Shown here in pieces: positions 1 through 64,000 of a stretch of DNA of 64,000 nucleotides. The notes beneath the pieces were generated by a model. The model made no database searches, was not told the origin of the DNA, and worked only from the letters and a program-made list of their open reading frames with translations. The DNA is taken from assembly GCA_963971425.1 (NCBI GenBank), contig OZ020522.1, forward strand, positions 4,128,168 to 4,192,167, written 5' to 3'. Source of the stretch: Bryoerythrophyllum caledonicum. Lineage: Eukaryota; Streptophyta; Bryopsida; Pottiales; Pottiaceae. Within the stretch, counting starts at the first letter, position 1, and every line of letters begins with the position of its first letter. The position numbers and the translations under genes were made by a program.

Positions 1-2574
1 GAGCGTATCATTTGGGAGCCTGTGGACGGGCAACACGTCGTAGCTGCTTCCAAGTATGCGAAGGAGCAGTGGATGAGCGGCAACATCCCTCTGTCTGAGT
101 ATCAGAAGACGTTTGAGGAGCGGGAGGCTACCTTTGTTGTGTACGATGATCGACGACTTTACATTAACAAGTCAGTACAGGTCAATAATGTGGAGTGGCA
201 AAGAAAACAACTTTCCACAATGAATGAGGATTTGGTGAAGCTCCGACAGATATGGGATCTGTATGGTAGGCCTGATAGCTCGGTTCGGGCGGACGATGAA
301 CGCAGGGCTATCGCACTGGTGAGCGCAGCAAGTGCCGTGCGGAAACTGCCTCACAGAGATGACAACAAGATTACAATGTCCACATTGGCAAAGGTCATGG
401 AGGACCTAACCAAGCATGCTTGGAATCCCAGCAATGAGTGCTTTGAAGCTGCCCTTCAAGTCAGCAAGGACTACGAAAACGGCTTCTTGTTTTACAACAA
501 GGATGAGGAGAAGAGATGGAAGGCTTTGGCACTGAAGAAGAACTTGGATCCGAATGCAGATGTTCGACCGAGGCGGAAGCGGATGACCGGGCATTGGTTG
601 AGGCCGCTTGGGAGACTTCCAGATTCGTACTATCTGGAGGTTGCAAAGGCATGTACAGCTAAGCCAGTAGGCGAGGATGGACGTAGACCTCGTCAAGCAC
701 TTTACTTCAACGGCGTTAAAGACCAAAATCCAAGGACTCGTACCCTTGCCGGTGTATGTGAGCGCATTATGAGACGAGAAGCGGTGATGAATACCATTCG
801 GTGGTTGATGGTAGAGAACAAGGAATCTTCACCGAATTCCATGGAAGAGTTCTTTCGTATATCTGTACGGAAGTATTTGCCAGGAGGCAAGGAGCAACTT
901 GACAAATTTGCCGAGCTGTTGGATAGCAAAACAAGAACCAAATGGGGTGCGCCGCAGCGAGAGAAGGTGTCAAAGCTGAAAGACATAAGCGACCTCGTCC
1001 CTCTTTTCATCAAGGTACATTATCAGGTTGTTGCAGCAAAGGGGCAAGGCCAGAATGTACCATCCGTACGTGAGGGAGTTGCAAACACTGCCAATTGGGA
1101 GTGGCAGTTGCATGTTCGGAGGCCAGGCCAGAACGACACACAGGATCCGCTTCTGATTCGGTGTAGAAGAGGACTATTTCGTTCAGAGTATGCGGAGTTG
1201 ACACGACCATACCTGTGGATTATTGATTGTCGCCGTGGCGGTGGAAGGCATGGCAACGGTCATTGGGAAGATGAACAATTCACCAGAATCTTTGCACAAC
1301 TGGCGTTATGGATGACGACCGTTGAACGATGGAACGTCATTTTCCTATTACCACCGGCTGTGTTCGCCACGGAAGAGCTGATTACGAAGTTGAAGCTCCC
1401 GGAGGGTTGCTCTCATCGGCGTGGATGTTGGGCGTTTGGTCAGACCTTGGTTGATCATCCTCTGAACTTTACAGAGGGAGGGCGCTTACAACAAGCAGTT
1501 GAACCAATGGGCGATATCATTATCTGTCTCCAACATCCAGCTGGATTGTCTGTTGAGGCGAATTTTATTACTGGCCGCCGTCCACTTCCTCTTTTATTTG
1601 ATGATAACCATGGCGGAGCACGAGAGCCTTCTGCTGTTGATGCTCTCGAGAGATCTCCATCTGAGTTATCAAGACTGGTGGGTTCGTACTTGCCTCGGGG
1701 TTGGGGTTTGGTGGTATGTAACATGTCAACAGCGATTCCGACTATACTACACTCGGATTTCCAGGGATCTGAGATCATTGTCATCGACGATTGCAGCGAG
1801 AGGATTTTGTTCTTCTACGGTGAGTTGACCAACAACTTCCAAGGGCATTTGTTGATGTCTAACAACATCGATGGAACGGACAATGCTTCCACTAGTGTGG
1901 ATGCTACCGAAGATGCGATTCCTTTACGAACGGAAGGTGACGATGATGTGGATTTCTACACCCATTTGAACGAAAGATTGCCACGTGAATATGGGACGGA
2001 CGAATCCACGCCTGACAACCGCTCGCTCGACTCGCAGCGAAGCAGTGAAGCAGAAGAAGGGGAAGACGAGGAGGACGATGAAGAGGAAGACGAAGGTGAA
2101 GATGGGGGAGCACCTAGGAGAGACGTGGTTCTAACAACGCCGCCGCCGCATGTGGGAGTTTGTGTACATGAGACACCTGTTGGAATGGGGGATGATACCA
2201 GGGTACTGGATGTTCCTTCAGAGGCACCAACAGATGGGATGAACACATCCATTTCTCAGCTGTCAGAATCAGAGCAGTGTACGACCGATTCTCTCATGTT
2301 TTTTTCGGAGTTGAGTAGGGGTGGACAGTCTTTGGGGCCTACTCCATCAGAGCTTGGATCTGCGACACATGGGAGCGCTGAAGGTATTGGAGGTGGCACT
2401 GGACCAATATTGCCATCTGTTTCAAGACAGAGCGAACCGGAAGATGTTGCTGAATTTCGAGAGACCTTCACTGCACCGATGACATTTAGGGATGGCTTCT
2501 ATTATGATGCAGATGGCGTAAGGCACACGCGGCACGGCGACCCTGGCAGCTACAGATATGAACAGTCTACATGA
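1..2574 (+). CDS. Partial gene: ParB-like plus degenerate DNA-methylase-like protein (tentative)
   Basis: The frame is open from base 1, so the true start lies outside the window; about 857 residues are visible, ending at TGA 2572-2574. I do not recognise it outright. The first visible residues (IIWEPVDGQHVVAASKYAK) resemble the end of the ParB/sulfiredoxin fold, where a D-G-x-H-R-x-x-A-A motif is typical; here the R is V. Around residues 400-450 'YLWIIDCRRGG' sits where N4/N6 DNA methylases have DPPW/DPPY. Around 550-615 the pattern E-R-x-P-S-x-L-S-R-L-V, 'GWGLVVCNMST', 'SEIIVIDD' follows the end of such enzymes (EKP, VLDPFxGSGT, GxEID), with the cofactor and catalytic residues lost. The C-terminal 200 residues are low-complexity with a long Glu/Asp run. 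No intron is seen. The ParB-methylase reading is inference; an unrelated mobile-element protein is possible. Confidence 0.5.
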   Translation, partial: ERIIWEPVDGQHVVAASKYAKEQWMSGNIPLSEYQKTFEEREATFVVYDDRRLYINKSVQVNNVEWQRKQLSTMNEDLVKLRQIWDLYGRPDSSVRADDERRAIALVSAASAVRKLPHRDDNKITMSTLAKVMEDLTKHAWNPSNECFEAALQVSKDYENGFLFYNKDEEKRWKALALKKNLDPNADVRPRRKRMTGHWLRPLGRLPDSYYLEVAKACTAKPVGEDGRRPRQALYFNGVKDQNPRTRTLAGVCERIMRREAVMNTIRWLMVENKESSPNSMEEFFRISVRKYLPGGKEQLDKFAELLDSKTRTKWGAPQREKVSKLKDISDLVPLFIKVHYQVVAAKGQGQNVPSVREGVANTANWEWQLHVRRPGQNDTQDPLLIRCRRGLFRSEYAELTRPYLWIIDCRRGGGRHGNGHWEDEQFTRIFAQLALWMTTVERWNVIFLLPPAVFATEELITKLKLPEGCSHRRGCWAFGQTLVDHPLNFTEGGRLQQAVEPMGDIIICLQHPAGLSVEANFITGRRPLPLLFDDNHGGAREPSAVDALERSPSELSRLVGSYLPRGWGLVVCNMSTAIPTILHSDFQGSEIIVIDDCSERILFFYGELTNNFQGHLLMSNNIDGTDNASTSVDATEDAIPLRTEGDDDVDFYTHLNERLPREYGTDESTPDNRSLDSQRSSEAEEGEDEEDDEEEDEGEDGGAPRRDVVLTTPPPHVGVCVHETPVGMGDDTRVLDVPSEAPTDGMNTSISQLSESEQCTTDSLMFFSELSRGGQSLGPTPSELGSATHGSAEGIGGGTGPILPSVSRQSEPEDVAEFRETFTAPMTFRDGFYYDADGVRHTRHGDPGSYRYEQST

Positions 2575-4775
2575 GTCAGTCTTGGAGATAGTCCGGTGCG
2601 AGAAGAGGAGTTGGCTGAAATGGTAAATACTGCCATGGAACACGCTACGGGAGTAATATCTCCATAGGATGATGAAGACTCTGAGGTCATACCATAGCTA
2701 AGCATACATAATGTTTAGGTGACTAGTACAGTGTGATTGGTATATTTGCTTTAGAGACGGTTTGTTTGATTGTAGTATATGATCTTTGTAGTATTCAATA
2801 GTTATATCATGTATGGTTTTATATATATGAAAAATATAGAGTTCTAAACCTCACACTTCATCATTGTATTGCGTGCTTTATCATTACATCTCCTACAAAT
2901 TGTATTTGTAACACGACACTAATATTTATTTAAATTCATATAAAATTTATTTCATGCAACAAATTGTATATGAATAGTTTCTTGTAAGTACATGGTCAAT
3001 GTAATATTGTCAATGGAATAAAAATGAAATACCATAATCATATATTATGCATAATCTTACCGAAATGGTGAAAATGATTTACTTGTGTACACATTGAGAA
3101 ACCAATATTCAATGAAATTGTCACAAAAATATAGCAAAAAAAAATAGGGATTGTTGGATTTTTTTTCCTTCCAAAAGACATTTCCGCTCAAAATCTTGTT
3201 GTTATTGAGCGCCAATTAGCGCACTTGGCCAAGTGCATAATTGCTTAATTGCATTATAATAATGGGTTTAAGAATTTAAGAATTTAGGCAAGACTTATAA
3301 AATACTTATAATGTCAAACTTCAAGTTTTTTTAAAAAAGACTTTTACATAAGAAAAGAAGGTACAAAATCTTTAAAATATATAACTTTGTTTTTTACCAA
3401 GACATCAAATTAAAAAACTAAGTTAGTTCAATTAGTATTTCTACAAGGGTTTGCAGTTTGGTCACTTATGCTACCTAATTTCACTAACTTTAAGTTTTAC
3501 ATTCAAATCCAACATTTAAAAAAATGTATCAAACAAAATTCCTTCAATAATGCACAAAAAATTCCTTCACTTCAAATGCTAAGCTGGACCCTCGTTACAA
3601 TAAAGAAAATATGCTATATTCTTCCAAATTGTATGTTTGATCTAAAAGTTTTTTCAACTATTGGTCTTTTTAATAGTCTAAATAAATACCATTTGGTTAA
3701 CGATGGAAAAATCTTATATAGCTTTATTTGATTTTCTCGTCGTTTTGGCATAGATCATTTAGAATATCTTAGTTGACTCTTTCAATGGTGAAATATATAA
3801 TTCAACATTGCTTGCATTTGAGATTTATGAAATGTTATAAATATTTGTGTTAAAGAAAGCACTACTATGTGAGGGTATAACAACATTGTTTAATATTTTA
3901 GGAAGAATTGAAGACGCAATTGAAGCAAATTTTGGTATTAGAAGGTTATGTTTAAAAAATCCAAAATTTCCATGACTTAGGACTTCAAAGTGTGAAAGAC
4001 ATGCTTTCATGTTAATAACAAGAAAACATTTGATTTGATGCAATCAAGTTCAAAAATGACAATTTTGTGGTTGGAAACATCACATTAAGGTTGTTGTTTG
4101 TGTGGTATTTTGAAATGATTTTGGAATATTTAAATCCTCTATACATCCCTTTCAAGAAGTTATCTATTTCACATTTGAAATGTACCATTTTGATTTTTAT
4201 TATATTCTCTACCTCCTATCTAATTTTGTATTTTTAAAACCATCAATATAAATATTTTTTATTTATTAATTTGATATTTATTCTTTCTTCTCTTAATCTT
4301 TATGCTACCAATTTTGCACACATGCTATCTAAGAAGTTATAATCAAGTTTTAAAATTCCAAACTCATCCAACCATTTTTGTACAAATGGGATATATAAAA
4401 GACAATGACTATACAAAAATTACTCCAACTATTTTGTATATAAAATTTAATTTTATAAACAAATGTGGAACTAATTGGTACATTTCAAATGCAGAAATAG
4501 AATAAAAAATTGATCAAAATGGTTCATCAATTTCACATTTAGATTATAACACACAATCTAAAACATCCAAAGATTGTTGTATTATTTGTAAAGACATCCA
4601 AAGTTTCAATAAATTGAGTATGTTTGAATAGGGGAGGGATCAAAAAGAAATATTTGGAAGGTCATTTCAAAACTTTTCAGATTTTATTGCAAAAAAATGT
4701 ATTATAATATCTTTTGCGGTTATAATTTGTTAATAATTAGTATTGATTAACATTTTTGCAAACATGTTCATTTAA
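2575..4775. other. AT-rich intergenic DNA, no gene recognised
   Basis: The stretch after the first gene is strongly AT-rich with many poly-A/T runs and only short accidental frames. It presumably holds the 3' UTR of the upstream gene in its first ~150 bases. A small palindrome-like segment lies near 3209-3235 (TTAGCGCACTTGGCCAAGTG). I see no coding domain, RNA gene or element boundaries. Confidence 0.5.
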
Positions 4776-5312
4776 GGGGCGCTTTACACTACGGACCATG
4801 GAGATTGACCACGGCCCTCTAAAATATGTGATTGGCCAAGGAAGTCGTCCCGGTCCAAGTTCGCTTTACACTACCTTGAAAAAAGGAGATTAACCACGGA
4901 GTTCGAGGTTACCTTAATATGCTATTTTCTGCCGAGTAGATAATGTTCCTTGGTCCAACGGGTTTTTCGTCGAGTCGAGGCAAAGAGGTCGGCTCGACGG
5001 AAAATAAGGGGGCCGTTGGGTTGAAAATCAATGATTGGCTGAAAATCATTTTTAAAAAAATTATTTTTTCCCGTAATTTTTTCATGTTACCATAGGACGT
5101 TGGGATACAATTTTTTGACATCGTTTTTTTGAGATTGTTGGAGTGTAAGAGAAGTGAACAAAGGCCGTATGTCCCGTTTTCCTCCCTCTCTTGTGTATGC
5201 ACTATTTTGTGTTGATTTTTGCATGTTTTGTGTTGTTTTTTGCATGCTTTGTGTTTTTTTGCATGTTTTTTTTGTTGTTATTGCCAAGATTTTCTCCCTA
5301 CCTTTTCTTTCA

Positions 5313-5852
5313 ATGGAGGAATATAGTGTAGACGGAGAGTGTAGAGATTCCAAAGGGCACACATGGTCGCAAAACTCCGAATGGATGAAATTTGCAACAC
5401 CATTTTCTTTGCCTCCAAGTAATGCACCATCTAGAATTGCTCAAGTGCAATTCTAGCATGGGCCGAATTTGCCCAATTTGCATCCTAGTGCATTTCTCCC
5501 TACTTCTACAAATTTTTTGAGAAGACTCCCTCATAGTGAAAGAGAATTAGAGGAGATTGGCACCCAAATCCCACATAGTGAGCTCATGAGAGGAAAGGAG
5601 AGGAAGGTGAAAGAAGAGGAAGGTGCAAGAAAGGTGTCCGAAGCGCCTCCAAAGAAGAGAGGTGGTCCAAGAAAAGAGAAGATTGCCGTGAAGGAAAAAT
5701 CGAAGAAAAAGGCGAAGGCAACCGTGATTCAACTTGAAGAATTGGATGACGAGGACGCAACTCCTACAAAATGGAAGGATTACAAAGTCGAAACCTTGAT
5801 TGCAATAAGACGCGAGATGGACCAAGAATTTGCAAGAACAATAAACAAATAA
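5313..5852 (+). pseudogene. Harbinger accessory MYB/SANT-like protein, broken
   Basis: From ATG 5313 one frame runs to TAA 5852, interrupted by a single TAG at 5454-5456 (180 codons in all). The N-terminal part is Ser/Pro-rich. A very basic stretch follows (GGPRKEKIAVKEKSKKKAK), then the start of a trihelix/MYB-like domain (TPTKWKDYKVETLIAIRREMD). That W...E.LI..R.EMD pattern is typical of the Myb_DNA-bind_4 domain of Harbinger second proteins. The domain is cut by a frameshift; matching residues continue in another frame after 5850 (WRMLANEGVCGP). In the family this protein binds the element ends and brings in the transposase. This copy could not make a full product. Confidence 0.6.
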
Positions 5853-5960
5853 GGTATGAAATTTTTGATTTTTTTTGCAAAACGTTGGATTTTTTGTGGC
5901 GAATGCTAGCAAATGAGGGCGTATGTGGGCCGTATGATGAGGCCATAGAAGGCCTTGGAC

Positions 5961-6496
5961 TTAGCCGCATGCCCATGGAACGACTTTCGGCAATAATAAT
6001 CTTCTCCACCCAACAATTGGCGCCAATACTGCGATATGCGATCCATCTATTGCGCTTACAACATATGGAATGCCATGTAGAGCTTCAAATTCTTTAGCTA
6101 ATATCCTAAACTGCAATTCACTAGGCATTTGAACAAATATTTGTTGCAAATGTTGTCTACGGCTTTACAAAATTCTCTCACAATTTTTGAAACCGTACAT
6201 TCAGCAACCCCATATAAATCCCTTACAAGCAATTGTCCATTGCCAGTTCCTAACCTTGTCAACAAAATTGCAATTCTAGTTTCCACAGAAATTGAATTCC
6301 TGAAAGGTGTATCTTGTTTTTGCAAAAATGGCCCTAACTTCTCACAAAGAAATATGAAAGTAACATATTTAACTCGGGTTGAAACCTTAAATATCCCTTC
6401 AGTGTATGATCCCAACAATAATCGATATGTAAATCCACCTTGTCTTGCAAAACTCCAAATGCTCCGTATTCCTTGTCTCGTACTCTCCAGAAACAT
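5961..6496 (-). pseudogene. PIF/Harbinger transposase fragment
   Basis: The minus strand first encodes the N-terminal region of an IS5-like (PIF/HARBI1) transposase: 'ETRIAILLTRLGTGN', 'RDLYGVAECTVSKIVREF'. After a one-base shift near 6135 it continues with 'PYVVSAIDGSHIAV'. The last phrase carries the first catalytic aspartate in the usual ...GAIDGTHI... setting. The frame ends near 5961 and the second and third acidic catalytic residues are absent, so the gene is both frameshifted and truncated. It faces the MYB-like accessory gene, as in other Harbinger elements. Family assignment is confident; activity is excluded for this copy. Confidence 0.75.
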
Positions 6497-6932
6497 GCTG
6501 AAAATTGCAAATTTCTCCCACTCTCCTTGTTAAATCAGTGCTTGCATGCTCACAACGTGTGAAAGAAGCATGTGCAAGCACATATACAACCCTAGCATCA
6601 ACACAAGGTCCCTCCTCCCCTCCATTGCAACCCTAGTTGCTCAAATTTCAAGAGAAGAAGAAAAGAGGGAAGGTGGAAACAAGGAGGAAGAAGGGGAGGG
6701 TGAGAGAGTGAATGACGAGGTAAACTCCAAATTTGCCCTTTTTAGATATAAATTAAAAAAATCAGCCCATACTTGTCCCGGTCCAAATCCACTTTACACT
6801 ATGAGAAGTGACCAAGACACTCAAAAAATTATTTTTCATTTTTCATGGTCATGGCTCTAGACCAAGAGCCGTGACCATGAAAATAAATGATTTCTCTTGT
6901 TTAATCCTCATGGTCCATAGTGTAAAGCGCCC

Positions 6933-7839
6933 TTAAGTAACAAAAAAAAATTGGATGGAGAACCTTGTGTACATGAAAAGTAAGAATTTCTGTTATGATA
7001 TTGACCTTTTTGGATAAACATTTCAAAGAAAAAAAACAACATAATTAATTTTTTATGATATAGATGTTTAAATTAAAAATTCAATTTTTGCAATAGTAAT
7101 AGTATCAAAAATATACAATATAAAACTGCAGTACAACAATGATGATAATTGATTTGGATTTGATATTATAAATGTTTAATTATACTTCGCCGCGATGATG
7201 CACTATGGCAAGGCGGTGGCCATCTCGAATTTGAGATTGGGCGCAACCATCTTTACGGCTCCAACAATTACGGTGCAAACTCAAATTTAGGTGAAGGCAT
7301 GCAAGAACAAATTGGACACTACTTCAATGAAGATCTTAGAAACCGTGTCAAAAAATTTCATTGAGCAACTGAAGATTTTGGCATTGGGCGTCGCACAGGT
7401 ATCTATTGCTCAATCCGGTGATAGAATTGCATTTAGAGAGAAATATGTGCAATTTGAGGAGCTGGCGAGGACTTGGTGCAAGGGCAACTTGTGCATTACA
7501 CTTGTTGAGGTTCTTAAATGGTCTAGTGGGAAGTGAGGCTACATCTCCAAAGAGAAAGGAGCTCAATTTCTTCTCAAGAGTGTGGAAAATGAAGTCGAGG
7601 TAAAGTTTTCTCTCAATATTTAAAAAAAAATTGCTTTTAAATTAATGCTCACTCTTTTTCAATTATAATGTTCACTATTAACATCCACTAAATATAGAAG
7701 AGGTTGATATTCCATCCTTATTGAGTTATGAAAGAGCTTAGTAGTCTCTTGAATTAAAGTAGAATAAGTTAAACCACTTTTGAGGGAAAAAAAGGTAGAG
7801 GTTATGTTGCATTATAAATCTTAGCCATCTTTATTCTTT
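6933..7839. other. Intergenic DNA, no gene recognised
   Basis: The first part is AT-rich. From about 7190 to 7610 the base composition becomes more balanced and a short frame (7291-7536, 81 codons) is open, with no recognisable domain. It may be a decayed fragment of an unknown gene or element. The LINE fragment begins just beyond it. Confidence 0.4.
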
Positions 7840-8073
7840 TGTTCCACTCACCACTTGAAAGGGATAAATTGATTTGCTCACTAGGGAATGCCTTTGACCA
7901 CAAATGGATTAGAAATGGTATTGCGCACCCCCACAATATCAAAGAAACACAACAAGCAATACATTGGGCAAGACTTGCAGCCAAAAATGATCCAAAACAC
8001 ACCTCCACTCTTATTATCACATCAAATACTAATTGGTACCAGAACTTTAATCCACACTTAGGCCCATTCCCAT
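7840..8073 (+). mobile_element. LINE copy 1, first piece (5'-truncated)
   Basis: The translated phrases 'AFDHKWIRNGIAHPHN', 'QAIHWARLAAK' and 'NWYQN' match the second LINE copy at about 26050-26290 almost residue for residue. Homology starts near 7840 and stops at 8073, exactly at the border of the gag-only insertion. It resumes at 12575 with no base lost apart from the duplicated CCCAT. Bridging the insertion restores the reading ...PFPYSHII..., matching PFPDYHII in copy 2. Confidence 0.9.
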
Positions 8074-8437
8074 TGTCGTACCACGAATTTTCAATTTTTT
8101 TAGTTAGAGGGTTGATAATGATAAACTTGGGTTTGTTAGTTAGATTCTGAAGTTAATATTACCCTAAAATAGTTTGATACTTAGATTAGAGTTAGAGAAT
8201 AATCAAGGTTATTTTAAAACCGTAGATAGGAGAAAAAGACCCGGAAGGAGGGCAGAAGGAAATACGGGAGAGGAAGGGAAGACCATATAAAAATACCGAA
8301 GGGCATCCAGTAAAGCACCAGCTTAAGAGCAGAACAAGATCCAAGCCCGGAGGCTGCTCCCAAGACCCGAGCCCGGGGGCTGCTTCCAATACCCGAGCCC
8401 GGAAGTGCTCTCAAGACCCGAGCCCGGAGGCTGCTCC

Positions 8438-8752
8438 CAGGACGAGAGCCCGGAGGCAACACCAATTGCAAGCAGGACGAGAGCCCGGAGGCGACACCAA
8501 CTGCAAGCAGGACGAGAGTCCGGAGGCGACACCGACTGCAAGCAGGACGAGAGCCCGGAGGCGACACCGACTGCAAGCAGGACGAGAGTCCGGAGGCGAC
8601 ACCGACTGCAAGCAGGACGAGAGCCCGGAGGCGACACCAACTGCAAGCAGGACGAGAGCCCAGAGGCGACACCGATTGCAAGCAGGACGAGAGCCCGGAG
8701 GCGACACCAACTGCAAGCAGGACGAGAGCCCGAAGGCGACCCCGACTGCAAG
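8438..8752. repeat. 35-bp tandem array, 9 units
   Basis: A 35-bp unit beginning CAGGACGAGAGCCCGGAGG and ending ACTGCAAG repeats head to tail with start points every 35 bases. Diverged partial units lie on both sides (8340-8437, 8753-8860). Because 35 is not a multiple of 3, every frame is periodically open, which explains several long spurious frames on both strands. It lies in the leader of the gag-only element, upstream of its only gene. Confidence 0.9.
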
Positions 8753-8909
8753 CACACTGTGAACAAGAGACGGAGGCGACCCGACTACAAGCAGGTTGTG
8801 AACGAGAGCCCGGAGGCGATACTGACTGCAAGCAGACTGTGAACGAGAACCAGGAGGCTGCCTAAGGAAGAGCCGACCCTCGAAGGAAATCCACGCCGGC
8901 CAGGTAAGG

Positions 8910-9150
8910 ACCAAAGGTACGCATAGGCTGTTCGCAGGACGACAGCCCGGAGGCTGTGCACAAGGTGGATACGCACAGGCTGTCCGCAGGACTAGAGCCC
9001 GGAGGTTGTGCACAAGGTTGGTGCGTACAAGCTGTCCGCAGAGGCTGTACACAAGGTTGGTGCATACAAGCTGTCCGCAGAGGCTGTGCACAAGGTTGGT
9101 AAGTACAGGCTGTCCGTAGGACGAGAGCCCGGAGGCTGTGCACGAGACTG
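8910..9150. repeat. Second, complex minisatellite in the element leader
   Basis: Units of roughly 39-55 bp share AGGCTGTGCACAAGG, GTACAAGCTGTCCGCAG and, in some units, the GACGAGAGCCCGGAGG core of the neighbouring 35-bp array. It therefore looks like a longer-period derivative of the same sequence. Confidence 0.75.
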
Positions 9151-9192
9151 AGGAAGGAAAGAGAAGGCTATCCAGCAACAAGGGGAGGGGTC

Positions 9193-11163
9193 ATGGCTTC
9201 CTCCAATCCGACCCTATCTTCGGTAAAGGCCATTTCCCCCGCCAGCCCCAAGGATCCCCTTGAGCTTACCGAACTCAAGGAGGACCTCCTTCGCATGGGA
9301 TGTCTCTCCCTCCTCGACTTTTGTTGGAGTTTCTGCATCGAGTCTACCGTACAAGAACTAAGGCAAGACCCATTACCGGAACCGGAGGGTGATAGTATCC
9401 GAGCTTGCCCAGGCCGGTGGACTATGGGGAAGTGGCAAGAGGTATACGAGTTTCCTCGGCAGGGTGTAGGATGGACGAGTTTGAAGAAGGAGGAGTATGG
9501 CAAGGGACGATTCGACACCAAGGACTCCAAGAATGGTTATGGTTTGAAGGATTGCATAGACTCTCGAGCCCGACGGGTCTTTGCATTCCTCATACCCATT
9601 CTACACCCTGAAAAACCCACGCGGGTCACCATGACTCTTGCTAACACCGTGTACGGATCGTATTTAGGAGAGAGGATGGTGAATTGGGCCATCATTGTCA
9701 AGGACGTAGTACTCCGGTTGACCAAGAGTCTTAGCAATGCCAAGTGCTCTCCTCTTTGTCCCTTCTTGATCCACTTCTATCATCACTTCAAGGAAACAAC
9801 GCCAGAGGAGACGACGGCGTACGGGACTCATTTGATGATGAAGAAGTTCCAGGGGACAGAATCGGAGTGCGAGTCAGGTTCTGAGGGAGGAAGCACTTCC
9901 TCCCCATCAGAAGAAGAGGCACCTCCACCCCCCAAGCGTCAGAGAAGGAGAGAGGGAGGAGCCCCTTCCACTCGGACCCGAGCCGCACTCCGCGCAGCAG
10001 TTACAGGACCCGCACACCTCGGAGACAAGACATACCGGGCATCTGAACTCATTGAGGCCTTGCGGGTGTACGTAGAAGACACCGACAAGACCTTGGCACA
10101 TGTGAGCAGCTTGGTGGGTAACCCACCCATCCAAGGGCTGGTCGCTGCGGTCAAGGAAAGTATCGGAGGAGCGAGTGACCTCCGTAGTATGGAGCAGAAG
10201 GTCCACCGGCTCACCCTTGAGATGACCAAGATGAAGAGTCGGGCCTTGGAGGCAGAGAAGAGGCATAAGGAAGCTCTTCTCCAAGCCAATGCTTATGCGG
10301 AGGCATTACAGCGAGTGGAGGGTGCATTGCACCTACCTGCAGATGTCGTACTCAAGGCCCGGATGTTCGATGCTAGGTTGGAGAGAGATGACCACATTTC
10401 GAGCAAGAAGGTGATCGCATTCATGATGGAGCAAATCGTGAAGGTTGAGGAGGCTTATGCCGGCATGAGGTTATTGGTAAGCAACCTCACACACATCTTA
10501 CCCAAGTTCGCGGATGACTCCGACAGCTCAAGCAAGGACGAAGATTCGGACTCCGACACGGAAGATCGTGGCACGGACAACAACCAAGGGAAGACTGTGG
10601 TGGACCTTGACAGTCCAACTGCTCTCGTACGACCTGCGAGGGCTCCGGCGAGGCCCTCTCCTTCAGAAATCACCACCCAGACACAAAGTGGATGGAAAGA
10701 GAGCTCAGATGCAGGGGTGGAACCCCCACCCTTGATCGGTTATCGTCAGCCAGCCCGCGGCGACCCCGTTCGTACTGCACTAGTTATGGTTCCATCATCG
10801 AGTGTCTTTTCCCTTGGAAAGACTACCAGTGAGAGTTCTTCTCATTGGCACCTCCCGGTTCTTACATCCGGCCCGGATATCATGACGACTCCAACCCAGG
10901 TACCGATTCTTCCAGCTCGGTCCGAGTTTCCTCTTGTTCCTATCTCCTTACCCATTACCTCCACCGGGATGGGCACCACTTTCTCTACAAGAGAAACCGT
11001 GTCCCGTTCATTTGCCACTCCGACTCAGCCCACGGATGCCACTATGGCACCCTTGATGACACTTGCTACGGCCGCACCCACCCCTTCTTCGAGCCGAAGC
11101 TCCAAGAAGCGTAGAAGGAAGGAGGAGAAGAAGAGGCTTGAGGAATTGGCTCAGGGTCGGTAG
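9193..11163 (+). CDS. Gag-like / plant transposon protein (656 aa)
   Basis: This uninterrupted frame starts with ATG 9193 after the minisatellite leader and ends at TAG 11161-11163. Residues ~1-215 form a folded region with hydrophobic helices (AFLIPILHP, MVNWAIIVKDVVLRLTKSL, CPFLIHFYHHF), reminiscent of the 'putative plant transposon protein' gag-like domain. Next come an acidic Ser/Glu linker, a basic patch (PPPPKRQRRREGG) and a predicted coiled coil around residues 330-390. The C-terminal half is a low-complexity Ser/Thr/Pro region ending in a Lys/Arg tail (SKKRRRKEEKK). No CCHC knuckle, protease or RT is present. As the only gene of an element with LTR-type ends, a structural particle protein used by a partner element is the best guess. 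I do not recognise a precise family. Confidence 0.65.
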   Translation: MASSNPTLSSVKAISPASPKDPLELTELKEDLLRMGCLSLLDFCWSFCIESTVQELRQDPLPEPEGDSIRACPGRWTMGKWQEVYEFPRQGVGWTSLKKEEYGKGRFDTKDSKNGYGLKDCIDSRARRVFAFLIPILHPEKPTRVTMTLANTVYGSYLGERMVNWAIIVKDVVLRLTKSLSNAKCSPLCPFLIHFYHHFKETTPEETTAYGTHLMMKKFQGTESECESGSEGGSTSSPSEEEAPPPPKRQRRREGGAPSTRTRAALRAAVTGPAHLGDKTYRASELIEALRVYVEDTDKTLAHVSSLVGNPPIQGLVAAVKESIGGASDLRSMEQKVHRLTLEMTKMKSRALEAEKRHKEALLQANAYAEALQRVEGALHLPADVVLKARMFDARLERDDHISSKKVIAFMMEQIVKVEEAYAGMRLLVSNLTHILPKFADDSDSSSKDEDSDSDTEDRGTDNNQGKTVVDLDSPTALVRPARAPARPSPSEITTQTQSGWKESSDAGVEPPPLIGYRQPARGDPVRTALVMVPSSSVFSLGKTTSESSSHWHLPVLTSGPDIMTTPTQVPILPARSEFPLVPISLPITSTGMGTTFSTRETVSRSFATPTQPTDATMAPLMTLATAAPTPSSSRSSKKRRRKEEKKRLEELAQGR

Positions 11164-11579
11164 AACCCTACGTCTGTAGGATAAGGATCTTGGTTCGTAG
11201 GTCACTATTCATTCCGGGATTTGGCTCCCGGTTGACTTTGAGATTTGACTTGGTTTTGCTTTGGGGTTTGTGTAATAAGTGACCTCTGACGGTGCACGTC
11301 GTGTGGAGTGGCAGCACCCCCGCCAAGAGTAGTTAATGTCACCATTTTTAGTTAGAAGGTATCGTTTGAGTTTGGACTCTTGTGTGAGTCCTTCGCAGTA
11401 TAAGAGAGGAGTCTCGTGGCCTCTCTCTTGACTGCTTGATGTGTGTATTTGCTTTCAGTTTAATTCTAAACCTACGTTCTGAGAAGACCTTCAATGGTTG
11501 GAGAGCTCGGATTGCATACATGACTGTGAGTGCCATTTTAAGTAGTCCACTCCTCAAGTCTATACTAATCGTCTAATCA

Positions 11580-11740
11580 TTGTTTCCTTGTTCCATCAAG
11601 TAGATTAGTCGGGGTGGATGGGAATAACAGGTGAGGTGAGAAGATAGTTAGTAGGGGCGTGACTCCAACTCTAAATCGTACAGTTGTTTCCTTGTTCCAT
11701 CAAGTAGATTAGTCGGGGTGGATGGAAATAACAGGTGAGA
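11580..11740. repeat. Direct repeat of ~54 bp
   Basis: A segment beginning TGTTTCCTTGTTCCATCAAG and running through an AGGTGAG motif occurs near 11580 and again near 11687 with almost no mismatch, about 107 bp apart. It lies in the 3' part of the gag-only element. Confidence 0.8.
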
Positions 11741-12235
11741 TTGTATGTGTCTAGGGAAGGACGAGGGGGGATTGACGGGTGTGTTAGGGTCCTAGCGAGT
11801 CTTGAGTGACCTTCCGGCAACCGATTGGTGTTGGTTGTGAAGGCTCGGGTCGACCCCTGAAACATCCTATCTCCAACCACATCGGATGTGGAGGGAGATT
11901 GAGAGGAAGACGGATAGTGGGCGGGTAGGCCCCTTGCTCACTTACATTATGCCACTCACACTTTCGAAAACACGGGTCTAATACCACCTTCGGGGGATCT
12001 CAGTGACACCATAACCATCCAAGTGAGTGAGTAGAGTTAAAAGGAGAGAATGGGAGGAAGAGTCTCTGTTACTTGTGTCAAACACTAAAATCTCTGTGAG
12101 TCCTCCGATCATCGTCCGTGGTGATATAAGTCCCTGCCGGGTACGCATGTACTCTAAATGTCCATATTGTGCATAGGTGTAACTGTAAGTCCCAGATCTA
12201 ATCTAAGGTTCGAGTAATAAAAGTCTTGACTACCC

Positions 12236-12345
12236 GTACGAGGTAGGACGTACGAATGTACGAGGTAGGACGTACGAATGTACGAGGTAGGATGTACGAA
12301 CGTACGAGGTAGGACGTACGAATGTACGAGGTAGGAAGTACGAGG
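12236..12345. repeat. 22-bp tandem array, ~5 units
   Basis: The unit GTACGAGGTAGGACGTACGA plus two bases repeats about five times with one or two substitutions, followed by a partial unit. It lies in the 3' region of the gag-only element, ~230 bp from its end. Confidence 0.9.
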
Positions 12346-12574
12346 TGACGACACGTGTACAAAGAGCAGGGAAATTGGTGTAATTAACACCTAGGCTTTG
12401 TGATCTTAACCTAATTCCCCTCTTTTCTTTTGATGTATCTACTGTAAATTTGACATTGTACAGATCGTGGCTTGTTGTTAGTCGTTGTAGTTCTCGGTGA
12501 TTCTCTGTGGGAACGATTACCTTAAGGGTATCTTTGTGTTAAGATGTGAAAACTTGCCAACACGTACTACGACA

Positions 12575-14505
12575 CCCATATTCTCACATCATCACCTTAT
12601 TCGAAGCAAACTTGGTACCATATGAAGAACCCACCTCATCACCCAAATTATTAAATAAATTGAGGATCGAGCCATCCACCATACAAGTACTATGCATACA
12701 TCATAAAAACAATAATATTGGTACCATGGAACACCTTGCCACACTTACCTCCATCTCAAAAAACCTCAACATATGTCGGTTATATACAAAAATAGCTCCA
12801 CCCACACCTTCCCAAACCTCGGTAAACCGAAACAAAATATGACCCCAACTTAAATATGCAAACACAACACAAACCCACCACCGTATACCACCCCCTCCCA
12901 AGATATCATGACCATATTCCCTTAAAATTTGATCCCGCATATAGCTACTACATTGATGGTTCCTTCAACAAAAGCAAGCCCCAGACATTGGCATAGAGAA
13001 AAAACAAGATACGGAATATACAACTCCACCAAAGGAATAGTAATATCCAAAAGACTACATGGACTTCAAAAATATCCTTAGAGCAGAAATGATGGCCCTC
13101 CATAAAACCCTCCAAATCATCACTGCACAGTACGCTAATGAATCGGCACACATCTTTACAGTTTGTATAAACGTATTATATCTATTAAACACACAAATAA
13201 CACACCCTACCCTCCACAATAGCCACCCCAACCAAGCCATGTTAACATCTATGGTTCAAATGCTCGAAAATTGCACACAAATAACAACCTTCCATAAAGT
13301 TAGAGCACATGTCAACATAGAAGTAAATGAACAAGTGGATAAACTAGCTAAAGAAGGATTAGACAAATTCCATAGAAATGCCAAACACTCGCATGAACAC
13401 GGCCATGCTACCCATACTACTTTCAAAGAGAAAGTTGGTCTTTTGTGGAAGACACCCCAGATAAAGGCCCTATAAGATTTTTGGACAAATATCTCAAAAA
13501 GCAAGATCAAATTAACAACCTAGACTTAATCTCACAAAGGTTCCCTAACATAGACAAATGGACCGATACAACAACATTGATAATGAACTCTCTACAAACT
13601 TTTGGAAAATCCCCACAATTATAGATTCATAGAAAACATGCTCTATCAAATTCCGCAATAGACAATACATGGGAAATGCCCGAAAACAACTATTCTTTAC
13701 TGTAGAACGATTTCCATCTATAACATGCTCAAAATGCACCTTCATGGGCCCGGACACATGGCTACACGTACGCCTAAAATGCCAAAACCACCACATACAT
13801 TCCCTGATTGTCAAAAGATACAAGAAGGCAATATGGGAAATATGAAAACTAATTATATCCTCTCACAAATCCCAGTGCTTTATGCTTCTGAACGCCGGAA
13901 CCTTCAACAACAACTCACAAAAAAACACGGTCCCTCCGTGGCTACTTCCATGCACATGTGGAACCCAAAGATGTCATTGTAATGCTAGATTCGAAACCAA
14001 ACATACTATGCGTCAAAGGATTACCATACCAAAACCCCCCATTGGACCACATAAGTACAAACCTTACTATCCAATTTATCAAATTCAAATATCGTAATGT
14101 CAGATTCTCCCAAGAAGCGATCGAAAACAGAATCAACAAATATCAACCATTTACTAATGACATTGCAACCTTAGGATGGAAAGTTGACCTCTTTATTATT
14201 CACCAAAAACTCAAAAATAATCAACCGCTCCTAGAATTATGTGACACTCCTTAAAATCCCTCAAAAACACACATTTAATATATACATGGTTTTTGGATAG
14301 AGCCCCATGGCACTCGTTGGTCCTTGGTTCCTAGTTTTTTGGTTACATAGCATCTACCCTTGAGAGGGGGGAGTAGTTCCTTACTACCAAACCTATGTCT
14401 AGTAGACATGCATTTAGTGATGGAATGAACAAACACTTTATTCACTCGAGCCCCCTTCGAAAATCAGGGTTCTTTGTTTTTTTTCCCCTTTTGAATTGAT
14501 TTTGA
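12575..14505 (+). mobile_element. LINE copy 1, second piece (3' part, decayed)
   Basis: This resumes LINE copy 1 after the nested insertion and parallels copy 2 from ~26295 to its end. It covers the segment before RNase H, a broken RNase H domain (the catalytic phrase FTDC of copy 2 reads FTVC here), the zinc-knuckle region, and the C-terminal nuclease-like region. The nuclease shows PNILCVKG and 'NKYQPF', then an internal deletion that removes the stretch equivalent to 27930-28080. There are many stops and frameshifts. The 3' UTR shares with copy 2 the block around ACACTTTATTCAC and ends in a T-rich tail near 14490. Confidence 0.9.
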
Positions 14506-14689
14506 ATTATTTAAGAACTATTCAAGGTTTCGTTTGAGAATTAAAATTGAGAAGATAAGTCAACATTATTCATGATATTTTTGCCACACTTTACAATAGT
14601 ATCACTTTTACATGTCTTAATCCTTCAATGACTAGGGAATTTTGCCACAATTCAAGATTTGCATTGATCTAGACTTTGAGTTGCTTCTA

Positions 14690-15432
14690 ATGGAAATATA
14701 ATGTTTAATTATTACAAAATTTTACTTAACTTCTAACCCTTAAAAGACAATAGTCCCCCCTAAGGACAAATTGAGCTTCAATTGAGTCCCTTAATCTCAA
14801 CTTTTGGCATGGTTTTTTGAGATTTTTTTATTAAATAGACAACTTTATATTAGCTTTCAGTTAACATATTTTTTTGGGTAGAAATCCGATTCATAATTCT
14901 ATAGTTAGAAACAATTTTCAATGACATACAAATAGTGCAGCAATTTAGTGTGACCTATGACAAATAGTATAGTAAAATTTTAATTGATTTTGAATTCAAT
15001 AGAAATTATATTTTTGGTTTAATTATAAATTAAGATATTCCTCTTGGAAAGGAAATGAAAATCTTTGCATCAACAACAGGGATCTTTGAGTTTCAAAGAT
15101 ATGAGAAGGATATGTTATATAGAAGAGTGTCAAAGTTTGTTGAAGGTGTTAAGTATGACCTCAAAAAAGGTTCATGTTTCATTTTAAAGGCCAATATCTT
15201 TCAATCCGTGCGGTCAACTTGACCAAAATTTTACCACACTTATACAATCCTAGTACAAGATCGTACGGTTAAATATGTAAAAAATATGTTTATTTGCATT
15301 TTGTCTTGAATGCATTAAAATTGGTAGTTTTCAATGAGTTTGGGTGCTAAAATGTCAAAGAGCTTTAGGAGGTTAAAGGCCAGTTGGAATATGTGTATAC
15401 ATGGACGTATTTTATTATGTTGAATACAAAAA
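14690..15432 (+). repeat. Unknown ~1-kb repeat, forward copy (truncated by LINE copy 2)
   Basis: The sequence matches the reverse complement of 28412-29420. Shared blocks include the one around 'AATCCTAGTACAAGATC', 'GAATGCATTAAAATYGGTAG' and the T-G-T-T-G-A-A-G-G-T-G-T segment, with moderate divergence and no open frame. It ends where LINE copy 2 begins, inside the 14-bp target duplication. Confidence 0.8.
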
Positions 15433-18197
15433 AAATTAGGAACCAAGGATAGTGGACTGCTGCTAAGGATTCGTCTCGTGGTGAGGGGAGGCGCAGGGAC
15501 TTGGCCTGAGGCTCTCTAGGTACGGACAGTGAGAAAGGCTCGACTCAGTGCAAGCCTGCGTACTTGGTGAGAGATAGGTTTTTGGGAAGCTCGGGAAGTA
15601 GTACCGTTGTGTTGGAAAAGGCTTAGTCAGATCTGAGATCAGGATGTGGAGAGTATGCTCTTAGATAGATCGATACAAGTTGTGCCTAAAGCGTGGGAAA
15701 CTATGTGTTGGATACCGATCTAGTGCTAGATCGCAAGGAATGAGTACTGAAGCATGAGACACTAGTGTTGCTAAGATCTGCACACAAGAGCGTACTTACA
15801 TAGACCGGCTCAGATCTGAAAAGGGAGTGTTGGATTCGCAAGCCTACCGCAAATCCCTGGTCCTCCAGGAATCGCAACCAAGTTCACAGACATACCACGC
15901 ATCAACACGCCCACCTGGCCGCAAGGCAACATCCAACCTCCGCATACAGAAACGACACAGCTCGCCCTTTCACCGACACTGCCAGCAACACAAACGAAGA
16001 TCAGGACGAATGCTCGACTTGCTGCCTTGAAGACCAGCTTCCAACACACCTACTGCAGCAGCTACGGCACACACGGCCCTCCTCAGATAAACCCTTACCC
16101 CCCATCCTCTCATTCCTGTTGTTTCTTAGTCTTTTACAATGTTGTTGCTTCCTGTTGCTACCACACTACATGCACTGATAGAAATCTAGTACACACACAT
16201 ACACTCACTAAGCATAACAACACGAGATCACTTAGAATCAGATCTAGATCTAGTGCTACCAACCTCACTACGCGGAAGAGCCGACAAAATTTGGTTAAAA
16301 AAATTTGTTGTTGTCTTAACCAACGCATGCCACAGAACATAAGTGTCACACACAGAAATGAGCAGATCTCGTCCACGCTGCAAATCCGCACCAGCTGAAG
16401 CAACCAACAGCACCCACACATTGTTGACTTGAAGGAAAACAACAAACGACCTCCCGAGCTGCAACAGCAGCACATCAACATCAGGATGGCAAGTGATACA
16501 TCCAGAAGCAGTAAAGAAACACAAAACCGTAAAACAAGTACCACACAAGGCCAACATTCCACACCGAAAGCAAATAGGCTACATCTCCCCCTACCTCCCC
16601 ATTTCTAGTCTTATTTTTTCAAATTCCGTTCCTACGTAGGGTATACGTATGCTTCCAGCTTGGTTATAATCTTAATAAATATTCAACAAGTAACTACACA
16701 ATTGAGTAAAAAAAAAACCTATGATATAGTAAATCTAACAAACAAAACCACTTGCAAAACGCTGAGAAGCGCAAGTGCAGTGAAGAATCGCCGCCAAGGT
16801 CTCACCAAAACAGCGGCATCTCCCAAAACCTGCATCCAGAAATACTAGAGGAGGGGAGGAGAGTCACTGGACCACAACAGAGGAACAACTCGAATTGCAC
16901 ACCCAAGGACAATCTCAAGGACAACGAATCTAAACTGGAGCTTGCATATACCAAAGCAGCACCGGCACCGACGTGCCACCATCACCCAAGAATACGACAT
17001 TCAAGCACCACCTCAAGCAGTCAATTCATACAGGCCATATCTAACCTCAACCCTTCCTTTACTAATCTATCCTTACACGCTTTGCTTTTGCATCTCTTAC
17101 CCTTGCTTTGTAGTAGTATATCATTGTTTAAAACCAAATCCTAAACAAAAAAAAAAAAAAAAACTCTGACTTATAGCTGCAGGCAACTACACCACATATG
17201 AACAACAGATCAACACCTTATACAGGAAATACAGAGAAAAGGTGCCCGAATCAAGAAAGACCGCCCTCAACTCACCAAGCTATGAAGACGCCACTACATT
17301 CCGAATCAAACCTTCCAACAACAACCTCTACTGGACAAGAAAGAGCCGCACCTCAAGCACTCAAAGACCGCCACAACAACCAGCGCAACAAATAGCAAAG
17401 TAACCAGTGTAGCAACCAGAGCTCGCTCCAAGCAGCCAGCGCCCACCGCAGCAACCGCAGCGCCCTCCGTAGCAACCGCAGCGCCCTCCACAGAAACCGC
17501 AGCGTCCACCGCAGCAACCGCAGCAACCGCAGCGCCCACCGCAGCAACCACAAAGAGACAGGAGAAAACCAAGCGACGCCCACACAGTCAAAAACCTCAC
17601 CCGCCCTCTGGACACAACAGGAGTCAGAAGCAGCGCAAGAACAGACGGTGTGACCTCAACCCTAGGCCTCCGTCCAAAACGCTGCCAGACAACAAATACC
17701 TCCCACAACGACGACACCCTAATCCCCGAACTGTGTGGACACACACTCTAGCCCTCTCCTCCGACAACACTACAAAGAGAAGGCCCACCCACACAAACAA
17801 CAACAAAGTCGACCCCGAAGGTAAAGTTAAGCACTCTCGAATTACTCACGTTTTGATACATCCCTTAATAGGTAACAATCGGCGAGGAAAGCTCCTGAAC
17901 TTGTGCAGGCAAACAAAGCTCTGAAACTGGGAGCTAGGGCTGAACGGGAAGACGACAGCTTTGTCAAATACAAAACCCGAATGCAGGAAAGTTGCCTCCC
18001 AGACATACGGGTGGAGGAGCCAACAAACTAAACGTCTGGAAGACCAAGAGAGAGCCATTGCCAACAACAGTAGTAGCCCCCACACCCCCCAGGAAGCTTA
18101 CTTGAAACAGCCCAAGCATCTAACAGATGAAAGACAACAGAGTACGAATCCCTATCAGGTAAATTCCTCAACCCAGCCCCCTTACATTTTATCTAAC
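15433..18197 (+). other. LINE 5' leader
   Basis: The first ~400 bases are G-rich; from ~15830 on the strand becomes sharply G-poor. The hexamer AGATCT recurs several times (near 15629, 15774, 15810, 16240, 16245, 16365). CAG/GCAACCGCAGCG-type tandem sequence occurs at 17440-17550, and an A-run lies at 17147-17163. No protein domain is recognised, although short frames are open. It probably contains the internal promoter, but no specific element can be pointed out. Confidence 0.45.
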
Positions 18198-19649
18198 ATG
18201 GCAGGAAACACCAGGAAAAGTCTTAGCACCAATATGGAGGTAGAGGCCATGGAGGACAATTCCACAACGACCTCAACCACGAAAACACAAAGGAGGATGG
18301 ACAAGGATGGTGGTAGCAGCAAGAAAAGCAAGATCTCCCCGAGACAAGAAGGTAAGAAAATCCGCGAACCAGAACTATGCTCCTTCAAATTTTGGATGGG
18401 TTTCCAAGCCATGGAAGCACTTGCAATAGAAGAGGGCGCTAAAATTCTATTTAGCGGAGAAACGGTGGAAGACATGGTCACTAGAGGGCTAAAACCGGAG
18501 GAGGCCAAGGAGGTTAGCAATGCAAGGGTGGCTTTTCCCCGAATCCCACAATTGTTATACCCAATGTCAAGGAAAGGGGTGGTTGGACAACACTACAACC
18601 TTACCCAAATTCCTTTTGACATTCCCACAAACGAGAACTCTGGTATGTCACTAGACTTTCATGTTGGAATTCACTTTGAAATCCCTCAACACCCTATTAT
18701 GCATGATAAGGTAAAGGAGATGGTCATTGCAAGGCTAAAAAAGATGAACATTGCTCTTGGCGAACAACTAATTGACCCTATAGCTATCCAAGGGTTCTAA
18801 CCTCTCCGTAAAGGTCAAAAGTGGTGCATTGAAGGATATTATAGCTCAAGCACTCTTCAAGGAAGTGCTCGAAGATTGCTTTTGCCATGGCTTCGAATTC
18901 GAGTAACGGGAGTACAAAAGAAATATGAGGACTCCCATGCCTTTCTTATTACCACTACTCCCAAGTAAGTGAAGAAAATCCTCCTCCACCAAGCAACCGC
19001 CCATCATGAAGTATTGGAAACAAGACAAGCGTTTGAGGTCAATGGACCAAAAAGTAAACTTGAAACCAAAGCCAAAAAAGATGCACTAACCTTAACCTTA
19101 TCTCCCCTCCCCATTCATTTGGATGTAGTGCACACCACCCAAGAAATCTACAAAGTCATGGGTGGAGCAAATGTCCGCTCCGTATGGTTCCACAAAGACA
19201 ACTGCACTTGCCATAATGGCAATGTCAATGTCCTATGTGCTAACCCTATTGTGTATAGGACCTTCGTGGGGAAAACCCAAATTATTGGAGGTAACTATGT
19301 TGATTTCGCATCCCACCGACATAGCTTGGAGGGGGACACCCCTCCCACCATGGAAGAAATCAAATCCTTTGGATTTGATGACATTAACACCGCCATTGTC
19401 AACGCCATGTCCACCTTCCAAATGCAAGAAAAGACCAACAATGTGACCAAGGAGGAACTAGTGGTTCTATTGGAAGAAAACAACAAGAAAATCCGGGAGG
19501 AGAATAAAGAGTATGCCGATATGAAGAGCGAGGAGTTGAAGAAACAAATGGCAAGTGTGCAAGATTCTATGAAGGTCGCCCTTGCCACACTACAAGTCAT
19601 GGCAAGCAATATGTCCACTCCAATGCTCGAAGATGGACGGCCAAACTAG
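18198..19649 (+). pseudogene. LINE ORF1 (RNA-binding/coiled-coil protein), broken
   Basis: ATG 18198 opens a frame to TAA ~18800; the homologous reading seems to continue, in other frames, to 19649. The N-terminus is polar and basic (SSKKSKISPRQEGKK). The middle is a mixed fold I do not recognise (e.g. 'RVAFPRIPQLLYPMSRKG'). The second half, open from 18969, contains 'IEEIKSFGFDDI'-like text (MEEIKSFGFDD) and ends in a predicted coiled coil (LEENNKKIREENKEYADMKS). Position upstream of the nuclease/RT frame and the C-terminal coiled coil suit a LINE ORF1 protein that coats the element RNA. The break near 18800 makes it a pseudogene in this copy. No zinc knuckle is seen. Confidence 0.55.
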
Positions 19650-21060
19650 ATAGGTATAAAGACCACAAACTACTACATAGAAGTAGTATAGCAATACATA
19701 CCCATAGTATACTACATATAGTATTGGAACAACATATTAAATACTTAGTAGAATTCAAGTATACCAAAACAAATACAATACCCAAATAATGTATTAGACA
19801 TTATATTCAATACAAAAATACATACACGATACAAAAACAAAAATACATACTTATACAATATACAAATACTATACTCAATACTATACTCAATACAAAAACA
19901 ATATACCAATCACAAGGACTATTACACAAAAATACATAAAAACAAATACAAGACCAAATATACATACATGTACAAATACAACTCAAATAAACATATACCC
20001 CCACACACACACAATCACAAACAAAACTATACACACAACCATAGATATACACAAACACACAACTACTATACCCACAACTAATTACACCCATTACCGCACA
20101 AACCCCTCCACAACCTCTTGTAAAAATACCCGTACAATTTACAATACACATAATAACACCTGTATAAATACAAACAACACCCATTCAAAACCTTACACAC
20201 ACAAAATTACACCCATCTTTGCCCATACACTAAAAAATACTCCCACACCCACAAACATAAATTCAATCAACTACACCCTCACACACACAACACAAATTAT
20301 CCTGCACAAAAAAAGTTACTACTTCGACATAAACATAACTACTCTCCCCACAAAAACTCACAACCCCTACATAAATACACACAAAACCAAACACATTGCT
20401 ACAAACATAAGCATTTTTCAAACCACACTCAAACCCACACATACAATCACCCAAACCAAAACAAACACTTACATACATAATAACACACACTCGCACATAA
20501 ACATAAAAACATACAGAACAAATAAAAACTCACACTCCAACATATATATAATAACACTCACACACAAACATATTAACCAAATTATAACCATACCTTTTTA
20601 TATTAAAAAAATTCTAGTTGCCAATTCAATTAAAAAAAATCCAAAAATCCTACAAACCTAAAAACATACAATAGAGAACACATATTATCCTACGCAAATA
20701 GTTGTATTCATACAAATACAAACATACATACATATATCAAAACAAAAGAACTTACACCCCCAACTATGTACACACACAAAAATAAACACACATATATCAA
20801 CACAAACACAAACAACCATACAAAAATAACAAACAAACAACAAGGCATTAATACAAACACAATAAAAGTTGTACATAATACCAACAAAAAACCCTCCAAC
20901 ATAATGCATACAACAAATCACACCACTAACCAAAATTATTATAAAATAAAAATAAAAATAAAAATAAAGAATATCCGAATTACAATACACCAACACACTA
21001 AAAACATAAAAACAAAAAATTATATATACATATACCCAAAATATACACATAAACCACAAA
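19650..21060 (+). repeat. AC-rich, G-poor low-complexity spacer between LINE ORFs
   Basis: For about 1.4 kb the plus strand is almost entirely A, C and T with very little G, rich in ACACA, ATACA and CAAACA words. The minus strand is accordingly rich in GTGT/TGTT and yields spurious Cys/Val/Phe-rich frames. It separates ORF1 from the 2A-bearing start of ORF2. Confidence 0.8.
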
Positions 21061-21095
21061 AACCAAACTATCACATCAAACCCAAACACTATAAA

Positions 21096-21140
21096 CTCCT
21101 AATACTACTAAGTGGAGATATAGAAACCAACCCCGGTCCC
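21096..21140 (+). other. 2A-like ribosome-skipping peptide motif
   Basis: The codons read LLILLSGDIETNPGP followed by Met. This matches the D-(V/I)-E-x-N-P-G-P signature of 2A peptides, including the preceding leucine-rich helix. In such motifs the ribosome skips the last Gly-Pro bond, releasing the upstream part and continuing translation. Here it would split off the N-terminal part of ORF2 from the nuclease/RT. Similar motifs are known at the start of some non-LTR retrotransposon proteins of animals and trypanosomes. Skipping activity is inferred from the motif only. Confidence 0.85.
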
Positions 21141-21779
21141 ATGCCAAATATACTAAAAAGACATCCTAAAACACATAAAAAAAATGCCAAAATATACTTC
21201 ATACCAAATACCATAAAACTATAACCGGAATACAGGCACATAGCTCAAACATTTGCACCACTAATTAAAAAAACACACATGTACTACACCAACTACACAA
21301 CACTATACATCCACACATTGCCCAATATATACAACAACAAAATACACGACCATCATCACATATCCTATATGCCCTTATAACTACTATCCACCCAAACATA
21401 GACATCTGTAACCACCTCTTAAACACACAAAATCCAAATATAACCCAATGGACTAACACATTACTACACACCCTCTCTAACTTACAAAACCCACCCGAAA
21501 GACACATAGATATCCCACACCCTTATACAAAATTTCTTGAAGAAAATCAAATCACCATAAACTACGGAACATCAATACATAAAGAATTATACAACTTTAT
21601 ACATAGGCAGAACTTACCCCCTTCAAACGACATAATAAAACAAAAATTCCCCTACCTCCCTAACAATCTAATTAACGAAGCACTCAAATGTTTGGACCCC
21701 ATACTTGAATATACCCATCCACCCCCCCCACCTTCCTATCTTCCTCCACAAAATCAAAATATTAGACCAAATAAGGATA

Positions 21780-22560
21780 GTACATACATAGTTACATGGA
21801 ACGCCTCATCTCTAAACACCGCCCTTCCTAGCCTACAAACTTTGGTCACACATACAAACATACCACCGGCCCTCATAGCTATACAAGGAACAAAAATATC
21901 AACCACAAAATCTACAAAATATATACAAAATATATTTCCAGTCTATAAACTCATCTTCAATAATACGCATGCACTTACAAGATGCATCCAACAATCGAGG
22001 CCATACACACCGGGCCGCGGAGGCCTCCTTACACTAATACACAAAAAATATGCCTTCCCGAGTAACATAAACAAAATTCCTACCCCAATGCACATATCAC
22101 CTTACATTCAAATAATCAAAATTACTAATCACCCACTACAACCATGGTTAATCTTTCACATATATATGCCATCCCATCCCGAAGATACAAGATTTATCAT
22201 AGACATACAAAACACTATTACATCTCAAATTAATAATAATAACCCCAATCACACATACCTATTATGGGGAGACTTCAACAGAGACATAGCATTAATTGGT
22301 CGCCAAAATGGAAATCATAACACCCCCCCTCAAAACATTGATTACCAATGGCGCCACTTCACAGAAAACTTAAACCTCACTTACATCAATACTGATACAC
22401 AATTTTCTAGACAAGGTGGCTATAATTATAGAGATTGGAGTCTAGTAGATGGATTCTATATAAATACAAACAATAATACACAATACACCTCTACAACAAA
22501 CAAGGATATTATTCACAACTCGGACCACTCACCGAAACAATTGCACATCCCTATTAACAC
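21780..22560 (+). pseudogene. APE-type endonuclease domain of LINE copy 2
   Basis: Motifs of exonuclease/endonuclease/phosphatase nucleases occur in order: 'IVTWNASSLN', 'LIAIQGTK' (normally QE), 'YMPSH', 'LLWGDFNRD' and 'SDHSP'. All metal-binding phrases except the glutamate are kept. In LINEs this domain makes the first-strand nick. Confidence 0.85.
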
Positions 22561-23419
22561 ATTAATTAATAGAACTCTCATAACCTTAAACAATGACACT
22601 ACATGCATACTCAACCCCATTCCAAAAAATAATATAGATAAATTCAACACAAAATTCTTTGAAGAAAACTCCATATAAATAGACTCCCTTACAAACACTC
22701 TTGAAAATAACAGTCAACTAGCACAAGTACAATGGCAGGAAGCATGCCACACCCTAGACAAACTCATTAATGAAATCTCTGACACATTAAAACAAACTTG
22801 TAAAGCACATCCACTACCTCAAATAACAAATAGAACTTCTCAACAAGTCGGGTACTTACCCCGCAAACTTTCTAAAACTTGGAAACAAACCTAACCACAT
22901 ACCATACTATACAAAAAACCATTAGAATTGTTAAAAACAACCCTCAATGGCGTAATCACCCCATATGCAATGAAATACTAACTCTACAACACACCCAAAT
23001 CCCTACCCCACCGCCTCCGGACCTTCCCCACGATACATGGATAAAAGATATCGCACTAATTGCAAAAAATGCCAACATACAAGCCCGGAAAATAAACACA
23101 AAATACGCCAAAGATAACATTAAAAAATCCATCTCAAAATAGAGACAATTATGCGAAATCAGCCCAAATTTTTTTAACATATCAATATAATAATATTCTA
23201 ACTAGCCCCGAAGACATAGCAAATGAAATATTCAACCAACAAACAAAAACCAATAGACCAACAGTACCAACATGTAATTATCAACCACAACATCCACTTG
23301 AATGTAGATGTGCAGTACGCCAATATCCATGGCATGACCTTGATGGATATACCCTCAACAAACGAGGCAAACCAGAAATTCCACTACATAAATACTTCAA
23401 CAAAGCCACATACGACACA

Positions 23420-24420
23420 TGCCTTCGAAATCTTGGTAACAGTAAAGCCCCAGGCCCAGACCGCATACCAAACTCAATACTCAAAAATATGCGTTCAAGA
23501 TTTCATAAATTATTATTCCTATTCTTCTTTCACTGCTATAAACAAAAACAAATACCGACCTCGTGGAAATTAAGTGCAACAATTTTACTATACATGAAAG
23601 GCGACCCATCCATACTACCCAACCACAGGCCAATTGCACCAGTTAACACAATATAAACTCTTTACTAGTACACTCACCTCTATACTATTCTCATATGGTG
23701 AAAAATTCAAAATCCTACATGATAGTCAAGAAGGATTTAGAGCAGAGAGAAGTATCGTTCGACAAATACAAACTATAATAGCCACACTAGAAGACGCAAA
23801 ATTTACGAACCAAGATATATACATATTATACGTTGACTATAAAAATGCCTTTGGCTCAATAGACCATGCCCAACTACTAGCAATAATGATCGACCTTGGT
23901 TACCCAAAAGATGCAACTACACTTGTTGGAAACATCTACTCTTAGTCATCCACTTACTATATTGGTGAACACTTTGGGAAAACAAAACCTATACCCATTC
24001 TAAGAGGAACTATACAAGGGGACACCCTTAGCCCATACCTATTCATTATATTCTTAGAACCACTACTCAGATGGCTAGAAAGAGGCAACAATGGATACAC
24101 TTTTGGCACATCACAAGTCACAATAAACTCTGCTGCATACGCGGATGACCTCGCCGCCATAACTAACAAAATTAAATCTATCCAAATACAACTCAATAAA
24201 ATTGATAGATATTGTAAATGGGCCGGTATGAACGTAGGTGTCCCAAAATGTGCCGCTACCGGATGCCCAAACAAATCCAAATTGAACCCTACCACTTTCA
24301 AAGTCCTAATGCAAACCTCTAACATCAATTACCGCAATCAACCGATCCCTATACTACACCAAAATGAACCATACACACACCTAGGTACAAATCTTGTTCC
24401 CTCACTAAAATGGAAAATTC
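23420..24420 (+). pseudogene. Reverse transcriptase domain of LINE copy 2
   Basis: Recognisable RT blocks are 'KAPGPDRIPNSILK', 'DSQEGFRAERS', 'YVDYKNAFGSIDH' (first catalytic Asp), 'RGTIQGDTLSPYLF', 'AAYADDLA' (the YADD box) and 'THLGTNL'. They are spread over three frames, with a TAG at 23943-23945 between the A and B blocks. The sequence class is non-LTR. Confidence 0.9.
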
Positions 24421-26639
24421 AAATTCACACCACAACCACAAAACTCATCAAACAATGCAAAGAACTAGCAACATGTCTAGCCACCATGAAACAAAAAATA
24501 AAAATGGTTGATATCGTACTACACCCAGGGGTGGCATACAACTTATACGGTGTACCATACTCTACACCAACTATCAAAAAACTTGATAAAAAAATAATAG
24601 CCATACAAAAAAACCATATGTGGATTACCAAAATGTATGTCAAACGCAATAACCCAACTACCACATAACCTATTTGGACTTGAAGCTTTCTCCCTCAAAA
24701 ACGCATATCTCCGATGTATAGGTGAACAACTACAAAATGCATTAAACGATAAAGGTAGACTTGGAAAAAATATATAATGGATTAACTCATTATGTCCTTG
24801 CCCAATACGATGGCGCCGAAAACATTCCCAGAATTTAAAAAAGTGACTGCATAAAATCACAAATAACACAAACATTCTTCTTATTAAAACATATAGCTAA
24901 AGTCTACCTTAAAAGTACGCTCCCAAACTTCCTCATTAATCTTACATCACTAGAAATACTATGGCGCCAAGAAATACTAAAACACAACACATTCAATGCC
25001 CAACTCTCCCAAAAGCTTCTACAAAAACTCCTCTCAAAGAATATTTTTGAACTAACCCAAATTACTCTACCTAACGGCATGCACATCATGAACCATGAGG
25101 ACTTCAAAACCTACCACTTCACCCCATCCAAACTATTAAAAAGTGCCCTAAATGTTGCTAAACAACTATTTTGCCACCCAACATGCCCCACTACATGTCA
25201 TACTCCTTGTAACATACATCCATACTCCTATATACTTAAAGATTCATTCGTCACCCTGAACAATAGCATCATCCCAAGAAATATCCCCCCACCAATCAAC
25301 CCCCCTAACCCTCCACATACATACCATCCCCGTCCCCCAACATACATCCCCAAAAACCCTACCACATATCCCATTAACAACATCATATGCCATAAACATA
25401 TCCAACATGCAGACACAAATATAATTCAAAACACCTACACAAAATATTTATGCCAATGGCAACACAATGATAATACATACAATAAATGGCTTCCCCAAAG
25501 GAACCTTTTTCCACCACACGACACCAATACCTCCACCCATAACACCCAAAAACTAAAACAATACTACCAAAATATCCAAAACAGAACATACTCGGGTATT
25601 TTCCCAGCCCACCACCCCCAAGAACAATTCTCAGGTCAAGATCCGTACTACCATCCATAATTATCCCACTCTTAAACATCTATACACTAGAATGCAACCT
25701 CGAAAATGATATCCTTACATCCTCAAACACAATTCAAATAGATAACAATCAAGCACATCTATATGAAGAAAATGGCGGACATTTGCACACTATCCCTCTT
25801 ACTCGACTCCAATGGCTATGGAATCAATACAATATAAAACTACAAACCCCTACAAACATCGAACCAACGACCCAACCTTTTGAAACCGAACTAATATGGC
25901 TTTACCAAAGGTATAAACACCGAATACCAAAAACTGACCCCCTAAAAAATGCGCAATACACAATACCCACTCCCATTTTAGACTCACTAATCTCATCCTT
26001 TAACATTGAACAATCATATTTTTCTTCCTCAGTCACATGTTCTACCAAACTAAAAAAAATCTACTCACCTTATGAAAGAGACAAAATATTTGGATCCCTA
26101 GGAAAGGCCTTTGACTACAAATGGATCGGTAATGGTATAGCTCACCCCCACAACGAGAAGGAAATGGAACAAGCAATACATTGGGCTCGACTTGCCGCCA
26201 AACATGATCCAAATAACACAAATACAATCATCATCACACCGAAAAACGATTGGTACCAAAACAACAACCAACACTCAAATCCATTTCCAGACTACCATAT
26301 CATTGCATTATTTGAGGCAGACTCAATACCATACGAAGAACCTACTATTCCACATGAGCTAAAAAAAACCCGAATCGAGCCATCTACATTACAAATACTA
26401 TGCGTCCATCATCAAAATCAAACCCTTCGCACCTTAGAACAACTTGCTGAACTTACCTCCATAACAGACAATTTAAACATACACCGATTATACACAAAAT
26501 TGGCCCCACCGACACCCATACAAACCCCTGTAAACTGAAGCAAAAATTGGTCAAAACTAAGCTATATCAATAATACATTAAACTACTTCGTCACACCGTC
26601 CCTTCTCCCAAACTATCCAACTCATACCACATCAAAATT

Positions 26640-27100
26640 TAACCCGACACATAGTTATTACACCGATGGCTCCTTTAAACCACCAGAACAAATTAGCCCG
26701 GGATCTTGGCGCAGTGAAAAAGCTGGCTATGGCATATATAATTCTACCAAGGAAATTAAACTAGCCAAAAGAGTCCATGGACTACAAAATATCCTCAGAG
26801 CAGAACTCATGGCCATTCACAGAACACTACAAATCATCACAACAAAATACAAAAATGAACCCGCACATATATTCACCGATTGTATAAATGCACTTTACCT
26901 ACTAAACACTCAAATAACACACCCTACCCTTCACAATAGCCACCCCAACCAAACCATATTAACGTCAATGGTCCAAATGTTACAAAACCGAACACAAATC
27001 ACAACCCTCCACAAAGTGAGAGCCCATGCCAACATTGATGGAAACAAACAAGCACGCAAATTAGCAAAAGAAGGCCGAGAAAAAACACCCAAAAATGCCA
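26640..27100 (+). pseudogene. RNase H domain of LINE copy 2
   Basis: The phrases 'SYYTDGSF', 'RAELMAIHRTL', 'IFTDCINALYLLN' and 'AHANIDGNKQARKLAKEG' supply the D-E-D-D set of an RNase H1-type domain. It lies C-terminal to the RT as in RNase-H-bearing LINE clades. This portion is a single frame (26809-27528), open on both sides of the active-site residues; the first motif lies just upstream in the same frame. Confidence 0.85.
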
Positions 27101-27429
27101 AAGACCCACACGAACATGCCCATGCCACCCCATACTACTTTCAAAAAGAAGGTAGGCCTTCCAAAGAAGATACCCCCGAGAAAGGCCCAATTAGATTTTT
27201 GGGCAAATATCTCAAAAAACAAGACCTCTACAACAACCTTGACACAATCTCAGAAAATATTCCTAACATAGAAAAATGGACTAACAATAACAATATAGAC
27301 AATGAACTCTCTACAATTTTTTTGGAAAAACCCCATCATTTCAGACTCACAAATAACATGCCTCATCAAATTCCATATTGGTCAATATATGGGAAACGCT
27401 CGCAAACAACTCTTCTTTGGAATAGAAAG

Positions 27430-28121
27430 ATTCCCATCCATAACATGCCCCATATGCCCCTCAACAGACCCCGATACATGGCTTCATGTTCTACTCAAAT
27501 GCCAAAACCACCACATAATACTCTCTAATTGTTAAAAGACACAATAAAGCGGTACGGGAAGTCCGAAAACTATTCACCTCCTACAATAAATCCAGATGTT
27601 TTATACTAATGAACGCCAACACTTTTAATAACAATCCACAAGAAAATACGGTCCCTCCTTGGCTACTCCCATGCTCATGTATGACCCAAAGATGTCATTG
27701 CAATGCTAGGCTCAAACCGGACATCCTTTGTGTTAAAGGTTCACCATATAATGACCCACCACCTCATAACATCAACCAAGACTACACCATTCAATTCATT
27801 GAATTCACATATTGCAACGATAGATTTTCCCCGGAAACATTCCAAAATAAAATAGATAATTACCAACCCCTTATTGACGACATCATTGCCCTCGGATGGA
27901 ATGTCGACCCCCTTATTGTAATCACATATGGCGCTCGTGCCACCACCTTTATCCCATCTATGAAAACTCTAGAAGATACCTTCAAAATACCGATTGAAAC
28001 AATTAAAACCACCTTTAAAAACATTAACACCATCGCTACTCAATATGCCATGTCCATTTTACTACATAAACGCAAAATTGAAAACAACCAAGCCCTTCCC
28101 GATACACAAGACCCCCCTTAA
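27430..28121 (+). pseudogene. Zinc knuckle and PD-(D/E)XK-like endonuclease at the LINE C-terminus
   Basis: A knuckle of form C-x2-C-x9-H-x4-C (CPICPSTDPDTWLHVLLKC) is followed, after a frame change near 27530, by a Cys-rich bend (PCSCMTQRCHC). Next come 'KPDILCVKG', then 'IQFIEFTY' and 'KIDNYQPL'. The spacing PD...(E)x(T)...K..Y fits restriction-like endonucleases of R2/Dualen-type elements. The final Lys of the D/ExK is not obvious, so the assignment is moderately sure. The frame ends at TAA 28119-28121. Confidence 0.65.
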
Positions 28122-28411
28122 TTTCTTTCCCCACTTTGATTTATCTTGATTGGTTGGTTTTGTGGTTCTTGGCTACTTGCTTGGTTGGTTTGTGGTTTTT
28201 GTCTACTTGCTTGGTTAGTTGGCTCGTTAGTTGGTTGGATGTTTGCTTGGCGGGTTTCTGGCTACCCGTCACATAGTGTCTACCCTCGAAAGGGGGAAGT
28301 AGTTCCAACTTACTAATTCCTTGTCCGGTGGGCATGGTCTTAGTAGTGGAACGAATAGACACTTTATTCACACCGGTCCCCTTCGGGAACCGGCGTTCTT
28401 CTTCTTCTTCT
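28122..28411 (+). other. LINE 3' UTR and (TTC)n tail
   Basis: A TTGGTTGG-rich stretch is followed by a conserved block around GACACTTTATTCACACCGG and by CGGTCCCCTTCGGGAACCGG, which can form a short hairpin, and then by (TTC)n. The block from ~28268 on recurs at 14355-14490 and partly at 38757-38860, so it is the conserved 3' end likely read by the element RT. Confidence 0.8.
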
Positions 28412-29420
28412 GTTGAATACAAAAATGTATTGAAGTTTAACAAGACTTACACCTTGGGATTGTGGATTCTTCAACTAACATATATCATTTGGATGTCATG
28501 TCAGTATTTGGACCTTATCATGTAAAAATACGACACTATACATGTAAAATATTATAGCCATCAATGGCACCTTTTGGCGTTTAAAGGTTTTTTCATGATC
28601 TTAACCCGTAAAGGCCCAAGGCATTTTAGCACCCAAACTTAGTAAAAGCTACCGATTTTAATGCATTCAACAAAAATGCAGACAAACACAATTTTAACAT
28701 ATATATGACCATAGGATCTTGTACTAGGATTGCACACGTGTATGTAGTAAAAAAATTGTTTAGTTTGACCACACGGATTGAAAGATACCAGCCTTTGAAG
28801 TGAGACATAAATTCTTCTTGAGGTCATATTAAACACCTTCAACAAACTTTGACCACCTTCTATGACATTTTTTTGCACCACGGTTCGTGATTTTTTAATT
28901 ATAACTTTAAAAGGATCATGTTAGACACATGTGCACCAAATTTTAGAAGTAGAAGAGGGGAAGAAGATGTCCTTCAAAATCCTAAAATGCAAGTATGTGC
29001 TAAGAATCAACAATTTCACAGCAAATTTTGCATATATCATATCCTTCTCATCTTTTTGAAATTCAAAAATCCGTATGGTAGATCTTTTTCAAATGGATAA
29101 AATCTTGAATTTCTATTGAATATAGAGTTGATTGAAGTATTGCTACACTATTTGTTATATGTCACACTAAACCGCTACACTATTTGTATATGTTACATAA
29201 AAAAATAAATTGTAACTAACGAACCATAAGTCCAATTTCTACAAAAATCATGTCTACAAAAAGCTAATTAAAGTTGCCCATCCAATAAATAAAACTCAGA
29301 AACTCATGGCTAAATTTGAGAACGTGGTACCCTATCCAAACTCAAAATGTCCCCCGAGGGGACATTGGGACTTGAGGGGTTCACTTTTTGAAAAAATTGC
29401 ACAATATCCAATAGTTGAGG
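28412..29420 (-). repeat. Unknown ~1-kb repeat, inverted copy
   Basis: The sequence is the inverted counterpart of 14690-15432 and extends beyond it. The extra part (28438-28600) also matches 35815-36000. Before the LINE inserted, forward and inverted copies would have lain tip to tip. No open frame was found. It could be the long terminal inverted repeat of a foldback or MULE-like element. Confidence 0.75.
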
Positions 29421-30430
29421 AAATAGATTCTTGAGTTTGGGAGTAGTGTGGAGAAACCAATAGTCGTCTCTTCAGGAACTTGGAGGGGCTTTAGCTTGCA
29501 CTTGGTAGGGTTCAAGAACATCAACTTTCATTACTACCAAGGTTATCAAATACAAATATGTGTAGTTGTATTTTAATACATATACATGTATTCACTTGCA
29601 CTCTGAATTCCAAATATGCCCAAAAGAAATGATTAAGTGAGGCAATCAATAATAAGTGCACTCTCAGCAACAACATATACTACTATATCTCAAATCTAAA
29701 TACATATCTCAATACATGTATACAACACATACATTTGAATACATATCTCAATACATGTATACAACAAATACATTTGAGTCGTCAGAGTACATGTATTCAA
29801 TAACCTTGAGTACTAGTCACGCACTTTTATTCTTGTAGAAAAAGTGAGCATGAGAATCTTTCCATTTTGAAATTGCACCCCTCTTTCTCTCCTCTTTCAT
29901 GTTCTCAAAAGACTCTCAATGTTTGCTTAGCCCCTAAGCAAACATTGAAAATGTAACCGTTCAATCTTCTTCTAAACTTATATGAGATGATGTGGTAAAA
30001 AATTTGTGATTTTGCACTATCCGGATCGGAAGATAATTGCAGTCAGAGTGAAAAAAATTGTCCCCCAAACGAACACTTGGTCCTTTAGGCTCATGAAGAA
30101 AAGCTCATATAGAAGCATACCCAAACTTGGTGAGCAAGAAAATTACAGTAGATGTAGAGAGTGAAGCAATCAGACTGATCAATTCTATTCTCAGGAAATT
30201 TTAAACATAACTTGAAAGGAAGATCTTCAATCTAGAAAAACATGCAACATAAAAGAGAGACACTAACTCAATTACAAAATGGGTCTCCTCAAAAAAAATC
30301 AATGAAAAAGGACATATTTCAACCGGAAATCGATGTTCCATGCCTAATCTAAACAATATCGTTCACCGATCCTAACCTTTATACAGATGCATCAATCTAG
30401 CAAAAATTATGATAAGTCTGTCCACCGGTT
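29421..30430. other. Intergenic DNA, no gene recognised
   Basis: AT-rich DNA containing a small direct repeat of ~54 bp at 29697-29775 (TACATATCTCAATACATGTA occurs twice). It otherwise shows no element ends or coding features. Confidence 0.5.
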
Positions 30431-30646
30431 GATCACGAAGGTTACAGCAAGTAATCTGATCACGAAGATTACAGCAAGTAATCTGGTCACGAACGCTACA
30501 GCAAGTAATCTGATCACGAAGATTACAGCAAGTAATCTGATCATGAAGACTACAGCAAGTAATCTGATCACGAAGATTACAGCAAGTAATCTGATCATGA
30601 AGACTACAGCAAGTAATCTGATCACGAAGATTACAGCTCGTAATCT
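30431..30646. repeat. 27-bp tandem array, 8 units, at the bZIP 3' end
   Basis: Eight contiguous units of 27 bp (GATCACGAAGATTACAGCAA plus GTAATCT) fill this interval exactly; alternate units carry GATCATGAAGACT. The array ends two bases before the bZIP stop codon on the opposite strand, so it forms the first part of that gene's 3' UTR. As 27 is a multiple of three it is open in several frames, encoding a 9-residue repeat of no known meaning. Confidence 0.95.
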
Positions 30647-30648
30647 GA

Positions 30649-32472
30649 CTACGCATTCAAGCAGTCGGTGAACGAATCGTACCACTGCTCTTGCAAGAGA
30701 TCCGAGACCGCGCCGCCGAGCGTGACGTCGAATTGGTTCGACTCGAATGCGTCGTACAGCTCCTGGAAGAGCTGGCCGCTGCTCAAGTCGGCGCTAGACA
30801 CGATGCGCTTCACGCTAGAGGTGGTGGTGGTCTTGGACGCCGGCATCTGCTGCGCCTCCAAGTGCACCTCCGGGGATGTCTCATCTTCTTCCACCTGCCA
30901 AACCACATGACAGAGATTCAGTCAACAACGTTTATGCACTTCCTGTAAAGAAACTGAAGTAGTATGTACATAAGTTCACGCAAACTCAATCAACAGTCTA
31001 ACTGGAATCATATCTTCTCCTAAACATTGTATCAAAGCAATGAAGTAACAGAACTGATATCAAGATTACATAAGACGTCAGGTTTTACATAGCTAACGAT
31101 GAATACTCAAAATCAGGCTTCAGGTGTAATCTATGAAAACCTTCGGCCGGAGTAAAACAAGGATCTTACCATATTATCACAGACGGCGGAGTTGAGGTTT
31201 CCACAGGTCTCGCTTAAGTCGTCTCCCGAAGCTGACGAGCCGTGCGTGCGCGGCTGCCGCGTCGCGTCGAGCTCTTTCCGCAGCTCCTCCACCTGCTTCG
31301 CCAGTTGGTTTTTCTCCGCCTCGATTCGCCTCGCGAGCTGCTCCGCCATCTTCGACTTGCGCGCCAGAGTGGCGTTCTCCAACCGCAACTGAGCAGTCTG
31401 CAGCAACGAGATATTGTCAAGATGGGAAACCACAGCTAGAGCGATATTATTAGCTTGAGAGTAGACGTCGTCGTACCAGGATTTCGAGCTCGTCGAGACG
31501 ATCCTGCTTCCTCTGCCGCGACCGTTGCGCCGATGCACGGTTTGAAGACATCCTGCAATCACGAAACTGTCAATCAAGTGATCTGGGACCCGGAAACCCG
31601 TGACGGGATGTTTGCGGTGAGGAGAAACTAAGAGTCGACCCTACCGGCTAATATCATGCAATACCTTCTTCCACTTGCTATTGCTTCACATGATCATGTG
31701 CGCAAACTAGTCCTCCAAAGCTTATGCTTAGTGGGTAGGCGTTTTTTCTCCCTGTCCATTCAACATCGGTGACAAGATCACTTCCAGAAATTAGAGGTCG
31801 GGGGCGAATCTTTGGGTCACCCTCACTTCAGCCTGAACAACATGATTTCTCAACACTTGAGATCGGTGAAGAAACTAGAGAGGCAGAAACACACCGTCTT
31901 TTTCTTTTCTCGTCAACGAGGACATCGTCCGTCTCGGAGTCATCATGTTGGGCGTGGCTTTGTTCTTTCACGGCCGCAGATTTGCGAACCTTCCTGCTCC
32001 TCGGCGCTTTCGGAACCTCCTCGTGAGGAGACAACCTGGGCTCCAGAGGACCTTCCTCGCGAGGCGACAGTTTGGGCTCCACGAGAGGCCCGGTAGAATC
32101 ATCCTTGATGATGCAATCGAGCCATGTCCTGTCAACGTCCTCACATTCCTCGACCTTCTTCACGGCTGAGGAGTAGCCTTCCACGATACCAGCCTCCGTC
32201 AACCCCTCCTCCGCCCCCAAACCCGAGCCGGGCTCCTGCTGCAGCAGCAACGCGGACTCGTCGATCATAGAGACGTCGATGCCGCTCTCCTGAAACTCTC
32301 CTTTCTCATACTCCGGGTAACACTCGCTCCTACACACACAACCCCGTCAAACAAACAACCACATCGATCGCCATGGCCATGGCCAGAACTAAACCCCAAA
32401 CACCAAAACTCACCGGAGAAGATCGGGCACGGCAACCGCACCGCGCGCCTCCGAAAACAACCCATGACACAT
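30649..32472 (-). CDS. bZIP transcription factor, five coding exons (347 aa)
   Basis: Spliced model (minus strand): 32472-32414, 32329-31895, 31552-31477, 31397-31170, 30894-30649. Every junction is GT-AG and in frame. The joined frame gives the basic region KRRMSSNRASAQRSRQRKQ with the invariant N-x7-R, followed at once by a leucine zipper (LDELEILTAQLRLENATL...), about residues 165-245. An intron of phase 2 splits the basic region just before its core, and a second falls inside the zipper. The N-terminal ~160 residues are acidic with a short basic patch; the C-terminus is Ser/Thr-rich. It should bind ACGT-type sites in the nucleus as a dimer. The zipper resembles group C/S-like plant bZIPs more than HY5, but I do not assign a subgroup. 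The start ATG is the first in frame in exon 1. Confidence 0.85.
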
Positions 32473-33075
32473 CGCGCTCCCCTCGAACACCCTGCACGCA
32501 AAGATCAACCATCAACGCGCGCTCGCCATCTCCCAAACCTCCTCAAAAGCCCACACAACCACTAACCTTAGTCACGTTCCTGTCGATCGTCCCAAACCGC
32601 TCGCTCAACCAACCACCTTTCACGTTGGATGTAAGATGATGTACTCGCCGTCCTTGAAGCGAATCACGCTACGAGACCTCCCGATCATCAAACCTGGAAA
32701 TTGCGACTGTAGGTTGAGGAAGGCAAGTTGTTGCTGTTGTTGTTGTTGTTGTTGTTGTGTGTGTGTGTGTGCGCGCGCGCGAGCGCGTGCGCGGCGTTGG
32801 CGACGATGGACGGATCTGGTCACGCGATGTCAGCGTCGATGCATGGCTGTGTCCAGGTTCAACTGGATTGTTCGACGCCGTGATTTCGTCGAAGCGCCGT
32901 CGTCCTCGGGTCATGGCTCCGTCCACCTTCGTTGATCCAGCGGCTGCTGCTTCCGTCCACCTTCGTTCGCCTCGTGGGGACCTCGTTCAATGTTACCTCT
33001 TTATATGTTATAATAATTCCATTTATGTTATGCTCCCTACAAATTTACACTACTAAGTGTCTTATGCAGTCACCA
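32473..33075. promoter_or_regulatory. Upstream region of the bZIP gene with compound microsatellite
   Basis: This lies 5' of the bZIP start codon and should contain its promoter and 5' UTR, though no TATA box stands out. At 32728-32790 (TTG)n passes directly into (TG)n and then (CG)n. The last is a stretch of alternating purine-pyrimidine. Confidence 0.4.
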
Positions 33076-33076
33076 G

Positions 33077-33078
<2 letters not shown>

Positions 33079-33124
<46 letters not shown>
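33079..33124. repeat. Poly-T run of 46 bases
   Basis: An unbroken run of T in the plus strand. It could be the poly-A tail of a minus-strand retroposed sequence or a slippage tract. No source gene was identified next to it. Confidence 0.9.
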
Positions 33125-33131
<7 letters not shown>

Positions 33132-33487
33132 AGCTAGAATTTTTTTGGAGACCACACATGTGGGGACACAAAGTTTCTCGTGAAACCATGTAGAACCAAA
33201 TTTTCTTTGTGACTATCTTTTTTGGAGAATTGATCTCCATAAACATAGATTTGTGCATCCTTTTAGACGACATGATGGAGTTCCTGTTGTTCACTAGTAG
33301 CAATATGGCGATATGGAAACGGCCATCAATGCAATTTTGGTGATATAGAATCATAATTTTCCCACATTATTGAGAATTTTTTTTTGCCATTTGGCTCCAA
33401 ATTGCCAAAAAAAAAGCCTTAATGGTCAGCTCTCTTAAAACAAGCATCTGATTCAACAACAGTTTTGTTATTATAGCCAGTTGAAAT

Positions 33488-33615
33488 TATAACCAATTTT
33501 CTCCCTTTACAGTAGCAACACTTGGGGTACACTCATTTACCCCCCCCCTCCATTATAACAACCTGCTAATAGAGCAAGAAGAACCAACGAGGTTGTTGTA
33601 AAGGGAGGTGATTGT
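33488..33615. mobile_element. MITE family 'CTCCCTTTACA', copy 1
   Basis: The left end CTCCCTTTACAGTAGCAAC and the right end GTTGTTGTAAAGGGAGGTGA are imperfect inverted repeats of one another. They match the ends of the copies at 37374-37573 and 38629-38757. The interior is short and non-coding. Confidence 0.6.
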
Positions 33616-34525
33616 ATGTTGAGTGATATGACCCCTCCTTGTTAAGTTCACTTTTGTAAGTTGGTAAAATAGGAGAAATTATGGGGCAGTTGATAGGAGC
33701 AACGGCAGTAAAACTTGATACAAGGCAATTAGACTAGCTGGGTAAAACGCATTTTAGGGTTTAGGATGATTATTTTGGATGGAAATATTGGATGAAAATT
33801 GGTTGAAAACTTGATAGGTGTTATTTTTTATATGTGTCATGCTCCCGAGTCTCCATCAACATTTAAAGAAGGCCAATTGTAGATGGAAAACCGTGGTCCT
33901 ATTAAACGCAAAACTGTACGTTGGGGTCACTTTGGCCACCTACCTACTGAACTATTTATTTTTCCTTTTTGGAGTGGTTTGGACACAATGTGTATCACCT
34001 AGGCATTACATGGGTACCACCTAGACAACTCTCTTGAATTTTTCAAAAATTTTGGACATTCTCCATTGTGAATTAAATATGTGCAGAGGGTAAACCGTGG
34101 GATTCATTGAACCCCGTCCTTGTTGTCTTCAACTATAGCTAGAAATGATCTACAATTAAATTTGATGAGAAGGTTTATCTAGCTGATAAATGTTATGGAG
34201 GAGATGATGTTGACAAGATTATTTCCTTGTCCCATATCTTATTGCTCAAAATATTATAGTGGATTCAAAGACACCTACATTCATCCAAATTCAGAAGCTT
34301 TTTACTTTCCACCTGTAAGTAAACAAAAGCCCATAATGGTTTTGGTAGTTTCATCCATTATTAAAACAATGATTGTATTCGGCTTCTGCATACAGCTTCA
34401 TGAAAATCAAGGCAATTTGCGTTAATCCTTAAAGGTATGAGAACCCGCATGGTATGTTAATCCTTAAAAGGTATGTTTATCCGTTTCAGGGCATGAAACT
34501 TTTCACTGTGCAAGGTACACAAGCT
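33616..34525. other. Intergenic DNA, no gene recognised
   Basis: AT-rich sequence with only short accidental frames. No conserved domain or repeat boundary is seen. Confidence 0.4.
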
Positions 34526-34803
34526 GGGCCAAGGCGAAATGACCCCTCCGTTGGGAGTTACCCGAGGTGGGCCCTCTCTTAATTGCATGAGGTCATTTTT
34601 CTGGTCCTCTTATTTTAGGGGTCCAGAGGCCTTTTTTGGATTTTTTGGGACAAATTTGGGCCCCACAGCCATTGGTCATCCCAGAGGACCCTCCCTTACT
34701 GTAATTAGGGGCCCATCCAAAAACAAAATAGGGCCAAATTTGGCCCCACCACCTCGTGGCCACCTCGGGTAACTCCCAACGAGGGGCCAATTTACCCTGG
34801 GCC
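34526..34803. mobile_element. MITE-like inverted-repeat element (~280 bp)
   Basis: A nearly perfect inverted repeat, GTTGGGAGTTACCCGAGGTGG, occurs at ~34550-34570 and in reverse complement at ~34760-34780. A weaker inverted match continues outward (GGGCCAAGG...ACCCCTC against GAGGGGCCAA...GGGCC). The interior is non-coding and rich in GGCCC words. Target duplications could not be fixed, so the superfamily is unknown. Confidence 0.65.
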
Positions 34804-36787
34804 ACAAGGTGGTGGCAACTTACAGTACGACTGGAATGACAGGAGTGGAAAGTACAATTCATGCATTCCGAATTGTGGCCAACTTGCATGAATGGGCTCC
34901 ATTGCAAACAGCACACCAATTCTGAATTGATTCCAAATGCCAGTGGGTCAGTGAGGGTGGTTCCTCCGTCCCGTCCTTTTGCTGTCCCTCCAAGGCCCCA
35001 CTTGTCACCACTTGCGCACCCTATTGCAAATGTCTGGGTCTTTGTTCTGATTGTTTGTGCCAAATAAGTTTTTCATGCAATTTTGGAATGCAAGTGGGCA
35101 CACCATAAGTCACTCTGTGACCGCCACCTCCCTATCACTACCACTCTATATTTGGTCCCAATTCCACCCCATAACTGCTCCATTTCCAACCCATTCACTC
35201 TTTGTCAACTCCAAATTAAGGCTTACTTTTGGTCAAGACCCTTGACTTTTGGTTGGCGCTAATGGGCGTACCTAGGGGCAGAAATAGGCTAAACATGGCT
35301 AACCACTTTGAAAATTCACAACCAATTCACATCTTATTGGAAAAATGTGGAATCACTTGGGTTGAGATTGTAATTCTATTGGATATCCCTGAAATAAATG
35401 TGTAAGATTTTGGGTATTGTTGTTTCTGAAAAAATATATGCACATTGTTTAAATTGTCAGTCATGGGGGGTTATACCTTATGCTATTTCAAGCCCAACGT
35501 GAACAAAACCACGTTTTGAAGAGTGCTATCTTTATTCCTTTCCTGCATGGATGCAAAATAGTGGCATAATTTTCCACCACATCAATGTTTTTTTTTGGCA
35601 CCAAATCCATAGAGAAAACAAAGACCAGTGGACGAAATTTGGAGGAAGCAAGTTTGATTGGCTTAGGAAGAGCAGGTGATGCCAAAAAACAATTAAAACC
35701 ATTAAAAAAAACACACACATACACATCTCTACACATTGCATAGACTTCTAGAACTATGTTCTATCTTGACTTAGTTCATTGCACACCAAAAATCACAAGC
35801 AATGGAGGTGTTTAGGTTAATCCTTAAACATTAGAAGGTGCCACTCAAGGCCACAATATTCTACATGTATGGTGTGGTATTTCAACACAATAAGGTTCAA
35901 ATATTGAAATGACCTCCAAATAAAAGATGTTAGTTTGAAGAATCCACAATCCAAAGGTAAAAGTTTTTCTAAACTTCAATTTTTTTGGGTATTCTACAGA
36001 GTAATATATGTGCATGTATATACGGTTCCCGATATTGATGTTTAAGGGTTAACCAAAATTCTAACAAACAAACATCAATCAGGAGAATACTCCAAGTGCA
36101 CCCGATCCAGGAAACCAGCCCGGGTATCAAAACTCGCTAACCATCCGGATATCCAAACCCGTCCATCAATCCGGGTAACTGAAACACGTACCCAAAGTTC
36201 CCGAGACGTTCCCAACGGCTCTAGCGTCACCACGAAGCTAATAACCATTGTCACTTCAGCTTGACGTTATGATTTGCTGCTGAATGTGTATAAAGCTAGA
36301 TGCAGGGTAATGGTCAAACTACAGTTTTGATGATCAGTGTAGTTAGGTTCTTTCATCATTTCGTGCTTATTTGATACTTTTATTAGAGGTTCTCTTCTCA
36401 TAGTGGTTTCCACCTCTAGAAATTTTCTACACTAGAAATATTAAAGTTTTCTAGGAAGAGGCCCATTTTCGGTGGCCCATTTTCAAGACTAGAAAGTAGG
36501 CAGAACCCTTGAAGATCAGCCTTTTTCCAAGGTCTAATTCCAGTTGTGATGTGATTTGAGATCCTAATGGTACTTTACCGTGTTTTTTAAATAAAGAGAA
36601 GTTGGTTTGTTTTCTTGGAGTTTTGCAGTTGATTGTATGTGGTAGAGCGATGGATGTTACTCTTGAGGTTAACTTTGAGAAAGAGATTCATGATTGGTCT
36701 TTACATCTTCAGCTCATCAAACTTGCAGGTCTTTCTGAGGTCGGGAGGATTGAAGCTTCACAGTAATTAGCTTGGATCTATTTGTTG
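34804..36787. other. Intergenic DNA and 5' region of XRCC4
   Basis: No gene is recognised up to ~36250. A repeat fragment lies at 35815-36000. TATAAAG at ~36288 and a short upstream frame (ATG ~36651, 38 codons, stop before 36770) precede the XRCC4 start codon and may belong to its promoter and leader. Confidence 0.4.
35815..36000 (+). repeat. Third copy (fragment) of the unknown ~1-kb repeat
   Basis: The fragment aligns with the reverse complement of 28438-28600: a shared AGGTGCCA start, TACATGTATRGTGT, GAAGAATCCACAATCC and AAACTTCAAT. It shows the repeat is a dispersed family and not only a local inversion. Confidence 0.75.
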
Positions 36788-38559
36788 ATGAAGAGAACAA
36801 TGGAGGAGGACAGAAACACATGTGCGCAGCTTGAGGTTCACGACGCTACTACTGCTGTTGTGAAGAAGATGCTCTTTGTCAAGAGCGCGTGGGAGCCCTC
36901 TAAAGCATTGCCGACAAGTTTCTTTCTGGCCGTCACTGATGGATGCCAGGCTTGGACTTTTGAAGGTGACTTTTGTGATCAAGGGCATAGGGTTTCGGAT
37001 GCGCAACAGGAAGTTATAGGCACTAAACTCATTTATTGTAAGACGTGACTCTTTTTCATGGGCATAGTCCTAGTCATGGTTTCAGTCATCGTCATGACGT
37101 AGACATAGCATGGTCTCATGGTTGCTTAGTCATGGCATGGTCATGGTCATAGTCATGGGCACAGGGTATCGTTTTCCTTTGTCTTCCAATTAACTTTTTG
37201 CTTTCCTCTTTATTGTGCATTGCAAAGGCTCTGAGGCCTATGTGAAGGAGAGAGCTGAGGTGTGGGACAAGGAAGTGGGCTGGGTGATGGAGAAGCTCAA
37301 ATTTCACCTCACCATGTCTCAACCAGGCGTCACTTACGGCTTCACAAAGACTCGAGATGATTACAGAAAGGTACAGTCCCTTTACAGAAGCACATGATAC
37401 AACAACAATTTCATTATAACAGGCAGCTTGGGTCAAAACAAACATTCTCTCTCTACAAGATAAACACTTGTTGCTGCATGCATTACCCGCTCTTTCCTAG
37501 CCCCTCAAAATAATAACCTCCATACATACATAGCATATAAAACAAACAAGGTTTTTGTAAAGGGAGGTGACTGTAATTCGCATGGTCCCATATGTGGCTT
37601 CAAATATGCCTATACACTCCTGGTCTGGAAATGATTTACCCTTAACCCTGAACCCTAGAGCCAAAAACTCTTGATCTAAACCCTAAACCTGACATGAGGC
37701 TTTGTAATTTTGACATGCTTGGACTATGTTTCATTATGGATTGGGTGCAGTTATCTTTTGAGATTCAGGACAAAGAAACAAACCTCTCCCTGAGAGCCAA
37801 TCTTCAAATGCTGGATGCATCACCAGAGAATGTCACCTGCGATTTCTTAGGTTTTCTGCTGCACGGGAACGAAAAGCTTTCGGTGAGCCCAGTAGAATGA
37901 TTTTCTTACATTCATCAGAACGATCGATCTAGATCTCGCCATGGAAAAAATAATGGTTGATATTAACTATCAATGACAGGTAGATTATCGGAGGAAATGT
38001 CGAGTCTTTGATCAGATAGTAGCAGAAAACAAAGCCCTTGTGGAGCTAAGCGAGAAGTACAGGAATGAGAACATTCAGTTCAAGCAACATGCAACTGAGA
38101 AGGTACAAATCCTCAGCTCCTTTGCTTCTGATTCCGTTGCTGAACCGCTTCTTCTTCTCTTGATGAAGTTCATGAACAGTTTGTAGGTCTCCTGAATAGC
38201 AAGAAGTCCAAATGCCGGGAGCTCAGGAAAGAGAATGCAAGGCTGACCGAGCTCTTGAGGGCCAAAGAAGACATTGAGAAGAACCTCTCCACTAGCTCTT
38301 CTAGTGACGATGATGAAGAGAAAGCTGATTTACAGCCGTTGTTGGAGGTAGTTTCGCACTTGCTTTGTGATGTCTGAATCTTCACATCCTTTCATCACTC
38401 ATCCTTCACTTCACTTGTGTGAAACAGCAAGGCGAAGGCTTGGTCAGTGAAGATGCTATGGTGAAAATTGAGCCTTCAAAAGATGATCCTCGTACCCTGT
38501 TTGCAGACGCACCTTACACTGGTTTACAAAGAAAAAGGCGCAGGCTTTTACTACACTAA
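36788..38559 (+). CDS. XRCC4: XRCC4, DNA ligase IV partner of end joining (six exons, 291 aa)
   Basis: Spliced model: 36788-36965, 37228-37370, 37751-37882, 37980-38102, 38180-38347, 38428-38559; all introns are GT-AG and the phases fit. The N-terminal head (about residues 1-150) carries the family's 'FFLAVTDGCQAWTFEG' strand pair and 'GVTYGFTKTRDDYRK'. It is followed by a long coiled-coil stalk (about 150-230), containing the F-x-x-L-L-N-S-K-K-x-K segment typical of plant XRCC4. The tail is acidic, with a basic stretch (LQRKRRR) that looks like a nuclear signal. Length suits the family (plant ~260-300 aa). XRCC4 forms filaments with XLF and stabilises ligase IV during non-homologous end joining. 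Two ATGs (36788, 36800) are possible starts. Confidence 0.88.
37374..37573. mobile_element. MITE family 'CTCCCTTTACA', copy 2, inside XRCC4 intron 2
   Basis: A 200-bp element with ends CAGTCCCTTTACA and TGTAAAGGGAGGTGACTG, flanked by TA on both sides (37372-37373, 37574-37575). Non-coding. The left TA begins at the second base of the intron, so the T of the GT donor of intron 2 comes from the target duplication. Confidence 0.75.
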
Positions 38560-38628
38560 CCTCGATTTTCTGCACATCTCTTTGGTTAGTCTAGCATGCC
38601 AAGTGACAATGATCTATCATTTTCAGTA

Positions 38629-38757
38629 CAGACAGCTCCCTTTACAACATCATCTGTAAGAACAGTTGTAGGAGGGAGCTAACTATTTTTGTGATAAATA
38701 CGAGAGGTGGTCTAGGGAGATGATAGTAGGCATATGGAGCTGTTGTAGAGGGAGCCA
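38629..38757. mobile_element. MITE family 'CTCCCTTTACA', copy 3, in the XRCC4 3' region
   Basis: Left end CAGACAGCTCCCTTTACAAC (after TA 38627-38628) and right end GCTGTTGTAGAGGGAGC form imperfect inverted repeats similar to copies 1 and 2. It directly abuts a LINE 3'-end fragment. Confidence 0.6.
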
Positions 38758-38860
38758 TACCGCTAATCCATGTCTGGTGGACATGGACTTTGTGGTGGCA
38801 CAAACAGACACTTTATTCACGCCGGCCCCTCTTGGAGATTGAAGTTCTTCTTCTTGGAGA
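38757..38860 (+). mobile_element. LINE 3'-end fragment (third copy)
   Basis: About 100 bases match the last part of LINE copies 1 and 2: GGTGGACATGG, a GACACTTTATTCACGCCGG core, and a (TTC)n-type end (GTTCTTCTTCTTGG). Nothing upstream matches the LINE, so it is a severely 5'-truncated insertion or a SINE that borrowed this tail. Confidence 0.75.
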
Positions 38861-39532
38861 GGGGGCTGAGATTATACTTTCTACACACTTTTAGCATTGT
38901 CCATTTACATAAGTGGTCCTATTATTCCATCAGACAAGTTTGTCATCCTCCCATGATTGCACTTGGAGCCACTTTTGAACCAGCTACACTAAACACTGAA
39001 TATAGTGTAGAGGGATTATTGATGTAGATCACTCACAATAATTTCCATCAAAGCATGTGCATGCCAAGTTCTTGTCGTGCACAAACACATCGTGCAAAGA
39101 TAACATCGTGCCAACAGGTGAGAGCGCACAATTAGAGGCAAACTTGGAGCAATGGTGACTATACTATCACCGTTGCCTCCGTAAACAACGAAAACAATAG
39201 TCCACAAAAGAAACTAACAACCTCCAACAACCTAGACTAGGGAAAAATAAATAAATACCCAGACCATAACATTTAGAAATTGGTCTACAAGGACCCCTTT
39301 ACTCGCCCCCTTCGCCCGTGCTGAAGCCCCTTTCACACCGGCGAACCACACAATTAACGTAAAGTGTATGAACGACCGAGTATGAAAACCTCTCAAGTCC
39401 AGAAAAATCACGGTGACCTATAGAAAAGACACTAATAGACCATGTAGACAAAGGATAAGTCGGGTGCAATGAGAGCCCCATCGTTAATCGCCTCTAACAC
39501 TTTTAATGGCTAGACCTTGTCTACGTAGACTC
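38861..39532. other. Region downstream of the retrotransposon pol gene; no gene
   Basis: Read on the minus strand this follows the pol stop codon and should hold the 3' UTR, polypurine tract and 3' LTR of the DNMT retrotransposon. A purine-rich stretch (GGGCGAAGGGGGCGAGTAAA on the minus strand, ~39297-39316) could be the polypurine tract. It is closely followed by TGTAGACC..., and ~260 bases further on by GATCTACA. No matching 5' copy of this sequence was found, so the LTR is unproven. Confidence 0.35.
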
Positions 39533-42500
39533 TTAATGTGCTAAACAATTTGGACACGACCATTGACCCACTGGTACCTCTAGAAGAGGTGGGGTTAGAC
39601 ATTCTAGATGCCACCCCGTAGAACACAAGTCACAAATGACCATTGTGGCTGCCCGTTTGGCACTACCACACAATTGACATCGCAATCCAGAGGAGATGTG
39701 AGAAATACCAGGGTTTACCGTTCCATCAATGTGTGGTAAATGGCAAGGAGCGCAATTGCGTGTGTGATCCTTCCATATCTTACCATCACGACCTTCCAAC
39801 AGTAACACTCCTGAGTGCTTCACCTCACGAACTCGCAAGATCACCCGTCCCGCTGTCACATCCAAGGTGGTGGGCGCTGCTTGCTGCAAATACACATAGT
39901 TTCCAGGAGTAAACCGTCGCACTTGCGGTCGGTAGCCTCCTCCCCGTATTGTAGCATAACGCAACGTATCCCGATGTTGAGCAATGGAAAGATTCTCCAA
40001 TGCCATAGGCATCACCCGTTTGAACAAATCCGCACGTTGCTCACACACTTGAGCCCACGTATCTGGATTGTCCATGTTAGCCAACACGGTGTCAGCATCT
40101 GCCTGAATGGCCTTCGGTAATACCGATTGCCTTCCAAACAACAAAAAGTAAGGAGAAAAGGACGCCAAAGATGCTTGCTTACTAAACCGGTAGCCCATGG
40201 CTATCCACGGTAATTGCAAGTCCCAATCTTGATGATGTCCCTTCTTCAAACTATACTTCCAAAGCCCCCTCTTGACGGTTTGCACCATGCGCTCTGCCAA
40301 GCCATCCGCTTCGGGGTGATCCCTCGAAGTAGTGCGGTGATCTATCATCGCTTGCTCACACAACGTTTGAAACTCACCCAAGAATTCCCTTCCTTGGTCT
40401 GTGAGAACTTCCGCTGGAGCTCCAAAGCGGCTCAATACACGATCAAGGAAAGAGTAAGCGGCCCCCTCACTAAACTTGTCAGGCAACGCTACCAACTCTA
40501 TCCATTTCGAGAAGTGCTCGATCATCACCAACACATACTTATTGTGTCGAGGTGTCATTGGTAATGGACCAGCAAAATCTAAGCTCCACTTATATCCCAA
40601 GCCCATAATTGGCAATGGTTGCAATTGTGGCATCGGAGCGTTAAAAGACGCTCGTACCCGATCACAGACCATACACCGGGCTACCAAGACTTGAACTTGA
40701 GTTTGCATTCCTCGCCACCAATAGTGAAGCTGGAGCAAGCTATAAGTCCTCCGCACTCCAAAGTGCCCAAGGTCTTTATGCGTGTCCTTGATGAGCTTCA
40801 CTCTCTCAAATGGAGTTGGCACAACCTTTCGCGTGCCATCCGGCCACACCCTCACAAGGTGAGTCCTCTCCCACACGAACCGTTTGGCTCGTTGTGAGAC
40901 CCGATCTCTCTCCTTAGCGGACCACGCAAGCACCACTTCTCCATTCTTTAGAAAATGCATCACGTTCGTGTCTTCAAAGATGTCTTTGGCGCCCCCAGAT
41001 TCTTCACCGACATCCTCATCTACCGTGGCCACAGTAGAAGCTCCGGTGTCATCTCCACGCATCGCCAATACACTTAGAAAGGCCGAACAATGCCAACCTG
41101 GCAACGGATCGGCCTCATCTTCCCCGTGCCACCTAGCGCCCGTAGCATCCGCTTGGTTTGGAATTGGATTGCGGCTAAGGCCGTCGGCATCCATATTCAC
41201 CAATCCCGCTCTGTGCACCACCTTGAAGTCGTATTCCATCAACATCAAGGCCCACCGCGCTAGCTTGCCTGTTAGTTTGTCAGACTCCATCAACCACTTT
41301 AAAGGTTGATGATCCGTGACTAACAAGAACTCGTTACCATAAAGGTAACATCGAAAATGAGCAATTGCCCATATGGCAGCCAAACACTCCCCTTCATACG
41401 AGCTATACTGGGCCTCTGCATTATTGTTGGACCGGCTGGCGTACGCAATGACAAACTCCTTCCCGTCGTCATCCATTTGCGTCAACACCGCACCAATTCC
41501 CAATGCGCTCCAATCTGTGTGTAGCTGGTATGTCCTTCCGGCTATTGGCCTTCGAAGTATAGGTGCCGATGCCAAGCGGTCCTTCAACTCTTGAAAGGCC
41601 ACCTCTTGCTCATCTCCCCATATCCAAGGTTGATCATTCCTTGTCAACATGGTTAATGGCTTGGCAATAGCACTGAAAGTCTTCACAAACTTTCTATAGT
41701 AATTACACAACCCCAAGAATGCACGTAGCCTACTAATATCCCTTGGTCTAGGAATAGACATCACTACTTCAATTTTACTAGCTACCACACCCAATCCACT
41801 TGGATATATCATGTGGCCTAAGTACTCGATGCGGTCAAAGTAGAATCTGCACTTACCAGGGTGCAACTTCAAACCGTGGAGCCTCAATCTAGCAAACACT
41901 TCCATCAAGTGTAGCCTATGTTGCCTTCGATTCGTGCTAAAGACAACGATATCGTCAATGTAGCATCTCACGAAATCCAAGCCCGAGAATACTCGGTCCA
42001 TAACCCTCTGGAATTCGGCAGGAGCATTCTTCAATCCAAATGGTAAGAATTTCCATTGGAACAACCGGTCCTTTCCATCTTTGTCAATGCCCCAGAACGC
42101 GGTCTTCTCTTTGTCTTCCTCTTTCAGTCCAATCTGGTGGTATCCAGAGCGCAAGTCCAATGTACTAAATACCTTGGCGTGACCAATAGCCTCAAAGTTC
42201 TCCTCCGGCGTTGGCATCGCATAACGATCCGACTTGGTGAATTTGTTAATCCTCCTATAGTCCCCGCACATCCTCTTCTCCGTCCAATTACCGTAGATAT
42301 CTTTCTTGGATGGCATAACCGTCGCCGATGCATACTCGCAATCCGGTGGAGCCAACTCCACTAGCCCCGCAGCCACCAACTCCTCCGTACGAGCACGTAT
42401 CATCCTCCGTTCAACGTCGCTATACTTGTACGGCTTCCGGTATATTGGTGCTTTGTCCGTCAAATTGATATGTACTTCTTGCCCCTTCAATACTCCAAGA

Positions 42501-42658
42501 TCTTCAAGACTAAAGGCAAAACAATCTAAGTACTCCCTGAGGAACTCATGTTCCTCTCTCTCAACTGCTCCATCCGCCAGGCCTACCATCGGTTTCCAAG
42601 TATCCTTGGTCACCGCCTCCTTCGGTTCCTTTGGAGCAAGATTCTCCTTCCTTGGTTG
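39533..42658 (-). CDS. Pol: RT, RNase H, integrase and PHD finger (after readthrough stop)
   Basis: This stretch is open in the same frame as the upstream methyltransferase frame, directly after its TAG. It has about 1,040 residues, ending at the TAA 39533-39535. RT has 'CGDYRRINKF' and the 'CYIDDIVVFS' box (~residue 235 after the stop). RNase H has 'LHTDWSALGIGAVLTQ' and 'YSSYEGECLAAIWA'. The integrase zinc region (H-x-x-x-x-H, then CMVCDRVR) precedes the DDE core 'WSLDFAGP', 'VLTDQGREFLG' and 'EADGLAERMVQT'. Where chromoviruses have a chromodomain, the last ~50 residues form a PHD finger: CQLC, CDLC, GWHLEC, CPNC with Cys4-His-Cys3 spacing. There is no ATG near the start of the frame, consistent with expression by readthrough. 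No inactivating change was seen. Confidence 0.88.
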   Translation of the reverse strand, partial: QPRKENLAPKEPKEAVTKDTWKPMVGLADGAVEREEHEFLREYLDCFAFSLEDLGVLKGQEVHINLTDKAPIYRKPYKYSDVERRMIRARTEELVAAGLVELAPPDCEYASATVMPSKKDIYGNWTEKRMCGDYRRINKFTKSDRYAMPTPEENFEAIGHAKVFSTLDLRSGYHQIGLKEEDKEKTAFWGIDKDGKDRLFQWKFLPFGLKNAPAEFQRVMDRVFSGLDFVRCYIDDIVVFSTNRRQHRLHLMEVFARLRLHGLKLHPGKCRFYFDRIEYLGHMIYPSGLGVVASKIEVVMSIPRPRDISRLRAFLGLCNYYRKFVKTFSAIAKPLTMLTRNDQPWIWGDEQEVAFQELKDRLASAPILRRPIAGRTYQLHTDWSALGIGAVLTQMDDDGKEFVIAYASRSNNNAEAQYSSYEGECLAAIWAIAHFRCYLYGNEFLLVTDHQPLKWLMESDKLTGKLARWALMLMEYDFKVVHRAGLVNMDADGLSRNPIPNQADATGARWHGEDEADPLPGWHCSAFLSVLAMRGDDTGASTVATVDEDVGEESGGAKDIFEDTNVMHFLKNGEVVLAWSAKERDRVSQRAKRFVWERTHLVRVWPDGTRKVVPTPFERVKLIKDTHKDLGHFGVRRTYSLLQLHYWWRGMQTQVQVLVARCMVCDRVRASFNAPMPQLQPLPIMGLGYKWSLDFAGPLPMTPRHNKYVLVMIEHFSKWIELVALPDKFSEGAAYSFLDRVLSRFGAPAEVLTDQGREFLGEFQTLCEQAMIDHRTTSRDHPEADGLAERMVQTVKRGLWKYSLKKGHHQDWDLQLPWIAMGYRFSKQASLASFSPYFLLFGRQSVLPKAIQADADTVLANMDNPDTWAQVCEQRADLFKRVMPMALENLSIAQHRDTLRYATIRGGGYRPQVRRFTPGNYVYLQQAAPTTLDVTAGRVILRVREVKHSGVLLLEGRDGKIWKDHTRNCAPCHLPHIDGTVNPGISHISSGLRCQLCGSAKRAATMVICDLCSTGWHLECLTPPLLEVPVGQWSCPNCLAH

Positions 42659-42664
42659 CTATTG
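42653..42664 (-). promoter_or_regulatory. Probable programmed stop-codon readthrough site (CAA-TAG-CAA-CCA)
   Basis: Read on the minus strand, codons are CAA TAG CAA CCA. This fits the UAG-CARYYA consensus first recognised in tobamoviruses, including the CAA on each side. Both sides are open in one frame for more than 1,000 codons, and no other stop lies between protease and the end of integrase. Confidence 0.75.
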
Positions 42665-45600
42665 GATGCCATGCGAAGGAGACTTTTCTCCCTCCACATC
42701 TACCAAGCCTCCAAGTCCTTCCAATTGGCTTAGTTTGCCAATTGTCTCCCTTTGCTGAGCTGTGTGTTCTCCCACGAACATATTCTCCACAGTCTCCTCC
42801 AAATCCTTCGTTTGGTGGGCCAATCCCCTACTTCGGCTCCCATCCTTCACTCCATGAAGATGATCCTCAGTCTTGAGTGTCGCGAAAAGATTCGCGGAGC
42901 CCCACATGTTCCATGGGTGAGGTGCCAAGGCCTTCTCGCCCCCAACCACTTTGCCTGTCACCTTGACAGAGACAAATGGTTCTCCGGCCGCCCGCAACTC
43001 ATAAGACCCCATGTAACCAGTAAAACTAGAAGCCATCCGCTTCTGTTCTGCCACTAGCAACGAAACGATCCACGTCAAGCAATTTAAGTCCATCGCTTGT
43101 CCAAGTAAAAATCGTCGTTGTTGCTCCGAGATCCCGGGCGCATCGGTAGTGCCCGTGGAAAATCCCATGGCTCTCTCCCGTTCATCCGCATTAGGCTCCA
43201 CCATCTCTTGAGACAAGGAATCCCACACAAGACCCGGGCCGTTATCCTTAAAGGCATACGACCGAGCAAAACTAACCAACGTGGGCAATGCCCTACGTGG
43301 TTCTCCTTTGCGGTTGACGACCGCCAAAGGTGCTTGGTCGTCATGATAAACGCGTCGTGGTGCCCTGTGAGGATCCAAAATATCACTCACGTAGACATCC
43401 GGCCGTTTAATTCGACCCACAGCGGACTGTAACAACTCTTGAGGTGCTAAATTCGTCCACCACAATCGTGGGCGATGTGCTCGCGATCCCACCGCAGCGG
43501 CATCCAACAACACGGACATACCCAGAGTCTGGTGTATGCGGTGCATGCCCTCTAATGTCCTCGACCTCGAGCTACTCATCACTGGTACATTCTCCACAAT
43601 GTAACCTGGTGGTCGCTTCTGAGAGGTTTGAAGCAAAGACAATACCCGAATCATATCATGAAACCGCGAAGAACGAGTGTCTTTCAACCCGTTTTGATGT
43701 CCAGCCATTGACAATCCTTGACATGGCCATCCCGCGATGACAAGGTCCACATGGCCAACACGTTGAATATCCTCTGCTAAAAGCAAAGCAATATCACCAA
43801 CAAGAGTAGAAAATGAAGTCTTGATGGCACTAGTGGCCAACAAGTTTGGAAATTGGGTCCTCAATCGCCGTGAATGCCGCTTAGCCACGTGCCTTGCTGC
43901 CTCATCAACATCTACGTAGATGTAGCGTTTGACCTTCATCCCTGCTTGCAGCACTGCCGCCAAGCCACTTCCAATCCCTCCGAACAACTCCAACAACACA
44001 ATACCATCCTCTGGTACCTTCCACCGAATGGTGGAAGTGTCTAGACGTGGGCCCAAGTCTTCGTCCACTCGAGAATCATCTTCCGCTTGTGGGAGTATCG
44101 AATGCTGCCAAACATCTTCAATGACCTGTGCCGCATCTTTCTGAAGTTGAGTCGTGGTCCTCGACGCTGCTTCTATGCCAGGTTGATACGTCTCTATATC
44201 TCCACCACTTGTGTCACCCACTTGGGCATCCATCTCGTGAAGTGTAGGAGTATCCATCGAGAAAGTATCACAACCCTTGTGAAACCATGATGGTCCCACA
44301 TCCATACCTCCTGAGAAGGCAAACACGTCTGCAAGATTGCCAGTCAGAACTCGAATAAAACGAGCTGGCAGCTGAGCCTTCCGCCCATCTCCTGCTTGCC
44401 ATCCTGGTCTATAACTTGCGGTTTCCTCCCAGAAATCCAAGGTGAACCCCATGGGGTATAGCACCGCCGAGCCCACCAAGACATCGTATGACTTGGCCTC
44501 CGTTACTATAGCTTTCACCTTCATAAAGCTTGCATCCTCGACATCATCTTCGTTGAGTCGTAAAATCAACTCCTCCTTTGTGATGCCTGTAGCATGCTCC
44601 GTACCCCCCATGGAAGTGCTAATTGTCCATGGACACTTCTCCAAAGTGTCCCTAGTCAAACCCAACCCCTCACGGGCAGATGCTCCCAGCATCAATGGTT
44701 GAGCTCCTGAATCCAAAAGCACTCGTCGAGGCACAAATACCCTCCCCTTGGGCCCAACAAGTTGGAAAATCCCCTGGGAGTTGTCAACCACCACCACACC
44801 AGGTGTAATGGATGACCTCTCGATTGCAGGTCTGGCGGCCATGGTCTTGACACGCATGGCTGCTGAAAGCAGCCCCTCCATGTTGTCCTCTTGACTCTTA
44901 TCCACCTCTCCTCCAACCACTTCCGTCTTCAACGCATTGACGCCCGTGGAGTCACCCAACTCACACATTTGAGCCGCCATCTTGAAGACCGCCGCTGCAT
45001 TGAAGCCCTCTTGTGACATCAATTTAGCAGAAAATAGTGAAGCCTCACAAACCACGTTTGCCGCTTCTCTCACCACCGTACTAGATGGCTCTACAATCCC
45101 AATGCTAGGGCGAGTTGTTGGCACCCCCCGACGCGTTGGAGGCACCATGGAAGATGTTGGCACCATCTCCTCCAACGTGAAAGACTCTGGCAATCGAGCT
45201 TGCCGGTTGTCCTTACCATGTTGAGGATCCAAGATTGGACTTGCTCCACGTGGAACCTCCTTGGTCACCGGTGTTTGACTCCGCGTAAGGGCATAAGCCT
45301 CCCGTGGGCCCCCCGTAATAGCAAGTGCCATGCCACTTAGCATATAGTCCCCGAATTCGTCATCATCGGGCCTAAACCCACCCCCAGCATGAAAACTAGG
45401 AGTGACTTGGGGCTTCTCACTCACTGAAGCAGCATTCGCGCTCATGGCCGCCATCTTGGCCTCCAACTCCGCAAATTTGGCCTTCCAACCTTTCTTGTCT
45501 CCTCCCGAAGACTTGGACTCCTTCTCCTTGTTGCTTGCCTTGGCTCCCTTGCCTCCAGAAGGTTTCAACTCAGGGTGAAGCTTCCAACACTTAGCCTCGG

Positions 45601-45802
45601 AATGTCCCTTGGCACCACAACCAGAGCAATAGCCACCGATTTGAGGTGTAGAGGACTTGCCTTCCTTGCAATCCTTCCTCAAATGCCCCGGTTTGCGACA
45701 ACTAAAGCATAATGCTTCAGTATCGGTGGCATAGGAGGGAACCGCAGCCTTGGCCACCTTGACTTTCTCAGGAACCTTCTCTTCTCGTTTGAGAAATCCC
45801 AT
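42659..45802 (-). CDS. Nucleocapsid knuckles, protease and DNMT3-like cytosine methyltransferase
   Basis: A 1,047-residue frame ending at TAG 42659-42661. Two CCHC knuckles (residues 32-45 and 59-72, both C-x2-C-x4-H-x4-C) are nucleocapsid-like. An aspartic protease active site 'VLLDSGAQPLMLG' lies near residue 365. From about 598 to 930 a complete, unpermuted C5 methyltransferase follows: motif I 'ELFGGIGSGLAA', motif IV 'GWPCQGLS' with the catalytic Cys, motif VI 'ENVPVM', motif VIII 'VGSRAHRPRLWWTNL', and motif IX/X 'ERERAMGF...RRFLLGQAMD'. The motif VIII wording is close to DNMT3/DRM (HRARYFWGNL). It would methylate cytosines, perhaps in newly copied element DNA. The ATG at 45802 overlaps the gag frame; gag-knuckle fusion was probably lost by an indel. 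Confidence 0.88.
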   Translation of the reverse strand: MGFLKREEKVPEKVKVAKAAVPSYATDTEALCFSCRKPGHLRKDCKEGKSSTPQIGGYCSGCGAKGHSEAKCWKLHPELKPSGGKGAKASNKEKESKSSGGDKKGWKAKFAELEAKMAAMSANAASVSEKPQVTPSFHAGGGFRPDDDEFGDYMLSGMALAITGGPREAYALTRSQTPVTKEVPRGASPILDPQHGKDNRQARLPESFTLEEMVPTSSMVPPTRRGVPTTRPSIGIVEPSSTVVREAANVVCEASLFSAKLMSQEGFNAAAVFKMAAQMCELGDSTGVNALKTEVVGGEVDKSQEDNMEGLLSAAMRVKTMAARPAIERSSITPGVVVVDNSQGIFQLVGPKGRVFVPRRVLLDSGAQPLMLGASAREGLGLTRDTLEKCPWTISTSMGGTEHATGITKEELILRLNEDDVEDASFMKVKAIVTEAKSYDVLVGSAVLYPMGFTLDFWEETASYRPGWQAGDGRKAQLPARFIRVLTGNLADVFAFSGGMDVGPSWFHKGCDTFSMDTPTLHEMDAQVGDTSGGDIETYQPGIEAASRTTTQLQKDAAQVIEDVWQHSILPQAEDDSRVDEDLGPRLDTSTIRWKVPEDGIVLLELFGGIGSGLAAVLQAGMKVKRYIYVDVDEAARHVAKRHSRRLRTQFPNLLATSAIKTSFSTLVGDIALLLAEDIQRVGHVDLVIAGWPCQGLSMAGHQNGLKDTRSSRFHDMIRVLSLLQTSQKRPPGYIVENVPVMSSSRSRTLEGMHRIHQTLGMSVLLDAAAVGSRAHRPRLWWTNLAPQELLQSAVGRIKRPDVYVSDILDPHRAPRRVYHDDQAPLAVVNRKGEPRRALPTLVSFARSYAFKDNGPGLVWDSLSQEMVEPNADERERAMGFSTGTTDAPGISEQQRRFLLGQAMDLNCLTWIVSLLVAEQKRMASSFTGYMGSYELRAAGEPFVSVKVTGKVVGGEKALAPHPWNMWGSANLFATLKTEDHLHGVKDGSRSRGLAHQTKDLEETVENMFVGEHTAQQRETIGKLSQLEGLGGLVDVEGEKSPSHGIQ

Positions 45803-46665
45803 GGCCGCTTCTCCTCCAATAAATTGATCTCAATTCTCTCGGACGTCTCGAACACAAATCTCAAAGTCGGTGGCTCACCCAATCGCAATGCCTCATTGCG
45901 AACTAATGTCTTCAGCTCCTTCTCTAAGATGCTGTACCAGTGCTGCACCGCTTGTTGTTCCGTGACTCCGTGAGTAGCAGAGATCAGTCTCCGCAATCTC
46001 GCATGAGCTTCTCGCAAGGATTCATCTCCTCCTCGCGCAAAAGACCTCAATGCCTTCATCTTATCCGCTCGTTGACCTTGATAGTCTCGACGGATCTGTG
46101 TGAAGAACATGGCCGTAGGGTTAAACGGAGGTGGAATAGCCACCGTTTCCATCGGTTGGCTCAAGTCCTCGGCACTACTTGTGCCCTCCTCCTACTTCCC
46201 CTTTCCCACACGTGATGGTACACTCGGCGCTCCGCCGAATACATCCGCATAATTCGGTGCATAGAAATCCCTCCATGCCAATATCTCCGTGAGGTGAGCC
46301 GCCTCGAATTCTCCATAATCCGCTAACGGAGCTCCTTCTAGACATCCAAATAACGCCCTCCACACCATGTAAGGGTTGAAGTTGGGGTTGCGAGACTTCT
46401 GGAGTTCACACCACATGGTGAACTCCCTCTTGAAGTCATCCGCTTCGATAGTGCCCGTGGCACCCGAAAACCGTCGCACCCCCCGTTCTCCTCCTCCTCC
46501 ATATGGTGAAGCCATCTCCTCCCAATCAAAAATTGATTGCAAAGGTTTTCTTGATGGGGAACTTGCACTACGTACCAAAGATTCCACCACAAACTCAAGT
46601 TCTTCTACTATCGGTTGAACCGTATCCTCCTCTTCCTTCGATTGAGTGGTAACTTCCTCCACCAC
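45679..46665 (-). pseudogene. Gag of the DNMT retrotransposon, with stop and frameshift
   Basis: A single frame from 46665 to 45679 is interrupted by one TAG at 46192-46194. It then overlaps the knuckle/methyltransferase frame by ~120 bases in a different phase. The N-terminal section has 'ASPYGGGGERGVRRFSG' and 'ADDFKREFTMWCELQKSR'. The section after the stop has the helical gag-type region 'AMFFTQIRRDYQGQRADKMK' and 'LREAHARLRRLISATHGVTE', as in Ty3/gypsy capsid proteins. The particle protein cannot be made as a continuous chain from this copy unless the stop and shift are bypassed. The stop context (AAG-TAG-GAG) is not a known readthrough signal. Confidence 0.7.
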
Positions 46666-46751
46666 TCGTTCACGAACGCCTACCGCAAATGGGGTGTTTC
46701 TCCGAGAGAAACCGGGCCCCTTCCACGTCTCCAGATTGAGAATTGGTTAGC

Positions 46752-47408
46752 TCAATCAAAGAAGCGCCATGCTTCATGAGTGCCCTTCTTCTCCGGAGGG
46801 TAGATGGTGGGTGGTACTTCCCAATCGAGTAGCTCCAAGGTGAGTGTGTCCCACACACTGCTGGCCCGCTCTCGCCACGTACCCACTTCCCACTGCCACG
46901 TAGTATGAAATACGAAGCCTTCACTCTCAAACTCGGTAAAGATGAGGGAGAACGTGGGCAATTGGTTCCCTCGGCGGAAATCCACCACCTCCACGGTGTA
47001 TCTTGACCCAACGTTCTTGAGGACAACGGCCTTCTCTCCAACCACAAGATCCACGGCTTCAACTTGGCCTCGTGCACGACAAAGAGGAGCTCGAACACCC
47101 TCCTTAGCCCGAAGCGCTCGAACTTTGCGCACCCCACCAAGTGAAGTCCAATACTTCACGGACTCTTCGCTTAGCACCTTCGTGCCTGGCTTTTGCAAGT
47201 CTTGAGTCCCGGTTCGAGACTTGGCTATAGGAGATAACTCAAAATCCCTACCACTAGAGCTTGCCTGGGAAGATGAAGATTTAACTTGCAAATCTTGGAG
47301 GCAAGTAATCAATTGACTAAGGGTTTCGGTGCTGATCTCTACCGTGGATGCACTAGACTCTTTTGATTCCTTCTGCTTTCCTCCACTATCCATGTCCCAT
47401 AAGCTCAA
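46752..47408 (-). CDS. N-terminal frame of the DNMT retrotransposon, function unknown
   Basis: A 218-codon frame immediately upstream of gag, on the same strand but in another phase. The N-terminus is Ser-rich and helical (STETLSQLITCLQDLQ). The middle has a compact hydrophobic/aromatic segment (VVGEKAVVLKNVGSRYTVEV, FVFHTTWQWEVGTW) suggesting a folded beta-rich domain that I do not recognise. It may be an extra element protein or the detached N-terminal part of gag; the 87 bases to the gag frame contain a stop in its own phase. Confidence 0.5.
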   Translation of the reverse strand: MSLWDMDSGGKQKESKESSASTVEISTETLSQLITCLQDLQVKSSSSQASSSGRDFELSPIAKSRTGTQDLQKPGTKVLSEESVKYWTSLGGVRKVRALRAKEGVRAPLCRARGQVEAVDLVVGEKAVVLKNVGSRYTVEVVDFRRGNQLPTFSLIFTEFESEGFVFHTTWQWEVGTWRERASSVWDTLTLELLDWEVPPTIYPPEKKGTHEAWRFFD

Positions 47409-47639
47409 TGCAACCCACTCTTTTTACGTGGTTGTATTAAGTGGGCTCACAATGGATGTTAGGGGAATGCTAGAATTTCACTTCTTGTTCACTATCATAT
47501 GCCACACTTAGCTCACGTGAAGCAACACATCAATAATGTGCACAACAATTTGATGAGAACAACCCAAAGTCTAGCCATTCATGATCCCCACAATCCAAAT
47601 TCCTAGCCGAAGTACAAGAGGAAAGCGACAATGTCACTC

Positions 47640-47880
47640 ACCATCCCATACCTCTACTAGTCACTCCCCAAAGGTGGCAAAGTGCAAGAAAAAGGTGACT
47701 ATGGCACCCAATATCCCACAACTCTTCCAATCACTCTCACAAGCAAATTGGCAAGGGTAAGAAGTGGGCAACAATGGTACCCACTATCCCACACCTTCAC
47801 CTCTTACAAGAATGACGAAGAGCAAGAAGAAGGTGACTATGGCACCCGCTCTCCCGCACTTTCACCACTTACTAACAAGA
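47640..47880. repeat. Imperfect tandem repeats in the retrotransposon leader
   Basis: A unit of roughly 80-85 bp containing GGTGACTATGGCACCC, a TCCC/CTATCCCACACC phrase and AAGARSAAG words occurs about three times with indels. It is untranslated leader sequence when read on the minus strand. Confidence 0.6.
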
Positions 47881-50039
47881 TGCATCATACAAACTTGTCA
47901 TTCCCCCAAACAACCGACTACCCCCTCCCTACACGGGTCCGGATACGTTACCTTGTTGAAATAGTCTTGGGCCTCCGAATAGCTACCACTAGCTACTCTT
48001 AAAGGAAACCCTAAGTCTAATCTATGCCTTATAATGCCTCGTACAAGAGGTCGGCCTTTCTCTAGAACTAAATAAGTTCTAGGATAACACCCTAAAATTC
48101 TAAGTGATCAAAATCACTAGAAATGAGCAGCTTTTGCACTAGAATGTGCACACAGCTATCCTATGAAAATGGAAGAAAGAAGTGTAGCTCAAGCCCTCTA
48201 TGGCACGAATACAACGCACAAGTTGTGTCCCCCAAATCTTAATGAATTCAAAATTGCAACGTTTACCTCGTGCCCCTTTTTCACCAACGCTTGCACGCCA
48301 TCACAGAACACCGTGTGTCCGTCATGTGAAACCCTCGCCTTCGTGCACACGCTCTTCTCCACATCCACCGAGACCTTCGCTGCTCATGCACCGGCCCTTC
48401 AGTCCTCAAGGATCCACGAACCCTCGCCCACCAGCTGCCTCAAGGCTCCCGTCAATGATGACAGACTGATCCTACTACTTGAGATTCTGCGTTCTCCTGC
48501 AAATTTGGTGGTGGTCGGTGATCTTCACATCGACGTGAGCCTCAACAAACTCTGCCACCTTTGCAACAAAGACCGCAATCTTCCTCAACTCTTGCGGTCG
48601 AGGCTCATGAGTCTATGGAGCTTGTCCCAACTTCAATGACTGAAGAGTTTTGGGTTAAGCGTTGCACCCAAACATCGGCAGCTTCCACATCGTCCAGTAC
48701 CGGCCGTCGTAGTACCCGGGGCTCCGGTGGTTGTGGCGTGATACTCCGTCCACGTTCACGTCAAACTCCAGGCACGGGTACGGTTCTGCTGGATTACACA
48801 CTCCGCCAGGTTGCTCCTGAAATCGGGAGGAGCGATTACTGATCAAGTCTGGTTGTACTCATCACCGCATCAGTTTCTTCCGACGCGCACATCAGGTCAA
48901 ATACTACCACTCATCACAGGATCGGGTTCTAGCTCGATTACCTCTGCTCTTGCAGACTGAATCCCACCTAGTACCAGGAGATATGAGTGCGCTAGCTACT
49001 TCTGGTTTCGGTGTCGGCGTACTAGATTCAACTCCTCTAGACTTCGGTGATACTAAATATCACCTCTGCTCTTGCGTACACGCAACCCTACGCAACACCG
49101 ACCTACACCTCGTGCACACGCTCTTTACACCCCGAGAGCTCCGCAGCAGGTGCACCCACTACCGAGACCGCCTCCTCTGTTTCGGGCTCTGCAGGGAAGG
49201 AGTCCAGGAGAAAGAATGCGCAATCTGTGAGCGTTCCGCTTCTGTGCCCACTGCCGGCTCTTACCTCTCTCTTTCTTTCTAGCTCTTCTCACCGAAACTA
49301 GGGTATGATAATAGGAGCAAGAACTCCGCACGTTTGTGCAGAAGATTGTACGCATTCAGTAGCTCCACTGCGCCCTCCTGCTATTGCCGAGCTTGACTCT
49401 GATCCGCGCTTCTCCCCGGGCACTTCACGTTGCTCGCTCTCGTACCGCTACCTCTCGTACCGCGGCCCCTGCCTTTCCCGGAACGGCCGCCAAACCCTCG
49501 CCCATGAACGCAAATAACGCCCTTGAAATTCGGAACCAGCGATTACTGATCACGTTCGGTCGTACTCATAACCACATCAGGTTTATGAGGTGAACAGCCT
49601 CTAATCGATAGCCAATGTAGATAAGGGAAGTCGGCAAAACAGATCCGTAACTTCGTTGCGTTGCACGTGCTGCCTGTATCGGCACTCGGGCAACTGAAAC
49701 TCCAGCTCGTGCAAAACCCGGGTCACCTCCTCCAGCGACCGGATCTTTGCACACACTTGCTCATCCGCAACAATCGTGCTGCAGCTGCTCCAGGAGCTTT
49801 CGTTTGAAGAACAAAAGCGTGCCTCCGAACCCGTCTCGTACATTCCAGTATCGAATAGCACTGGCGATGCAACGTCGCACAATGCTCCAACAGTGTTCGT
49901 TGCACTTTCTTCAAAGAGTATACTTGCAAGGGCGGCGAAACTTGCTGAAGTGGGGTCTACTGCCAGGGACTCCACCTTGATTGCTTCACTCCAGCACCAC
50001 GTCCACAACTCACTCCCCACCGTCTCACAAGATTCAAAG
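47881..50039. other. Retrotransposon leader with captured or unknown sequence
   Basis: Apart from the rbcS fragment at 48655-48850, no domain is recognised in this GC-richer stretch. One phrase (GCGATTACTGATCA... followed by GTACTCATCACCGCATCAG) occurs near 48832 and again near 49550, showing internal duplication. Several ~100-codon frames exist on both strands but resemble nothing I know. It may be host sequence taken up by the element. Confidence 0.4.
48655..48850 (-). pseudogene. rbcS: Fragment of a Rubisco small-subunit gene (rbcS)
   Basis: The minus strand encodes 'YPCLEFD' followed by '[18 protein letters not shown]'. The second phrase is the most conserved segment of plant Rubisco small subunits. 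Upstream, '[10 protein letters not shown]' in a neighbouring frame suits the preceding helix, showing a one-base shift. Beyond the final Cys a stop follows after two residues, and the rest of the protein is missing. The fragment sits in the leader of the DNMT retrotransposon, in the same orientation, so it looks like host sequence captured by the element. A simple insertion site coincidence cannot be excluded. Confidence 0.8.
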
Positions 50040-50470
50040 AAACCCTTCTAGGTGTATTAACTATCGTGGTTACACCCGTTGCCACGACATGATCTTTCTC
50101 AAGTAACAAATAAGTGATAAACACTCACAAATCACAACAAGTCAAGTCCATGCCACTCTTCAAGAGTGAAAACATGATATGGATGAGGCTAACGATGTGC
50201 AACACGCACACACCTTCACCTCATCACGTGGGAGACTCAACTTGAGAAAGATGAGTCTCCCTCAACCACACGTGGAGGTCACCCGGGTTCCAAGTCCCGA
50301 GATGAGGTGTCGAAAGACACCACGGTTGCCCTAGCCGCCACGCGGCACTAAACCTAACCCTAATCTCCCATTAGCACTAAGTCTTGGGCTCTCCGGTAAC
50401 TCCACAACTCTCTAGATGGTTTCTATCCGAATACCATCTATACAAACACCTCCATGCGCGGATCCTGACA
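50040..50470 (-). repeat. Possible 5' LTR of the DNMT retrotransposon
   Basis: Read on the minus strand it begins TGTCAGGATCCGCGC, a start typical of Ty3/gypsy LTRs, and continues through a stretch with hairpin potential (GTGGTGTCTTTCGACACC). The inner end was not fixed, no primer-binding site was recognised, and no matching 3' LTR was seen, so this is a weak call. Confidence 0.3.
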
Positions 50471-51437
50471 TTCTGATTGGGTATTTCTTCTCAAGCAAGT
50501 GTGTGTCAGTCAACAATTGCATGTAAATTTTCAATTAGTGTAGGAAATTTCAAATAGTCTGGTCTACACTATATTCACGGAACCGTGTAGCATCCAACAA
50601 TTCATCCATACTTTTGCCATCCATCAATTATAGCCATCACACTCTACAACACTTTAAATACTCCTACATTTGGCTGTTAGAATCTTCTCATCCCTCAAAT
50701 AAGTTATAATCATCTAAGTCATAATTGCTGCTCATTTATAACCTCTACTGACTTATAGCCTGTTCAAATGTGGAATCTTCGCTCGCTAACAACCTTCAAT
50801 AAATTGAGCCTCTACAAAGTTTTTACCACCTCCATCCACCAGCGCCATATAAATAACAATGGGTAGACAAATGTGCTAAAACTCACAAAATGACAGTAGA
50901 TACCTAAACCAAATGGAGTGGTTGCGGATTCAATTCTACCCAAACCAAATAGAGTGGTCACACATTCAATTTCTGGTTGTCAAATCTTCTCTCTATGTGA
51001 TAGAACTACCGCAATTTGCCAATACAACAACTCGTGTGCCACGGGAAAGGCCAAGAAAAAAAATAAAAAAATAAAAAAACTCACAAATTGACCATGTTCC
51101 CAACGGTCAACAAATTCTGGCGTGATTCTGCTATTGCGTGTCTATTGGCCGAATACGTACCCCAGCGGTAGAGACGCACACATATACTGATACAAATACG
51201 TATCTGCGGTAGACATAGCTTCCTGAAGCAACCTCACTTTGAATTCACTCTGAAGCAATCGCATGATCAGTCCTTCTCATCATTCCATGTTCAACTTCTT
51301 CACGTGAAAGAGGAGGAGGTGAAGCGATTGGAGTTCTGATCAGACAATTTGGTTACATCTGCAGGGGTTTAGGTTTTTAGGGTTTGCTCTTTCTTGGTGG
51401 GAATGGAGTAGGGTTTTGAGGGCGTAGGGTAAGCATC
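50471..51437. other. Intergenic DNA upstream of the membrane-protein gene
   Basis: No gene is recognised. The last few hundred bases should hold the promoter and 5' UTR of the gene starting at 51438. No clear TATA box is seen. Confidence 0.4.
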
Positions 51438-53344
51438 ATGCAGTTTTGCATTCGGTGCTCAGGGGCTACGGCGTGGTGCGGCCATTATGATGCTGTGCAG
51501 ACCTGCGCTATCCTGCTGCTGTACTTGCAGGTCAGTGAAATCGAGTTTGAAGGCCTGTGACCATGGATTTCGATGTGTTGCGGTCTTTCTTCATGTCGTA
51601 GGGTTTAATGAGAGGTGAGGAGTTGGGGAAGGAAATCTCACACATACTGAATCATCTGACTGAACGATTCTCTTCCTTTGTTTAAATCTTAGTTGCTGAG
51701 AATTGTTTGAATTAGGGTTGGAAATTCGAATTTGAAGGCATGAACATTTACTTTCGATGTGTTGCGGTCTTTCTTCATGTCGTAGGGTTTATGAGAGGTG
51801 AGGAGTTGGGGAAGGAAATCTCACACATACTGAATCATCTGATTGAACGATTCTCTTCCTTTGTTTTCATCTTAGTTGCTGAGAATTGTTTGAATTAGGG
51901 TTGGAAATTTGAATTTGAAGGCATGAACATTTACTGTGATGGTGGATTTCGATGTGTTGCGGTCTTTCTTCATGTCGTAGGGTTTATGAGAGGTGAGGAG
52001 TTGGGGAATGAAATTTCACACATACTGAAGAGTCTGATTGAAGGTCTGATTGAACGATTATCTTCCTCAGTTGCTGATAATTGTTTGATTTAGGGTTGGA
52101 TATGTGACTACTGCTTTGAGTTTGATTCTTTTACTATGATGTGTTGCGGTCTCGCTTGATGTGTTGAATACATCCTGGGGTTTGTGAGAGGTAGATAGTC
52201 CGATTGTTCGTGGCTTGTTTCTTGACTGGATGGTGGCTCTTTGGAAACAGGTGGGCTGTGCACTAGTGGGATCGTTTGGAGCTCTATACACCGGCATTCT
52301 GTTGGCCAACTTGGCACTCGCACTGTTCGCATTGATTGCAATTGAGAGCGGAAGCCAGAGCCTCGGTCGAGCTTATGCGGGGTTCTTGGCTGTGTCTCTC
52401 GTGCTTGATATCGCCTGGTTCATCCTCTTCACCAATGAAATCAGGTGAATATTGCCACAAGAGCTTCTAGCATGTAGAGTCATTTGTAAAGTCATCCAAG
52501 GTTACCCCTCTTTTTTTTATCCATAATGGAAGAGCCTAATGGTGCCTCGACTAGAATCCTTCAATTAACCTTGGTGGTCTCTCAACTCAAGTTATCGAAG
52601 TAGTTTTAGTCTTTTCTGAGAAAGAAGGAGAGGTCATGCTGAATCACGAATCTTAGTTGCTGATTATAGATTTCGCATTCATGTCAATTGACGGATTGAT
52701 TTTCTTTGGCAGGCACTTGTGGAACGGAACGCAGCTGGATAAGTTTGGAGCCTTCTCTGTGAAGCTAATGTTCTGGATGCAAGCCACGGGAAGTGGGCTG
52801 CGTTTCCTGTCGTCTTTTCTGTGGTGTCAGATGTACAGACTCGGTGCAATGTCAGGGTCTTCGACGGAGTCGCTGCAGCCTGTCGACTTTGATGCCAGGA
52901 ATTCCATTTTGAGTTCTTACGACATGGGCAACGTAAGGCTGGGAGACGACACGTTCGAGTCCGAGGCCATTGGAGGCTCCATATACGACCGGGCCGCCTT
53001 TGCTTCTCTTAATGACAGCTTCAGTCGTGAGGATGACCTTGACATCGAGGTACGCATAGAATTCACTACCTCACACAGATTATCTTGTTTCTTTAGGCTA
53101 GTGAGAAAGAATCAGACTAATTCTGGAATCGAATAGGGTCCAAGTCGGATTTATCGTAGATTTTGCTTCCTGATGCTTGATTTACTATGGTGAAAGAGTA
53201 GACTAATTGCTTTAGGATACGATAATCAATGTAGTTGCATGTAAGCTTCAGGAACTGATTGTTTGTGTGTGACAGAACAACGGCCACATGTCAGAGGACG
53301 AGAGCCAACTGCAGAGCCCACTCCTGCGGCACCACGAATCTTGA
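51438..53344 (+). CDS. Four-exon small membrane protein, AGTRAP-like (230 aa)
   Basis: Spliced model: 51438-51530, 52251-52444, 52713-53049, 53276-53344; introns GT-AG, frame continuous. Exon 1 encodes a short Cys-rich N-terminus (MQFCIRCSGATAWCGHYDAV). Hydrophobic segments follow at about residues 22-48, 47-70, 80-97 and 112-137, e.g. 'ILLANLALALFALIAIESG' and 'VSLVLDIAWFILFTNEI'. The layout and wording recall the type-1 angiotensin II receptor-associated protein family, whose plant members are uncharacterised membrane proteins. The C-terminal ~90 residues are polar, Ser/Asp-rich and probably cytosolic, ending in 'LLRHHES'. Family assignment is from pattern memory only; the gene structure itself is well supported by in-frame splicing. 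Confidence 0.75.
51575..52170. repeat. ~185-194-bp tandem repeats in intron 1
   Basis: The phrase GATGTGTTGCGGTCTTTCTT, followed by a shared ~150-bp segment (GAGAGGTGAGGAGTTGGGGA, then CTTCCTTTGTTT and TTAGGGTTGGA), starts near 51572, 51757 and 51951. A diverged partial copy lies near 52138. The array fills most of intron 1. Confidence 0.9.
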
Positions 53345-53688
53345 AGGTCTGGTATGATGTATCATGATTTTGTAAAAAATGCACCCTTGTTCAGGATTAG
53401 TAAGCATCCTTCATCTCATTTAGTATACCACCTTCTAATGTACTTTAATATGCACCTGGCATGTACAGCAGCTGTTTCCCTTCCCACCAGTTTTGACCTC
53501 CCGGTTGTTTAGTGAATCCACATGATACAATTTTTTGATGATTTTCTTTGGAGAGTGTTCTGAGGTGAATCTTGTAGAAGACAGCTCGTATTTCCACAGC
53601 TTGTCCGTGTCAAAAAGGCGAGATTGCCAACCAAAATCCAATAGAATCAAATGATGTTACAACTACATTTATGGGGTTCCAACTAGTT
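53345..53688. other. Convergent 3' region between two genes
   Basis: This stretch holds the 3' UTRs of the plus-strand membrane-protein gene and the minus-strand TFIIB gene, which end 344 bases apart. No other feature is seen. Confidence 0.6.
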
Positions 53689-55707
53689 TTATGGAGCAGG
53701 CAAGTTTTTCAAGTCCACATCCTTCAGAAACCACTCCGGAATAAGCTTCGATGCGTGGGGGTAGAGGTCCTTGTATGAATGCCGAATTGTCACCTCGGCG
53801 ACTCCAGCCACTCTTGATATATCTGGCGTCACATCAGGTAAAATCAACTTCAGAAATTAAAGTCACCATGAGTTACTGCAATCGTAAAGCTTTGAAGTGA
53901 AATGGGAAGCACCTTTCAAAGCCTTCTTTTCCTTTTCATTGAGTTGTGAAATCATGTAAATAGCAGCTGCTGCAACTGATATAGGACTCTTCCTGCAGTT
54001 ACCCACAAACACACATTTCATCACCTCAAAATTACAAGAACCCTCAACGTTATTAAGAAATAAATTAACAAAATCACAAGATCAGTGGTGCTAACCTGAT
54101 GTCCAGCATCTCTGATTTCTTTACTGTTTCCGTAGCAGCTCTGACCTCGTTGTTTTCCATATTAAGATGCGAACAAAACCGCCTCTGCAACAAAAAGATA
54201 ATAATTAACCCTAAACCCTGATACTGAATAACTGAAAGAGAATAATCAAAAAAGAAAGCTCACCAAGAAGTCACCGGCGTGGATTGTTCCCATCTCCATG
54301 GAAATGCCCATATCCTCTTCTAATTGCTTCACAATAAACTTGGTTGCTCTCCCAATCTCCTTCTTCGATGCTCCATTCGCAACTGAACATATCTCTGCAC
54401 AACCAAACTTCATCTCTCAACACATAACAAGAGCATCAAGACCAGATCTCAAACCATGCGAAAGCAAATAACGTCCTCTCAAACAAGAAAACGAAGAGAT
54501 TGCATAGGTATCCATCCAACAAGAGAGCATTTGACAAGGTGTTGACCTTTGAATGTGCGCGGTTTGTCTTCCTGGCGACAAGCGATGTAAAGGCAGGCGG
54601 CCAGTATGGCGTCCTGGCTGCGGCCCCGGATGGATTTCAGGTCTTCCACCTTCTTATAGATCTCATTGGCCCGATCCTTACAACACCATCATCACAGAGG
54701 GAGGCATGAGCACCACTCCGTCTTTTCTACATGTCTTTTCTCAACACACAAGCCACGTTTTCCTTGTTCAACTCCGGCGTGTCAACAACTGGAATAGGTC
54801 TAACTATCTGCTCACCTTAATTGTTGACACCAGCCCCAGCCTGGAACAACCACGCCCCCACCCCCCACAACCATCACCCCCAAACTTAACATGGTCAGAT
54901 TCCACTCATTTTAAGGGAGAAAACAAAAAGAACTGCCTACGACAAACTATAAACTGAAACCTGAAAAATACATGTCAAACGAAAAGCCGAACCCTAATTT
55001 GCATGTCGAACAAAAGCCGACCAAAACCTTAATCTCCTGGAAAACCCAACTCGTATCATGTAACAATAATCGCTCGATCAACTTAGAGCACTATTAAACT
55101 GATGTTTCCCTTAACAATCTCTTCATCAAGCTCTCAAAAGCTGACGTTCTCCTCCTCCCAAAAAAAATCCTCAATCCATTTGGAGCTCTCCCAAGCTGAT
55201 GTTCTCTTAACAAACAATTTGAAGCTCCCTAAGCTAATGATTCCCTAACAGATCAATTTTAGAGCTCTCTACAGGTGCAGTTCTCCTATCAAACGTTTTG
55301 ATTGATGTTTTTTCCGGAAGCATGTCTGTTGGGGAGAAAAGTTAGAAAAGCATCACGCACCTGTCCGCCATGGTGCCGATGGAGCGGAAGGCGATGATGA
55401 GGGACCGGTCCGGGTTGGAGCCGCGGTTCTGCCATCGGCCCAGCGACGACATGAAGTCGCCGGGCGCGCCGTTGGGCTTGGAGATGATGGTGGACAGCCC
55501 GCCGTCCGTGAGCAGCGGGTTGGACGGGCCGCCCACGCGCACCGGGTCGCTGGACGTGGAGTCCGAGAACGTGCGCCACTCCGAGCTCTCGTCCACCGAG
55601 TGCTGCTCCAGCACCAGCCCGCACTCCGCGCACACCATGTCGCCCGCCGCGTGGTCCACCACCACCTCCGTCGCCTTGCGGCACTCCGGGCACACCGGCT
55701 TGTTCAT
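53689..55707 (-). CDS. TFIIB: General transcription factor TFIIB (seven exons, 311 aa)
   Basis: Spliced model (minus strand): 55707-55361, 54842-54818, 54676-54547, 54394-54264, 54184-54096, 53992-53913, 53822-53689; all junctions GT-AG and in phase. The N-terminal zinc ribbon is CPEC...CAEC (residues 6-30). It is followed by the B-finger region 'SEWRTFSD', then two cyclin-like repeats: '[13 protein letters not shown]...[14 protein letters not shown]' and '[17 protein letters not shown]...[11 protein letters not shown]'. Length equals the plant norm (~312 aa). TFIIB bridges TBP-DNA and RNA polymerase II and sets the start site. Exon 2 is only 25 nt (LGLVSTIK). The last intron uses the AG just before ATATATCA, not the earlier in-frame TTGATTTTACC reading. 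Confidence 0.93.
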
Positions 55708-57064
55708 TGGAAATCACTCCCTCTAAAAAAAAACCCAAGCGACAAACATTCGTCAACTGACAACAATCCTCCCTAAGCGAGAACCAACGACGATCTCTTG
55801 GCGATCAGTCATCTGTTTCAACCGTCCTCTTGTCGGTATCAAAGTAAAAAACCTCACAACAACGATGAACCGATTCATCTCTCTCTTTACAAAAACACGA
55901 GCCCGTGTTCGCCACAAAACCCTAACCCCAGACACACCATCCTAAACTCTGGAATCCCGTCACAACTCGTTCACTTTAGTCGCACTCCGACTTACGTTTG
56001 CTACTCTTTCCTCCTGTTCTTCGTTTCGAGTTTTTTTTCTTGGAGAGCACGAACTTGGAGGTCGCGTTCAAGTTGCGACAACAACCGGTTGCATTGCGCT
56101 ATCTGAGAAGATCAGCAGCAACTCGACAAAATGAGCGCCGCGGCCGTCAAGTGGCCAACTTATGCTGCTCAGCGATTCCTAAACTAGCTAAGATTAGCTC
56201 CTCTAAATGATAAAAGCGCTAACGGATATCATCGATACCCAGGTCATACCCGGGTATCACATGTGTATGTCACAGATGTTGCAGGGTATGTCCTAGGTAT
56301 CTCCACATATTATGTACTTAAATAGATTACTTAACTACTTCAAAGTGAGGTTGTAGCATTTCTCAGCTGCTGTTGGTTGATACCCGCAACCGCACGGACC
56401 GCAAAATGGTGCCTTTCAGTTGGTCGCTTGTCAACTCATCTTCCCAGAATCTGCGCCAGTTTTGCGTTGAAGAGTGCAAAGGCAGTGGACTGGCAACTTC
56501 TGATGGAAGATTTTGCTACAGGGAGAATTTTCAGGCTCCAGTCTGCTGCGGCGGAAGACGCGTCCAGTTCTGGCTGCGGGAAGCTGCAGGACTGTCGCGA
56601 TGGAGTCTCTCACGTACGAAGAGGTGGAGTCGTGATGGCGGCGCAGCTTTCGAGCTCTGGAGTTTCCGAGTAGTTGGTGGGCGATGGAGTCACCGTCTCA
56701 TCTGTTGCAAGAGCGCGTCGTGAGTCTCTAGCCTTTGGGGAGGATTGGTTGTTTTGTGTCTTCCACAGTTGTGTTGTGGAGGTTTGGATTTGGAGGCTGG
56801 AGGGATTGATCTTGAGGTGAATGTTTGTTTGCTTTGTCGGTTGTGTGATGTAGACGTTTGCCCTTTGAGAGTGTTCGATGCTTGCTGGGAATCCTTCATA
56901 GCTGCACGCTTTCTTAGCTTGTGCAATTCTTTGCTCTCGTTCACTATCTATCGAGGTCATCCTCATTTATTGTTCGCGTTGTTCTCTGGCGTTTCGTTGG
57001 TTTCAGCAGACAGGGATTTGTTTGCGTTACGCGCTTCGGGGAAGAAGAGGAGGGGAATTGATCA
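55708..57064. promoter_or_regulatory. Divergent intergenic region between TFIIB and the glucanase
   Basis: The two genes are head to head with ~1.36 kb between start codons, so both promoters lie here. A frame of 116 codons (56373-56723, plus) and others are unremarkable and may be 5' UTR or an unrecognised exon. No TATA box or known operator could be assigned. Confidence 0.4.
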
Positions 57065-58462
57065 ATGATGGCATTGGATGAGCTTCAAATGGATGCTTCG
57101 AGACGGTGGAGCGGGTCTAGGAACCTGGCATTGCTTCTCCTTGTGATGTTCTTCGCGTCACCAGCGCTCGGCAACTACGCTCCTGGTACGTAAATCACCA
57201 CAGCGTTTTTTCCGTTTTTTGTGCACGATGGAGAGGAGAACAATTCTGATTCTCATTTGCTTTCAGAGGACTTGACGATGGGGATCAACTACGGGCGCGT
57301 CGGCGACAACCTGCCGTCGCCCACGGAAGCCGTGAGCCTGATCTCCGGCCTCGGAATACAGCGAGTGCGCCTGTTCGACCCGGACGCCGCGACGCTCCGC
57401 GCGCTGAGCGCGTACGGGCTGCAAGTCACAATCGGCATGGGCAACGACGCGATCCCTGCGCTCACCGATGCCGCCGCCGCGGATCAGTGGATTCTCACGC
57501 ACATCGCGCCCTACGTCCCGGCCACCAACATCACCACCATTCTCGTGGGCAACGAGCTCGTCACCGACACCTCCCGCTCCGCGACGTGGCTGCAGCTCGT
57601 CCCCGCGATGCAGAACCTGCACGCGAGCCTCCGCACCCGCAACCTCACCCACATCAAGCTCTCCACCGCCGCGGAGCTCAACACGCTGGGGTGGTCGTAC
57701 CCGCCTTCCAAGGGCGTCTTCCGCACCGACATCGCCGCGTCTGTCCTCACACCCCTCCTCCAGTTCCTCAACGACACCAGCTCCTACTTCTTCGTCAACG
57801 TCTACCCTTACTTCGGCTGGCGCGACGACCAGTCGTACGTCCCCATGGACTACGCCCTCTTCACGCGCAAGACGCCCTTCATCGTCGACGGCCCCCACAG
57901 CTACTACAACCTCCTGGACGCGCAGCTGGACGCCATGGCCGCCGCCATGGAGCGCCTCGGTTTCCCTGCCGTCAGGCTGGCCATCAGTGAAACCGGATGG
58001 CCCACCGTGGGCGCTGCAGGGAACGTCGGCGCCAACGCGACGGCGAACGCCAGGACCTACAACAGCAACCTCATCGAATACGTCCTCTCGCGGAAGGGCA
58101 CGCCGCGCCGACCCGGCGTGTTCCTCCCCACCTTCGTGTTCGCGCTCTTCAACGAAAACCTCAAGCCTGGCGGCGTCGCGGAGCAGAACTGGGGCGTGCT
58201 TTACCCCAACGGCACCCAAGTCTACCCTCTCGAATGGACCAATGGAACCACTAGTCCGGTTGTGTCTCCATCGCCTCCTTCATCTGCTCCTGTGATTGCT
58301 CCTCTTGCTCCTGTAGTCGCACCTTCCAGAGGTGTCGCTGCTGCAACTTCTCCGAGTGTTGGACCGTCTGCAGGTCCGCTGGAGAGTTCTGCTCCCCGGA
58401 GAGCCGTTCTGAGCGGGCTGTCGGTCTTGCTGGGGATCTTTGTAGCTCTCTTTAGTTTTTGA
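57065..58462 (+). CDS. GPI-anchored glucan endo-1,3-beta-glucosidase (GH17), two exons (438 aa)
   Basis: Exons 57065-57185 and 57267-58462, GT-AG, phase 1. The N-terminus has a signal peptide after a short polar stretch (LALLLLVMFFASPALG). The GH17 barrel starts 'GINYGRVGDNLPSP' and contains the proton donor in 'ILVGNELVTD' and the nucleophile in 'ISETGWPT'. It ends with 'FALFNENLKPG' and 'NWGVLYPNGT'. There is no X8/CBM43 domain; a Pro/Ser/Ala-rich linker leads to a C-terminal hydrophobic tail (LSGLSVLLGIFVALFSF) typical of GPI anchoring. It should cut callose at the cell wall or plasmodesmata. Codons are far more GC-rich than the surrounding DNA. A 60-aa-earlier Met is adjacent (two ATGs in tandem, 57065 and 57068). 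Confidence 0.92.
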
Positions 58463-58526
58463 TGTCTAGATGATTCATTCGAGATCGATTTTTTCTGTAT
58501 TTTTTGCACATATTCATTGATTTAGG

Positions 58527-58670
58527 CCTGCATCTCCATCTGCTCCTCTAGTTGCTGTCCTTGCTCCTGCATCTGGTCCTGTGATTGCTCCTCTTGCTCC
58601 TGTGTTTTTGATGTGTAGATGATTCTTTCGAGATCGATTTTTTCAATAGTTTGTAGCTTTCCTAGGATGT
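58527..58670 (+). repeat. Partial duplicate of the glucanase 3' end
   Basis: The segment repeats the glucanase linker and 3' UTR: 'CCTGTGATTGCTCCTCTTGC' (58291 and again ~58575) and 'GAGATCGATTTTTTC' preceded by TAGATGATTC (58470s and 58620s). It is a local tandem duplication with the tail-anchor segment deleted. Confidence 0.8.
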
Positions 58671-59491
58671 TTAGTGTTCCCAACACATTTGGTGTTGTGA
58701 AAGTATATGCCAATTGCAAAAGTATTTGTCAACTGTAGTATATTATGCAACTTAAAGAATTTTACTCAATTTTGATGTTTAGTGTGGAGGAGATTCTGAG
58801 TACGTTAAAAATAACAGAAGATTGGAGAAAGAAAATTGGAGAAAGAAAACTGGACATGGGAAGGAAAGGGTAATTGTGTCCTTATATTTTAATAAATAAG
58901 GAAACAACAGCATACAATAATATGCCACAAGGAATTGAGGTACTTCTAATCTTCTAAAGTATAATTGATGCTTTGCAACATTTCTTGAAGTTGTGGAAAT
59001 ATTCGATTAGAGGTCCAAGTATTGTCATGCTAAGTTAGAAAATAATTTATCATAGTCAGATATCTACAGGATCTACATAATAAAAACCAATATTTGAAAC
59101 CGAAGCAATTCTGGTTCTCACTTTTGGTAATTCAAAAGGATCACAACAGAAGCATCAGAGCGAGAGTGCGAAGATAACACATACATGTAATTATGCAACC
59201 ACTTAAATGAGAGAACATGTTGTAGTACAAAATGTGTGATCTTTGTGTGCTTGTGTACGAGGTTGGGTTTACATGTCCATGAATGTATTGTCGACCTGTC
59301 CACAGAAGAAGCAGACGCACATGCATGCAAACGGCCCCATTTGCAAGCCAACCTGCCTCCTGTGGGCTAGGTTTGGACCCCCAAGCCCCTACGTGTTTGG
59401 TTTGGCAACCAAACCATTGAATGCAAGGCTCCTCTTTTTCCCCCCAAAATTACCAATTTACCTCGTTGAATTACCTTTTTTACTGTTCTAA
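58671..59491. other. Intergenic DNA, no gene recognised
   Basis: AT-rich sequence downstream of the glucanase. Only accidental short frames are present and no repeat boundary was found. Confidence 0.5.
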
Positions 59492-59882
59492 GAGCATCTC
59501 CACTCCTGCCGTGGAATTTTCCACGTTAGGACGGAAAAAAAATTTCACGCCAGGAGTGGTTTAGGGTTTGGTGCTTGCTTGGCTCCACCCCAAGCTCCAA
59601 AAAAATTTACCCAAAAAAATGCTTTGACCTTTTACCTCCCGCCACCAATGACACGGCGCCACGTGTCGACATCAATGACATGGCGCCACGTGTCGCGAGG
59701 GTATGGGTGTGTCACCAACATCAAAAAATGGCGCACTCCCCCCATCCTAGGAGGATTTGGTGTGCCATGCACCAAAACTTCTAAATTTTTATAAAGTTTC
59801 CCCATTTTGAGGTGATGGGTGCAACTTTTTGACCTCTCAAAACTCCAATTTGGTGGTTCTCCGTCTTGGGGTGGAGATGCTC
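59492..59882. mobile_element. Tourist-like MITE (391 bp)
   Basis: Ends GAGCATCTCCACTCC and GGGGTGGAGATGCTC are inverted repeats, and each is flanked by TAA (59489-59491 and 59883-59885). The GAGCATCTCCA terminus and three-base TAA duplication are those of PIF/Harbinger-derived Tourist MITEs common in plant genomes. The interior is non-coding. Confidence 0.85.
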
Positions 59883-60097
59883 TAAGTACACTTATCCACA
59901 TCTTTTGATAAACTTTGGTGTTGTTCAGACTACACTCTCTTGTATTGTCCTGTTTACATTACACCAATACCCTCATTTTTAACCCCAAGTGTGGCGGGTG
60001 GCAAGTGGCGGGCGCATGCGCTACGTTAGGTGGAGGCTCATCACCTGACGTTGGAGTGCTCCTAATGTGCATCTTGTTACTAGACATGGAGTCCATA

Positions 60098-61764
60098 CAG
60101 TGGTCAGCAGAAGTGTTCGGACAGGACGCTTCCACTTCCAATATGAGCTAGTTTTCTTACGTAACTCACATTCAAGTTGTAAAAATTTAAACATACAATC
60201 ACATAGTTACAAAAAACATGTAACATAACATTCATAATAAAAAATGTCAATCAAGAAATCAATAAAAAATAAAACACATGATGTGGGTGTCCAATTCTTT
60301 ATGCAAAAAGTGAAGTGGTTATCTATTTACATTGGAAACAAAGCCATGAGCTACAAAATCAAGCTAAAAACTTGAATGTAGAATCATGAGGACTACCTAA
60401 AAACTTGAATGTACAATCATAATGACTACCATCGTGTATAGCCACCTTTTGCTTGATAAACATCTGCAGCTCTCTCAGGCATAGACATGATCAATTTCCT
60501 CACGGTATCAATCTCAATGCTATACCAAATTTCTTGCAATTTCTCCCACAAATCCTTCTTGTTAGTGGGTTTCTTCTTTGACATTCTCATACGACGATCT
60601 ACTTCATTCCAAAGGTGTTCTATAGGATTCAAGTCAGGAGATTGAGCCGGATGCCAAATTAGTTGAAACTTCTGTGCTAACAACCAATCTGTAACATACT
60701 TAGAAGTATGTTTGGGATCGTTGTCGTGCTGAAAAATAACATTCTCCTCTCCTAAATCATACATGTGTATAGTATTCATGAGCTCCATCTCCAAAATTTC
60801 ACGATACACAAACTTATCCATGTTTCCTTCTGTAAGACGAAGGTTGCCAATTCCCTCCCAAGTCATACATCCCCAAACCATAATATTTCCACCTCCAAAT
60901 TTGATAGTAGGTTGCACATGCTGATCTAAAAGATGCTCTCCTCTCTTCCTCCAACAATACTGCCTCCCATCTGAGCCAAACAAATTGAATTTTGACTCAT
61001 CTGAAAAAACCACATAACTCCAGTCCATCCAACTTGCATGCCTACACTTCTTTGCCCATGCATATCGACGTGCTTTGTGTTTCTTTGACAAGAATGGCTT
61101 CTTAGTTTTCACTCGTGCTCTCAATCCTTGCCTCTGAAGACATCTTCTAATTGTATCATCACTCAAATCCAATCCTTGAGATCGCATTTCTCTACCCACT
61201 GCTGCAGCTGTACCATTAGATGGTGCATTCAACAACCTTACAACCTCACGATCACCACGTTCATCAAGAATTCGAGGTCTCCCTTGTGAAGGAGCATCTC
61301 TCAAATGACCTCTCATTGTAAACCTCCGCACAATAGCATGGCAAGTGCTTCGAGAGATGCCTAGAACCGCTGAAATTTCGGAGTACGAATTCCCTCTCTC
61401 ATGCATCTGAAGAACTAACTTACGTTCAGCAAGAGTCCTTCTAGGAGCCATAGCTAATCAAGAGCAATCTTATTCAATCACAATGTGTCTTGAAATGCAA
61501 GAGGTCTCCATAAATACATGTCGATTCTCAAGATTTTTCAGATGCACAACTTGTGTGCATAATGAATTGGACACCCATGATTGACACATCATGAACTGCA
61601 GCCCATGCAAGTGGCTCAATGTGAATGATGGTACTCTTTCTAGTTTACAAGTGGCTCTTTAGTTATAATTAGCTGAAAAAATCAGCACCTACCTACCAAA
61701 CTCGACAAGTGTTACTATTAAATTGAGATTGTAATTACTGTCCGAACACTTCTGCTGACCACTG
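60098..61764 (-). mobile_element. Tc1-type (DD34E) DNA transposon, 1,667 bp, complete
   Basis: The ends are perfect 27-bp inverted repeats (60098-60124 and 61738-61764) starting CAGTGGTCAGCAG and reading GTGTTCGGACAG inward. Each is flanked by TA (60096-60097, 61765-61766). The single gene occupies the minus strand. Perfect ends, an open transposase and the standard length suggest a recent insertion that may still be active. Confidence 0.95.
60426..61451 (-). CDS. Tc1 transposase (341 aa)
   Basis: The frame is uninterrupted from ATG 61451. Residues ~1-115 hold two helix-turn-helix units: the first 'YSEISAVLGISRSTCHAIVRRF', then after a GRPR-type AT-hook-like linker (QGRPRIL) the second around 'LSDDTIRRCLQRQGLRARVK'. 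The catalytic triad is D in 'VVFSDESKF', D in 'IFQHDNDPKH' and E in 'SPDLNPIEHLW'. Exactly 34 residues lie between the second D and the E, defining the Tc1 DD34E group. It ends 'AKGGYTRW', as Tc1 proteins usually do. It binds the terminal repeats and moves the element by cut and paste into TA sites. Plant mariner-like transposases normally have DD39D, so transfer from a fungus or animal is an option. Confidence 0.95.
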   Translation of the reverse strand: MAPRRTLAERKLVLQMHERGNSYSEISAVLGISRSTCHAIVRRFTMRGHLRDAPSQGRPRILDERGDREVVRLLNAPSNGTAAAVGREMRSQGLDLSDDTIRRCLQRQGLRARVKTKKPFLSKKHKARRYAWAKKCRHASWMDWSYVVFSDESKFNLFGSDGRQYCWRKRGEHLLDQHVQPTIKFGGGNIMVWGCMTWEGIGNLRLTEGNMDKFVYREILEMELMNTIHMYDLGEENVIFQHDNDPKHTSKYVTDWLLAQKFQLIWHPAQSPDLNPIEHLWNEVDRRMRMSKKKPTNKKDLWEKLQEIWYSIEIDTVRKLIMSMPERAADVYQAKGGYTRW

Positions 61765-61766
61765 TA

Positions 61767-62602
61767 TACTTAGGTATACAAGCCTTTTCGACTACCAGTA
61801 CTACCTTCTAATAATTTTAAGCCACATCACAGCATGGATTTTCTAGCATACACATATTGTCACAATTAACCTGTCTATTGACATCTTCAGTTGAATTTGT
61901 TGCTAATTAAAGGAAAATCTTGACTCCAGGTTAGTAAGCTCACCAGACCATTGTCCATCATCGCGAGACTTATTTTTCCAAAGATGATCACAACAATTTG
62001 AGTTTTTAATTGATTTTTACACCATCTGAGTGAATGTTTGGTTGCTATAAACATATTGTGTTATCAATGTTTTCTTCTTTCTGCAAATCACAACATTTGT
62101 CACAAGAAAGCAAAATCCACATTGATTCAAAGTTCAAGTTTACACAATGCCATTTATTTCAATGATTATTCTAAGGTCTTTCTTTCCTTCTCATAATAGC
62201 ACAATCTCATTTGAATATATCACTAACTAGATCTTGTACAAAGTCTGTCACGTTGGATGAAAAGCATCCACGAATGAACCAGAATCATCGTATGGACAGA
62301 ATTCGTCGGCGTCTCCGAAGATGAGCTCCGAAGAAGGAAGAGTGAAGGGCGAGCTTGGACAGATCGAAACTTGGCTATGGCGAGAAGAATGGAACCATGA
62401 CGCTAGGGTTTCATTTCCACGCAATGCCTCGCCGAAGTCACGATCTCTCACACTCGCTCTAGAATCACATAGAAATGCCGATCCGCACGAGCTTTTCTTT
62501 CCCGCAATGTGAGGTTAGGAGGTGAGAGAAGGCGGTGGAGTAGGCGACAATGGCACAGTCGTGACGAGAAGATCTGCGTCTAGAAATCTCGTGTAGTTAG
62601 CG
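61767..62602. promoter_or_regulatory. Upstream region of TPLATE
   Basis: No gene is recognised. The last ~350 bases are GC-richer and include short frames of no known family; this should be the promoter and 5' UTR of TPLATE. No TATA box is evident. Confidence 0.45.
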
Positions 62603-63415
62603 ATGGATCACGTGTTTGCGCAGATTAGGACGGAGCTCGCGACGAATGACAACCTGCGGCAAGCGCAGGCGCTGTTGCAGGTGCTGCAGCATGCGGCGGG
62701 CGGGAAGGACATTTCCTCCATTGCGAGCGCGGTCTGTGATGACATTATAGCCAGTCCTGCGAGTGCGGTGTGTAAGAAATTGGCATTTGATCTGATCCGG
62801 TGCACGCGCCTGACGGGCGATCAGTGGGAGGTGGTGTGTCGCGGGATCCAGAGTGATTTTGATTTTCCGGACTCGGACGTGACGGCGGCGGCTGTGTCGT
62901 TTTTGTCTGCCATTCCGTCGTGGCGCTTGAGTAAGTTTATTATAGATTGCAGCAAGGAGATTTCGAACTGCATCTTGCATGATAATCCGAATCTGCGGTA
63001 TGCGATTATCGAGACGCTCGGGTGTCTGCTTGCGCGCGACGATGTTGTCAATCTTTGCGTTACGAGCGCCGCGTTGTTGGATACAGTGTCCGGGTGGTGG
63101 CGACAGATCGGAGAGAGCATGCTGCATCCGTCGGATGCTGTGGCTAGAATCGCATTCGAGGGAGTCGGGAGGCTTTTTTTGGAGTTCAGTACCAAGAAGC
63201 TGAGTCGTCTGGCGGGGGATAAGCTGGTTCCGAGTGAGGATTCGCTTGCGATTCGTGCTGGCTGGGTGGTAACCATGTGCAGGTTCGTCTGGGAGAAGCG
63301 AAATCTCTTGATGGCTCGCTCCAAGGTGTTGACAGTGGATAGCTTTCGCGCGTCGGTCTTTCCTCTTGTGTTCTCGGCGAAGGCTGTGGCTACTAGAATG
63401 GTGGAAGATATGCAG
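62603..63415 (+). CDS. TPLATE: TPLATE, endocytic adaptor subunit, first exon only
   Basis: ATG 62603 opens 271 codons to a probable donor (ATATGCAG|GTTCG, exon end 63415). Remaining exons would lie beyond the window. The N-terminus 'FAQIRTELATNDNLRQAQALLQVLQ' and phrases 'SAVCKKLAFDLIRCTRLT', 'DFPDSDVTAAAVSFL', 'IETLGCLLARDDVV', 'SRLAGDKLVPSEDSLAIR' and 'VFPLVFSAKAVA' follow plant TPLATE closely. TPLATE is an adaptin-like alpha-solenoid (full length about 1,180 residues in Arabidopsis) and the namesake of the TPLATE complex, which drives clathrin-mediated endocytosis at the plasma membrane and cell plate. No defect is seen in this part. An in-frame stop follows in the intron at 63503. Confidence 0.93.
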
Positions 63416-64000
63416 GTTCGAAACCTTGCCTTTACGTATGTAATGTGGCTCAATGGATGGTGGTTGAGAGGCGATTCTGTTCATAGAAAATCAGTTCAAT
63501 ACTAGCTATATGTGAGCCTTAGTTGCATAAAGATCTTCTGAAATGGACTCATGAATTCTGCCACTGGTCGTAGAATTAAGTGTTCCCTCCTGCTTATCTT
63601 CGCATGACGGTTGTGGATTGTTTTTAAGTGCGAATTACTATGCACAAGCTCCTGCGAACATTTGAGGCTAGGTAGCGAAAATTTGTTTTTCCGTGGAAAT
63701 CATTTGCTCCTATGCCTGCTCATTCTAGAAGACAACAACTAGCGGTACTCCATTGCTAACAGCACGAATTCAGTTTGCGCAAAAATATTCTTTTCATTCT
63801 TGTGTTTCTGATGAGTAGAGATGTTTTTGTCAACATTATTTTAAGTCTTTGAGAGCTTTTCAAGTTGAGTAGATAGTTATATATTCTAGGCTGTGATTAG
63901 TTATTGAATGTTTTGGTGGAGGAAGGTTGCAATTTCCTGGCCGTAGCAATATTGGACACATTGTATTATGTTGGTGCTTTATGTTTCGTTTTTTCGCGGT
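63416..64000 (+). other. TPLATE intron 1 (to window end)
   Basis: Sequence after the exon 1 donor has no continuing homology and stops in all useful frames. No acceptor followed by TPLATE-like coding was recognised before the window ends. Confidence 0.5.

Follow-up and report, generated by a model that had tools for sequence, protein, structure and literature searches.

The locus described here raises the question of what a cytosine methyltransferase is doing in a retrotransposon of a moss, how much of it would be made and on which DNA it would act. It lies in a stretch of 64 000 nucleotides from Bryoerythrophyllum caledonicum (contig OZ020522.1; hereafter the window), in which a Ty3/gypsy element occupies the minus strand from 39533 to 46746. 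This is the full span with family similarity when eight family sequences were compared. That the element is a Ty3/gypsy retrotransposon bearing a DNMT3-type enzyme is hardly in doubt. The fuller description, of a decayed moss copy from a lineage found across bryophytes, with a DNMT3-type cytosine methyltransferase placed directly after the protease, is favoured with appreciable reservation.

All features of the element are given on the minus strand. ORF1 (42659..45829) runs for 3171 nt without a stop up to its closing TAG, and contains CCHC zinc knuckles (45587..45709; Pfam zf-CCHC E 0.0012, just below the cut-off, and zf-CCHC_4 0.64), a retroviral-type aspartic protease with the sequence LLDSGAQP (44459..44731; Pfam Asp_protease_2 E 0.0037, below the cut-off, the DSG motif being read in the sequence) and the methyltransferase. 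ORF2 (39533..42658) is in the same phase as ORF1 and is 64% identical over 1030 columns to the ORF2 of a related contig, L014. It encodes a reverse transcriptase (RT) core (41807..42283; Pfam RVT_1 7.1e-32), an RNase H (41231..41620; Pfam RT_RNaseH 1.4e-34, RT_RNaseH_2 1.2e-31), an integrase with an H2C2 zinc domain and catalytic core (40313..40807; Pfam 1e-14 and 2.2e-13) and a PHD finger. Among PDB sequences, ORF2 was closest to Ty3 Gag-Pol (Ty3-G, 4.9e-93), and the ranking was headed by Ty3-G and Ty3 RT (9.9e-72). The order protease-RT-RNase H-integrase is that of Ty3/gypsy, with the methyltransferase inserted between protease and RT. An earlier note on this DNA had recognized a Ty3/gypsy element in a plant host, and both assignments hold, the plant being a moss. 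The note had also placed protease, methyltransferase and RT on one stop-free frame; the 3171-nt frame does hold the knuckles, protease and methyltransferase, but an in-phase TAG (42659-42661) precedes the RT.

The methyltransferase domain (43025..44038) was matched by Pfam DNA_methylase with an E-value of 1.8e-13 and falls among the C5-cytosine methyltransferases, with the motifs FGGIG, GWPCQ, ENVP, HRPRLWW and the late ERERAMGF/LLGQAMD all present, as had been claimed. The presumed catalytic Cys codon, in GWPCQ, is located at 43721..43723; this residue (C106 of the domain) was invariant in an alignment of 33 rows. The motifs follow the canonical order I, IV, VI, VIII, IX-X, and motifs VIII-X are DNMT3-like. 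Profile scores were 7.6e-29 for DNMT3A vs 1.1e-13 for DRM2 chains, a difference to be read with the caveat that the rearranged motifs of DRM themselves depress such a score. DNMT3 was the closest family by both profile and fold, so that one half of the original 'DNMT3/DRM-like' assignment was borne out; the DRM half was rejected, the permuted motif order of DRM being absent and the canonical order found instead. The domain may plausibly have been captured from a de novo methyltransferase of the host.

Relatives were sought by protein searches that each scored only the ∼8000 candidates with most shared words; one returned 65 relatives and another 202, of which the best 120 were examined. Named sources among the matches listed were Marchantia polymorpha, Marchantia paleacea, Calypogeia fissa, Riccia sorocarpa, Sphagnum troendelagicum, Sphagnum fallax, Closterium and one MAG labelled Obscuribacterales. 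The other relatives listed were mostly metagenome proteins, and no K. nitens protein was found by name among the matches listed. Genome contigs yielded five relatives, which were L014 and four Streptomyces loci at 29-30%. In viral contigs the methyltransferase profile detected 13 phage-like loci at 24-34% identity, and ORF2 gave no match. L014 (CADCWO010000201.1), a contig of 9285 bases, is deposited under a cyanobacterial MAG and is evidently eukaryotic contamination; the methyltransferases of L014 and the window are 54% identical. One relative protein, P0069, is filed under 'Candidatus Obscuribacterales', and the records of both L014 and P0069 probably represent contaminated public bins.

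There is a negligible chance that the fusion was created by the assembly, or by a retroelement landing in a host methyltransferase gene at a single locus: it recurs in other genomes and metagenomes and is not the join unique to this locus that the earlier note had allowed for. The Marchantia protein P0005 aligned to ORF1 by blastp at 42% over 1005 columns, and Pfam matches to protease and methyltransferase occurred together in independent contigs (P0024, P0026, P0027 and P0033). A different layout, RT-RNase H-methyltransferase-integrase-PHD, was seen in a more distant clade (P0045, P0048, P0050 and P0056). The methyltransferase tree (32 rows) and the RT tree (14 rows), both quick and midpoint-rooted, broadly agree, which suggests that the methyltransferase domain probably changed its place inside the polyprotein, without a fresh capture on each occasion.

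The gag region, with its CCHC knuckles, was recognized by similarity to the Marchantia gag, the Pfam scores being just under the cut-offs. The N-terminal part (46192..46746; blastp to P0005 1.6e-26, 49% over 89 columns) is closed by an in-frame stop at 46192-46194. The remaining part (45679..46191; blastp to P0005 9e-36, Pfam Retrotrans_gag 0.0011, below the cut-off) continues in the same phase, and the frame then changes between 45679 and 45829, before ORF1. Gag is broken by one in-frame stop and one frame change, and the window copy is probably dead, though ORF1 and ORF2 both retain open frames.

A right limit at 50470 had been proposed for the element. Family similarity ends at 46746, and this limit is unsupported because no LTR pair was found: none was convincing in a repeat search of 34000-56000 or by self-blastn of 35000-55000, and comparison of the 3' flank (36000-39330) with 47300-64000 gave a best E-value of 0.063. 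The frame at 46752-47423 matched none of the eight family sequences compared. The two contig ends of L014 have gag sequence in common, as if the assembly had closed over one LTR. Matches to an initiator-Met primer site numbered five in the window vs 4.46 expected, none near the 5' side of the element, and zero in L014. Directly 3' of ORF2, a conserved non-coding block (39456..39493) was 89.5% identical over 38 nt to L014 6750-6787, whereas the coding DNA of the same pair is 59-64% identical; the block had no match in viral contigs, and an Rfam scan of 36000-52000 yielded nothing at the gathering threshold.

Several other features were observed in the window. An intact neighbour gene encodes a glucan endo-1,3-beta-glucosidase that is 78% identical over 99% to a protein of Ceratodon purpureus, its nearest named relative among the best 120 of 889, as expected of a moss host other than Ceratodon; nearby frames are presumably TFIIB-like and TPLATE-like. 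A LINE-like element is present at 20634-21224 (plus strand), with related frames to ∼28100, over which stretch the GC skew falls to −0.71; its first frame contains GDIETNPGP, which we take to be a 2A-like motif. A unit of ∼184-195 nt is found in three tandem copies at 51555-52130, and an open frame of 343 aa at 60426-61457 (minus strand) presumably resembles a Tc1/mariner transposase.

At the boundary between methyltransferase and RT the window reads TAG CAA CCA (42653..42661). ORF1 ends in GIQ immediately before this stop, and ORF2 resumes in the same phase at the next codon; in L014 the corresponding sequence is ATK followed by TAG CAA TCA, with ORF2 likewise in phase. The type I readthrough signal of plant RNA viruses is described as UAG CAR YYA (PMC11166343). 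Both stops match this signal, the comparison at the DNA level comprising two elements only, which share descent. The CARYYA hexamer follows 3 of the 1590 TAGs in the window (∼0.2%) and, in L014, 2 of 190; both counts include the sites described here. The in-phase frame downstream of the stop extends for 1041 codons in the window and 1047 in L014, while the protein next to the stop was dissimilar by eye between the two, and pre-stop residues vary between clades. RNA structure 3' of the stop gave z scores of −1.56 for the window and −2.82 for L014, with differing folds, and was set aside as evidence. Taken from these sequences, programmed readthrough at the UAG is likely.

Protein ends, which show the position of the stop and not its context, were compared across the listed relatives. 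All 182 matched the methyltransferase and 96 extended at least 45 aa beyond it. Twenty-five of these 96 were at least 70% identical to the window, and none of the 25 ran into RT. Eight of them end in IQ at 115-122 aa past the methyltransferase (121 in the window), and these eight clusters represent 529 member sequences. The other 17 end off this stop. Five (P0076, P0081, P0086, P0137 and P0172) end at a shared earlier VDL(E/K)EYVE, 80 aa past the methyltransferase, and may be a subfamily that inherited a nonsense change; the remaining 12 have other ends, a number in which contig ends are lumped with stops. RT was carried by 19 of the 96: seven of these are annotated gene models of bryophytes, and the other 12 belong to more distant clades, at 28-46% identity.

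These protein ends bear on whether the UAG is simply another nonsense mutation of a defunct element whose ancestral polyprotein was a single frame. The window gag does contain another in-frame stop and a frame change, and the 12 relatives from more distant clades have methyltransferase and RT on one protein. Such an origin is nevertheless very improbable, as the place of the stop is kept in the eight close clusters, a stop lies at a similar distance in L014, and the leaky-stop motif, which matches both DNA contexts, is found after so few of the TAGs in the window.

RT may alternatively be reached without readthrough, by splicing around the stop, as in Ogre elements, or by starting translation anew at ORF2. 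A lone stop between same-phase frames, as found in both DNAs, is unneeded for splicing, yet the seven annotated bryophyte gene models fuse methyltransferase and RT, perhaps via predicted introns. Initiation could use a Met at residue 24 of the window ORF2; in L014, however, the first Met of ORF2 is residue 117, inside conserved RT, and therefore separate initiation would truncate RT there. The CARYYA hexamer follows both stops, and on balance either route is unlikely.

The PHD finger at the C-terminus of the integrase (39545..39679; Pfam PF00628 1.5e-9, PDB PHD chains from 3.9e-11) was absent from the description in the earlier note. Its best PDB matches were CHD4, PHF12 and KDM5B, and because the PHDs of these proteins are mostly readers of H3 tails lacking H3K4 methylation, it may be guessed by analogy that the finger targets integration to silent chromatin. 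Chromoviruses are Ty3/gypsy elements with a chromodomain at the integrase C-terminus; the element described here resembles them in having a domain of chromatin-reader type in this position, and differs in that a PHD finger replaces the chromodomain.

The kinship to published methyltransferase-carrying retrotransposons that had been proposed is upheld, and the kind itself is already known from KnitGypsy-Dnmt3 of Klebsormidium nitens (de Mendoza et al., 2018; PMC5890265), likewise a Gypsy LTR element of a streptophyte host, whose coding region includes a DNMT3-type enzyme that keeps the key residues. Compared by description, the enzyme of KnitGypsy-Dnmt3 is in the Pol polyprotein ORF, whereas that of the window is in the Gag-protease frame, cut off from RT by a stop, and readthrough would join it to Pol; the repeats of KnitGypsy-Dnmt3 are also described as arranged like those of DIRS (PMC5890265). 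The dinoflagellate SymbioDIRS-Dnmt3 and SymbioLINE-Dnmt elements are likewise retrotransposons with cytosine methyltransferases, but are a DIRS with a tyrosine recombinase and a LINE, not Ty3/gypsy (PMC5890265). With regard to the stop, the fission yeast Ty3/gypsy elements Tj1 and Tosmo are reported to produce a longer fusion by in-frame stop readthrough, with conserved bases round the stop, which is a UGA between Gag and Pol in elements without a methyltransferase (PMC10085805). The plant RNA viruses (PMC11166343) share the stop codon and 3' hexamer, which lie in viral genes there and here in a retrotransposon with predicted readthrough.

A 2025 survey refers to retrotransposon DNMT3s as earlier reported in streptophytes and dinoflagellates (PMC12344493), and a 2019 paper describes them as absent from land plants such as tracheophytes (PMC6338049). 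The main text of PMC5890265 contains no mention of PHD, moss or Marchantia, and one of bryophyte, which concerns host Dnmt3 genes. Searches of the open-access literature showed no report of such elements in bryophytes, with a PHD finger or with type I readthrough. Three features appear to be new: the spread of these elements over mosses and liverworts, the presumably leaky stop between methyltransferase and RT, and the PHD finger.

With programmed readthrough at the UAG, the main product of intact copies would be Gag-protease-methyltransferase, ending at the stop, and a minority product would be Gag-protease-methyltransferase-RT-RNase H-integrase-PHD. Such stops in other retroelements are reported to hold Gag-Pol below Gag (PMC10085805). 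A position ahead of a leaky stop makes a prediction about dosage: the element would need the enzyme at levels comparable with Gag, so that a role in the particle or on cDNA is more likely than one as a rare, Pol-like catalyst. Since the enzyme is on the Gag side of the stop, the simplest reading is that it would be packed in quantity into the virus-like particle, at Gag-like abundance, where its substrate would be the cDNA of the element itself, methylated before integration or as it takes place; the PHD finger would then steer integration to particular chromatin, like the chromodomains of chromoviruses. Action on cDNA was suggested by de Mendoza et al. for their elements, among which the SymbioDIRS enzymes are reported to methylate CG in yeast; the Klebsormidium retrotransposon enzyme gave no methylation in the yeast assay, a result its authors call inconclusive (PMC5890265). 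That the moss element methylates its own cDNA is possible rather than probable.

That the target of the enzyme is instead RNA, or the DNA or chromatin of the host, is a doubtful but serious proposition. DNMT3-type enzymes work on genomic DNA, and the PHD finger suggests contact with chromatin. For the element the CpG observed/expected ratio was 0.77, compared with 0.73 for the window and 0.82 for L014; CpG is not depleted in the element, and composition therefore gives no hint of self-methylation. Against a host target, the Gag-side placement would favour a role in the particle.

Mosses and liverworts thus carry methyltransferase-bearing retrotransposons. It is tentatively proposed that these form an old bryophyte Ty3/gypsy lineage which, through a tobamovirus-type leaky UAG, would make a DNMT3-type enzyme at Gag abundance, pack it and methylate cDNA prior to integration by a PHD-aimed integrase, so that new copies would arrive pre-marked and the mark would not be evaded. 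As Marchantia is a tractable laboratory plant, self-methylation of the cDNA is open to experiment.
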